In this document: positions 1 through 38,837 of the stretch, piece by piece
Layout of the letters: every line of letters starts with the position of its first letter
Numbering within the stretch: position 1 is the stretch's first letter
Notes under the pieces: model-generated
What the model saw: only the letters and a program-made list of their open reading frames with translations
What the model was told of the DNA's origin: nothing
Databases searched by the model: none
IMG/VR virus record: IMGVR_UViG_3300025030_001440
Coordinates: 1-38,837 of that record
Reading direction: 5' to 3' (one strand)
DNA: 38,837 bases
DNA from: a virus
Program-made: the position numbers and the translations under genes

Positions 1-142
1 GTGTCATATCTAACTGAACGGGATATGGGAGATGGTGAAATAAGTCAACTGAATCAATCCTCGTTATCATATGATATGGATATACTACTGGTATGGGGAT
101 AGGGGGGAGAAAATCCCCCAATGGTCGATACCCTTTCCCTCT

Positions 143-241
143 CCCCACCTTCTGAAATTTCTATTCACTTTGAAATTTTAGTTTTATATTATGATATCAT
201 TTCCTATATCTTACCCCATTTACCCCCACCTTCTGAAATTT
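143..241. repeat. Pair of direct repeats
   Basis: The 18-base word CCCCACCTTCTGAAATTT occurs exactly at 143-160 and again at 224-241. Each copy is followed by a diverged tail of TTGAAATTTTA/TTCAAATTTTAA type and then a TTACCCCA word, so the two look like copies of a degenerate unit of roughly 65-80 bases. Function is unknown; iteron-like or structural roles are possible. Confidence 0.65.
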
Positions 242-500
242 ATCTCCATTTTCAAATTTTAATTTTCCTTTTACCCCACTCTTATAGCCAATTTACCAAT
301 ATCAAGACGATAATATGATTACTATCGACTAAATTACTTTTCAGATACCATTTTCATAATTTTTTTAACTTCTCCCCTTCTCTGCGGGGGATTTCTATGG
401 TTATGATATGATTTCAAGAAAAGAAGATTGATTCTAATGGCTTATTATCGGGTTCAATTAGAAAGGGCATAGTTTCCCCTATTCCGGTTAACTAAATTGA

Positions 501-524
501 TCCTAGACGGAATCAAACTGTTAG
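501..524. repeat. Dispersed direct repeat, copy 1
   Basis: This 24-base segment begins TCCTAGAC and ends CAAACTGTTAG. It matches 1015-1038 at 21 of 24 positions, with all mismatches in the five-base middle. Both copies are followed by a T/C-rich stretch. They may be binding sites or remnants of a duplicated unit. Confidence 0.55.
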
Positions 525-1014
525 ATTCCCCATCAGAATAGAAGATATCTCGGTTGTAGGAGTTCATAGAAAGGTATCATTCCCAAAATTTTAGATATAA
601 GTTAGTTTTGAAATTTTAGATTTAACCCTTTATCCCGTTTTGAAACTTTATTTGAACTCTTCTTCGTTCTGAAATTTTTTAATTTACTTTCTCCCCACGT
701 TTTCTAGATTTAGCCCCTATCAAAGCCTTATTTCCTCGTTGATTTGGTAATTTATTAGTTCTGATTCTCTAGTTTTCTATTATTCTGATCCTAATTTTAA
801 TTTTCAGAAGATTCTTATGAAAGTTTATGGCTTGAAACTCTAATTTTACTTTTCAAAGCCATTTTCCTAAACCTTCTCCTTATGTCTTTTCTAATTTTTA
901 AGTTTATCATATGATTTCTAAGAAACCTTTTCATAGGATTTTTAGTTAAAAATGGTCAGAGATTTGTCCTAGAAAATAGGTCGAGTCTTCCCCTTCTTTA
1001 AAACTTTGAGACAA

Positions 1015-1038
1015 TCCTAGACAAAAACAAACTGTTAG
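1015..1038. repeat. Dispersed direct repeat, copy 2
   Basis: Second copy of the TCCTAGAC...CAAACTGTTAG element, about 514 bases downstream of the first. A shorter TCCTAGA word also occurs at 967-973. No gene overlaps it. Confidence 0.55.
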
Positions 1039-1232
1039 GTTTTCTCCTCTGACGAAGGAAAGAGAGACTTCTTTTTGGCGGGATTGAAATTTCTATTGAT
1101 AGGGTTAAATTTGATGGGGGGAATGGGGGTCTATTTTTCAGAAAGTTTTTCAAAAGGGACCATTTTCAATTTTTAGTATAGAAGTTAATTTTTGAAATTT
1201 AAATTTGAGGGGAACGAATTCCAACTTAACGG

Positions 1233-1259
1233 TTTACTGTAGCGTGGAGTAGATATAAG
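1233..1259 (+). promoter_or_regulatory. Weak candidate promoter
   Basis: TTTACT at 1233-1238 and TATAAG at 1254-1259 resemble sigma70 -35 and -10 boxes. The 15-base spacer is short. It lies just upstream of the first gene of the + strand series (1284), where a promoter would be expected after a long gene-free stretch. Support is positional and weak. Confidence 0.25.
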
Positions 1260-1283
1260 ATACCGGGGAATGGAGGGAAAATT

Positions 1284-1583
1284 ATGCTCAATACGAAGGA
1301 ACGGGAAATTGTTGAGCGTTGCTTGGCTATCTCCATCTGGAATTATCGTTCTGGAAAGTCATTGGTGAAAGGAAATAAGATAGAGGCTGAAGTCTTTCAA
1401 GAGAAGATACAAAAAGAATTTCTTGTTTTGAGAAAATTGGTAAAAGATTCTAGTCCTCCCTCCGTATCTGTAGATATTTCTGTTGACCGCGAAAAAGAAA
1501 TAAATTTAACGAAGATTGGGAAATTTCAATCATTTTTAAATAAGTTGATAGGAAGGAAAGAAGATCGTGTGTCTATTTCATAA
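1284..1583 (+). CDS. Hypothetical phage protein, 99 aa
   Basis: I do not recognise this protein. It is a 99-residue, charged and probably helical soluble protein with no signal peptide or membrane segment. The ATG is preceded by GGAGGG at about 1273-1278, a good ribosome site. The end overlaps the next start at 1567 by 17 bases in another frame, which suggests translational coupling. It is the first gene after the 1.28 kb gene-free stretch and leads into the small-terminase group. A role cannot be assigned. Confidence 0.6.
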   Translation: MLNTKEREIVERCLAISIWNYRSGKSLVKGNKIEAEVFQEKIQKEFLVLRKLVKDSSPPSVSVDISVDREKEINLTKIGKFQSFLNKLIGRKEDRVSIS

Positions 1584-1845
1584 ATGGATTCGGGTTGAAG
1601 ATGTAGATCATGAAAGATGTATCGGTCCCACTCGTTCCTTTATAGATTCCTGTTTTAAGGAACCTGGTACTATTTCTGAAGAGTTGAAAATTAAATATCC
1701 AATATATGCTGAGAAAGGATATTGCCCTCATTCTATTCAAGTTTGCTCGAAATGTGGAAAAGTGAAAGGATATGGGAGTCATGGAAAACTAACCTTAGTT
1801 CCTGATAATTGTAAAGCTCAAGTAGATTCGATGCGACCAAAATAA
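1567..1845 (+). CDS. Small Cys-rich putative zinc-binding protein, 92 aa
   Basis: The start is GTG, giving MCLFHKW at the N-terminus, with AGGAAGG about 10 bases upstream. The protein has a CSKCGK knuckle near residues 61-66 and other Cys residues at about 2, 18, 29 and 53, so a zinc-ribbon-like fold is plausible. Small phage proteins with an N-terminal FHKW motif and a CxxCGK knuckle are familiar, but their function is not known to me. It overlaps the previous gene by 17 bases and probably belongs to the same transcript as TerS. DNA or RNA binding is only inferred. Confidence 0.6.
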   Translation: MCLFHKWIRVEDVDHERCIGPTRSFIDSCFKEPGTISEELKIKYPIYAEKGYCPHSIQVCSKCGKVKGYGSHGKLTLVPDNCKAQVDSMRPK

Positions 1846-1857
1846 AGGAAAAATGAT

Positions 1858-1980
1858 ATGCCCGAGGAATCAAAGAAACTTTGGTGGGGATCATTAATTT
1901 TTTATTGGATCATACTTTTAATTTGTTACCCATTTGATCGAGCTTGGAGATGGATTTGTCGTAAAGTAGCTGGAAAGTAA
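1858..1980 (+). CDS. Small single-pass membrane protein, 40 aa
   Basis: A 40-residue frame begins at ATG 1858, preceded by AAGGAA at 1845-1850, and ends at TAA 1978-1980. After a short charged N-terminus (MPEESKK) comes one hydrophobic span of about 19 residues rich in W, I, L and Y, then a basic tail ending AGK. It looks like a tiny inner-membrane protein. It fills the gap between the Cys-rich protein and TerS without overlap, and a similar small membrane protein follows TerL (15343). Function unknown. Confidence 0.55.
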   Translation: MPEESKKLWWGSLIFYWIILLICYPFDRAWRWICRKVAGK

Positions 1981-1992
1981 TGGGAGGATGAT

Positions 1993-2460
1993 ATGGTAAT
2001 TCCTGAACTTGCTTATACAGAAATGGACGCTGGAAAACTTGTTCTCGTTTTGGCTAAGGCTGGCCTAACGAATAGTGAGATTGCCGTAGCTATTGGAATG
2101 ACCCCCAGTAAATTTAGTAAGATGCTTCAAAATTATCCTGATTTTTGGGAGATGTTGAACGATGCTAAGGAAGATCCTAACGGTAAGGTGGAGCAAGCTC
2201 TTTTCAAGAGAGCTTTAGGATATCAAGTTAAAGAGATAATTCAGAAAGCTGGAAAACCTGTTCAAGTCACTATTAAGGAGTATGCACCTGACCCCGTAAG
2301 TTGTATATTCTGGTTAAAGAATCGTTCTCCGAAGAGATGGCGAGATGTTATTGAGATGAAACATACGTTGGCAGATAGAATGTCTCGCGCCCATGAAGCT
2401 GTAGCAGAAAGAAGTCGCGGGATGTTATCTGATGGAGAAGGGATAGGAGCGGAAGAGTAA
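1993..2460 (+). CDS. terS: Terminase small subunit
   Basis: The small terminase recognises the packaging site on phage DNA and hands it to the large ATPase/nuclease. The 155-residue length is typical. Residues about 24-45 (AGLTNSEIAVAIGM then PSKFSK) form a helix-turn-helix. The middle has the family pattern VEQALFKRALGY, then a beta-hairpin with conserved Lys residues, then PDPVSCIFWLKNRSPKRW, which closely resembles the PD-x-A-x-x-FWLKNR-x-P-x-x-W signature of many phage small terminases. GGGAGG at 1981-1986 supports the ATG. It is about 10 kb from TerL, separated by glycan, surface and lysis genes; terS and terL are usually adjacent. Confidence 0.88.
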   Translation: MVIPELAYTEMDAGKLVLVLAKAGLTNSEIAVAIGMTPSKFSKMLQNYPDFWEMLNDAKEDPNGKVEQALFKRALGYQVKEIIQKAGKPVQVTIKEYAPDPVSCIFWLKNRSPKRWRDVIEMKHTLADRMSRAHEAVAERSRGMLSDGEGIGAEE

Positions 2461-2487
2461 TAATATGAATAATGAAAAAAATTAATA

Positions 2488-3273
2488 ATGACAGATATAT
2501 CAGTTATCATTCCGTCTCATAATGATTTATATTTGCATAAAACAATTGATTCTCTTTTAGATAATTCAGAATTAAATATTGAAATTATTCTTGTATTAGA
2601 TGGCTATACTCCTAAAATTTCAATTAAAAATGATCCTCGTATTAAAATTCAAAAACATGAAGTTAATCTTGGTATGAGAGAGGCTATTAATACTGGAGTA
2701 TTGGTGGCTTCTAGTAAATATATTATGAGAGTAGATGAGCATTGTATGTTTGGGCCTGGTTATGATAGATTACTCATTGAAGAAATAGAAGATAATTGGA
2801 TTATGGTTCCTAGACGTTATTTTCTTGACCCCGTTAAATGGGAAATTATTGGGAATAAATATATTGATTATGAAAAATTACTTATTATTGAAAAGCCTAA
2901 CGGTAGACGTAAATTTTCAGCTATGGCTTGGAAAGTTAGAACTAGGGAAAGAAAAGATATTCTTATTGATGAAACGATGGCTATGCAAGGATCTTGTTGG
3001 TTAATGAATAAATCTTGGTGGGAAAAAGTTATAGTACGATTAGATTCAAATGGATATGGAATTCTTTATCAAGATACTACGGAGATGTTGTTTAAAACTT
3101 GGAATGCTGGTGGAAAATTAATGTTAAATAAAAAAACTTGGTATGCTCATAAACATAGAGATTTTAATAGAACTCATAATTATCCAGGGGAATTATCAGA
3201 GGTTGTTTTTAGATTTGCTTTATCAAAACATATGGAAGATTATTTAAAAGTGAGGGCGAAATGGGGGATCTAG
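2488..3273 (+). CDS. Family 2 glycosyltransferase
   Basis: A GT-A fold nucleotide-sugar transferase. The N-terminus DISVIIPSHND, followed by EIILVLDGY near residues 32-40, is the family 2 nucleotide-binding core. RVDEH at residues 81-85 is the metal-binding DXD variant. A later GSCWLMNKSWWEKV resembles the acceptor-side loop. At 261 residues it is a compact one-domain enzyme. The ribosome site is weak (an A-rich run). It opens a four-gene run of overlapping genes ending at 5573, all sugar- or methyl-transfer enzymes, so it likely works with them on one glycan. Donor and acceptor are unknown. Confidence 0.85.
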   Translation: MTDISVIIPSHNDLYLHKTIDSLLDNSELNIEIILVLDGYTPKISIKNDPRIKIQKHEVNLGMREAINTGVLVASSKYIMRVDEHCMFGPGYDRLLIEEIEDNWIMVPRRYFLDPVKWEIIGNKYIDYEKLLIIEKPNGRRKFSAMAWKVRTRERKDILIDETMAMQGSCWLMNKSWWEKVIVRLDSNGYGILYQDTTEMLFKTWNAGGKLMLNKKTWYAHKHRDFNRTHNYPGELSEVVFRFALSKHMEDYLKVRAKWGI

Positions 3274-3911
3274 AGATTATGGAAAAAATGAGTGAAAAAA
3301 GGAACGTTATGCTTCAAGATATGAGAGATATTTACTATTGGCACGTACATCGTATTAATAGAGGAAAGAATGAACCGACTTGGCGAGGGGTACGGGTGGT
3401 TAAATATCCTACTGATTTACTTTTATATTCTGAAGTAATTTTTGCTAACAAGCCTGATTTTATTATAGAAACTGGTACTAGGTTTGGGGGTTCTGCTCTC
3501 TTTTTTGCGGATATGTTAGATATAAATGGTAAAGGAAAAGTTATTTCTATAGATATTGATCCTATAGAACGTCTTTCTCATCCTAGAATAACTTACCTTC
3601 TTGGTCCAAGTACGGATGTGGGCATTTTAAATACAGTTCAGAAAATGGTAAAAGGTGGAACGGTTATGGTAGTATTAGATTCAGACCATTCCCGTCGTCA
3701 TGTAAAACGAGAATTATCTCATTATGGAAAAATAGTTACAAAAGGGCAATATATGGTAGCAGAAGATTGTTATACTAAAACTGCTAATAAATATGGACCG
3801 GGGGAAGCGGTTGATTGGTACCTTCAAAAAACTAAAAAATTTGTTTTAGAGCCATTAGAAAATAAATTTTTATTTGCTGTTACTAGAGGAGGATGGCTAC
3901 GGAAAATCTAG
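3261..3911 (+). CDS. CmcI-family SAM-dependent methyltransferase-like protein
   Basis: This 216-residue protein matches the cephalosporin hydroxylase/CmcI family, whose members have a Rossmann SAM-binding fold and are common in bacterial glycan clusters. Motif I is IIETGTRFGGSALFFADML (residues about 68-86), the acidic strand end is VISIDIDP (about 94-101), and a later VVLDSDHSRRHVKREL is characteristic of the family, as is the GQYMVAEDC segment. It overlaps its neighbours by 13 and 19 bases, which argues for co-translation with glycosyltransferases on both sides. O-methylation of a sugar is a reasonable inference; hydroxylase activity is not implied. Confidence 0.82.
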   Translation: MGDLEIMEKMSEKRNVMLQDMRDIYYWHVHRINRGKNEPTWRGVRVVKYPTDLLLYSEVIFANKPDFIIETGTRFGGSALFFADMLDINGKGKVISIDIDPIERLSHPRITYLLGPSTDVGILNTVQKMVKGGTVMVVLDSDHSRRHVKRELSHYGKIVTKGQYMVAEDCYTKTANKYGPGEAVDWYLQKTKKFVLEPLENKFLFAVTRGGWLRKI

Positions 3912-4657
3912 ACACAACTATTTTATACTTGACCGATAATCAACTTGATCCGTTTATAGCGGATAGTTGTAGAAGACTTTTGCTGGAATCTTCTTGTGGT
4001 TTGCCTATTATTTCTGTTTCTCAAAAACCTATTGATTTTGGAGAAAATATTTGTACAGGAGAAATAGGACGATCTGGATTATCTATGGATACTCAAACGT
4101 TAGAAGGATTACTTAGAATAAAAACTAAATGGATTGCTTTTGCAGAACATGATTGCATTTATTCGGAAGAGCATTTTAAATGGGTTCCTCCAGATGAAGA
4201 AAATTTTTGGTATAATGATAATGTTTGGTTAGCTCAGTATATTAATCCTAATCATCCAGAATGGGATGGAATGTATTCTTATGTCAAAGGTCGTAGAGTT
4301 CAATCTCAACTTATATGTAGTACCAAATTACTTTTAAATGCCACCCAAGAAAAAATAGGAATTTTAGGTGACCCTGCTTGGGTGATTAGACATCCTACTA
4401 GAGCAATAGGAGAACCAGGGGCAGCAGATTATAATAAAACAATGAGATTAACTAAATATCGTTCTTTGAGATCCGTTCGAGTAAGATTAAAGAGGTATAT
4501 TACTGAGCATCATGCAAGAGATTTTAAAACAGTAATTCCAAATATTGATATTAGGCATGGGAATAATTTTACTGGGCCAAGAAGGGGAAAAAATAGAAGA
4601 TTTGAATTAGAACCTTGGGGAAAATTGGAGGACGTTCTCAATGGTAAACGGAGATAA
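3893..4657 (+). CDS. Glycosyltransferase-like protein (GT-A type)
   Basis: The 254-residue protein begins with a strand (TTILYLTDN), followed by LLRIKTKWIAFAEHDCIY at about residues 73-90, where EHD stands in the place of a DXD metal motif. This pattern occurs in phage and bacterial GT2-like proteins that act on surface glycans. The C-terminus is basic (RRGKNRR). The ATG sits directly against AGAGGAGG, giving almost no spacing, so initiation may use an upstream part of that run or coupling with the previous stop 19 bases downstream. Family membership is inferred from motif layout; sugar unknown. Confidence 0.65.
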   Translation: MATENLDTTILYLTDNQLDPFIADSCRRLLLESSCGLPIISVSQKPIDFGENICTGEIGRSGLSMDTQTLEGLLRIKTKWIAFAEHDCIYSEEHFKWVPPDEENFWYNDNVWLAQYINPNHPEWDGMYSYVKGRRVQSQLICSTKLLLNATQEKIGILGDPAWVIRHPTRAIGEPGAADYNKTMRLTKYRSLRSVRVRLKRYITEHHARDFKTVIPNIDIRHGNNFTGPRRGKNRRFELEPWGKLEDVLNGKRR

Positions 4658-5573
4658 ATCATTAAGTATACTCATTCCCTCCCGTAATGAAATGTTCCTT
4701 TCTCAAACAATTGAAAATGTATTGGCGAATATCCGTGGAGATACTGAAATTATTGCTATTTTAGATGGTGCTTGGGCTAATCCTGTTATTAAAGATCACC
4801 CTCGTGTGACGCTTGTTCATCATTCAGTATCTATCGGTCAACGGGCGGCAACAAATGAAGCGGCCAGAATTAGTAGGGCAAAGTTTGTAATGAAATTAGA
4901 TGCCCATTGTGCAGTTGATGAAGGATTTGACGTAAAAATGATGGAAGATTGTCAATATGATATGACTATGGTCCCTCGTTTATATAATCTTCATGCTTTT
5001 GATTGGAAATGTAAATCTTGTGAGAATAGAACATATCAAGGTCCTACTCCTATCATTTGTGATGTTTGCAATAAATCAGAGGGTTTTGAACGAGTTATGC
5101 TTTGGAAACCAAGATTAAATCGTAAAAGTGATTTTATGAGATTTGATAATAATTTAGTTTTTCAGTATTGGAGAGCATTTGGTAAGAGACCAGAGGCTAA
5201 AGTAGATATTGCTCCATTAATGTCTTCTTTAGGAGCTTGTTGGATGATGCAACGTAAACGATATTGGGAATTAGATGGGTTAGATGAAGGGCATGGTTCT
5301 TGGGGACAAATGGGAACTGAAATAGCTTGTAAATCTTGGTTATCTGGAGGGCAACATGTAGTAAATAAAAAAACTTGGTATGCCCATATGTTTAGGACCC
5401 AAGGGGGGGATTTTGGATTTCCTTATAAGATTAGTGGAAATGAACAAGAAAGGGCTAGAAAATATTCCAGAGATATATGGCTTAATAATAAATGGCCGAA
5501 AGCGAAATATCCACTTTCTTGGATTATAAATAAGTTTTCTCCGGTTCCAAATTGGGAAATCGCAAATGTCTGA
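4641..5573 (+). CDS. Family 2 glycosyltransferase with inserted zinc knuckle
   Basis: The N-terminal SLSILIPSRNE and EIIAILDGAW give the GT2 nucleotide-binding core. KLDAHC at residues 85-90 carries the DXH metal motif. Unusually, residues 124-143 hold CKSC and CDVC pairs spaced like a zinc ribbon, inserted between the donor half and the acceptor half. The C-terminal half has LGACWMMQR and LDEGHGSWGQMGTEIACKSW, typical of the acceptor/catalytic side in polypeptide-GalNAc-transferase-like GT2 enzymes. It overlaps the preceding gene by 17 bases and ends the first cassette. GGAGG lies 10 bases before the ATG. Confidence 0.85.
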   Translation: MVNGDKSLSILIPSRNEMFLSQTIENVLANIRGDTEIIAILDGAWANPVIKDHPRVTLVHHSVSIGQRAATNEAARISRAKFVMKLDAHCAVDEGFDVKMMEDCQYDMTMVPRLYNLHAFDWKCKSCENRTYQGPTPIICDVCNKSEGFERVMLWKPRLNRKSDFMRFDNNLVFQYWRAFGKRPEAKVDIAPLMSSLGACWMMQRKRYWELDGLDEGHGSWGQMGTEIACKSWLSGGQHVVNKKTWYAHMFRTQGGDFGFPYKISGNEQERARKYSRDIWLNNKWPKAKYPLSWIINKFSPVPNWEIANV

Positions 5574-5585
5574 AAGGAGACAAAG

Positions 5586-6149
5586 ATGAAAAGGTTAATG
5601 TTAGTTTTTGCAATCTTCTGTTTATTGTTTTCTAGTGGAGTAGAAGCGGCTAATTTTTATTGGAAGGACTCTTTCGCCAGTCTAGATGCCATTGCGGGTA
5701 AGGCAGATGGTGATAGGGGGATAGTAATTACGTCTGGTGGGGAAATAAAATTTTATTACAATGTTAGTGGGACCTGGACAGAAATAACTGCATTACCTAT
5801 GACCGGCACCCTGACCGGCGGCATCATGATCCTCGACAACGTGGTATCTCCAACAGCCGCGCAGGTCTACGGGTCGTGGAACACGATCACCACCGCCGGT
5901 ACGGTAACGCTCCCCGCAGCCGCTACGGGTATGTCCACCTGCATCGCCACAGAGGGCGCGTTGGAGATCACGCTTGAACTGGACGGCTCCGATACGTTCG
6001 TCCTCGCCGGGATAACGATGGACGCAGGAGAAGCCATCATCAACACGACGGCGGCGGCGGCGGGCGACTACATCTGCGTGATCGCAACGTCGGCGGTCAA
6101 GTGGAGAGTCGCCGGTAAGCAGGGAACTTGGACGCAGGCCACGCCATGA
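5586..6149 (+). CDS. Secreted or virion-surface protein with mosaic DNA
   Basis: Residues 1-22 form a Sec-type signal peptide (basic MKR, hydrophobic LMLVFAIFCLLF, then small residues at VEA-A). The next part contains GDRGIVITSGGEIKFYYN, a short beta motif often seen in phage fibre-like proteins. From about base 5800 to the end, composition jumps from AT-rich to strongly GC-rich in the middle of the reading frame, and the protein becomes Ala/Thr/Gly-rich beta-type sequence. AAAGGAG lies just before the ATG. The stop overlaps the next ATG (ATGA). It looks like a domain swap of an exposed protein; exact role unknown. Confidence 0.7.
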   Translation: MKRLMLVFAIFCLLFSSGVEAANFYWKDSFASLDAIAGKADGDRGIVITSGGEIKFYYNVSGTWTEITALPMTGTLTGGIMILDNVVSPTAAQVYGSWNTITTAGTVTLPAAATGMSTCIATEGALEITLELDGSDTFVLAGITMDAGEAIINTTAAAAGDYICVIATSAVKWRVAGKQGTWTQATP

Positions 6150-6757
6150 GGAAGATACTTTTCGCACTCCTGATCCTGTTGATAGCCGCGCCCTCCTTCG
6201 CCGGGGGCGGGGCGACGATGATGATGATTGGTGGGACGGCGACTGGGGTATCTTACACATTAGAGCAGGGTGAAACTGGCGCAACGTCTGGTTCGTATGA
6301 CATAAACGGGGCCTCAAATCATTACGGGAAGGGGGCGCAATTTTTAACAGATGTAGATGGAGTTTCCATCACTAAAGTAACGGTTTGCATATTCAAGAAC
6401 GGATCTCCCACGGCAAACCTTACCGCATATATTCACGCTAGTGACGGAAGCACCCCTAATTTACCTACTGGTGCGGCTCTTGGTACATCCGATACGGTAT
6501 CTGCTACGACAATTCCCGCCACAGATCCAGATCAAACAACCGCATCATACACAACTTTCTTGTTTTCCTCCCCGGTGTCCTTGAGTGCTGCTACGAAATA
6601 CTTTCTGGTCATAATCGCGGATGGTTATAGCACTACAGATTACGCTAAATGGTCATATGAAGGAACCGGGGCCACTGAGGTGATTGATACTTGGACCGGC
6701 GCGGTATGGGCCAACACAAGCACAGCAAGCACCCTAAAGTATGAGATATATAAATGA
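6146..6757 (+). CDS. Secreted beta-sandwich-like protein
   Basis: I place the start at ATG 6146, overlapping the previous TGA, because it gives a clean signal peptide (MRKILFALLILLIAAPSFA). An upstream in-frame ATG at 6128 would add six hydrophilic residues. The rest is beta-rich with a pattern such as ITKVTVCIFKNGSPTANLTAYI and FSSPVSLSAATKYFLVIIADG. This resembles the choice-of-anchor/carbohydrate-binding-like beta-sandwich domains found in secreted bacterial and phage proteins. GC-richness falls from high at the signal peptide to moderate by about 6240. Second of three successive exported proteins; probably surface or tail-fibre related. Confidence 0.65.
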   Translation: MRKILFALLILLIAAPSFAGGGATMMMIGGTATGVSYTLEQGETGATSGSYDINGASNHYGKGAQFLTDVDGVSITKVTVCIFKNGSPTANLTAYIHASDGSTPNLPTGAALGTSDTVSATTIPATDPDQTTASYTTFLFSSPVSLSAATKYFLVIIADGYSTTDYAKWSYEGTGATEVIDTWTGAVWANTSTASTLKYEIYK

Positions 6758-8580
6758 AAAAACTGTCGCTTATAATCGCTCTCTTGTTTCTTCCGTCAAT
6801 ATCTAACGCCATCCTACCGGATTGCGAACGGGCTACGGTTGCTACTGCAATATCGTCCGCCATTGATAACGACACGATAGAGTGTCCGGCGGGTGAAGTG
6901 ACATGGGCAACATCCGTGACGCTGGATAAATCAATTACGCTAAAGGGGGCAGGTTCCACCAGCACTATTATCAATTCTACCGGCACCGCTATAACCGTCA
7001 CGGGGGCAAGAGTGTTTACCATTACGGGATTCAAATTCGTTGGAACAGGATCGGGACAGACGACCGGGTTCATCCTTAATCAAACCACGTCAGCAGGCTG
7101 GAGAATACATAGTAATTGGTTTTATAACGCAACCGGAAGAAGCATTTATGTTGGAAGCGACACGAACGATGTAGTTAGTGGACTTATCGACAACAACATA
7201 TTTACGCAATTAGTTGGTGTAACACAACAAGGTGTTAGCGTTACTGGTGCAGCGAGGCATCCTGAGGGGTTTACTGCAAGAGAGCGCAACTTCTTGGCAG
7301 ATATGGGCACAGATAATGCCGTCTATATAGACAACAATACGTTCAACTTTTACGATAGGTCTGATGGGGCATTAGATACTGGCGGCGTTGCGAGAGTGGT
7401 GTTCCGACATAATACCGTAAATGGTACGAATATCGGTACGCACGGCACTGACTCGGGATTTCGGCTTGGCCCTGCCTATTACGAGATTTACAACAACACA
7501 TTCACCGGGAAGGGCGAGGGAGCGGCTTCTCCGCTTGGCGCTGGTTACTGGATCAGGGGTGGTACGGGTGTCATTTACAATAACACTATTTCCGGGACAT
7601 TTAATCTTAGCGGTTGTGGTGCGTATTGGTGCTTTGCTACGTATAGGGCGGTTGGAGCAGAATCGTGGAGCGGAGCATGTGACGGAACGGACTGGAAATT
7701 AAATTCCCCGAACACGCTATCTGAAACCGGTACGTATTCTTTCTGTTCGGTGACGCGAGACAGGCCGTGTACTGAAGAGGGGAACTGCCCTGGCGGGGAG
7801 TCCTGCAACACCTTCTTCGATGAGAACAGCGCGAATGGATACCCCTGTCGTGGTCAGGTCGGAGTGGGACCGAATCAGACCTCCGCGCCCGTCTACATTT
7901 GGGGAAACACCTACGACACAATGGGGGTCGGTGCGGGCGGAACAACGTATATAGAGAACGGGCGGGATGTAATTAACGATGGAACCCAGATGCCAGGTTA
8001 TACCGCCTACGACTACCCGCATCCTCTTACTGGTTCCGTCGATGTGGTCCCCTCCGCCTTCTCCTTCGGCGCGGACGTAACCGGCGCGGAACTGTCCACG
8101 CTTACCCCCTCCCCCGACAACGTGACCGTCGCGGGGATCGACGCGGGGCAGACGCCAGCGATCACCGTCAGCGGTACGGGGTGCGAGTACGCGATAGACG
8201 GCGCGGCGTTCACCGCCGACGCGGGAACCGTGGGCCTCGATAACGTGGTGGCGCTGCATACAACGTCCTCGGCGTCCCACAACGCAACGATCTCCTGCAC
8301 CGTGACCATCGGCGGGGTGAGCGATTCGTGGGGAGTGAGGACGGGGGCTGAAAGTGTTCCTATTTTAATATCTCCTTCTTCTGGATCAGGGGGGATTTCT
8401 AGACCCACTACCCTTACTTGGGGAGCGGTTATAGGAGCAATATTATATAATCTCCAAGTAGCTACTGATAGGGAGTTTACCAATGTTGTTGTAGATGTTG
8501 AAACAGAAAATACTAGTTTTGAGGTAAATACTTTGGCTCCTTCTACCAAATATTATTGGCGAGTAAGGGCAAAGCGTTGA
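6754..8580 (+). CDS. Right-handed beta-helix protein with C-terminal FN3 domain
   Basis: A signal peptide (residues 1-19, ending SNA) is followed by a parallel beta-helix of the pectin-lyase type, at about residues 25-330. Its rungs are full of N-rich turns, such as [30 protein letters not shown] and [10 protein letters not shown] Cys-rich stretch (about residues 280-360) comes next. A GC-rich Ala/Thr/Asp segment is encoded at about 8020-8345. The last 80 residues form a fibronectin type III-like domain ending [12 protein letters not shown], whose DNA abruptly turns AT-rich near 8345. Beta-helix proteins act in phages as tailspikes that bind or cleave glycans; no catalytic residues can be assigned. 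The signal peptide is odd for a virion protein. Confidence 0.75.
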
Positions 8581-10196
8581 GTTGGGTAGATGATGATGGA
8601 AATGTTTGGGCAGATGATGAGGGATATGTTTGGGCAGAATCCCCATCTACATCTCCATCGGCCTCTCCTTCTTCATCTCCGTCAGGATCTCCTTCTGCTA
8701 GTCCTTCTTCTAGTGTAAGTTCTTCTCCAAGTTCTAGCCCTTCTGAATCCCCATCTACATCTCCATCGGCTTCTGAGTCTCCAAGTCCATCAGCTTCTCC
8801 AAGTGAGAGTCCGTCAACTTCAGCTAGTAGTTCTCCATCAGAATCTCCTTCTGCTAGTGAGTCCTCAAGTCCGTCTGCTAGCGAGAGTGCTAGCCCTAGC
8901 ACTTCTGAATCTCCGTCACCAAGTGCTTCGGAGAGCGGTTCCCCTTCCACTAGCCCTTCAGAATCTCCCTCAACAAGTCCCAGTGAAAGTATTTCATCTT
9001 CTCCCTCTGCATCAGAAAGTGCATCTCCTTCTTCTTCTCCATCTTTAAGTCCTAGTGGCAGTGAATCTGCTTCTCCTTCTATATCTCCTTCTGAATCTCC
9101 GTCAGCCAGTTGGGGTCCTTGGACAAGTCCTTGGTCTTTCTCTACTTCAAGTAGTTCTTCCCCATCAGCATCTCCTTCGGAATCGCCTTCAGTTAGTGAA
9201 TCTTCTTCCCCCTCGGCATCTGAAAGTGGTAGTCCTTCTATCTCTCCTTCGGAATCTCCGTCAATTTCTCCATCTGCCAGCCCTAGTGAAAGTGTATCAT
9301 CCTCTCCATCAGCGTCTGAATCGTTAAGTCCTTCAGCATCAGAATCGTTGTCCCCTTCTGTTTCTGAAAGCGGTTCTCCTTCTGCTAGTGAATCTCCAAG
9401 TCCTTCGGCTTCTGAGTCTTTTTCTCCTAGTGCATCTGAATCCTTAAGTCCTTCGGAATCTCCTAGTGAATCTCCTAGTGAAAGCCCTAGTGCCTCAGAA
9501 TCTCAATCTATTTCAGCAAGTCCTTCCGGATCAGAAAGTCCTTCTCCTTCTGCTTCAGAATCTGCTTCGGTGTCTGCTTCTCCATCTATATCCCCTTCTG
9601 GATCTCCATCTTTGGGATCTAGTGAAAGCGCGTCCCCTAGTGCCAGTGAAAGTCCTTCCCCTTCGGCAAGTGAATCTTCCAGTGTATCTAGTTCTCCCAG
9701 TTTATCTCCGTCAGAATCTCCTAGTGAATCTCCGTCTGCTAGTTCATCAATATCAGAATCTGCTAGTCCTTCGGCTTCAGAATCTCTCTCACAGTCTGCT
9801 TCTCCGTCTGAATCTATTTCAGCTTCTCCTTCTATTTCTGAATCACAGTCTCCTTCTGCTTCTCAATCTGCAAGTGAATCTCTTTCTCCTTCAGAATCAC
9901 CTTCTGCATCAGAGTCTCTGTCTCCGTCAGCTAGTGAAAGTGTTTCACCTTCTGCTTCCCCATCTATTTCAGAATCATCTTCCCCTTCCGTTTCGGAATC
10001 TGCCTCTATTTCATCCTCCCCGTCTATATCAGAAAGTGCTTCTCCTAGTGTTTCTCCTAGTGGTAGTGAGTCTGCTAGTCCTTCTGCTTCTCCTTCAATA
10101 TCTCCGTCATCTTCTCCAAGTGCAGAGATTCCAGCATCTCATGAATACATAGCAAAACGTAGGAAACGAGCATACATAGCTAGACCCCGAAGGTGA
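8577..10196 (+). CDS. Ser-Pro repeat low-complexity surface protein
   Basis: I choose TTG 8577 as start. It overlaps the previous TGA and has AAGGG seven bases upstream, whereas TTG 8556 has no ribosome site. After a short acidic lead with [17 protein letters not shown], a pattern seen at the start of phage tail-fibre-like proteins, come about 490 residues of SPSASPS/SESxSPS repeats. Each Pro is flanked by Ser and many repeats carry Glu. One Trp-containing break ([11 protein letters not shown]) falls near base 9115. The C-terminus is basic and ends ARPRR. Such a chain is likely extended and possibly glycosylated on Ser, given the nearby glycosyltransferases. A stalk or adhesin role is inferred. 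Confidence 0.7.
8640..10128 (+). repeat. Low-complexity Ser-Pro coding repeat tract
   Basis: About 1.5 kb of degenerate TCT/AGT/CCT/GAA codons encode the Ser-Pro-Ser-Ala/Glu repeats. All three forward frames stay open over long stretches because the repeat lacks stop codons, which gives spurious frames. Synonymous codons are well mixed (TCx and AGx Ser), so the repeat looks old or actively shuffled rather than freshly expanded. Confidence 0.85.
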
Positions 10197-10205
10197 GGAA
10201 AAATT

Positions 10206-10553
10206 ATGGGAATCCAAATGGCAGATGGTTCGAAACAACCGGGGGAAGTCCTTCGTTATTCTATGGAATTTACTCCGGGTAAAGCGATTGCAACGGGGGA
10301 TTCTCTTACGGGAACTCCTACAGTAACGATCACACGTCAATCAGATGGAGTAAATGTAACAAATGATTCTGTAGGACCCCCCGTTATTTCAGGAATGTTA
10401 TATTCTGCTGCAACTAGATCAGGAAATATTGTATATGCTTGGATTGAAGGGGGAACTAGTGGGGATGTTTATAAAATTACTTTTAAATGTAATACGACAT
10501 ATGGGGAGCAAAATGTAGAGGAAGACCTTTTGCTTCCAGTCATCAATACGTAG
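10206..10553 (+). CDS. Small beta-rich phage virion-type protein
   Basis: This 115-residue protein has the layout of a common small phage Ig-like protein: an N-terminal GEVLRYSMEFTP strand, ATGDSLTGTPTVTI, then VNVTNDSVGPPVISG and a final GTSGDVYKITFKC and glutamate-rich strand. In other phages such proteins follow fibre genes and are predicted to be virion or baseplate-attached beta-sandwiches. TGAGGAAA precedes the ATG. It closes the surface-protein block and is followed by the lysis genes. Functional assignment is by resemblance only. Confidence 0.55.
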   Translation: MGIQMADGSKQPGEVLRYSMEFTPGKAIATGDSLTGTPTVTITRQSDGVNVTNDSVGPPVISGMLYSAATRSGNIVYAWIEGGTSGDVYKITFKCNTTYGEQNVEEDLLLPVINT

Positions 10554-10561
10554 GAGATATC

Positions 10562-11110
10562 ATGAACAAACCGGAATATATTGTAATTCATAATAGTGCT
10601 ACAAAAGATGGCCAAACGGCGGATTGGAAAGCCATCTCTCGTTTTCATACTTCCTTTCGAAAGGGAGGAGATATAATATCCCCAGAGAAAGCAGCTGAAC
10701 TTAGGGCATCAGGAGATAAAACTGTAGAAAGTCCTTGGCCTTATATAGGTTATAATTTTGGGATTGAGGAGGTAGAGGGGGAGATTAAATTAATGACTGG
10801 GCATGCTATTGGTTTTCAAGGATACCATTGTAAGAATGCTAATATGAATTTCAGATCAATAGGTATTTGCGTAGTAGGAAATTATGACATAGAAATTTTG
10901 CCACTTCGTAAATTATATTTTCTTCGTGATCTTTGCTATGCTTTAATGGTTAATTATGAAATTAAATCTGTTAATATTATAGGTCATCGAGATGCAGGAT
11001 TAATGGATGGGTTTGATTGGGAAAAAGATCAATTTAAAACTTGTCCAGGAAAATTATTTCCGTTGATAGCATTGAAGGATATGCTAAATGGAAAAGTTTT
11101 TAATGAGTAA
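10562..11110 (+). CDS. Endolysin, N-acetylmuramoyl-L-alanine amidase
   Basis: An Amidase_2/PGRP-fold zinc enzyme that cuts the lactyl-amide bond between MurNAc and L-Ala in peptidoglycan, as in T7 lysozyme. It starts EYIVIHNSATKDG, with H10 as first zinc ligand. Tyr in YNFGIEE (about residue 65), IIGHRDAG with H142, and KTCPG with C161 complete the expected Zn/catalytic set. At 182 residues it is a single-domain lysozyme without a separate wall-binding domain or signal peptide, so it would need a holin. AGGAG lies ahead of the ATG. The next genes are short membrane proteins, fitting a lysis cassette. Confidence 0.85.
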   Translation: MNKPEYIVIHNSATKDGQTADWKAISRFHTSFRKGGDIISPEKAAELRASGDKTVESPWPYIGYNFGIEEVEGEIKLMTGHAIGFQGYHCKNANMNFRSIGICVVGNYDIEILPLRKLYFLRDLCYALMVNYEIKSVNIIGHRDAGLMDGFDWEKDQFKTCPGKLFPLIALKDMLNGKVFNE

Positions 11111-11139
11111 TTTAGGGTGATAGAAAGGAAAATAAAAAA

Positions 11140-11436
11140 ATGAAAAGTTTTAGAATGTTGGGAACCATTATAGGGATATTAGTTACTATTCTTGGTGGGG
11201 CTTGGGCAGTAGAGTGTCATTATGCAAAACAATATGATGTATCAGAATTGGGGAAGGCATTTCAGCAACATCAAATTGAACAACAAATAGATGTTACCAC
11301 GGATCGTTTATATCAAACGGAAGATAGGTTAAAGCAAAAGCCGAATAATACTGAATTAATGGAGCGTAAAAGGGAGTTGGAAGATAGGAAGCAGAGGTTA
11401 GAAAAGAAACTTTTAAAGTTTGATAAGGAGGGATGA
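11140..11436 (+). CDS. Single-pass membrane coiled-coil protein, possible spanin
   Basis: Residues 5-25 form an N-terminal hydrophobic span (MLGTIIGILVTILGGAWAV). The remainder is a charged helix with heptad-like repeats (TTDRLYQTEDRLKQK, MERKRELEDRKQRLEKKLL), so a coiled coil. N-in membrane anchor plus periplasmic coiled coil is the layout of an i-spanin (Rz-like), though no embedded Rz1 lipoprotein frame was found. GAAAGGAAAA precedes the ATG. It sits between the amidase and a two-span membrane protein, which supports a lysis role. It could equally be a scaffold for the holin. Confidence 0.5.
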   Translation: MKSFRMLGTIIGILVTILGGAWAVECHYAKQYDVSELGKAFQQHQIEQQIDVTTDRLYQTEDRLKQKPNNTELMERKRELEDRKQRLEKKLLKFDKEG

Positions 11437-11437
11437 T

Positions 11438-11779
11438 ATGGCTCCAGAGGCAAATGGTGGATGGTTGGGGAAATTTATTCGAATTTTTGATCAATATCTT
11501 GGAGCATGGGTAGGAATATTTTTAGCGTCTACTATTCTTATGGGATGGATTGAAAAGATGTTTGTATTAATTCGTTGGAATCCTGAAAAGGAGATGTATG
11601 TTAATCAACCTATGTTTCCTACTCCAGAATGGTGGACTAGTCCAGTAGGAATAGTCTCTGTTTTGGTGGCTTCTTGTCTTGCTAAACTCGGTCATGGTTA
11701 TTGGGTTAATTCTAAATTCAATAGTGAGCAAGGAAAACCTCCGGTAGCTTCTGATGCTACTAAACCAACTGGAGTATAG
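11438..11779 (+). CDS. Putative holin, two membrane spans
   Basis: The start ATG 11438 is chosen over an upstream TTG (11420) because AAGGAGGG lies 5-12 bases before it. The 113-residue protein has a hydrophobic span near residues 18-40 (YLGAWVGIFLASTILMGWI) and a second near 70-88 (SPVGIVSVLVASCLAKL), separated by a Trp/Pro-rich loop (FPTPEWWTSP). It ends in a soluble tail. Two spans next to an endolysin suggest a class II-like holin. No holin family signature is certain, so the call rests on topology and neighbours. Confidence 0.5.
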   Translation: MAPEANGGWLGKFIRIFDQYLGAWVGIFLASTILMGWIEKMFVLIRWNPEKEMYVNQPMFPTPEWWTSPVGIVSVLVASCLAKLGHGYWVNSKFNSEQGKPPVASDATKPTGV

Positions 11780-11788
11780 GAGATAGCA

Positions 11789-12568
11789 GTGATTCACGAA
11801 TTTTTACAAAAATTAGCAAATAAGACGGCTCCTAAAGTAAGGGAATTGGAACAAAAAGCAGAGGATGTTATTGTTTCAAGTGTTCAAAGGAAAGTTCCAG
11901 GACTTTCTCCAAAAATCATCATATTTTTAACTACGTTAGTTTTGATTTTTATTGCCCTAGGGGGGTATGCTATATATTGGAAATATCTTCGTTCAGATAA
12001 ACCAAATTCAAATATGGAGCAAGTAATTACTCAAGGAGGAGGAACCGTTCAGACTGGCTCCCAAGTTCCAGCTGTAGCAAAGGCTAGTAAGAAGGGTAAA
12101 GCTAAAACTAAGACAGAAACAAGGCCCGTAGAATACATCCCAGACGATGAATTGCCCCCGGAAGAAGTAGCAAAAATTCCTAACGTTCCCCCAATCGTTG
12201 GAGTAGATAATGTTCCAAGGAAAATTCAATTGGGGGACACCCAAGTAGTCCCTCCGTCTAGGGGAGAGGTTTATACTAGGGCTTACATTTTGCCAGATGG
12301 AAAAATTAAGATTTATCAAGACCCTCAAAAGGAAAAATTTTGGGGACTTCCTTGGAAAGATAGTAATTGGAAACGTATTGAACTTGAAGGACGGTTAGGA
12401 TTATTTGGGAATACTCAAGCAAAAGGTACGGCTAGATGGCTTCCTCTCAGAACAGGGGATATTCAATATGGTCCCGAAATATCTGTAGGAACTGAGTTAG
12501 GTGGTATAGTTCGTGCAGAAGGAATGTTAATGTTTCGTTTGGAACCTTTCAGAAAATCATATAGATGA
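11789..12568 (+). CDS. Membrane-anchored hypothetical protein, 259 aa
   Basis: GTG start with TAGGAG upstream. The N-terminal 40 residues are amphipathic and charged, then KIIIFLTTLVLIFIALGG (about residues 46-65) forms one membrane span. A linker rich in Lys/Thr/Pro follows (GKAKTKTETRPVEYIPDDE). The C-terminal 110 residues look like a compact beta domain (GEVYTRAYILPDGKIKIY, RIELEGRLGLFGNTQAKG, then GPEISVGTEL). I do not recognise the family. Its place between the lysis genes and TerL leaves either a lysis accessory or an unrelated membrane role. Confidence 0.6.
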   Translation: MIHEFLQKLANKTAPKVRELEQKAEDVIVSSVQRKVPGLSPKIIIFLTTLVLIFIALGGYAIYWKYLRSDKPNSNMEQVITQGGGTVQTGSQVPAVAKASKKGKAKTKTETRPVEYIPDDELPPEEVAKIPNVPPIVGVDNVPRKIQLGDTQVVPPSRGEVYTRAYILPDGKIKIYQDPQKEKFWGLPWKDSNWKRIELEGRLGLFGNTQAKGTARWLPLRTGDIQYGPEISVGTELGGIVRAEGMLMFRLEPFRKSYR

Positions 12569-12575
12569 GGATATA

Positions 12576-15329
12576 ATGGGAGATTTGATTTTAATTCGTG
12601 GCAAGGGCGGCAGAGGAAAAGACGGAGGGGGAGAGAAGCCCCCTTCAAATCCTACTCCTATGCGTCCTCGTAAACCTATTATTCGTAGTAGTGATATAAA
12701 ACCATTTATAGAAGATCCTTCAATAGACCCTAATTTAATTAATTTAATTGATTTGCCCCTACCATTACCAATTCTTCGTAAAGAAATTCAGAGACAAGAA
12801 GCTCAAAATCCTGTGGAAAAAGAAATAGATTTGATGAAGAGATATAAAGAAAAACCTCTTCTATTTTGGAGAGATGAATTAGGTATCCCGATTGAAGGAT
12901 GGAGGGATGATAAGCCTCCTAAAGAATGGAAACCTGGAGATCCTGTTCCTCTTTGGAGTAAACAAAGAGAGATCATAAAAGCATTAGTAGAGCATAGAAA
13001 AGTAGCTGTCAAGTCTGGACACGGATTGGGAAAAACGCATCTTGCTGCAGGAATTACTCTTTATTTAGCTTATGTATGGCATGCAACAGGGATGACTACT
13101 GCCCCCTGTTTTGATAAAGAAACAGAAATTTTGACCGATGGTGGATGGAAGTTTTTAAAAGATTTGACGGGGGAAGAAAAAGTATCCCAATACGATCCCA
13201 TCACAGAGGAGATGACTTTTGTAAAACCTTTGGAATATTATAAGGTTCCGTACAAGGGAAAACTTTTGGGAATAAAGAATCAATTGGTAGATGCTTTGAT
13301 GACCCCAGATCATAGATGTTGGGTTAAGATGAAAGAGACTCGTTGGGGGGATAAAGAGTTTGGAATTAAGTATGCAAAAGATATTTATAAGAATGGTAGT
13401 TGGAGAGTTCAAAAATCTGTTAAATGGAAAGGGCAAGAATCTATATTTAGTAAAGATTGGATGGAATTTTTGGGATTTTGGTTTGCTGAGGGTAATTGTG
13501 GTTATCATCCAGAAAGAGGTTCTTATAACGTAGGGGTTACTCAAGCTAAGCCGCAAAATATATCTTATGTGGATGATTTGTTTAGAAGAATAGGGCTTCA
13601 AGATAAAGTTAAGAAAAAGAAACGTAAAAAAGATGATTGTTACGATTGGAATATTTATTCAAAGGAATTAGCTGCTCAATTTAAGCCTTTTGGTAAATCA
13701 AAAGTCAGGTCCATCCCGCGTTGGATTTTGGAATTAGATAAAGAATATTTGGAAGCTTTTATGCAAGGGTTTTGGATGGGAGATGGCACTTCGGAAAAAT
13801 ATTCCGAAGAGACTAAAAAGGGGGGTTGGTGGGCTTTAGCTACTTCTTCTAATCAGTTGGCCGATGATTTATTAGAAATTTGTGTGAAATTGGGTTGGGT
13901 AGCTAATAAGGCTGAATATAAATATAAAGGGGAAGCAGAAAGATTTGGGAGTGCCTACACCGTAAGTGTTTGGAAGAGGGGACACCAAGCTCAAGTCACT
14001 AGATATGATTGGTATGAGGTAGATTATGATGATTTTGTTTATTGTGTTAAAGTCCCTACCCAGTTGATATTGGTACGAAGAAAGGGAAAATATCATATAA
14101 GTGGAAATTCCTTCAGGCAAGTCAGACGCGCTTTATGGGGAGAGATTCACTATCAACATGTTCGTGCTCGTACCCCATTAGGCGGTAAAATGAATCAGGT
14201 TAGTTTAGATTTGGGACCTAAATGGTTTGTTGAGGGATTTGCCACTGATAAGCCGATGGATAATATTACTGGTATTCATGAAGAAAATATTTTTGTAATA
14301 GTGGATGAAGCTGGCGGAGTTGCTCATAATGTATTTGAATCGTTAGATGCTCTTTTGACATCGGAAAGTACGTTTGTACTTTATATAGGAAACCCTACTG
14401 ATCCTACTAGTCCTTTTGCAGATGCTTTTAAACCAGGATCTGGTTTTAAAACTTTTACTCTTAGTTGTTATGATTGCCCCAATGTTCGTCATGATAGAAT
14501 AATTTATCCTAAACTTACTATTAAAAAATGGGTAGATGAAAAGGCCAAGAAATGGGGGGTAGATTCAAATTTATTTAGAATTAGAGTTCTTGGAGAATTT
14601 CCGGAAGAGAGTAAAGACACTCTTATTCCAATTAGATATATTGAGAAAGCACTTGAAAAAGGTAGGGATGGTATTTTATTGCCAGATCATATTTATGCTT
14701 TTGGATTAGACGTAGCTCGTCAAGGATCTGATAGTACCACTTATGGAATACGATATAAATCAGGATTATTTAGAATTCATGAAGCTACTCAAAAGAAAAG
14801 AGAAACAGAAACAGCGGGGAAAATGATTTCTACTTATGATGAATTTATTCCGGAGTTTAAGTATAGGAATCTTAATGATTTAGAAAAAAAATTAAATAAA
14901 AATAAAAATGAAGATAAAGAAGAAATTGTTTTTCCTCCAATCAATGTAGATGATATTGGAGTTGGGGGAGGAGTTGTAGATATATTATTGGAAGAAGAAT
15001 ACCCCACTAATGGAGTAAATGTTGCGGAACCTCCGGATTCTTCTGATCCGGATGACGCGAAAACTTTTCTTAATAAACGTGCTCAATACTATTGGAATTT
15101 AAAAAAGCTATTTGAAGCAGGACTAGTTGCTATAGACGATGATGAATTAGCTCATGAATTGTCTAAAATGAAGGTAGAGTTTCTTCGTAGCGGAAAGATT
15201 AAAATAGTGGATAAAGAAACGATTAAAAAGGATTTGGGGGGCCGTAGTCCGGATAAGGCTGAGTGTATGATGTTGGCTTTCTCTATGGACTATGCAGATG
15301 TAGAGAGAGAATTAGTGCGTTTCCTTTGA
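12576..15329 (+). CDS. terL: Terminase large subunit interrupted by an intein
   Basis: The DNA-packaging ATPase and headful/cos nuclease. The reading frame is 917 residues; removing the 334-residue intein leaves 583, a normal TerL size. Walker A is SGHGLGKTHLA just before the intein. After it, SFRQVRRALWGEI continues the conserved TTAP-(S/T)xRQV motif. Walker B is IFVIVDEAGG. The RNase H-like nuclease has acidic residues in YAFGLDVARQGSDST, INVDDIGVGGG and SPDKAECMMLAF. A Pro-rich N-terminal extension of about 100 residues precedes the ATPase. Ribosome site: GAGG upstream of ATG. The small terminase lies 10 kb upstream instead of next door. Confidence 0.93.
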   Translation: MGDLILIRGKGGRGKDGGGEKPPSNPTPMRPRKPIIRSSDIKPFIEDPSIDPNLINLIDLPLPLPILRKEIQRQEAQNPVEKEIDLMKRYKEKPLLFWRDELGIPIEGWRDDKPPKEWKPGDPVPLWSKQREIIKALVEHRKVAVKSGHGLGKTHLAAGITLYLAYVWHATGMTTAPCFDKETEILTDGGWKFLKDLTGEEKVSQYDPITEEMTFVKPLEYYKVPYKGKLLGIKNQLVDALMTPDHRCWVKMKETRWGDKEFGIKYAKDIYKNGSWRVQKSVKWKGQESIFSKDWMEFLGFWFAEGNCGYHPERGSYNVGVTQAKPQNISYVDDLFRRIGLQDKVKKKKRKKDDCYDWNIYSKELAAQFKPFGKSKVRSIPRWILELDKEYLEAFMQGFWMGDGTSEKYSEETKKGGWWALATSSNQLADDLLEICVKLGWVANKAEYKYKGEAERFGSAYTVSVWKRGHQAQVTRYDWYEVDYDDFVYCVKVPTQLILVRRKGKYHISGNSFRQVRRALWGEIHYQHVRARTPLGGKMNQVSLDLGPKWFVEGFATDKPMDNITGIHEENIFVIVDEAGGVAHNVFESLDALLTSESTFVLYIGNPTDPTSPFADAFKPGSGFKTFTLSCYDCPNVRHDRIIYPKLTIKKWVDEKAKKWGVDSNLFRIRVLGEFPEESKDTLIPIRYIEKALEKGRDGILLPDHIYAFGLDVARQGSDSTTYGIRYKSGLFRIHEATQKKRETETAGKMISTYDEFIPEFKYRNLNDLEKKLNKNKNEDKEEIVFPPINVDDIGVGGGVVDILLEEEYPTNGVNVAEPPDSSDPDDAKTFLNKRAQYYWNLKKLFEAGLVAIDDDELAHELSKMKVEFLRSGKIKIVDKETIKKDLGGRSPDKAECMMLAFSMDYADVERELVRFL
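13107..14108 (+). other. Intein with LAGLIDADG endonuclease, in TerL
   Basis: A 334-residue protein-splicing element at TerL residues 178-511. It begins with Cys (CFDKETEILTDGGW) right after TTAP, has a block B-type TPDHRCWV, and ends YHISGN followed by Ser as the +1 nucleophile. The penultimate residue is Gly rather than the usual His, a variant known in other inteins. Two LAGLIDADG helices are visible: FLGFWFAEGN (E305) and FMQGFWMGDGT (D403), both with acidic catalytic positions kept. The element therefore looks competent for splicing and homing. Insertion is in the ATPase core between Walker A and Walker B. Confidence 0.88.
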
Positions 15330-15342
15330 GGAGGTATAGATA

Positions 15343-15498
15343 ATGTTTAATGAATTATTGGCAGAATCAGTGGCTAAAGCAACTTTTTGGGTTATAATTA
15401 TTTTTGCATTAGGAATCACCGTTAGATTTTTAATAAGGGATTACGTAAATTTTATTTTGGAGGATGTAGAGAAGAAATCTTCCCCAGAAGAAGATTAA
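15343..15498 (+). CDS. Small single-pass membrane protein, 51 aa
   Basis: A 51-residue frame starts at ATG 15343 with GAGGAGG at 15328-15334 as ribosome site, and ends at TAA 15496-15498. One hydrophobic span (ATFWVIIIFALGITVRFLI) lies near residues 13-31, followed by an acidic tail ending SSPEED. It sits tightly between terL and the next gene. It resembles in size the 40-residue membrane protein ahead of TerS. Function unknown. Confidence 0.6.
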   Translation: MFNELLAESVAKATFWVIIIFALGITVRFLIRDYVNFILEDVEKKSSPEED

Positions 15499-15500
15499 TT

Positions 15501-16049
15501 ATGACTATTCAAAAAAGGGATTACGCGAGGAAAAATGATATTGGTCCTGAAGGACAAATTCTTTTCTCACCGGGAGATAAAATGGGTAGAGAGGAATCCG
15601 CTACTTTGAATATTAAAGATTGGGTAAGTGATTTAGATGAGAAAGTAGATAAATTAATATCAGATGGTTGTAGTCATAGGGGAAATGATCTAGCTAAATT
15701 GGCTAGAATTGAAATAGTAGCAGAAGGATTTAGATCAGAAGCTGGAGAAATAAAAAATTCAGTATTTCAATTGGCTTTATCATTTGAATCTCATAAAACA
15801 GATGTGGTAAGAGCAAATGGATTATCAGATGGTAAGATATCTGAATTAAAAATTGGGGTAGATAATAAAATAAATAATTTAAAAATTGGAGTTTTGATAC
15901 AATGCCTTCTTTTAGCGGGTTGTTTAATTCTTTTTGTGGTTAAGGAATTCGTACTGCCGGCAATCAAAAATCCATCGTCAATTTCTTCTGTTCAAGAAAG
16001 AAATGTTCCTAATGAAGATGGGAATAGAAGGTGGGATGGTAGAAAGTAA
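15501..16049 (+). CDS. Tail-anchored helical membrane protein, 182 aa
   Basis: Not recognised as a known family. The first 120 residues are hydrophilic and mostly helical, with heptad-like stretches (VSDLDEKVDKLI, GLSDGKISELKIGVDNKINNLKIG). A single hydrophobic span follows (VLIQCLLLAGCLILFVV, about residues 129-148), then a soluble tail. It starts two bases after the previous stop, so it is likely co-translated. Neighbours are the terminase and portal, yet the membrane span argues against a simple packaging role. Confidence 0.55.
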   Translation: MTIQKRDYARKNDIGPEGQILFSPGDKMGREESATLNIKDWVSDLDEKVDKLISDGCSHRGNDLAKLARIEIVAEGFRSEAGEIKNSVFQLALSFESHKTDVVRANGLSDGKISELKIGVDNKINNLKIGVLIQCLLLAGCLILFVVKEFVLPAIKNPSSISSVQERNVPNEDGNRRWDGRK

Positions 16050-16111
16050 TCGAGATTTTGTTTGATAAGAATTATTATAGGTCTCAAGTGTTTTATAAAT
16101 GGGAGAAATAA

Positions 16112-19100
16112 ATGGCGACTAGGCTTGAACTCCTCCGTAAGAGTCCAATTACCAAAAATGCTATCGACGCTGTTTTCCTTAGAAATAAACAATTGTTAGG
16201 AGTAAATGAAGATGAAGTAATGCGAGAGCCGTATAGAAAATCAGATTTGGTTTATATTTGTATTTCTACTACGGCTAAAGCTATTTCTCAAGTTCCGTTG
16301 GTAGTCGTTAGAAATTTTGGGAGTAAAGGGGAATACAAACCCCTCCCTGATTCAGATCCTTGGTCTCAGTTGTTTTCCCGTCCTAATTATATTACTGATA
16401 GATATTCCTTTGTAGAGTCTGTGATTACCCATTTATTGCATGATGGGGAAGTTTTCATTATTCCTTATCCTCCGGGGTTGAATCCTCCTGGATCTCTTTG
16501 GGTGGTAAGGAATAAATTTATCCGTCCGATGAAAGATCCTAAAACCAATCTTTTGTTAGGGTGGCTTTATAATCAATCTGGTCAGTTTACTGATGGAGGA
16601 GTAATTCCAGCGGCAGAAGGTATTCCTTTACACGTAGATGAAGTTGCTAGGATTTATTTATTTAATCCCTATGATCCTTTGAAGGGAATGTCCCCATTAG
16701 AAGCTGGGAAGATGAGCATAGTAGTTGATTACAAAGCCTCTTTTTATACTTCAGTATTCTTTGATGAGGGGGCTTCTCCGGGGGGTGTTATTTCTACTGA
16801 ACAGAAATTAGGCGATAAACAATTTAGTCGTACTAGAGAGCAATTTGAAGCTCGTCATCAGGGATTTAAGAAAGCTCATAGAATAGCAGTTTTGGAACAA
16901 GGTTTAAAGTATACTCAAACTGGTTTGACTCAAAAAGATATGGAATTTGGAGAGTTAAGAAAACTTACTGCGGAAAGAATTTACCAAATTTTTGGAATGA
17001 AAAAAGCAGTAGTTTCGGTTATGGAAGATATCAACTATGCTTGTATACCGGCTACAGAGAGAGTGTATACTGTGGATAAGGGGGGAATTTCTATAGCAGA
17101 CGTAGAATCAGGGGACTATGTTTGGTCCTTGGGAGAAAATGGACCTGAGAAAAGCAAGGTGGTGGCTTCTTGGTATCAAGGAAAGAAAAAGATATATCAG
17201 TTGAATACTAGGAATTATAAACTTAGGGCTAGCTACGATCACCCCGTATTAGTTTTGCAAAAAAAGGTGGATGGATTTTTTAAACTTCCAAAACATAAAT
17301 ATGAGGGGGAATTGATTTGGAAGCCCATGGCGGAATTGAAGAGGGGTGATTTTGTAGTAGTATCAAAAGGACTTTCTATCGGTGAAGGGGAAGAAGTTGA
17401 TTTAGAATTTTGTAAATTTTCTGGGGCTTTTACTGGAGATGGTAGTATTTCTCAGGGTCCTGGGGCTAAATTAGGTTTTGTGAGTTTGGCTATCCCTGAG
17501 GAGAAAAAAGAGTTAAGAGATGTTTATTCTGACTTAATGACTAATTTGTCTCAGTATAAAAAGAATTTAAAAACTAGATGGGGACATAGCATTCGAAAAG
17601 GGGATTCTGTAATCATAAATAAGGAAAGATTTGGGATATCTTGCTATGGAACCTTAGTGGATCGTTTGTTTCAATTGGATATGGTAAAGGATAGTCATAA
17701 TAAGAGAATACCCCAATTCGTTTGGGATTCTGGTAAAGAGGGGGCTTTAGAATTTATTAAAGGATATATGGATACTGATGGAAGTATATATAAAAGTGGA
17801 CAATGTGATATAGGTTCTTGTAATGAAGAATTAATGAAAGATACGGCTTGTTTGTTAGATTATTTGGGTATTCTTCATGGCCCTGTTAATAGGATAGAAC
17901 GTGATACTAATTTTGGTCATCAGATTATTTTTTCTATATCTATAGGAAACCCCACTGAAATTGGATCTGATGATCCCTCTGATATAACAAGAATAGCTAA
18001 ATTAAAGAGTAATAAATATAAAACCAAGTTAGAATATGCTTCTGATTTAGGCATAGCTACTAAGGCTCTTCCCAATGGATTTACGGTAGCAAAAGCAACC
18101 TCCGTTGAGGAATTTGGTGAAGAGGATGTGTATGATTTAGAAGTTGAAGGAAGACATAATTTTATTTGTAATAATATTGTAGTTCATAATACCAGCCGCG
18201 AGGAAATCAAGTTATGGTGGGAAGGCACCAACATTCCGTTAATGTCATTAGTTACATCAGCTTTAAACTTTATTTTCTTTCGTCAAGGTTCTGATCTTAA
18301 ATTAATATTTGATGTTACCACTGTAACGGCTTTAAAAGAAGCGTTGAAGGAAAAAATAGAAACTGGCTATAAAATGTGGCAAATGGGGTTCACTGCAAAT
18401 GAGATCAATCAGCGACTTGATATGGGATTTAATAGCAAACCTTGGCGGGATGTCGCTTTTGTCCCTGTTAATTTGCAGCCGGTGGATCGTGCCCTCAATC
18501 CGCCAAAGCCAACAGTGCCAGCGTTGCCCCCTGCGCCTCCTGCCGAACCTCCTCCCAAACCTCCGAAGGCGTTGGGGGAAGGAGAGAGGATAAAGGAATC
18601 TGGTAATGATGCTAAGAATGAACAGAGTTGGAATAATCTTATTGAAAAAACAAAAGGATTAGAGGAAAAATTTGAAAAGAAAGTAACCAGAGTTTTTGCA
18701 GATATGAGGAAAAGATCTTTAAGTAATTTGTACAAAAATATTAAAGCTCCCAAAGATCTAGATGATGAGAATTTCCCAGAGGATTCTAGGAATATTTCTA
18801 GGTTCACTGACCCTATTTATGAAGAGGCTTTAATAGTGGGATTTACTACACTTTTAGATGATATAGGAAGTTCTATGATTTTTAATCTTTCTGATCCAGA
18901 AGCTTTAGCATTTCTATCTATGAAAAATATAGAGATTAAGGGAATTATTCAAACTATTAAAGATCAAATTCGAGTAGAATTAATGGAGGCGTATGAAAAA
19001 GGGGAAACCATAGACCAAATAGCGGATCGTATCAGGAGTGTCTTTAATGCTTCTGTTAGTAGGGCTAAAACAATTGCTCGTACTGAAATTATAGGAACGG

Positions 19101-19357
19101 CTAATGCTGGTAGGAATTTGGCGATAGGTAGATCTGGTTTCAAGGAAAAGGAGTGGTTTACGGCTATGGACGAAAAAGTAAGATTACAACATCGTTTACA
19201 ACATGGTAAAACAGTTAAAGTAGGAAATCCTTGGGTTATGGCAGATGGTAGTTCTCTTAGGTATCCTGGAGATCCTCAAGGTCCTGCACATCAGGTGATT
19301 TCATGCAGATGTGTAGAAATAATCGTGCCGGATAGTCATTACTTGATTAATGAGTAG
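16112..19357 (+). CDS. Portal protein with intein, fused to Mu F-like head domain
   Basis: The portal forms the dodecameric gate at one capsid vertex. Residues 1-310 and 694-about 800 are an HK97-family portal (YRKSDLVYICISTTAKAIS; VARIYLFNPYDPLKGMSPLE; NYATSREEIKLWW once spliced). A Pro-rich linker (NPPKPTVPALPPAPPAEPPP) leads to a helical part and then a Mu F-like minor head domain with ARTEIIGTANAGRN, WFTAMDEKVRLQH and a final PGDPQGPAHQVISCRCVEI. The total is 1081 residues, of which 383 are intein, leaving 698. Portal and F-like proteins are usually separate genes; here they are one chain. GGGAG lies upstream of the ATG. Confidence 0.9.
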   Translation: MATRLELLRKSPITKNAIDAVFLRNKQLLGVNEDEVMREPYRKSDLVYICISTTAKAISQVPLVVVRNFGSKGEYKPLPDSDPWSQLFSRPNYITDRYSFVESVITHLLHDGEVFIIPYPPGLNPPGSLWVVRNKFIRPMKDPKTNLLLGWLYNQSGQFTDGGVIPAAEGIPLHVDEVARIYLFNPYDPLKGMSPLEAGKMSIVVDYKASFYTSVFFDEGASPGGVISTEQKLGDKQFSRTREQFEARHQGFKKAHRIAVLEQGLKYTQTGLTQKDMEFGELRKLTAERIYQIFGMKKAVVSVMEDINYACIPATERVYTVDKGGISIADVESGDYVWSLGENGPEKSKVVASWYQGKKKIYQLNTRNYKLRASYDHPVLVLQKKVDGFFKLPKHKYEGELIWKPMAELKRGDFVVVSKGLSIGEGEEVDLEFCKFSGAFTGDGSISQGPGAKLGFVSLAIPEEKKELRDVYSDLMTNLSQYKKNLKTRWGHSIRKGDSVIINKERFGISCYGTLVDRLFQLDMVKDSHNKRIPQFVWDSGKEGALEFIKGYMDTDGSIYKSGQCDIGSCNEELMKDTACLLDYLGILHGPVNRIERDTNFGHQIIFSISIGNPTEIGSDDPSDITRIAKLKSNKYKTKLEYASDLGIATKALPNGFTVAKATSVEEFGEEDVYDLEVEGRHNFICNNIVVHNTSREEIKLWWEGTNIPLMSLVTSALNFIFFRQGSDLKLIFDVTTVTALKEALKEKIETGYKMWQMGFTANEINQRLDMGFNSKPWRDVAFVPVNLQPVDRALNPPKPTVPALPPAPPAEPPPKPPKALGEGERIKESGNDAKNEQSWNNLIEKTKGLEEKFEKKVTRVFADMRKRSLSNLYKNIKAPKDLDDENFPEDSRNISRFTDPIYEEALIVGFTTLLDDIGSSMIFNLSDPEALAFLSMKNIEIKGIIQTIKDQIRVELMEAYEKGETIDQIADRIRSVFNASVSRAKTIARTEIIGTANAGRNLAIGRSGFKEKEWFTAMDEKVRLQHRLQHGKTVKVGNPWVMADGSSLRYPGDPQGPAHQVISCRCVEIIVPDSHYLINE
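17042..18190 (+). other. Intein with LAGLIDADG endonuclease, in portal
   Basis: A 383-residue intein at portal residues 311-693. It starts with Cys (CIPATERVYTVDKGG), has block B-type ASYDHPVLV, and ends with the canonical NFICNNIVVHN followed by Thr. LAGLIDADG-type helices are FSGAFTGDGSI (D443) and FIKGYMDTDGSI (D556), with acidic residues intact. It sits inside the conserved NYA-TSRE portal segment, so splicing is needed for a working portal. It differs in sequence from the TerL intein, so the two were probably acquired separately. Confidence 0.9.
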
Positions 19358-19398
19358 GAAATTAAACAGTTTCATAATAGTTAAAGAAGGAGGATAAT

Positions 19399-20610
19399 AT
19401 GGCTACTCAGTTGAAAGGTCAGGATGGAGTTCCGGTAAAATATCAAGGGAAGGAAATTTTTAGTTCTGATTATTCTGGAGTGGTTAAATCCGTTGATATG
19501 ACAAAAAGAACGTTGTCTATGAAAGGAACGGATGAGACTAAAGATAGAGATGGAGATATCATACGTTTGTCAGGTTGGGATTTAGATAATTACAAGAAAA
19601 ATCCTGTTTTCCTTTGGGCTCATAATTATGGGTCCGTTCCCCTCGCTAGAGCTTTGAGAGTTACTAGAAAGAAAGATCCTGCTTGCATGGAATTTTTACT
19701 TCAATTTCCTACCAAGGGTCTTTATCCTTTCGCAGATATGATTTTAGATTTATATAACGAAAAAATAATTAATGCTTCTTCCGTAGGATTTATTCCGATG
19801 AAGTGGAATCCTATTGAAGACGATAACAAAGATGGAAATAACAGGAATCCTTACGGAAGGGAATACGTTCGTCATGAACTTTTGGAGCTTTCTGGGTGTG
19901 CCGTTCCGTCAAATCCTAGCGCAGTTCAGAATGCTTTAAAGGGAAAGAATTTTGGATTTAAAGACGATGACCTTTTGAAATATATGACTGGAGCTACTCT
20001 TATCCCTCGTCCAGATAAAGAAGATGATGTGGTGGGGGAACTGGATAAATCAGAAACAGAGATTGTGGATGAGACAGTTATTCAAGTACAGGTTCCTGTA
20101 GAATTAGATTCTAAGGAGAGTGAAGTAGAGGATTCTGAAAAGATAAAAGGGGAGGAAATCAAACCTCCTAAATCAGAAGAAGAAAATATAGACGTTCCTA
20201 CTGAAATTAAGGATACTATCAATAGTTCGGAAGTTGTCGAATCTATTGAGGTGGAAGAAAAAGTGACGATGGAAGAGATGAACAAGCGGTTAAAGAAGTG
20301 CGAAATGGATATAAAGAATCTTATGATGAGGATGGATGAGATGGATGGGAAACTGGTTAATACAGAATCCCTTACTTCTATCTCAAATGAAATGAAGGGT
20401 ATCCAGGACTCTTTGGCGAAAGCCCTTGAAGAGATCCCGAGGACTCCCAATAATGGGGGAAGTTCTTCCCTGATTTTGCGAGAGGCTTTTGAACAAGGCA
20501 AGAGGGAGGGGGTAAATCCTCCCAAGGAGAAATTCAACAAGGAATCATTAACTGCTTTGAAGAGTGCTTTACTTGAAGTAGCAAAGGCAATGAAAACCAT
20601 TAACCTTTAA
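19399..20610 (+). CDS. HK97-type prohead protease with long C-terminal extension
   Basis: A serine protease that matures the prohead. The N-terminal 190 residues match the U35/S78-type family: GTDETKDRDGDIIRLSGWDL, FLWAHNY with His75, and INASSVGFIPMKW with the likely nucleophile at Ser128, then LLELSGCAVPSNPSA. The family is usually about 180-250 residues. Here another 200 follow: an acidic linker (about 205-280), a predicted helix (MNKRLKKCEMDIKNLMMRMD) and a helical tail. That tail could act as an internal scaffold removed on maturation. AAGGAGGA precedes the ATG. Confidence 0.88.
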   Translation: MATQLKGQDGVPVKYQGKEIFSSDYSGVVKSVDMTKRTLSMKGTDETKDRDGDIIRLSGWDLDNYKKNPVFLWAHNYGSVPLARALRVTRKKDPACMEFLLQFPTKGLYPFADMILDLYNEKIINASSVGFIPMKWNPIEDDNKDGNNRNPYGREYVRHELLELSGCAVPSNPSAVQNALKGKNFGFKDDDLLKYMTGATLIPRPDKEDDVVGELDKSETEIVDETVIQVQVPVELDSKESEVEDSEKIKGEEIKPPKSEEENIDVPTEIKDTINSSEVVESIEVEEKVTMEEMNKRLKKCEMDIKNLMMRMDEMDGKLVNTESLTSISNEMKGIQDSLAKALEEIPRTPNNGGSSSLILREAFEQGKREGVNPPKEKFNKESLTALKSALLEVAKAMKTINL

Positions 20611-20624
20611 CAAGGAGGAAAGTC

Positions 20625-21971
20625 ATGAGTAAGAAGTATATCAAGTCGGACAAGGGAGTTTTGATCCTCGCCACTCCGGAGCAGATCGCAGATGAGAGTG
20701 TCGAGAAATTTGAAGTGGAAGATCGTACCAACGTGAACCCCCCTGATCCCATTGCAGAGTTGGCAGGGATCGTTAGGGAGATGGCTACCAGTCTTAATAC
20801 GATCAAGGAGAAGGCCGATCAGCAAGGAGATGCGTTGGAGGCTTATAAGAAGGCAGTGGAACGGGGAATTCTCCCCCCGAATCCGCATGAAGGTCCTTCG
20901 GCATCCTCGGCTTCCCCGGAACTGAAGGATATCATGGGGCATTACGAACTTGCCTTCCAGGGCAAGGAACTTATGTCCAAAACGGTCCATCCGAATCATA
21001 CCATCGATGATAAGACTCGGGTGGAAATGGCGAAATTCTTCGCTCTCTTCCTTCGCCATACGTTGTTTCAGGACTGGCGTGCCAAGGACCAGTTTTGGAA
21101 GATCTTTGGTCCCCAAATCAAGACGGCCATCGGAGATTCCGGGAACGCTTTCCCTCTCCCGGATATCGTGGATTCGGAAATCCTTGCCTTCGCCCGCGAG
21201 GTTTCTGTAGTCCTTCAGTACGCCCGGATTTGGCCTATGTCTTCTGACAAGCAGTCCTTCCCGTCTGAGACTGCGGCTGCTTCGGTTGTCTGGGGAAATA
21301 CCACCAGTCAGTCGGAGCCGGGAGTCACGGAAGTCGAACTGGAAGCTAACGAGCTTTCAGCGTACAGTGTTGTGAAGAATGCCACCCTGATGGACGCCCG
21401 TTCTGATATCGTTTCTTGGTTGACGGCGGCTCTCGCGGAAGCGGCGGGGCAGGAGTTGGATAATCAGGCGTTCAATGGTTCCGGCTCTCCGTTTTTCGGA
21501 ATCCTTGATGCTACGGGGGCTGGTTATTCAGTTGCCCTTGGTGGATCTTCGTTCTCCGATATGACCTTTACTGATCTGTCGGAGATGATCGGTAAGCTGG
21601 ACGGTCTGCGGAAGCAGGGTGCTCGGTTCTGGATGCAGGGACAGATCCTTCATCTGATCCGTTCTCTGAAGGATAGCAACAACCGTCCGATCTTCTATGA
21701 TACCATCGGTCAGCCCACTTCCGGGACGATATTGGGCTATCCGTACTCGGAGGTTATCAAGATGCCGTCTACCACGGGGGCGGATACTGCCTTCCTGGCT
21801 TTCGGTAATCTGCGGTATCTTGGGGTTGGTCGTAGGCTGGAAGTTTCTACCCTTTCGGCAGATCCCTACGGCCTGTGGACCACCAACCGGATGCGGTATA
21901 AGCTGTATCAGCGTTGGGGCATGAAGATTGGTCTGCAGAATGGCTTCGTTCGGGCACTGACCTCTTCGTAA
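20625..21971 (+). CDS. Major capsid protein, HK97 fold
   Basis: 448 residues, with an N-terminal helical delta-like domain of about 100 residues followed by the HK97 core. Recognisable segments are PDIVDSEILAFAREVSVV, GVTEVELEANELSAYSVVKNATLM, LAEAAGQELDNQAFNG, FWMQGQILHLIRSLKDSN and the closing LYGLWTTNRMRYK-type region. CAAGGAGGAAAG gives a strong ribosome site. Codons are clearly richer in G/C at third positions than in the flanking genes, as in the tail tube gene, which fits very high expression. A hairpin terminator follows the stop. Confidence 0.9.
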   Translation: MSKKYIKSDKGVLILATPEQIADESVEKFEVEDRTNVNPPDPIAELAGIVREMATSLNTIKEKADQQGDALEAYKKAVERGILPPNPHEGPSASSASPELKDIMGHYELAFQGKELMSKTVHPNHTIDDKTRVEMAKFFALFLRHTLFQDWRAKDQFWKIFGPQIKTAIGDSGNAFPLPDIVDSEILAFAREVSVVLQYARIWPMSSDKQSFPSETAAASVVWGNTTSQSEPGVTEVELEANELSAYSVVKNATLMDARSDIVSWLTAALAEAAGQELDNQAFNGSGSPFFGILDATGAGYSVALGGSSFSDMTFTDLSEMIGKLDGLRKQGARFWMQGQILHLIRSLKDSNNRPIFYDTIGQPTSGTILGYPYSEVIKMPSTTGADTAFLAFGNLRYLGVGRRLEVSTLSADPYGLWTTNRMRYKLYQRWGMKIGLQNGFVRALTSS

Positions 21972-21980
21972 GTTGTCTTG

Positions 21981-22011
21981 AGGGAAGGGGGGCAAAACCC
22001 CCTTCCCTTTT
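21981..22011 (+). terminator. Rho-independent terminator after capsid gene
   Basis: An 11-base-pair perfect stem, AGGGAAGGGGG at 21981-21991 with CCCCCTTCCCT at 21998-22008, closes a six-base loop and runs into TTTT. It begins ten bases after the capsid stop codon. The T-run is short, so termination may be partial, letting some transcript continue into the glycan cassette. Confidence 0.8.
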
Positions 22012-22040
22012 GGTTGGAGGGCGTTTCAAGCGGGGGAAAA

Positions 22041-22121
22041 GCGTCTGGGTCCCTCCGTTCCTAGACGTGGGGATGATTCAAGGTTGATTCGGGTGCCCTC
22101 CGCGAATCAGGTCATCCCTCC
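22041..22121 (+). ncRNA. Candidate structured RNA leader with CCCTCC loops
   Basis: Two hairpins can be drawn. CGTCT (22042-22046) pairs with AGACG (22063-22067). TGATTCG (22085-22091) pairs with CGAATCA (22103-22109), enclosed by GGGGATGA (22069-22076) with TCATCCCT (22112-22119, one wobble). The hexamer CCCTCC appears in both loops (22051-22056, 22096-22101) and at 22116-22121. It is the exact complement of GGAGGG, present at 22016-22021 and at 22144-22149 just before the next start codon. A ribosome-site-masking leader or a free anti-ribosome-site RNA is possible. No known family is recognised. Confidence 0.4.
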
Positions 22122-22152
22122 CCCACCCACGGGGGAAATCATAGGAGGGCAT

Positions 22153-22314
22153 ATGATCCAAAATTATTCTTCTAAAGTTGTCCGATACATTTGTGGAAAA
22201 TGCAGTACCATTTTTTCTCCTTATGGGGGGAAAATTCCTGAGAAATGTCCTAAATGTGGATGCCCCGAATTTGAAGAAATGGTAAAAACTAAAACGGAGG
22301 TAATTCAAAAATGA
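22153..22314 (+). CDS. Mini zinc-ribbon protein, 53 aa
   Basis: I place the start at ATG 22153 because AGGAGGG lies four to ten bases ahead. An upstream in-frame ATG at 22084 lies inside the structured leader. The protein has YICGKC and KCPKCGC, a four-Cys rubredoxin/zinc-ribbon arrangement (CxxC-x17-CxxC), and ends in a charged tail. The next gene's ATG overlaps the stop (ATGA). It is first of three consecutive zinc-ribbon proteins leading into the second glycan cassette. Function unknown; protein or nucleic-acid contact is possible. Confidence 0.7.
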   Translation: MIQNYSSKVVRYICGKCSTIFSPYGGKIPEKCPKCGCPEFEEMVKTKTEVIQK

Positions 22315-22619
22315 AAGCCTCTTTTAAGTGTGAAAATTGTTTGAAGGAAACTAATATATCTGGAGAGGGAAATCGTCATTTAGGTTGCCAATCTTGCGGA
22401 TGCGGGGATATCAAATTTAATGAAGATGTTTTATTGTCTCCTATTTCTTTCAAAGATCCCGGAGACGTTTTTCCTTCTGTTCTTGTAAAGAAGGGAGAAA
22501 GTTTTTCTGGAAATCATCCTTTGGGTAGATCTTGGAAATTATCATTCCCTGTTCCAGAGCCTGAAACTACTCCAGTATTAAAGGTAGCTATTAAATCAAG
22601 GTTGAAATTGACTAAGTGA
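22311..22619 (+). CDS. Zinc-ribbon protein, 102 aa
   Basis: Starts MKASFKCENCLKET and follows with LGCQSCGCGD, giving a CxxC...CxxC zinc ribbon in the first 35 residues. The remaining residues form a beta-type stretch (SFKDPGDVFPSVLVKKGESF, then GRSWKLSFPVPEPE) without recognised motifs. It overlaps the preceding stop by four bases, so translation is coupled. Its location at the head of the glycan cassette and the matching ribbons in the next, 1350-residue protein suggest a shared partner. Not assignable to a known family. Confidence 0.65.
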   Translation: MKASFKCENCLKETNISGEGNRHLGCQSCGCGDIKFNEDVLLSPISFKDPGDVFPSVLVKKGESFSGNHPLGRSWKLSFPVPEPETTPVLKVAIKSRLKLTK

Positions 22620-22690
22620 ACTTGGATAGAAAGATAAGGGGGTATTTTTATAATAAAGTTTGATATTTGATTTGGAAGGTATAATTATTA

Positions 22691-25600
22691 ATGGATCATT
22701 TTACTATAGCTTGTAGTAAATGTGGAAAACAAAAAACTCTCAAGTTTCCTACCAGAGCAACTTTATCCTGCCAATCTTGTGGAAATAAATTATCTAAAAT
22801 AGCCCTTCCACCAGATGAGGAAAATAATACAATTATTTTTAAATGTTCTAAATGTGAAAAACAATTTCCTATTAAATCTGGAATTTCTACTTATCTACAA
22901 TGCCCTTCTCCTAATTGCGGATGGGTAATTTTAGAAACGGTGGAAGCGGTTTGTTTATCTAAAATAAAAAATTGTCCTGAAAAAGAAGAATCCAAATATA
23001 TTTCAGTTCCTATTTCTGTTTCTCCTTTGATAAAAAGAAGAAAAGTTTCTTTTGAATCTTCTGACACTTCTATAAAAGTAGCTATCCCCTATTATAATGG
23101 AGGAGATAGAATTCAAAGGGCTATAAATAGTTGGATTTATCCAGAGGTTGTTTTTATTTTAACTGATGAGGCAGTTATCCCTCCGGGATCTGGGGTCTGT
23201 AGTCAATTATTTACTAATAAAAATTCTAATTCAGAAGGATTAAATAATAAAACTCAACCATATTTGATAGACATTTTATCTAAAATGGTAGAATTATTTC
23301 CAAATGAAAAATATTATGGATATTTTAATTCCGATATCATTCTCCCTTCAGGAACTTCTATTACCAGTCTTTTACCAGATGTTGGGAAAAAGATTGCTTT
23401 TCACCATCGAAGGGAATATGAAGGATCTACAAAGGAATCTCCTAGAAATTTAAATAAAAAATATCAAGTATTTTGTGGTAAAGATGGATTTGTAGCAGAA
23501 GCATCTGTAGTGAAAGATATCATAAAAAATGTAAAAGATATGGTTATAGGAGGATCATCTTGGGATGATGGATTAGCTATTTGGTGTTTTAAAAAGTATG
23601 GTAAGGATAAAGTAGATCTTCGATATGGTGAAATAAACCACGCTTTACATCAACAAGTTTGGACGGCGGATGATAAAGAATCTAGATTTAATAGAAAACA
23701 ATTAATAGAATCTGGAGTAGATGAGACCACTCGTCATTCTTTTAATTGGTTTAAAGAGGCAGATGGTGCAACCATTAAAGAAAGACAAAAATTACTAGGG
23801 TTGATTCAACCAGGAAGAATTGGCGATATAATTATCGTTCTTCCTATAGCTAAATGGTGCCATGATTTGGGATATAGAGTGGTTTGGCCCGTTGCTTCTG
23901 AATATGTTTCTTTATTTGATTATATAAATTATGTAGAAGTAGTTGATATAGAATCTGGTTTATCTGGTTCTTATAAAAAATCTAAATTTATTTTGAAAAA
24001 TAGAGAAATTACCAATATAGTGGATTTAGGCATAGGTTTTGGTAGGGATGAATCTGAGTGGGAATCATCAGGATTGTCTTTTGATGAATGGAAATATAAA
24101 GAAGCTAAAGTTCCTTTTGAGGAAAGATTTAATCTTATCATAAATAGAAATTTTCAAAAGGAATTAGATCTGCAAAAGAAATTGGATTTGTTATACAAGG
24201 AAAATTATGTAATTACCCATTCTATTGGTTCTAAAGGTAAAGTAGATTTTGATGAACACGACTCCGTAGAAATCAATCCTGTTTCTGGATTTACGGTATT
24301 TGATTGGATCGGAATAATTGAAAGAGCTTCTAAAGTTCTTTGTACAGATAGTTGCATAGCTCATTTAGTGAATCAATTAGGGCTTGCTGTAGGTAGGAGA
24401 ACTTTTCAACCTTTAGGTAATTATTTTGGAAGAACGTTAAAAATGGCTGTTCCGAAAATCAATTGGGAAGGTGAAAAGGAAGCCACTAAGATTAAAGCTC
24501 CTCGTGTTAAATCTAACAAATCAAACTGTACTCTACTTGTTTCATTACCGGGTTTACATACCGGAGACTGGCCCCTTTATCCTTTGGGGGTAGGCTATCT
24601 ATCTTCTTCGTTGAAAAGAGATAGAAATGTATCATCTATACACTTTCAAAAAGAACGTCATGTAGATGATATTCTTCCTAAAATTTTGGCTAATTCTCGC
24701 CCCGACGTTGTAGGATTTACTTGCTCTACTTTTAATCGTGGAGCAGTTCGTAAAGCTATTCAATTGGTAAAAAGTATTCTTCCAGAATCTTCCGTAGTGC
24801 TTGGGGGAGTTCACGCTACGTATTTTCCTCAACAAATGATTAAAAATTATGGGGCAGATTATGTAGTTATGGGAGAAGGAGAAAATACCCTTCGATATTT
24901 ATGTAATGCTTTAGAAGAAAAAATAGATTTGAAAAATATTCGTGGATTATCTTATTTAGATTTTCAAAACGAAGTTGCTATTAATCCTTCCGTTATTCCA
25001 ATAGATAATTTAGATGATCTTCCTTTTCCTGATTATAGTTATGCAGAACAAATAATAAGAGATAGTAAGATGGGAAGTATCATAACTTCTAGAGGATGCC
25101 CCGCTCGTTGTAATTATTGCTCTACTAGTCATTATTGGGGACAAAAAATTAGAGTTCATTCCGTAGAAAGAGTTTTAGATGAAATTGAAAGACAAATAGA
25201 TCTTTATGGAATTAAAAAGTTATTTTTTCATGACGATACTTTTAATTTATCAGAAATACGAGTTAAAGAAATTTGTCAAGGCATGATAGACAGAAAATTT
25301 AATTTAACTTGGGCCGCTCATGGAAGGGTTCACCCGGTTTCCTCCGAAATGTTAGATGCCATGGTGGAAGCTGGGTGTCGTCATATTTGTTGGGGAATAG
25401 AATCTGGATCTAAAGAAATTCTTCAATCTATGAATAAAAAAATAGACTTTCAGCAAATTGAAAGAACGTATAATTTATGCACTAAATATAAAGATGTAAT
25501 GACTACTGGGGCTTTTACCATGGTAGGATACCCAGGGGAAACGGAACAAACTATAAAAGAGACTTGTAATTTTTTAAATAAAATTCCCTTGACGGATTCC

Positions 25601-26743
25601 CCCAGTTCCTCCGTTTTATACGTTCTTCCGGGGACTCAAGTTTATAAGCAACTAGAAGATCGAATTGGGGATTCATATTGGGAAGATACGGATGATGTAT
25701 TTTATAATACTACTGAACACTCTTTGGAAACTCTTCATAAATGGGCAGGAATGGTAGGGGGCAGTGGAAATAGATTACCATTTGATATTAAAAAACATTT
25801 TTGGGATGGTGTTTTAATAGGAAAAATCCCTTCTCCTAAACCTCCTTCTTTAGATTTTAAAAAAAATTCTGATTGCCCCTTACATTTCTTTACTATAGTT
25901 TTGAATGGAATGCCTTTCATAAGATACCATATAAGAATGTTGCAATCCCTTCCGTTTGATTGGCATTGGCATATTGTAGAGGGAGTAGCAGATTTAAAGT
26001 ATGATACCCAATGGTCAATAGCATTAGGTGGTAAGATAGTAGATAAAATTCATAATAATGGATTGAGTAATGACGGCACTACAGAATATTTAGATTTATT
26101 AAAACAATTATTCCCAAATAAGATTTCTGTATATAGGAAAGGAAATGGTAATTTTTGGGATGGTAAAGTGGATATGGTTAACGCCCCTATTTCATATTTA
26201 CCAGATAATTGTATACTTTGGCAAGTAGATGTAGATGAATTTTGGGATTTAAAAAGCATAAATAGAATGATAAAAATGTTTAAAGATGATAAAGAAAAGA
26301 TGGCTGCTTATGTATATTGTCATTATTTCGTAGGTCCAAAAAAATATGTAGCATCTATGAATACTTGGGCTACTTTACCGGAAGATTGGTTACGAGTATT
26401 TAGATTTTACAAAGGATTTCATTGGAAAAAACATGAGCCTCCGACGTTAGTGGATAAAGATGGAAAAGATTGGGGCAGAGAAAAATTTATATCTAGAGAT
26501 GATACGTTAAGAAATGGAATCTCTTTTCAACATTTTGCCTATGTAGATTATAAACAAGTTGAATTTAAGGAAATTTATTATGGTTATTCAGGGGCTATAA
26601 ACAATTGGAAAAAGATGCAAAATACTAATGGAGAAGAAATTAACCCTCGTAAATTTTTACCATGGGCAGGAGATGCTTTAGTGAAAAATTGGAGTGATTA
26701 TAATGGAGAAAAATTACTTTACCCAGGCGAATGGATGTTATGA
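22691..26743 (+). CDS. Multidomain glycosyltransferase / cobalamin-binding radical SAM fusion
   Basis: A 1350-residue chain. Residues 1-80 hold two zinc ribbons (C8, C11, C27, C30; C52, C55, C71, C76). About 128-350 is GT-A-like, starting IKVAIPYYNGGDRI with YYGYFNSDIILP as its metal site. About 368-600 resembles GT9 (LIQPGRIGDIIIVLPIAKW; CTDSCIAHLVNQLG). About 613-745 is a B12-binding Rossmann domain without the DxHxxG signature. About 790-1010 is a radical SAM domain with CPARCNYC (C803, C807, C810) and GIESGSKEILQSMNK. About 1060-1350 is a second GT-A-like domain with QVDVDEF (D1180, D1182). Enzymes of this radical SAM type often methylate unactivated carbons. A sugar-building and methylating multi-enzyme is inferred; one continuous frame argues against a sequencing join. 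Confidence 0.82.
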   Translation: MDHFTIACSKCGKQKTLKFPTRATLSCQSCGNKLSKIALPPDEENNTIIFKCSKCEKQFPIKSGISTYLQCPSPNCGWVILETVEAVCLSKIKNCPEKEESKYISVPISVSPLIKRRKVSFESSDTSIKVAIPYYNGGDRIQRAINSWIYPEVVFILTDEAVIPPGSGVCSQLFTNKNSNSEGLNNKTQPYLIDILSKMVELFPNEKYYGYFNSDIILPSGTSITSLLPDVGKKIAFHHRREYEGSTKESPRNLNKKYQVFCGKDGFVAEASVVKDIIKNVKDMVIGGSSWDDGLAIWCFKKYGKDKVDLRYGEINHALHQQVWTADDKESRFNRKQLIESGVDETTRHSFNWFKEADGATIKERQKLLGLIQPGRIGDIIIVLPIAKWCHDLGYRVVWPVASEYVSLFDYINYVEVVDIESGLSGSYKKSKFILKNREITNIVDLGIGFGRDESEWESSGLSFDEWKYKEAKVPFEERFNLIINRNFQKELDLQKKLDLLYKENYVITHSIGSKGKVDFDEHDSVEINPVSGFTVFDWIGIIERASKVLCTDSCIAHLVNQLGLAVGRRTFQPLGNYFGRTLKMAVPKINWEGEKEATKIKAPRVKSNKSNCTLLVSLPGLHTGDWPLYPLGVGYLSSSLKRDRNVSSIHFQKERHVDDILPKILANSRPDVVGFTCSTFNRGAVRKAIQLVKSILPESSVVLGGVHATYFPQQMIKNYGADYVVMGEGENTLRYLCNALEEKIDLKNIRGLSYLDFQNEVAINPSVIPIDNLDDLPFPDYSYAEQIIRDSKMGSIITSRGCPARCNYCSTSHYWGQKIRVHSVERVLDEIERQIDLYGIKKLFFHDDTFNLSEIRVKEICQGMIDRKFNLTWAAHGRVHPVSSEMLDAMVEAGCRHICWGIESGSKEILQSMNKKIDFQQIERTYNLCTKYKDVMTTGAFTMVGYPGETEQTIKETCNFLNKIPLTDSPSSSVLYVLPGTQVYKQLEDRIGDSYWEDTDDVFYNTTEHSLETLHKWAGMVGGSGNRLPFDIKKHFWDGVLIGKIPSPKPPSLDFKKNSDCPLHFFTIVLNGMPFIRYHIRMLQSLPFDWHWHIVEGVADLKYDTQWSIALGGKIVDKIHNNGLSNDGTTEYLDLLKQLFPNKISVYRKGNGNFWDGKVDMVNAPISYLPDNCILWQVDVDEFWDLKSINRMIKMFKDDKEKMAAYVYCHYFVGPKKYVASMNTWATLPEDWLRVFRFYKGFHWKKHEPPTLVDKDGKDWGREKFISRDDTLRNGISFQHFAYVDYKQVEFKEIYYGYSGAINNWKKMQNTNGEEINPRKFLPWAGDALVKNWSDYNGEKLLYPGEWML

Positions 26744-27537
26744 ATAATATAGATATTTCTCAGAAAACTTGGCATGTTAATAAGTACAAAGAAATGTTAG
26801 AAAAAGGACCAGAGGCTTGGGATGGACTTATTAATCCCGATAGTATATGGTACTTCTTGCACACAGATTGCATAGATAAAATTAAGGAATTTTTTCAAAA
26901 TATACCTCCATCTACTTTTCTTACTTTGGGAGATGGGTACTGCGGGAGAGAAGCTATTCATATAAAAAGATTTGGGTTTGGTCATAAAGTTCACGCTTCT
27001 GATTGGCAACCTTGTCTTATAGAATTGGCGCACAGTATGGGACTAGTAGATGAGTTTTCAAACCAAGATATGAATTCGTTAACTTTTGAAGATAATTCTT
27101 TTGACTTTGTTTTTATAAAAGAATCTCTTCATCATATGTCTAAACCATATCTTGGGCTTTATGAAATGTTTCGTGTGGCGAAAAAGGGAGTTATTTTGAT
27201 AGAACCGAGTGGGGATAATGAACCCCGTTATCATTTCAATAATTTTGAACCAACGGGAAATTATATGTTTGGTTTTTCATCCCACGAATTAGTTAAAATA
27301 GGTCTAGCTTACGGATTTAAAAACTTTGTAGTAACGTATGCTTCCGTTCATTTTGGACGACATAATATTGATAATATTAATGCAGGGAAAGTAGATGAGG
27401 AGAAAAGGAGATTGATAAATTTAGATAATCAACTTCCCTTGAAAGATAGGCCATTATTAATATTTTTCTTTTTGAAAGAAGAAAAACTTTTAGATGCTTT
27501 TAAAGATGAAAATAGATTTAAGAAAGTGAGGATCTAA
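26731..27537 (+). CDS. Class I SAM-dependent methyltransferase
   Basis: The fold is shown by FLTLGDGYCGREAIHIKRFG (SAM motif I, about residues 63-82), HASDWQPCLIELA, and SFDFVFIKESLHHM, typical of Methyltransf_11/25 enzymes. The C-terminal part (PTGNYMFGFSSHELVKIG) is typical of sugar methyltransferases near glycosyltransferases. ATG 26731 overlaps the previous gene by 13 bases; ATG 26740, overlapping the stop as ATGA, is the alternative start. A glycan is the likely substrate from its context; N-, O- or C-methylation cannot be told. Confidence 0.78.
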   Translation: MDVMNNIDISQKTWHVNKYKEMLEKGPEAWDGLINPDSIWYFLHTDCIDKIKEFFQNIPPSTFLTLGDGYCGREAIHIKRFGFGHKVHASDWQPCLIELAHSMGLVDEFSNQDMNSLTFEDNSFDFVFIKESLHHMSKPYLGLYEMFRVAKKGVILIEPSGDNEPRYHFNNFEPTGNYMFGFSSHELVKIGLAYGFKNFVVTYASVHFGRHNIDNINAGKVDEEKRRLINLDNQLPLKDRPLLIFFFLKEEKLLDAFKDENRFKKVRI

Positions 27538-27539
27538 AT

Positions 27540-28109
27540 TTGGTTCCCCATTATGCTGATTTTAAGGATAGAATATCTTCCGTAGAGGGCCTTTTATTTC
27601 CGGGGGAGGATGAATTTCTTTTTAATATGTCTGCCCAAATGCCTGAAGATGGCGTTATAGTTGAAATGGGTAGTTATTTGGGAAAGTCTTCAGTATCCTT
27701 GGGATTTCCTTGCTTAGGAACTAAACGAAAAGTTTACTGCATAGATCTTTGGGGAACAGAATCTTGGTTTACTAGTTGGAAGGAAACGATAAATAAATTT
27801 GGACTTTCTGAAAATGTAATTCCGTTGAGAGGATATGCTGGAGATATTTTACGAGATTGGGAAAAGTTGACCGGGGGAATAAAAATAAATATGGTATTTA
27901 ATGATACTTCTCATTGTCTCCCAAGTGTTCTGAACGAGTTCGTTTTGGTTTATCCGTGGGTAAAAAATGAAGGGGTAATGGCTTTTCATGATTATACTCA
28001 TGCATCTTACCCCGACGTAGCTAAAACTTGGGAAGTAGTGAAAACGATGTTATTGAATCATAAATCCATGGGATCAATTGTTTTAGGTAGAAAGGTTGAA
28101 ATCAAATGA
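27540..28109 (+). CDS. Class I methyltransferase (Methyltransf_24-like)
   Basis: TTG start with GAGG eight bases upstream. Motif I is VIVEMGSYLGKSSVSL (about residues 39-54), followed by KVYCIDLWG with the SAM-ribose acidic residue. A later NMVFNDTSHCLPSVLNEF and GVMAFHDYTH match the Asp/His metal site pattern of small sugar O-methyltransferases in this family. At 189 residues it is a single catalytic domain. It overlaps the next gene by ATGA and the three methyltransferase-like genes (26731-28789) are contiguous, which suggests sequential action on one substrate. Confidence 0.75.
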   Translation: MVPHYADFKDRISSVEGLLFPGEDEFLFNMSAQMPEDGVIVEMGSYLGKSSVSLGFPCLGTKRKVYCIDLWGTESWFTSWKETINKFGLSENVIPLRGYAGDILRDWEKLTGGIKINMVFNDTSHCLPSVLNEFVLVYPWVKNEGVMAFHDYTHASYPDVAKTWEVVKTMLLNHKSMGSIVLGRKVEIK

Positions 28110-28789
28110 ATTTAATGATGGTCGATGCTCTATCAACTTTTGGTAAGACTTTGCGAGGAGTTATTCAAGATGTTAAGCCTAAGAAAATTATAGAAACTGG
28201 GACGTATTTGGGCAAAGGTACTACCACCGTAATAGCATCGGCTTTGAGAGATTTTAATATTGACTCTACAAAATTTTACTCAATAGAAGTAAATCCTCAA
28301 TATTTTCGATCTGCATATATCCATCTTAGAGATATGGGTTTATTAGATTACGTGATGTTGATAAACGGATTATCTATATTCAGAAAACAACTTCCAAATA
28401 AAGATGAAATTAAGAAGAATTTTTTGGATAAAGAATGGCCCAAAGAAGTCTATATCGACCATAGTAAAGAAACTAGAGTTGATCGTTACTTCGAAGAAAC
28501 TAACTTTGATAATGTTCCAGAAGGAGTATTATTAACTTGTTTAGGAAAATTAAGTCAATCTCCTGATTTGGTACTTCTTGATAGTGGTGGTCATATAGGA
28601 GGGATCGAATTCGATACTTTGATTCCCGTTTTAAAGAAGGAATGTATTATTGCATTAGATGATGTTTTTCACGTAAAGCATTATACAAATTTGAAAAAAA
28701 TAGAAAAAGATCCTAGATTCAAAATTTTATATTTATCTAAAGAAAAATTTGGGTACTGTATAACTCATTTTCGACCGGAGGTAACTTGA
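28106..28789 (+). CDS. Class I SAM methyltransferase-like protein
   Basis: The 227-residue protein has KKIIETGTYLGKGTTTVIAS (about residues 26-45) as SAM motif I, KFYSIEVNPQYF as the acidic strand and DLVLLDSGGHIGGIEFD plus CIIALDDVFHVKHY as the later catalytic strands. This is the pattern of small methyltransferases acting on sugars or peptides. An insert of about 45 residues (112-160, charged) between them is unusual. The start overlaps the previous stop (ATGA). The substrate is unknown, presumably the same glycan as its neighbours. Confidence 0.68.
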   Translation: MNLMMVDALSTFGKTLRGVIQDVKPKKIIETGTYLGKGTTTVIASALRDFNIDSTKFYSIEVNPQYFRSAYIHLRDMGLLDYVMLINGLSIFRKQLPNKDEIKKNFLDKEWPKEVYIDHSKETRVDRYFEETNFDNVPEGVLLTCLGKLSQSPDLVLLDSGGHIGGIEFDTLIPVLKKECIIALDDVFHVKHYTNLKKIEKDPRFKILYLSKEKFGYCITHFRPEVT

Positions 28790-29805
28790 ATCCATTAAAA
28801 CTTTTCTGGGGAACGGTAACAACTGATAAAAACGTCGGAAACTTATTCGGCTACCGCACCCATAATACCATGCTTCGTAAATATACTGAAATGAGGGATG
28901 ATGTAATAATAGTTGGTACTATAGATGAAGCAGATGCATGTTTATATATCACCACTCCAGAAGTATTCAATTCCCGTCCAGATAAACCCACCTTTCTTTT
29001 TACGATGTTCGAAGCGACCCGTCTTCATGAAATGTATGCAGAGAAAATTCAGAAAGCGGACTTCATTTTAGTTCCTAGTAATTTTGTAAAAGGTATTTTT
29101 TCACCCCATTTTCCAGAAGATAAAATTTGGGTAGTTCCGCATGGAGTAGAAGAAGATTTTGGATTTGTACTCCGAAAAAGGAACCCAAAAAAATTTCGTT
29201 ACTTATGGATAGGTGCTCCGAATCCAAGGAAAGGATATCAAGAACTTATCTACGTTTGGGGGAAACTTGGTCTCGCTTCTAATCCAGAAATAGAGTTATA
29301 TATAAAAACAACACGTGTTCCTAACGTGACGATTCAAAAAAAGGGAAACGTTATTTTAGACAGTAGAATCGCTACTAAGGAGGAAATGATAAAAATTTAT
29401 CAAGATGCCCATTGCTTTGTTTGGCCAACTCGCGGTGAAGGATTCGGATTGCCGTTGGCAGAGGCCATGGCGACGGGACTTCCTTGCATAGCCACGGGAT
29501 TTAGTGGGGTGCTAGATTTCTTTGATAAAAAAGTAGGATACCCTTTGAAATATAAATTAGGGTTGATGGACATGACCTCTCCGATATACGGGGATATGGG
29601 TAAGGTGGAAGCGGCTTTCCCTGATGTAGCTGATTTAGTAGAGAATATGGTTTTTGTTAAAAATAATTATAAGCATGCCTTGGAAAAAGGAAGATTAGCA
29701 AGTCATCGGATAAAAAGTAGATTTACGTGGGAAAATTCTGCTGAAACTTTAGTCAACTCTATCCGAGCAGGATTGGAGGAGAATAGAAATGCCTTATGCC
29801 ACTAA
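28786..29805 (+). CDS. Family 4 glycosyltransferase
   Basis: GT-B fold retaining sugar transferase. TTG start overlaps the previous stop (TTGA), with CGGAGG upstream. The N-terminal domain includes VPSNFVKGIF and VVPHGVEEDF; the C-terminal half has YLWIGAPNPRKGYQELI and the donor-site motif RGEGFGLPLAEAMATGLP with conserved Glu residues. At 339 residues it matches the family. It ends the second cassette and overlaps the start of the connector gene by 17 bases, so the cassette is fully embedded in the late operon rather than a separate unit. Confidence 0.85.
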   Translation: MNPLKLFWGTVTTDKNVGNLFGYRTHNTMLRKYTEMRDDVIIVGTIDEADACLYITTPEVFNSRPDKPTFLFTMFEATRLHEMYAEKIQKADFILVPSNFVKGIFSPHFPEDKIWVVPHGVEEDFGFVLRKRNPKKFRYLWIGAPNPRKGYQELIYVWGKLGLASNPEIELYIKTTRVPNVTIQKKGNVILDSRIATKEEMIKIYQDAHCFVWPTRGEGFGLPLAEAMATGLPCIATGFSGVLDFFDKKVGYPLKYKLGLMDMTSPIYGDMGKVEAAFPDVADLVENMVFVKNNYKHALEKGRLASHRIKSRFTWENSAETLVNSIRAGLEENRNALCH

Positions 29806-30352
29806 AGTACAAGTTAAAGCATATTTGGAAATTAAGACTTCTGAAATTAGTAAGGATGATTTAATTGACGCTTTGATCGGTTTCTGCGATGAATTTATCA
29901 ATGAATATTGTAATAGAACTTTTACTCAGGCAGCTGTAACAGAGTACCACGATGGTGGATCAAATAAAGTATTTCTTAATAGATTCCCTGTAGCATCTTC
30001 TCCGGCAGTTCAAGTTTGGGATAGTTGGGATAGGTCTTATGCCAGTACGGATTTAATCGACTCCGATGATTATTTTGTAGATACTGAAAATGGTATCCTT
30101 AAATTTGATTATGATATTGGAGGATCTCCGGGAGCGGTAAAAGTTACTTATACTGGTGGGTATTCTACCATTCCCGGTCCTATAACTCAGGCTTGTATTG
30201 AATTGGTAGCTAGAAAATTGAAAGAGGGTCCTAGTGGAGGGTTAGGGGTTCCTAGTAGATCCCTTCCTAATGGGGGTAGTGTAACATTTGAAATTGGTGC
30301 TCTTCTTTCTCAAACTAAGATAGCTCTAGATGCCTACAGTGTATTACCCTAA
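29789..30352 (+). CDS. Head-tail connector protein (HK97 gp6-like)
   Basis: Connector that joins the portal to the tail. Residues 1-45 are helical (TKVQVKAYLEIKTSEISKDDLIDALIGFCDEFINEY), as in gp6/gp15-type adaptors. A middle beta part with DSDDYFVDTENGILKFDYD and VKVTYTGGYSTIPGPI is the classic Phage_connect/gp6-like signature, followed by ITQACIELVARKLKEG. GGAGGAG precedes the ATG. Its stop codon is overlapped by nine bases by the antisense tnpB gene; the insertion has left the connector frame intact or replaced only its last codons. Confidence 0.85.
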   Translation: MPYATKVQVKAYLEIKTSEISKDDLIDALIGFCDEFINEYCNRTFTQAAVTEYHDGGSNKVFLNRFPVASSPAVQVWDSWDRSYASTDLIDSDDYFVDTENGILKFDYDIGGSPGAVKVTYTGGYSTIPGPITQACIELVARKLKEGPSGGLGVPSRSLPNGGSVTFEIGALLSQTKIALDAYSVLP

Positions 30353-31558
30353 ATGAAGCAACTTTCGTCGCTTCAACATAGGATTTCCGGTTTCACGAGC
30401 ACTAGCAAGGACAGAGGACTTACGTCCTCTGCCTTGGCTGACGGTGCCTCCACCGGCAGTCACGGCGATCCCCGCCGCGATCATTCTTTGGGCTTCATTT
30501 CTAATATTCTTAGCGGCATTGACATCGCGGTCGTGCAAGGTCTTGCACCTATCGCATCGCCAAGAACGAATGTTAAGAGGCATCTCAGATTGAACATGAA
30601 GACAGACGGAGCAAGCTTTGCTAGAGGGGAAGAAACGATTCACTTTGATGAAACCTTTTCCTACCCTCTCAGTTTTATAACGGAGGAATTCAACCAAAGT
30701 TCCCCATCCTACATCGCTGATAGCCTTAGCAAGTTTATGATTCTTCATCATACCTTTAACATGCAAATCCTCGACGGCAATGACTTGGTTTTCGTCAACA
30801 AGCCGTCGAGAAATCTTATGGAGATAATCTTTCCTACAATTAACAACCTTTTCATGGGCCTTAGCTACCAAAATTCTGGCTTTGTTTCTAGATTTACTTC
30901 CTTTCATTTTTCTAGAAAGTTTTTTCTGTTTCCTTTTCAAATTCTTTTCAGCCTTCAAAAGATGGCGAGGATTATCAAATTTAGCCCCATCACTAGTAAT
31001 AGCAAGATGATTCAAACCAACATCAATTCCAATAACTTTTCCTTCAAAAGAAGGAGAAGGAATGGGAACCCCATTATCCGTCAGAATAGAAGCAAAATAT
31101 TTACCAGAAGGAACACGACTAATCGTAACAGTTTTGATTTTACCTATGATTTCTCTGTGAATGATGGCTTTTACCAAACCAATTTTAGGAAGGTAAATTT
31201 TATTTTCTACAATTTTAACGCTTTGTGGGTATTGAATAGATTGATTTCCTCTTTTAGATTTGAATTTAGGATACTTTGCTCGACGTTCAAAAAAGTTTAT
31301 GAAAGCTCGGGACATATGAAGACAAACGGATGTCAACACCTGACTATGTGTTTCAGAAAGCCAAGGATACTCTTCTTTAAGTTTAGGAAGACGATAAGTC
31401 AATCCAAACTGACTAAAACCTTTCCCCGTTTCTTGATAAACTTTTTGGGTTTCTGCAAGGCTATTATTCCAAAGCCATCTAGCACAACCAAACGCTTTTG
31501 CAAGAGATTCTTCTTGCAAAGCGGACGGGTAGATGCGGATTTTGGTGGCTGTTAACAT
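30344..31558 (-). CDS. tnpB: TnpB RNA-guided nuclease
   Basis: TnpB proteins are RNA-guided DNA nucleases, the ancestors of Cas12. I start at ATG 31558 (MLTATKIRIYPS), the normal family N-terminus; 35 in-frame residues upstream look like element end. The 404-residue protein keeps every RuvC residue: VIGIDVGLNHLA (D179), VIAVEDLHVKGM (E263) and HDRDVNAAKN (D345). The four-Cys zinc finger is intact (C316, C319, C335, C338). It therefore looks active. The last codons overlap the connector stop. The 3' end of the coding strand also specifies the omega RNA. It opposes all neighbouring late genes. Confidence 0.92.
   Translation of the reverse strand: MLTATKIRIYPSALQEESLAKAFGCARWLWNNSLAETQKVYQETGKGFSQFGLTYRLPKLKEEYPWLSETHSQVLTSVCLHMSRAFINFFERRAKYPKFKSKRGNQSIQYPQSVKIVENKIYLPKIGLVKAIIHREIIGKIKTVTISRVPSGKYFASILTDNGVPIPSPSFEGKVIGIDVGLNHLAITSDGAKFDNPRHLLKAEKNLKRKQKKLSRKMKGSKSRNKARILVAKAHEKVVNCRKDYLHKISRRLVDENQVIAVEDLHVKGMMKNHKLAKAISDVGWGTLVEFLRYKTERVGKGFIKVNRFFPSSKACSVCLHVQSEMPLNIRSWRCDRCKTLHDRDVNAAKNIRNEAQRMIAAGIAVTAGGGTVSQGRGRKSSVLASARETGNPMLKRRKLLHLG
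30354..30487 (-). ncRNA. Probable TnpB omega RNA
   Basis: On the tnpB strand the 3' end of the gene folds well. GGCAC near 30448-30444 pairs with GTGCT near 30402-30398. Inside, CAAGGC-AGAGGAC pairs with GTCCTCT-G(T)CCTTG around a GTAA tetraloop (30437-30406). A terminal stem TGAAGCGAC/GTTGCTTCA with a GAAA loop lies at 30375-30354. Omega RNAs of TnpB systems overlap the gene's 3' end and run to the element end, so this is the expected place. The 5' limit is taken from where a second copy (33866 on) begins to match. Confidence 0.7.
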
Positions 31559-31562
31559 GATA

Positions 31563-31576
31563 TTAGTATATACTAA
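31563..31576. repeat. 14-base perfect palindrome beside tnpB start
   Basis: TTAGTATATACTAA reads the same on both strands and lies four bases upstream of the tnpB start codon on its strand. It may be the left-end hairpin of the element or a repressor/promoter site for tnpB. Confidence 0.5.
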
Positions 31577-31656
31577 ATTCGTAGTAAGTAAAAGAAATAT
31601 TTTCTTTTGGAAATGAAATTTGTTATTCTCTTGATCTAAATTGAAAGGCGCAGAAA

Positions 31657-32175
31657 ATGGCAAACTCTTTCGAACTGAAATTCGTTCTCCCTCCGGGGAC
31701 TAGTGCTATTTCTAGATTACCTCCTTTGATTCAATCTAACGTTATTAGAGCTTTAAAAGATGGAATGCTAATAGCAGAAAGAATATCAAAAACTCAATAT
31801 TTATCTGGCCCTCGTCCAGAAAAATTAGCGGTAAAAACGGGGCTTTTGAGAAGTAGAGTTTTAGGAATTCTGGCTGGGACTGGGGGCGATCCAAAAGTAT
31901 TTGCTTCAGGTGTTTTAGGCGTATCAGGAGTAATTTATGCTCGTATTCATGAATTAGGGGGTATTACTAAACCACATCCTATTGAAGCTAGAAATAAGCC
32001 TAGATTAGTTTTCTTTTGGAAAAAGAAAGGAATTTGGATGAGCATTCGAAAAGTAAGCCATCCGGGGTCTAGAATCCCTGCTCGTCCTTATCTAAGACCG
32101 GCTTTTGATCAAGCAAAACCTAGCATAGAAAATTTGATACAATTGGCTATAAATAAAGCATACAAGGATAGCTAA
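31657..32175 (+). CDS. HK97 gp10-like head-tail protein
   Basis: A neck/tail-completion family protein (HK97-gp10-like). The signature YARIHELGG, followed by PHPIEARNKPRLVFFWKK and SRIPARPYLRPAF, is characteristic. Length 172 residues is typical. GAAAGG lies before the ATG. The tnpB element has separated it from the connector gene, its normal neighbour. It overlaps the next gene by one base (TAATG). Confidence 0.85.
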   Translation: MANSFELKFVLPPGTSAISRLPPLIQSNVIRALKDGMLIAERISKTQYLSGPRPEKLAVKTGLLRSRVLGILAGTGGDPKVFASGVLGVSGVIYARIHELGGITKPHPIEARNKPRLVFFWKKKGIWMSIRKVSHPGSRIPARPYLRPAFDQAKPSIENLIQLAINKAYKDS

Positions 32176-32594
32176 TGTCAACACGAAACGATATTTTAGA
32201 GGATATTAAAACTTGTTTGAAAGATTATTCTAAAGCTACAGATGTAGTCAGGAAATTTGTTTTTTTTGATGAGGTTCCGGCATTTCCTTATTTAATGGTA
32301 TTAGGGGGGGATGAACCTTTTGAAGATGAATTAGGGGATTCTACTTTAAGTCGTATGCGAGTTAGGGTAGTTGGTTATTCTAAGAGTGCAGAGGAACCTG
32401 AACAGGAGCAATGTGATTTAATAGAAGATGTTCTTAAATGTCTGGATGATGATACATTTAATCTAAGAAAGAAATATATGCGTCCATTGGGTGTTGAAAC
32501 TGACGAAGGTATGTTACATTCAGCAGGAAATGGAGTTGCTATGTTTGTTCTGAATTTGGAACTTACGTATAAATTTTTAAGGAGCGCACCTTAA
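32175..32594 (+). CDS. Tail terminator-like protein
   Basis: The 139-residue protein sits where lambda U/HK97 gp11-like tail terminators sit, after gp10 and before the tube protein. N-terminal helix (RNDILEDIKTCLKDYSKA), then beta strands with the pattern FPYLMVLGGDEPFEDELGDSTLSRMRVRVVGYSK and a central helix (EQCDLIEDVLKCL) fit that alpha/beta fold. A final GVAMFVLNLELTYKF strand closes it. It would cap the tail tube and join it to the head. Assignment rests on position and fold pattern. Confidence 0.65.
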   Translation: MSTRNDILEDIKTCLKDYSKATDVVRKFVFFDEVPAFPYLMVLGGDEPFEDELGDSTLSRMRVRVVGYSKSAEEPEQEQCDLIEDVLKCLDDDTFNLRKKYMRPLGVETDEGMLHSAGNGVAMFVLNLELTYKFLRSAP

Positions 32595-33349
32595 TGGAAA
32601 GTAATAAATATTGGGATAGTTCTATAAAACTTGGTTGGGCTTGCCCTTTGTCATGGCCTTATTTGAATTCCACTACCCACATTTCTTTACTAGCTATGGA
32701 TCGTCCTGATTTTATTCTTCTAGAAGCATCTAGAGGAGGAGATATTGCTGAAAAGAGAGAAGCTCAAGTAGATGAAGGATTACGATTGGGATGTACCCAT
32801 ATAGTATTACTAGATGCAGATATGGTTTATCCCCCAAGCACTTTACGAGATTTATTTTCAATAATGGAATCTCATAATGCTGATATGGTGGGAGGACTTT
32901 GTTACAGAGGGTACGAGCCATATGATCCTCTCATTTGGAATCCTACTGAGGAGGGTTTACTTAAACCCTTTGAAGATTACAAATTCGGAGATATAGTATC
33001 CGCAGGGGCTACGGGTGCCGCTTGTTTATTGGTCAAGCGGGGTGTTTTTGAAAAGCTACCTCGTCCATGGTTTCGTGTTCAGACGGAAGAGAAAACGGTG
33101 GATGGCAAGATCGTTGTAATTCGAAGGGGGGAAGATACTTATTTTACTAGGAATGCAACTAAAGCTGGATTTAAACTTTTGATTAATACTGATTATGATA
33201 TTGGGCATCTTAGGGAGTTTGCTGTGGATCGTCATTTTTGGATTACTTACGGCATACTTAACCAGCTTGGAAACTGGGGTACGGCTTTTAAATTATTTAG
33301 AAAACTGAAGGATAAAGAGTGGTTGAAGAAAGAGTTCGGGGGAGATTAA
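32594..33349 (+). CDS. GT-A glycosyltransferase embedded in tail genes
   Basis: A 251-residue GT2-type enzyme with a standard N-terminal half (LLEASRGGDIAEKREAQVDEGLRLG), LLDADMVYP with D74 and D76 as the metal motif, the GATGAACLLVKRGVFEKL loop and GEDTYFTRNATKAGF on the acceptor side. Its start overlaps the previous stop (TAATG). Lying between the tail terminator and tube genes, it is expressed with tail proteins, so a structural tail protein is a plausible acceptor; this is inference. It is separate from both glycan cassettes. Confidence 0.8.
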   Translation: MESNKYWDSSIKLGWACPLSWPYLNSTTHISLLAMDRPDFILLEASRGGDIAEKREAQVDEGLRLGCTHIVLLDADMVYPPSTLRDLFSIMESHNADMVGGLCYRGYEPYDPLIWNPTEEGLLKPFEDYKFGDIVSAGATGAACLLVKRGVFEKLPRPWFRVQTEEKTVDGKIVVIRRGEDTYFTRNATKAGFKLLINTDYDIGHLREFAVDRHFWITYGILNQLGNWGTAFKLFRKLKDKEWLKKEFGGD

Positions 33350-33364
33350 AAAATTTAAGGGAGG

Positions 33365-33441
33365 CTCCGCAAGGAGTAATTATAATGATGGAAGTAGAGG
33401 GTTTTCCAACAACTAGACAATATGTAGGAAAGGAGAATTAG
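33365..33441 (+). promoter_or_regulatory. RBS hairpin and possible 18-aa leader before tail tube gene
   Basis: CTCC-GCAA-GGAG (33365-33376) can form a four-base-pair stem with a GNRA loop that includes an AAGGAG ribosome site. Nine bases later, ATG 33385 opens an 18-codon frame (MMEVEGFPTTRQYVGKEN) ending at TAG 33439-33441, one base before the tube protein's start. A short leader frame that couples translation into the highly expressed tube gene is possible. It could also be just untranslated leader. Confidence 0.3.
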
Positions 33442-33442
33442 T

Positions 33443-33856
33443 ATGGGCGACCCTTTGATGGGGAGGTATGCAAGTATTAAGAAAGGTTCCGTATTAGTCG
33501 AAAACTTGGGAAAATGGACCCTTGATATTAAGATGGATGAGATTGATACTTCCGTCTTTGGGTCTGTTTGGGGAAAGAAGATTCCTGGAATGCAGGCGTG
33601 GACCGGGACGGTGGAAGGATTTTATGACCCCGCTGATACAAATGGTCAGAAGGCCCTTCATGATGCGGCGTTGGCGGCAACCAAGTTGACAGATATTCGG
33701 TTCTTTATTGACTCCACCAGCTACTGGACTCCTGATGTCACTGCGGAGACTGCCGCCGGAGCGTACATTTCTTCTATCAACGTGGGACACGACAAGGCAG
33801 GTGTAGCATCGATCACTATGAATGTGATCGGATACGGTAAAATCGCACTCGTGTAA
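33443..33856 (+). CDS. Major tail tube protein
   Basis: At 137 residues the protein has the tube fold pattern: an N-terminal strand pair (GSVLVENLGKWTLDIKMDEIDTSVFG), a loop (WGKKIPGMQAWTGTVEGFYDPAD) and a C-terminal pair (GAYISSINVGHDKAGVASITMNVIGYGKIAL). It lies just before the frameshifted chaperones and tape measure, the invariant position for the tube gene. AAAGGAG precedes the ATG. Like the capsid gene it uses more C- and G-ending codons than its neighbours, as expected for one of the most abundant virion proteins. Confidence 0.85.
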   Translation: MGDPLMGRYASIKKGSVLVENLGKWTLDIKMDEIDTSVFGSVWGKKIPGMQAWTGTVEGFYDPADTNGQKALHDAALAATKLTDIRFFIDSTSYWTPDVTAETAAGAYISSINVGHDKAGVASITMNVIGYGKIALV

Positions 33857-33865
33857 TATATGTTG

Positions 33866-33992
33866 TATGATCGCGGCGGGGATCGTCGTGACTGCTAACT
33901 GAGGCACTATTAGACAAGACAAGGATTGAAAAATCTTTTGTACTTGCTGGTGCCCGTGAAGTTAGAAGCCCTTTTTTGGGGCAATCCACGGG
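33866..33992 (+). ncRNA. Orphan omega-RNA-like element
   Basis: From 33867 to about 33972 the sequence matches the tnpB-strand sequence 30484-30380 at about 70% by eye, including 19 of 20 bases at 33871-33890. Read in the tnpB frame it meets TGA after 11 codons, so it is not coding. The main hairpin is kept: CAAGAC-AAGGATT (33915-33927), GAAA loop, AATCTTT-(T)GT(A)CTTG (33932-33946). The outer GGCAC/GTGCC stem (33903-33907 and 33950-33954) is also kept. Several stem positions differ on both sides yet still pair. A terminal hairpin GCCC/GGGC (33968-33982) resembles a right-end hairpin. It is probably a relic or a stand-alone guide RNA. Confidence 0.7.
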
Positions 33993-34041
33993 GGCGTTAC
34001 AATGGTATTAAAAGGGCGTTAAAAGGGGGGCGTTACAATGG
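33991..34041 (+). repeat. Duplicated start region of the tail chaperone gene
   Basis: The word GGGGCGTTACAATGG occurs at 33991-34005 and again at 34027-34041, a shift of 36 bases. The first copy opens a mini-frame MVLKGR ending in TAA at 34020-34022; the second contains the real ATG 34038 of the chaperone gene. The intervening AAAGGGCGTTAAAAGG is also internally similar. It arose by duplication next to the omega-RNA-like element. Confidence 0.65.
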
Positions 34042-34445
34042 CGTTAAAATTGAAGAGGTTTCAAGCAGGAAAGTGGTTTGATTATCCGGGAGCGGAAGGG
34101 GTCCGGTTTTTGATCCGGCCCCTCCCTCTTTCTGAAGGGCTTGCTATTCGTTCTAGAATTCGGGAACGGGTTCCTACAGAAATCGACATGACTCAAGGGA
34201 AGACAAAAGGGAAAATTACTACTCTTTTGGAAGATATTGATACCGGGAAATACACTTGGGAAATTTTTAATTTTATCCTTCAAGATGTAGAGGGGATTGA
34301 TTTAGAAGATTCCCCCGAAGCCTCTTTGGAGGAAAAGAAAAAGGCTATTTTTGATGATATATCTCTCCGGGAGTTTATTTCAGAACAGTCGGAGTTAGTT
34401 CGTCAAGATGGGGAACGAAAACTGGATTCTGAAATAAAAAACTGA
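34038..34445 (+). CDS. Tail assembly chaperone, short form (gpG-like)
   Basis: A 135-residue acidic protein between the tube and tape measure genes, the position of lambda gpG. It starts MALKLKRFQAG and has a helical, charged second half (DSPEASLEEKKKAIFDDISLREFISEQSEL). The frame ends ATA AAA AAC TGA. The A AAA AAC heptamer at 34436-34442, two codons before the stop, lets a share of ribosomes slip back one base into the downstream frame. Chaperones of this kind coat the tape measure during tail assembly. Confidence 0.8.
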   Translation: MALKLKRFQAGKWFDYPGAEGVRFLIRPLPLSEGLAIRSRIRERVPTEIDMTQGKTKGKITTLLEDIDTGKYTWEIFNFILQDVEGIDLEDSPEASLEEKKKAIFDDISLREFISEQSELVRQDGERKLDSEIKN

Positions 34446-34792
34446 CCCTGCTCGCTGAATGGATTAAAGAAAAAAGGGAGACTAAATTCTGGTGCGAGAC
34501 TTGTCGAGAGCACTATGAATTTAGGAGCAAGCGAGCAGGCAAGGAAATATCTCCTCCGTGTAATGATTGTTTTCCGGGGGTAGATTTTGAAAACTCGGAA
34601 GCTTGGGAGGTATTTCAATTAGCTAGTGCTGATCCTTGGGGGGTGAATCCTACGGGGGTAATTGAAGTTTGTAAGGTTTTAGAAGTGGAAGATATTCAAG
34701 AATGTTTATTTAAAGTTTTAAGATTAGCTCAAGTATTAGAAGCGGAATCCAAAAATAAACACTCCCCCAAGGAGGAAAATAAAATTGGCTGA
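34038..34792 (+). CDS. Tail assembly chaperone, frameshifted long form (gpGT-like)
   Basis: Join of 34038-34442 and 34442-34792 by -1 frameshift; the product is about 251 residues. The T part has no usable start of its own and fills the otherwise empty 340 bases before the tape measure gene. It begins LTLLAEWIKEKRETKFWC and includes CETC near base 34492 and CNDC near 34560, a likely zinc-binding pair of knuckles, then a helical tail ending KEENKIG. Its stop overlaps the tape measure start by eight bases. The G/GT pair with a fixed ratio is a hallmark of long-tailed phages. Confidence 0.82.
34436..34442 (+). promoter_or_regulatory. Programmed -1 ribosomal frameshift site
   Basis: A AAA AAC is a classic X XXY YYZ slippery heptamer in the correct phase relative to the chaperone frame. 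The zero-frame stop TGA follows immediately at 34443-34445. After slipping, the next codons are CTG ACC CTG CTC and stay open to 34792. No strong downstream stem was confirmed by eye. Confidence 0.85.
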
Positions 34793-37700
34793 TAAGGATT
34801 TAACATATAGATTGGTAATTAGAGATGATGGAACTCCCATTCTTCGTAAAATTGCCATTGAAGCGGAGAAAACTGGTGCTAGTGTAACTGCTGCTACCGC
34901 CAAGGCTGTTTCCACTCCTAAAGTAGTTCCTTTTCAAATGGCTCCTCAAATGCAAGCTAATGCTGCTTTTTGGATGGATCCTGCAGTTAAAGCTCAAGAA
35001 GAAGGAATGAAAAAGGTAACTGGGGAAATAAAGACTCAGGTAGCAGAAGCAACAAATTTAGAAAGAATTATGGAACGTATACAAAGAACGATGGCAGCTT
35101 TCGTAGCTGTTTGGGCATTTCAAAAGGTTGTTCAGGGATTTTCCTCTATGATAAGTATAGGAATAGAATATAATGCTACTTTAGAACAATCTAGACTTGG
35201 AATGGCGGCTATTCTTACTGCTCAGGGGCAATTTACAGATTCTAGTGGTAGGGCTTTACAAGGTACTGAGGCATTAAATGCTGCTATGGAAATGTCTTCG
35301 GATATAACAAAAAAATTACAGATGGATAATCTTCAAACAGCAGCTACTTATCAACAATTAGTTAAGGCATATCAGCAAACGATAGCTCCTGGATTAGCTG
35401 TAGGATTTGATCCCAATCAAATTAGGCAATATACTCTAGCAATGGTCCAAGCTGCCAGTGCTATGGGCTTGAATTTGGATATGTTAGCAGAAGAAACTAG
35501 ATCTATGTTGAGAGGGGCAATTACCCCTCGTAATACTTTGATTGCTACTGCTTTGGGTCTTAGAAATGAAGATATTCGTAAATATAAAAATGATGCAGAA
35601 GGATTATATAAATTTATTATGGGAAGACTTAGTGCTTTCGGAGTTGCTGGAGATATGGCTCAAAAAACTTGGGCAGGAGTTACATCTAATGTTAAAGATG
35701 CTATAAGTATGGTTTTAGGCGAATCTTTTAAACCTATGTTTAATTATTTAAAATCAGAAATGATTAATATTCAAAATAGTTTAGTTACTTGGACTGCAGA
35801 GGGTCCTAAATTAAATGAAGCCGTCGTTTCTGGATTTAGGGAAGTTAGTGATTTAATGGTAAATATGTTAAAATTATCTAAGGAGATTGCTAACACTCTA
35901 GCTTTGCCAACAACTTCTTTATCTGTACTTATTAAATCTATTAATTTTATGTTAGAAAAATGGACTCAAGTGTTAAGTTTTATTTCTAAGCCAGTAGCTG
36001 CATACAAAAATGTAGTGGAAGGATTATCTTCTGCTATTAAAAATAAAATGGATTTTAGTAAGAAAACCAAAGAACTTAGTGGATCAGAGGATATGCCCTT
36101 TGGAGATATAAGTTATGATGTAAAATATGTTGCTAATAGAATGGAACTTGATAAAATTGATAGAGAAATAGCAGAACAAGTAGCTAAAATTAATCTTCAA
36201 ATCGCTACTCAAAATAAAAATTATAAAGAACAAATATATTTGGTAGATATTCTTACCAAAGCAGAAATTGAGAAAGCCCAAGCTGAGGGAAAATTTAATT
36301 TAGAATTAGAAAATGCTCTTAAAAATCAAGGGGAGCAAAGGAAGAAGCATTTATTAATTCAGCAAGAAATGGAGAGATTAGGATGGGGAGGAGAAACTTC
36401 CTCAATTAAAGCTCAAATGGCGGAGATGGTTGGAGATATTCAAGAACAAGTTAATTGGGAAAGACAATCTCTAAATATCACTATTGAAAGGAATAGAGCA
36501 GGATTAGGAGTTAGAGATAGTTTACAAAAACAATCAGAAGAAGCAAAAAAATTGAAATTTGAAATTGGTGCTGTTAGAAGAATAGAATTAGATCGTCTTA
36601 ATTATGAATCTAAAATTACTACTCTTCAATCCTCCGTATCTCAAGTAACAGGGGATTATGAAGCTCAAGCTAATTTAGTAATGGAAATTTATCAAAAGAA
36701 AATGGATATATTAGCTGCAGAAGGAAAAATTAGTGTAATACGTTTAAATGAAATTAGTAAATTAGAAGCTGTTTTAGCTTTATATGCTAAAGAAGATATT
36801 TTAGCAAAAGGAATATTATCTCATTATACTACTAAATGGGAATTGGAATCTCGTTTGGCAATAGCAACTGATAATACTGCTAAATCTTTAGATATTCAAC
36901 AAATGCAAGCTAGTTTAGTTACCCAAGAATTGGAAAGAATATTGGAAAGAGCTAGGAAAATTACTGAACCAAATGAAAAATATATAAAACAATTAGAAGA
37001 TATTTTGGGGATTACTAAGCAAACTAATGCAGAAGAAGATAAAAGAAGAAGATTAGAATCATCTTTTTCTCAAACAGGGAGATCTCTTGGGTACCAATCT
37101 GATATAGCTAATATGTCTGGAAATTGGGAGGCTTCTAAGACTATAGAAAAAGAACTTCTTAAATTGGAATTAGATCGAGCATTGGCTATTGAGGGACTTT
37201 CTGCTAAGGGTAAAGAATATGCTAATATATCATACCAAATGAAAACGGCTGAAGCAGAAGCTCAAAGAACTTTGAATCAGTCTCAATTAGAAGAAATAGG
37301 AATGAAGCAATATGCTTTTAAATTGAATCAAGATTTAGTAAATCAATATTCAAATAAGATTCCTAACGCTATAGATCTTAGTGTAAATGCTTTTGGTACG
37401 TTCTTAGAAAGCATTGGTTCTGGTACTAAATCCATTGGAGACAATTTCCGTGCTTTATTTGCTGATATCGGGAAGGGGATTCTCAAACTTTTAATAGAAA
37501 TTCAAATGGCAGAATTGAAATTAGCTATTATGAAATCGTTAGGATTTGTAGATAGTTCTATTATATCGGCTATCGTTAGTCCCGCTGCGGGGGCTGTTCC
37601 TTTGGCGGGAACAAGGGCCGGGGGGGGGCCTGTTTCTGCCGGATATTCGTACCTTGTAGGAGAGCGTGGGAAGCCGGAAATTTTCACTCCTAGCGTGTCG

Positions 37701-37886
37701 GGGAATATTTCTCCAGTAGGAGGAACTCAAAATATTAAGGTTCAAATTATAAATGAAAGTGGGGTTCCTGTTCAAGCGAAGAGTGCCAAGGTAGATGTTA
37801 GGCCTGATGAATATATCATATCTGTAGTGATAGATGCTGCAGCAAGGAATAGGATGGGATTTAGAGATATGATGGGAGGCGGGTAA
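34785..37886 (+). CDS. Tape measure protein
   Basis: At 1033 residues it sets the tail length and is probably ejected with the DNA. The first 100 residues are Ala-rich helices, followed by a hydrophobic segment (MAAFVAVWAFQKVVQGFSSM), then LQTAATYQQLVKAYQQTIAPGL and ARSMLRGAIT-type segments typical of the family. Long coiled-coil stretches occupy the middle. The C-terminus contains AGGGPVSAGYSYLVGERGKP, the well-known tape measure end motif. TTG start with AAGGAGG upstream. The implied tail is long, at roughly 1.5 angstrom per residue by the usual rule. Confidence 0.92.
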   Translation: MADKDLTYRLVIRDDGTPILRKIAIEAEKTGASVTAATAKAVSTPKVVPFQMAPQMQANAAFWMDPAVKAQEEGMKKVTGEIKTQVAEATNLERIMERIQRTMAAFVAVWAFQKVVQGFSSMISIGIEYNATLEQSRLGMAAILTAQGQFTDSSGRALQGTEALNAAMEMSSDITKKLQMDNLQTAATYQQLVKAYQQTIAPGLAVGFDPNQIRQYTLAMVQAASAMGLNLDMLAEETRSMLRGAITPRNTLIATALGLRNEDIRKYKNDAEGLYKFIMGRLSAFGVAGDMAQKTWAGVTSNVKDAISMVLGESFKPMFNYLKSEMINIQNSLVTWTAEGPKLNEAVVSGFREVSDLMVNMLKLSKEIANTLALPTTSLSVLIKSINFMLEKWTQVLSFISKPVAAYKNVVEGLSSAIKNKMDFSKKTKELSGSEDMPFGDISYDVKYVANRMELDKIDREIAEQVAKINLQIATQNKNYKEQIYLVDILTKAEIEKAQAEGKFNLELENALKNQGEQRKKHLLIQQEMERLGWGGETSSIKAQMAEMVGDIQEQVNWERQSLNITIERNRAGLGVRDSLQKQSEEAKKLKFEIGAVRRIELDRLNYESKITTLQSSVSQVTGDYEAQANLVMEIYQKKMDILAAEGKISVIRLNEISKLEAVLALYAKEDILAKGILSHYTTKWELESRLAIATDNTAKSLDIQQMQASLVTQELERILERARKITEPNEKYIKQLEDILGITKQTNAEEDKRRRLESSFSQTGRSLGYQSDIANMSGNWEASKTIEKELLKLELDRALAIEGLSAKGKEYANISYQMKTAEAEAQRTLNQSQLEEIGMKQYAFKLNQDLVNQYSNKIPNAIDLSVNAFGTFLESIGSGTKSIGDNFRALFADIGKGILKLLIEIQMAELKLAIMKSLGFVDSSIISAIVSPAAGAVPLAGTRAGGGPVSAGYSYLVGERGKPEIFTPSVSGNISPVGGTQNIKVQIINESGVPVQAKSAKVDVRPDEYIISVVIDAAARNRMGFRDMMGGG

Positions 37887-38227
37887 TGGCAGATTGGCCA
37901 TCTATTTCTGCTCCTCGCACTATTGAGGAAGAGTATTATAAGCCTCAAATTAAAACTGAATTTGAAGCAAATTATACTCAATCCCGTGCGGCTAGTTCTA
38001 GGGCGATCCATCGTTGGAATTTAAATTTTGTTTTATCAGAAACAGATTTGGGAACACTTCATACTTTTTTTAATACCAATTTAGGCATTGCTTTTAATTG
38101 GACAAATCCTAGGAATTCTACTACTTATTCTTGTAGGTTTTCTGGAGATAGTATTAAGTCAAAAAGTATGGGTATGAGCGGTAGTGTTAATTATTGGTCA
38201 GTAGATATTACCATTGAGGAAATTTAA
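37886..38227 (+). CDS. Minor tail protein, lambda gpM-like
   Basis: A 113-residue tail-tip protein. A W residue near the start, then an EFEANYTQSRAASSRAIHRWNLNFVLSETDLGTLHTFF segment followed by AFNWTNPRNSTTYSCRFSG and NYWSVDITIEEI, follows the strand order of the Phage_min_tail/gpM family (W...R...L.FL..F..W..P....C.F). It comes right after the tape measure, the gpM place. Starts overlapping the previous stop by one base and ends overlapping the next start. Confidence 0.7.
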   Translation: MADWPSISAPRTIEEEYYKPQIKTEFEANYTQSRAASSRAIHRWNLNFVLSETDLGTLHTFFNTNLGIAFNWTNPRNSTTYSCRFSGDSIKSKSMGMSGSVNYWSVDITIEEI

Positions 38228-38837
38228 TGAGGACCCTTAGCAGTACGGCTATAGAAGAAAAGAATAAATTAATTGGTAATTCTGTTTGGCTATTAGCATT
38301 AAAAATTACTATTCCGGGGTTGGGAACTCCCATTCGCTTGGTTAGAAATAATGAAGCTATAACTTGGGATGGAGAAACTTGGTCAGCTTTTCCATTTGAA
38401 ATTGATGAAGTTGGTGATGTATCCTCTGGGGAAGTTCCTAGAGTAGATATTAGAGTTAGTAATATTAGTCGTGCAATGGAAGTTTACATTCAAGCGTATG
38501 ATACTTATATTAAAACAAATGGATTTAGTCCTGTTTTGGTTAATATTTATGTTTTGAATTCTTTAAATTTAGCTTCAGCCACTCCGGAGGTAGAACATTT
38601 ATTTGAATTAAAACAACCTAAAACTAATTCTAAATGGGCTACTTTTACATTAGGGGCTGCGAATCCTTTTAATAAAAGATTTCCCATTATGAGGATTTTG
38701 AAAAATCATTGTAGATTTATTTTCAAAGGAACACTATGTGGGTATGTTGGAGTAGGGGCAACTTGTGATAAAACTTTAACCACTTGTCGGTCTTATAGTA
38801 ATTCTGATAGATTTGGGGGGTTTCCAGGAGCGGGGGC
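38227..38837 (+). CDS. Minor tail protein, lambda gpL-like (cut by window end)
   Basis: The frame begins at ATG 38227, overlapping the previous TAA, and is open to the last base (about 203 residues seen). The N-terminal part (IRLVRNNEAITWDGETWSAFPFEIDE) and the middle LFELKQPKTNSKWATFTLG are typical of gpL/Phage_tail_L proteins. The C-terminal cluster CRFIFKGTLCGYVG with TCDKTLTTC matches the four-Cys iron-sulfur domain of that family, followed by SDRFGGFPGAG. It should continue only briefly past the window. Confidence 0.78.
   Translation, partial: MRTLSSTAIEEKNKLIGNSVWLLALKITIPGLGTPIRLVRNNEAITWDGETWSAFPFEIDEVGDVSSGEVPRVDIRVSNISRAMEVYIQAYDTYIKTNGFSPVLVNIYVLNSLNLASATPEVEHLFELKQPKTNSKWATFTLGAANPFNKRFPIMRILKNHCRFIFKGTLCGYVGVGATCDKTLTTCRSYSNSDRFGGFPGAG

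Follow-up and report, generated by a model that had tools for sequence, protein, structure and literature searches.

A tailed-phage fusion protein predicted to combine multiple glycosyltransferase domains with a B12-binding radical SAM module

Virus-encoded proteins that join several glycosyltransferases (GTs) in one chain have been described in PBCV-1, where A064R (638 aa) combines two GTs with an O-methyltransferase and A111/114R (860 aa) carries three GTs; both assemble the glycan that the major capsid protein carries, and A064R also methylates it (PMC7826918). In mycobacteriophages (Che8 and others), capsids or tails are glycosylated via phage GT genes (Freeman et al. 2023, as cited in PMC11256854 and PMC12619734). 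Among cobalamin-binding radical SAM (rSAM) enzymes, GenK, GenD1 (PMC4340712) and MoeK5 (PMC8992657) act on sugar carbons.

Here we describe a protein that brings features of these systems together. The window, i.e. the whole 38,837-nt stretch analysed, is a 38.8-kb IMG/VR virus record (IMGVR_UViG_3300025030_001440) whose major genes almost all share a strand, identified by gene content as a tailed phage because terminase, portal, protease, HK97-type head protein and connector genes are present. One of its frames stays open over 1350 codons and encodes a single 1350-aa protein with the module order ZnR-GTA1-GT9-B12/rSAM-GT2C (Table 1). As in PBCV-1, a virus-encoded chain thus joins several GTs and, as in A064R, a methyltransferase-class module, judged from Pfam profiles and predicted folds; the predicted fold of GTA1 resembles A064R domain 1 (Z 10.1). 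A064R and A111/114R are the best functional analogy, but we do not count the fusion as their homologue, as only the GT-A fold is common to them. PBCV-1 is an algal virus of an unrelated lineage, its O-methylation is carried out by an ordinary SAM methyltransferase, and its proteins lack the zinc ribbons and the cobalamin and Fe-S module predicted in the phage fusion; its capsid glycan is an established product, whereas in the phage it is genomic location that points to one. Mycobacteriophage virion glycosylation is similar in that phage GT genes decorate capsid or tail proteins, if the acceptor here is indeed on the virion, but in those accounts the GTs are separate genes, and those of Maravista reportedly lie close to the 3′ genome end. 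We know of no radical SAM module in that system. TsrM, CysS, TokK, GenK, GenD1 and MoeK5 share with the phage module a B12 Rossmann domain followed by a radical SAM barrel with CxxxCxxC, but methylases of the TsrM/GenK type are stand-alone, whereas the phage module is embedded between GT domains and is about 17–24% identical to solved structures.

The fusion and its modules

The entire fusion recurs at 100% identity in another metagenome assembly (L002) and, again at 100% identity, up to the contig end in a further one (L003), and L012 encodes a diverged full-length homologue (1354 aa; 58% over the N-terminal and 64% over the C-terminal half) with identical module order. In the three lineages compared, variation by codon position follows pos2 < pos1 < pos3 in all modules, indicating constraint, which by codon-position differences is similar on the radical SAM module and on the GTs. 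Because identical copies occur in two assemblies and L012 has the same order, the fusion is neither a chance ORF nor an assembly chimera, an explanation with nothing found in its favour, which we rejected as having a negligible probability. The 1350-residue fusion proposed in the first-pass annotation therefore stands, and the assembly artefact raised there is excluded. Its claimed domain order and GT folds were likewise recovered by profiles, motifs and fold comparison, each module being backed by at least one of these.

The eight ribbon cysteines (residues 8, 11, 27, 30; 52, 55, 71, 76) are invariant across six lineages. An expected resemblance to two small ribbon proteins just upstream was confirmed for the second of these (hhalign E 2e-8); both proteins are present, with a small correction of their positions to those in Table 1. 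GTA1 is the least supported module: a Pfam profile search gave no match to it, and its NSD motif (aa 213–215, nt 23327–23335), present in eight lineages, and predicted fold (Z 10–11 to heparosan synthase, GpgS and PBCV-1 A064R domain 1, with pLDDT 33–63 in parts) suggest a GT-A-like domain. The GT9-like domain is well predicted, with Z about 12 to WaaF, WaaC, TibC and 3tov (rmsd 3.7 over 218 aligned residues for 1psw, WaaF; 225 aligned for 3tov), giving it a GT-B-like predicted fold. It has in common with GT9 heptosyltransferases a GRIGD-type N-terminal and a DSCxAHL-type C-terminal motif, but is ~100 residues shorter (about 235 vs 300–350 aa), only 9–12% identical and without a Pfam GT9 match: PF01075 gave none in the window up to E 1 and was absent from the best 25 of 27 Pfam families listed for 19 alignment members.

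The B12/radical SAM module spans aa about 611–1050, with Pfam matches to B12-binding (2e-19, aa 629–735) and Radical_SAM (6e-23, aa 797–962) and a cluster motif, CPARCNYC (aa 803–810, nt 25097–25120), kept in the window, L004, L012 and SF3. Its closest folds are TsrM (Z 19.4, rmsd 6.2, 350 aligned), OxsB (17.6), CysS (16.3), TokK (16.1) and MgmA (14.7), with the radical SAM half of the AF2 model of mixed confidence; by sequence, the nearest solved structures are OxsB, AprD4, 9ccb (MgmA), TsrM and CysS. A DxHxxG motif was searched for in the B12 domain and is absent, as expected for a His-off cobalamin binder like TsrM (PMC8992657). None of the named NCBIfam B12-rSAM equivalogs (PhpK, ApyD, BchE, HpnJ and others) scored above its curated cut-off, the best reaching 182 bits vs 600. 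The cobalamin radical SAM identity suggested in the first-pass annotation is nevertheless upheld: by its barrel motif and N-terminal B12 domain the module is a cobalamin-dependent radical SAM enzyme, with both cofactors predicted.

The last module, GT2C, falls in the half of the AF2 model with about 90 pLDDT (the AF2 alignments are shallow, at 16 and 19 rows), and has a GT-A fold closest to ThuS (Z 13.7, rmsd 2.9, 173 aligned) and also similar to SunS, RmlT and SpsA. Glycos_transf_2 (PF00535) matches it in the window below the family cut-off (aa 1126–1244, E 0.002, 18.4 bits), and matches 12/16 GT2C alignment members (best 2.9e-11). With the SunS/ThuS protein S-glycosyltransferases and other GT2-type enzymes it shares the GT-A fold (Z 12.5–13.7) and a DxD motif, but its identity to them is only 11–16%.

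Table 1 Features of the fusion gene and its surroundings in the window
Feature	Position (nt)	Strand	Basis or remark
1350-aa fusion ORF (ZnR-GTA1-GT9-B12/rSAM-GT2C)	22691..26743	+	open frame; conserved in L002, L003, L012
Two zinc ribbons, aa 1–90, 8 invariant Cys	22691..22960	+	alignment; AF2 pLDDT about 76–93
GTA1, GT-A-like, aa 126–350	23066..23740	+	predicted fold Z 10–11, pLDDT partly low; motif
GT9-like GT-B domain, aa 366–600	23786..24490	+	predicted fold: 1psw Z 12.4, 3tov Z 12.2
B12-binding Rossmann domain, about aa 614–745, no DxHxxG	24530..24925	+	Pfam, fold
Radical SAM barrel, aa 790–965	25058..25585	+	Pfam, cluster motif, fold
GT2C, GT-A/GT2-type, aa 1062–1350, DVD motif aa 1180–1182	25874..26740	+	fold, motif, relatives' Pfam
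Major head protein, HK97-type, immediately upstream	20625..21971	+	PHROG 10, 7e-36
Small zinc-ribbon protein 1, 53 aa	22153..22314	+	sequence; RBS AGGAGGG upstream
Small zinc-ribbon protein 2, 102 aa	22311..22619	+	directly upstream of fusion also in L004, L007, L012, L013, L014
SAM methyltransferase (Methyltransf_11), overlaps fusion's stop	26731..27537	+	Pfam
Methyltransf_24 protein	27540..28109	+	Pfam
Methyltransf_24-like protein	28106..28789	+	Pfam at cut-off; homologues beside cassette in L004, L012, L021, L031
GT4 glycosyltransferase	28786..29805	+	domain search
Head-tail connector, right border of glycan cassette	29789..30352	+	PHROG 442, 3e-19

Relatives and genomic context

HK97-type relatives keep the locus at one site, flanked by the capsid and the head-tail connector genes and accompanied by methyltransferases and a GT4, and the protein is built from a varying set of modules. 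In L004–L006 (64%), the first four modules form a 1058-aa ORF and GT2C is an ORF of its own, preceded by AAAGGAGATAAATTG and equipped with its own ribosome-binding site. In four lineages (L007/L008, L013, L014 and L022) the radical SAM module is missing and GT9 is joined directly to GT2C, while L021 has only GTA1-GT9. Both arrangements show that the single polypeptide envisaged in the first-pass annotation is not essential. L116, a phage contig in a MAG labelled Bathyarchaeota, encodes a 1072-aa protein in which a true GT9 domain, matched by PF01075, precedes GTA1-GT9-GT2C; it adjoins a polysaccharide pyruvyl transferase and again lies inside structural genes, with a capsid gene unrelated to that of the HK97-type relatives. 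Environmental phages of the T4-like type carry GT9 and GT2C as neighbouring genes that overlap, and the pair often follows a gene resembling GTA1 (profile E 3e-10 to 5e-3); gene order thus equals the domain order of the fusion. These unfused genes are found outside the structural module, in clusters that also hold GT11, GDP-mannose dehydratase, sugar epimerases and methyltransferases. In a GTA1+GT9 tree, the three rSAM-bearing lineages group together among rSAM-less ones with moderate support (83/88), and the head-protein tree is unresolved. The simplest history suggested by these sequences is that the radical SAM module was inserted once, after which GT2C split off in the line of L004.

Relatives of the radical SAM module were found by pattern-based search in at least 80 viral loci. 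The 74 outside this lineage (L127–L200) all encode stand-alone ORFs of ≤720 aa that lack the modelled GT domains, the nearest among the loci listed being L127–L133 (29–32% identity); in L127 the gene lies in a phage sugar-nucleotide cluster with a DegT aminotransferase, two GDP-mannose dehydratase-family genes, epimerases, a GT2 and a GT1-like gene. An annotated phage collection returned four weak matches only, all to the radical SAM module, and neither there nor among the 74 loci was a similar architecture present, in agreement with the earlier remark that no described protein of this order was known. PHROGs holds no family for the fusion, and open-access literature offered nothing relevant on phage B12/radical SAM enzymes combined with GTs. 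As far as pattern searches among the matches listed and this literature reach, the architecture is new, with swappable modules and optional fusion; further fused B12-rSAM/GT proteins could exist.

The genes of a sister phage include a nucleotide-sugar epimerase/dehydratase and a second fusion, GT4-methyltransferase-GT2. The N-acetylmuramoyl-L-alanine amidase encoded in the window suggests a bacterial host; an archaeal one, hinted at by the ribbons and by the bin of L116, was rejected given this amidase and the possible contamination of that bin. A Ser/Pro-repeat protein (8556–10196) was considered as obligatory acceptor and dismissed, since the sister-record stretches read, including the terS-terL interval, contain no Ser-rich ORF.

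Predicted function and its alternatives

Domains, relatives and neighbours all agree on glycan synthesis, which is very probably the activity of the fusion, and the earlier proposal of such a role is strengthened by neighbour genes and relatives. We propose that the fusion is a late-expressed, modular glycan-assembly enzyme, whose GT-A, GT-B and GT-A domains would add successive sugars from nucleotide-sugar donors onto one acceptor. The zinc ribbons, kin of the upstream small ribbon protein, may bind the glycan acceptor or a partner, and the cobalamin radical SAM module, confined to one clade, would tailor one sugar, most likely by moving a methyl group from methylcobalamin to an unreactive carbon in the manner of GenK, GenD1 and MoeK5; the adjoining methyltransferases and GT4 would complete the glycan. 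Multi-GT glycan assembly with a sugar-tailoring B12-rSAM module, irrespective of C-methylation and of a virion acceptor, is on balance a probable reading. The radical SAM module itself likely works on one of the sugars of this glycan, given its insertion between GTs and the context of L127. The fixed site within the structural operon makes a virion protein a likelier acceptor than anything else, yet genomic position is weak evidence here and the T4-like relatives are neutral, leaving a virion acceptor with an even chance. The full scheme, a C-methylated (branched-carbon) virion glycan built on a single-chain assembly line with a cobalamin radical SAM methylase between its GTs, is tentative and somewhat doubtful as a whole.

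If not the virion, the enzyme's target might be a glycan on the host surface (LPS, capsule or wall polymer), whose modification would block superinfection or aid release, as would fit the wall-polymer GTs RmlT, TarP and TarS among the fold neighbours of GT2C, the sugar clusters of the T4-like phages and the typical role of GT9 enzymes as LPS heptosyltransferases. We consider this unlikely: the capsid-connector site in HK97-type relatives and the structural-gene site in the unrelated L116 suggest late co-expression with the virion, which is late for superinfection exclusion, and by-eye inspection recognised no membrane anchor in the sequence. Phage GTs can also modify DNA (Pyle 2024, as cited in PMC12619734), but glycosylation of phage DNA bases by this cassette was rejected as highly improbable, given its place in the late structural operon and because neither of the sister records (90 kb and 52 kb, possibly fragments) contains a base hydroxymethylase gene of the thymidylate synthase type.

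C-methyl transfer is the best-known activity of the cobalamin radical SAM class, and for the phage module we lean slightly towards it. Other members catalyse ring contraction (OxsB), dehydration-type chemistry (AprD4, a diol dehydratase acting on an aminoglycoside) or cyclisation (BchE), and the module could act on its sugar without methyl transfer, deoxygenating or epimerising it, contracting its ring or rearranging it in some other way, in which case cobalamin would serve a different role. OxsB and AprD4 are its best solved structures by sequence profile, and scores for the BchE and HpnJ profiles are close to those for methylase profiles, all below their cut-offs; the top fold match, however, is the methylase TsrM, and the module retains a typical B12 domain, unlike AprD4, in which this domain is degenerate. 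Well-studied members of the class are also mostly methylases (PMC8992657), and non-methyl chemistry appears to us a minor prospect. The MgmA fold match and a match to the ApyD RiPP profile (1e-49, below cut-off) would suit modification of a protein side chain, in a capsid or ribbon protein, as by MgmA or RiPP C-methylases, with GT fusion serving to bring the activities together on a shared substrate; the module's insertion between GT domains and the sugar-nucleotide cluster around the L127 relative make this improbable, and tailoring of a sugar remains the preferred reading.

Implications for phage glycan machinery

These loci portray phage glycan machinery as evolving by module shuffling, from separate genes to fused GTs, to insertion of a B12 radical module and the splitting off of the last GT again, so that the role of the radical module can be tested by comparing natural homologues that have it with those that lack it. 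Should the virion carry the sugar chain, B12 and radical chemistry would be linked to the decoration of a phage coat, and the principle of the chlorovirus protein A064R would extend to tailed phages. It would then be the first case of a virus particle modified in a B12-dependent way, with module-less natural variants as built-in controls.

Glycan and repeat genes of the window

Besides the cassette that carries the 1350-aa fusion, the window holds a second glycan block flanked by terS and terL (table below), which comprises a GT2, a rhamnosyl O-methyltransferase/CmcI-like gene (match at 1e-43), a GT-like ORF and another GT2, this last one with a zinc ribbon of its own. A 40-nt repeat unit occurs 38 times in the gene for the mucin-like protein, and no Ser-rich counterpart of the protein was found in the sister-record stretches read.

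Coordinates of further features in the window and in related phage records
Feature	Location	Details
Second glycan block	window 2488-5573	between terS and terL
Mucin-like Ser/Pro/Glu repeat protein	window 8556-10196	546 aa
Large terminase ORF	window 12576-15329	LAGLIDADG insert
Portal ORF with intein	window 16112-19357	Intein_splicing 2e-14, LAGLIDADG
IS200/605 OrfB/TnpB-like gene	window 30344-31663 (-)	Cas12f1-like zinc-ribbon domain
Four-GT fusion	L116:9089-12307	GT9-GTA1-GT9-GT2C, 1072 aa
GT4-methyltransferase-GT2 fusion	L119:15440-18415	multi-domain, 990 aa
Second radical SAM gene	L119:18936-19658	adjoins GT4-methyltransferase-GT2 fusion
Nucleotide-sugar epimerase/dehydratase	L120:7424-9691	split by intein with LAGLIDADG domain

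Interrupted and inserted genes

In relatives L004-L008 the portal ORF lacks the insert and is just 702-706 aa long. The TnpB-like gene sits between the head-tail connector gene and the tail genes. Near the split epimerase/dehydratase of L120 lie other ORFs that, judged by eye, resemble radical SAM genes interrupted by inteins close to the Cys motif.

Further glycosyltransferase fusions

The L116 phage contig, which has another capsid type and encodes the four-GT fusion, was assigned by binning to a Bathyarchaeota MAG. In the 90-kb sister phage record L119, the radical SAM gene gave no B12 domain match, and the neighbouring GT4-methyltransferase-GT2 protein is a second GT/methyltransferase fusion in this phage group.

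What the first reader, a model, noticed from the sequence alone, without database searches (positions are those of the whole stretch)
33866..33992. Orphan omega-RNA-like element with compensatory stem changes, between tail tube and chaperone genes
The non-coding sequence after the tail tube gene matches the 3' end of the tnpB gene (2.3 kb away, opposite strand). It has a stop after 11 codons in the tnpB frame, so protein coding does not explain the match. In the main 13-pair hairpin, five pairs differ on both sides yet still pair (three G-C to A-U, one A-U to U-A, one C-G to U-A), and one more is a single change to G-U. The loop stays GNRA (GUAA versus GAAA). The enclosing GGCAC/GUGCY stem is also kept. 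Paired changes point to selection on RNA structure rather than decay. An orphan guide RNA in a phage late operon, next to a still-intact TnpB, could be a domesticated RNA-guided system for exclusion of rivals or for regulation. It could also be an old right-end remnant.
Basis: partly seen in the sequence, partly recalled or inferred. Interest (0 to 1): 0.92.

Follow-up and report, generated by a model that had tools for sequence, protein, structure and literature searches.

The report
Stray TnpB guide-RNA scaffold in phage
Between two tail genes of an environmental phage lies a complete, correctly folding guide-RNA scaffold of a TnpB transposon without its own tnpB gene; similar gene-less scaffolds occur in many copies in methane-oxidising bacteria, so it is most likely a stripped-down transposon remnant, although use by the phage's own TnpB cannot be excluded.

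Summary
A covariance model built only from six tnpB-linked omegaRNAs, without the orphan, finds it full-length at 33867-33989 (98.8 bits, E 5e-21). It keeps 35 of 37 model pairs and a perfect 4-bp pseudoknot; random scatter of the same substitutions keeps about 25-27. (1) The scaffold is complete, from stem 1 to the right end. (2) It does not derive from the neighbouring tnpB but from a sister lineage. (3) Only part of the paired changes lie on the orphan's side: in the outer CUAAC/GUUAG stem the window's tnpB is the one that changed. (4) tnpB-less scaffold elements (left end joined to scaffold) are multi-copy in Methylococcales-order genomes and carry the same in-frame TGA; they resemble described PATEs. 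(5) Related phages with a 92%-identical tail protein have an empty site. (6) The guide-position sequence repeats 36 bp downstream, without the family's inferred TTTAW motif. Best reading: an insertion-sequence derivative that lost tnpB and its left end, still fold-competent, with no shown role. A trans-acting guide for the resident TnpB remains possible (about 25%); nothing here supports rival exclusion.

The parts
33867..33989 (+). complete standalone omegaRNA scaffold (stem 1 to transposon right end), no tnpB
   Evidence: R1 covariance model made without it: 98.8 bits, E 4.9e-21, positions 1-129; 35/37 pairs and 4/4 pseudoknot pairs kept
33871..33891 (+). stem 1 (33871-33878 with 33884-33891); homology to tnpB ends about where this stem begins
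   Evidence: corresponds to the ISDra2 scaffold 5' end (PMC10097598)
33880..33883 (+). pseudoknot partner GGAU in the loop of stem 1; pairs with AUCC at 33984-33987
   Evidence: most relatives GAAU/AUUC or GAAC/GUUC; the orphan has A-U to G-C on both sides against them
33895..33965 (+). outer stem CUAAC (33895-33899) with GUUAG (33961-33965), enclosing stem GGCAC (33903-33907) with GUGCC (33950-33954)
33915..33946 (+). main hairpin with GAAA loop at 33928-33931; contains the two orphan-unique double changes
33968..33989 (+). right-end hairpin (GCCC..GGGC, 33968-33982) and terminus AAUCCAC
   Evidence: aligned to right ends GTAATTCAC / GTAGTTCAC of intact elements
33990..34005 (+). guide position GGGGGCGTTACAATGG (transposon flank)
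34026..34041 (+). second identical copy of those 16 nt, over the start of the next gene; preceded by GTTAAAAG, not TTTAW
30344..31558 (-). intact tnpB of a related but different element
   Evidence: Pfam OrfB_IS605 7e-30 and Cas12f1-like_TNB 6e-21; PDB TnpB matches
30339..30484 (-). omegaRNA and right end of that tnpB element
   Evidence: R1 134.3 bits (it is in the training set)
33443..33856 (+). major tail protein gene upstream
   Evidence: phrog_1407 major tail protein E 3e-11
34038..34445 (+). gene downstream; tail chaperone by position only
   Evidence: no Pfam or PHROGs match; lies before a tape-measure-like gene

Best explanation
It is the right-hand part of a TnpB-type (IS200/IS605-like) insertion sequence that reached the gap after the major tail gene in this phage lineage as, or soon became, a tnpB-less element, and then lost its left end. 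What is left is a full guide-RNA scaffold plus right end, belonging to a sister lineage of the window's own tnpB element. Its structure was kept by selection while it (or its recent ancestor) was a working omegaRNA without a coding role. In the phage today it is probably a passive, fold-competent leader segment of the late mRNA. Shown: homology, completeness, fold, pseudoknot, different lineage, empty site in relatives, existence of multi-copy tnpB-less relatives in bacteria. Inferred: how it arrived, loss of the left end, and absence of a present role.
For: R1 match without training on it. Closest letters are Methylococcales-type elements (76%) and not the window's tnpB (71%). Bacterial tnpB-less copies join a left end of about 130 nt directly to the same scaffold start and share the TGA in GCTAACTGAGGC. 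There are 15-18 R1 matches (tnpB-linked and tnpB-less together) in each of three genomes. Empty site in L004-L006 (92% tail protein; 28 nt from stop to ATG) and in L007-L010. No left-end motif anywhere in the window. A PATE-like element made of left end + tnpB 3' end + right end is described (PMC7290912).
Against: The orphan has no left end, so derivation from a PATE-like element is inferred, not seen. Structure retention after loss of the frame (two orphan-unique double changes, restored pseudoknot) is more than a neutral relic should show, unless the insertion is recent. The scaffold is cut almost exactly to its functional length.
Confidence: 0.6

Rival explanations
1. A retained trans-acting guide RNA: late transcription gives the scaffold plus the flank as guide, the resident TnpB loads it, and the pair protects or targets a site.
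For: Complete scaffold with intact pseudoknot; TnpB next door with active-site motifs; TnpB cuts the 5' end itself from longer transcripts (PMC10278001); the ISDra2 scaffold trimmed to the stem-1 start is active (PMC10097598); tnpB-less bacterial relatives also keep the whole scaffold.
Against: No target with the inferred TAM in the window or phage relatives examined; the only perfect second match is the phage's own next gene, which a live nuclease should not hit; loading across the two lineages is untested; the phage may hold it only recently.
Confidence: 0.25
2. A structured 5' leader co-opted to set translation of the downstream tail gene.
For: It sits in the 181-nt leader; the ribosome-site/start segment is duplicated; the right-end region can pair CCCGUG with CACGGG over the first copy (sequence).
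Against: Predicted accessibility of the two start regions is not clearly different; relatives do without it; no conserved element besides the omegaRNA features.
Confidence: 0.07
3. Plain eroded copy of the window's own tnpB end, with pairing kept by chance.
For: 95-nt similarity.
Against: Closer to other elements in the outer stem and right end; 35/37 pairs against about 25-27 expected, 0-2 of 5000 random placements as good.
Confidence: 0.05

Closest known systems
PATE (palindrome-associated transposable element) of IS200/IS605, e.g. the 271-nt PATE-like element of Halanaerobium hydrogeniformans (PMC7290912)
   Same: tnpB mostly deleted, 3' end of tnpB and whole right end kept
   Different: the phage copy has no left end, and the full omegaRNA fold including the pseudoknot is tested here
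omegaRNA / reRNA of ISDra2 TnpB (PMC8612924, PMC10097598)
   Same: scaffold begins at stem 1, ends at the right end, stem-1 loop pairs with the right-end terminus, guide would be the flank
   Different: no tnpB in cis; no transcript or activity known
TldR guide RNAs of prophages (PMC13418256)
   Same: TnpB-derived RNA-guided machinery in a phage
   Different: the resident TnpB has its active-site motifs, there is no fliC or regulated target, and the inferred TAM is missing

Membership tests
TnpB omegaRNA (scaffold) | homology and conserved secondary structure of tnpB-linked scaffolds | tested here: met
   R1 built without the orphan, E 4.9e-21 full length; 35/37 pairs
TnpB omegaRNA (scaffold) | pseudoknot between the stem-1 loop and the right-end terminus | tested here: met
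   GGAU/AUCC 4 of 4
TnpB omegaRNA (scaffold) | right-end subterminal hairpin within about 10 nt of the guide | tested here: met
   33968-33982, 7 nt before 33990
TnpB omegaRNA (scaffold) | transcribed, bound by TnpB, guides cleavage | not testable with these tools
   no expression data
PATE / MITE-like IS605 derivative | no tnpB, right end kept | tested here: met
PATE / MITE-like IS605 derivative | left end with hairpin | tested here: not met
   0 matches of the bacterial left-end motif in the window, 3 mismatches allowed; only 10 nt between the tail stop codon and the scaffold
PATE / MITE-like IS605 derivative | insertion next to the family TAM (TTTAW, inferred from bacterial left flanks) | tested here: inconclusive
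   left flank of the phage copy is GTGTAATATATGTTGT; relatives L004-L006 have TTTAA at the stop codon
TldR-type RNA-guided repressor | nuclease-dead TnpB homologue | tested here: not met
   D, E, D blocks present in the window TnpB
TldR-type RNA-guided repressor | guide matching a promoter next to a TAM | tested here: inconclusive
   no TTTAW-flanked match in the phage loci scanned; host genome unknown

The most novel reading that the evidence does not exclude
Standalone omegaRNAs are kept by selection as trans-acting guides: phages and bacterial tnpB-less elements carry complete scaffolds, with compensatory helix and pseudoknot changes after loss of the reading frame, that reprogram a TnpB encoded elsewhere in the same genome.
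Probability: 0.22. Interest if true: 0.8.

Novelty: new variant of a known kind. Interest (0 to 1): 0.5.

Why it matters
If standalone scaffolds are loaded in trans, TnpB can act with guides from many sites, a step between transposon-bound TnpB and multi-guide CRISPR-Cas12. The multi-copy tnpB-less families in methane-oxidising bacteria, together with this phage copy, give a ready test set: the frame is gone, so any remaining covariation reports selection on RNA alone.

Tried and rejected
Rfam: no match in the window, none at E up to 5 around the orphan. Nucleotide search of phages found nothing; plasmids gave only 22-32 nt chance-like matches at E 0.1-0.4. Two searches used wrong-strand coordinates of L085 (sufB gene), so loci L088-L164 are irrelevant. 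A short DNA pattern in viral contigs was too loose; the two new model hits, L225 and L248, are ordinary tnpB-linked copies. L003 carries the same orphan, but its 30250-34450 region differs by 1 base from the window, so it says nothing about selection. Promoter/terminator scan: nothing above chance. Leader accessibility: no clear result. The different TnpB of L004 (3562-4647) was considered as a source and rejected: another family by sequence, and model R1 finds no match in its record.

Full report
What is there. The antisense similarity between 33867-33960 and the end of tnpB is real (73/95, E 3e-12). It extends by structure to 33989. A model (R1) of six tnpB-linked omegaRNAs that excludes the orphan has 37 pairs, 12 of them with double changes (0 of 500 shuffles reach this). 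It finds the orphan full length at 98.8 bits, E 4.9e-21. The fold is the same five-helix layout. As in the ISDra2 structure (PMC10097598), the loop of stem 1 can pair with the right-end terminus: GAAU/AUUC in most relatives, GAAC/GUUC in others, GGAU/AUCC in the orphan, while the window's own tnpB element has a mismatch there.

Chance and direction of change. Scattering the same substitutions at random over extant bacterial sequences keeps about 25-27 of 36-37 pairs; the orphan keeps 34-35 (0-2 of 5000 draws as good). The alignment was fitted to the model, which leans towards pairing, so this is supportive rather than exact. Compared with eleven tnpB-linked sequences, 17 columns are unique to the orphan. 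Among them are both sides of two hairpin pairs (60-96 and 61-95), one pseudoknot letter that restores a G-C pair, and two letters that break pairs. The outer stem differences from the window's tnpB are, by contrast, on the tnpB side. Because intact tnpB-linked relatives keep the reading frame through this region while the orphan has a TGA and a frameshift in the hairpin, those hairpin changes most likely arose when no protein was read there (inference). A TnpB with an early stop is a possible alternative carrier, so this does not prove selection inside the phage.

Origin. The nearest intact elements are in a Methylobacter MAG and other genomes of the same order (TnpB 72-74% identical). Model R1 finds 15-18 matches in each of three genomes. 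Some are tnpB-linked. Others consist of a conserved left end of about 130 nt joined straight to the scaffold start (L184, L187, L189, L190, L191, L194, L195, L196), with TGA in GCTAACTGAGGC (one copy GCTAGCTGAGGC) as in the orphan; further variants have other junctions. The main group keeps 33-36 of the model pairs and the whole pseudoknot. These look like PATEs, of which one with left end, tnpB 3' end and right end is described (PMC7290912). In the phage, relatives with a 92% identical tail protein have 28 nt between the two genes and no insertion; more distant ones are empty too. The phage copy has no left end.

Function. The guide position reads GGGGGCGTTACAATGG. In the phage sequences scanned it matches only its own flank, a second copy 36 bp downstream over the next gene's start, and that gene start in relatives with two mismatches; none is preceded by TTTAW, the TAM inferred from bacterial left flanks. 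The TAM of the window's own TnpB is unknown and the host genome was not available, so targets elsewhere are not excluded. No promoter or terminator stands out; the element would be read with the late operon (inference).

Verdict. Observation confirmed and extended; interpretation partly supported. Most likely a tnpB-less, left-end-less transposon derivative that still encodes a fold-competent guide scaffold; use by the resident TnpB is the main rival.

Noticed in passing
L184, L187, L189, L190, L191, L194, L195, L196 (also L192, L198, L201-L203, L206, L207, L181): Multi-copy tnpB-less elements in Methylococcales-order genomes: left end joined directly to a full omegaRNA scaffold and right end, left flanks TTTAT/TTTAA. 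Some have a wholly different apical hairpin (L201-L203, L206, L207).
   Followed up: partly
L004:3562-4647 (-): Related phages lack both elements of the window but carry a different TnpB-like gene elsewhere in the same tail operon.
   Followed up: partly
window 30339-30352: The right end of the tnpB element supplies the last codons and the stop of the head-tail adaptor gene 29789-30352.
   Followed up: no
window 30250-34450 versus L003: Nearly identical block (1 difference) flanked by 2-5% divergence, a recombination mosaic.
   Followed up: partly
window 22691-29805: Run of genes that read like glycosyltransferase, radical-SAM and methyltransferase proteins beside the structural genes (by eye, not searched), plus a glycosyltransferase at 32594-33349 inside the tail operon.
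   Followed up: no
window 33990-34041: 36-bp tandem repeat of the ribosome-site and start region of the downstream gene.
   Followed up: partly
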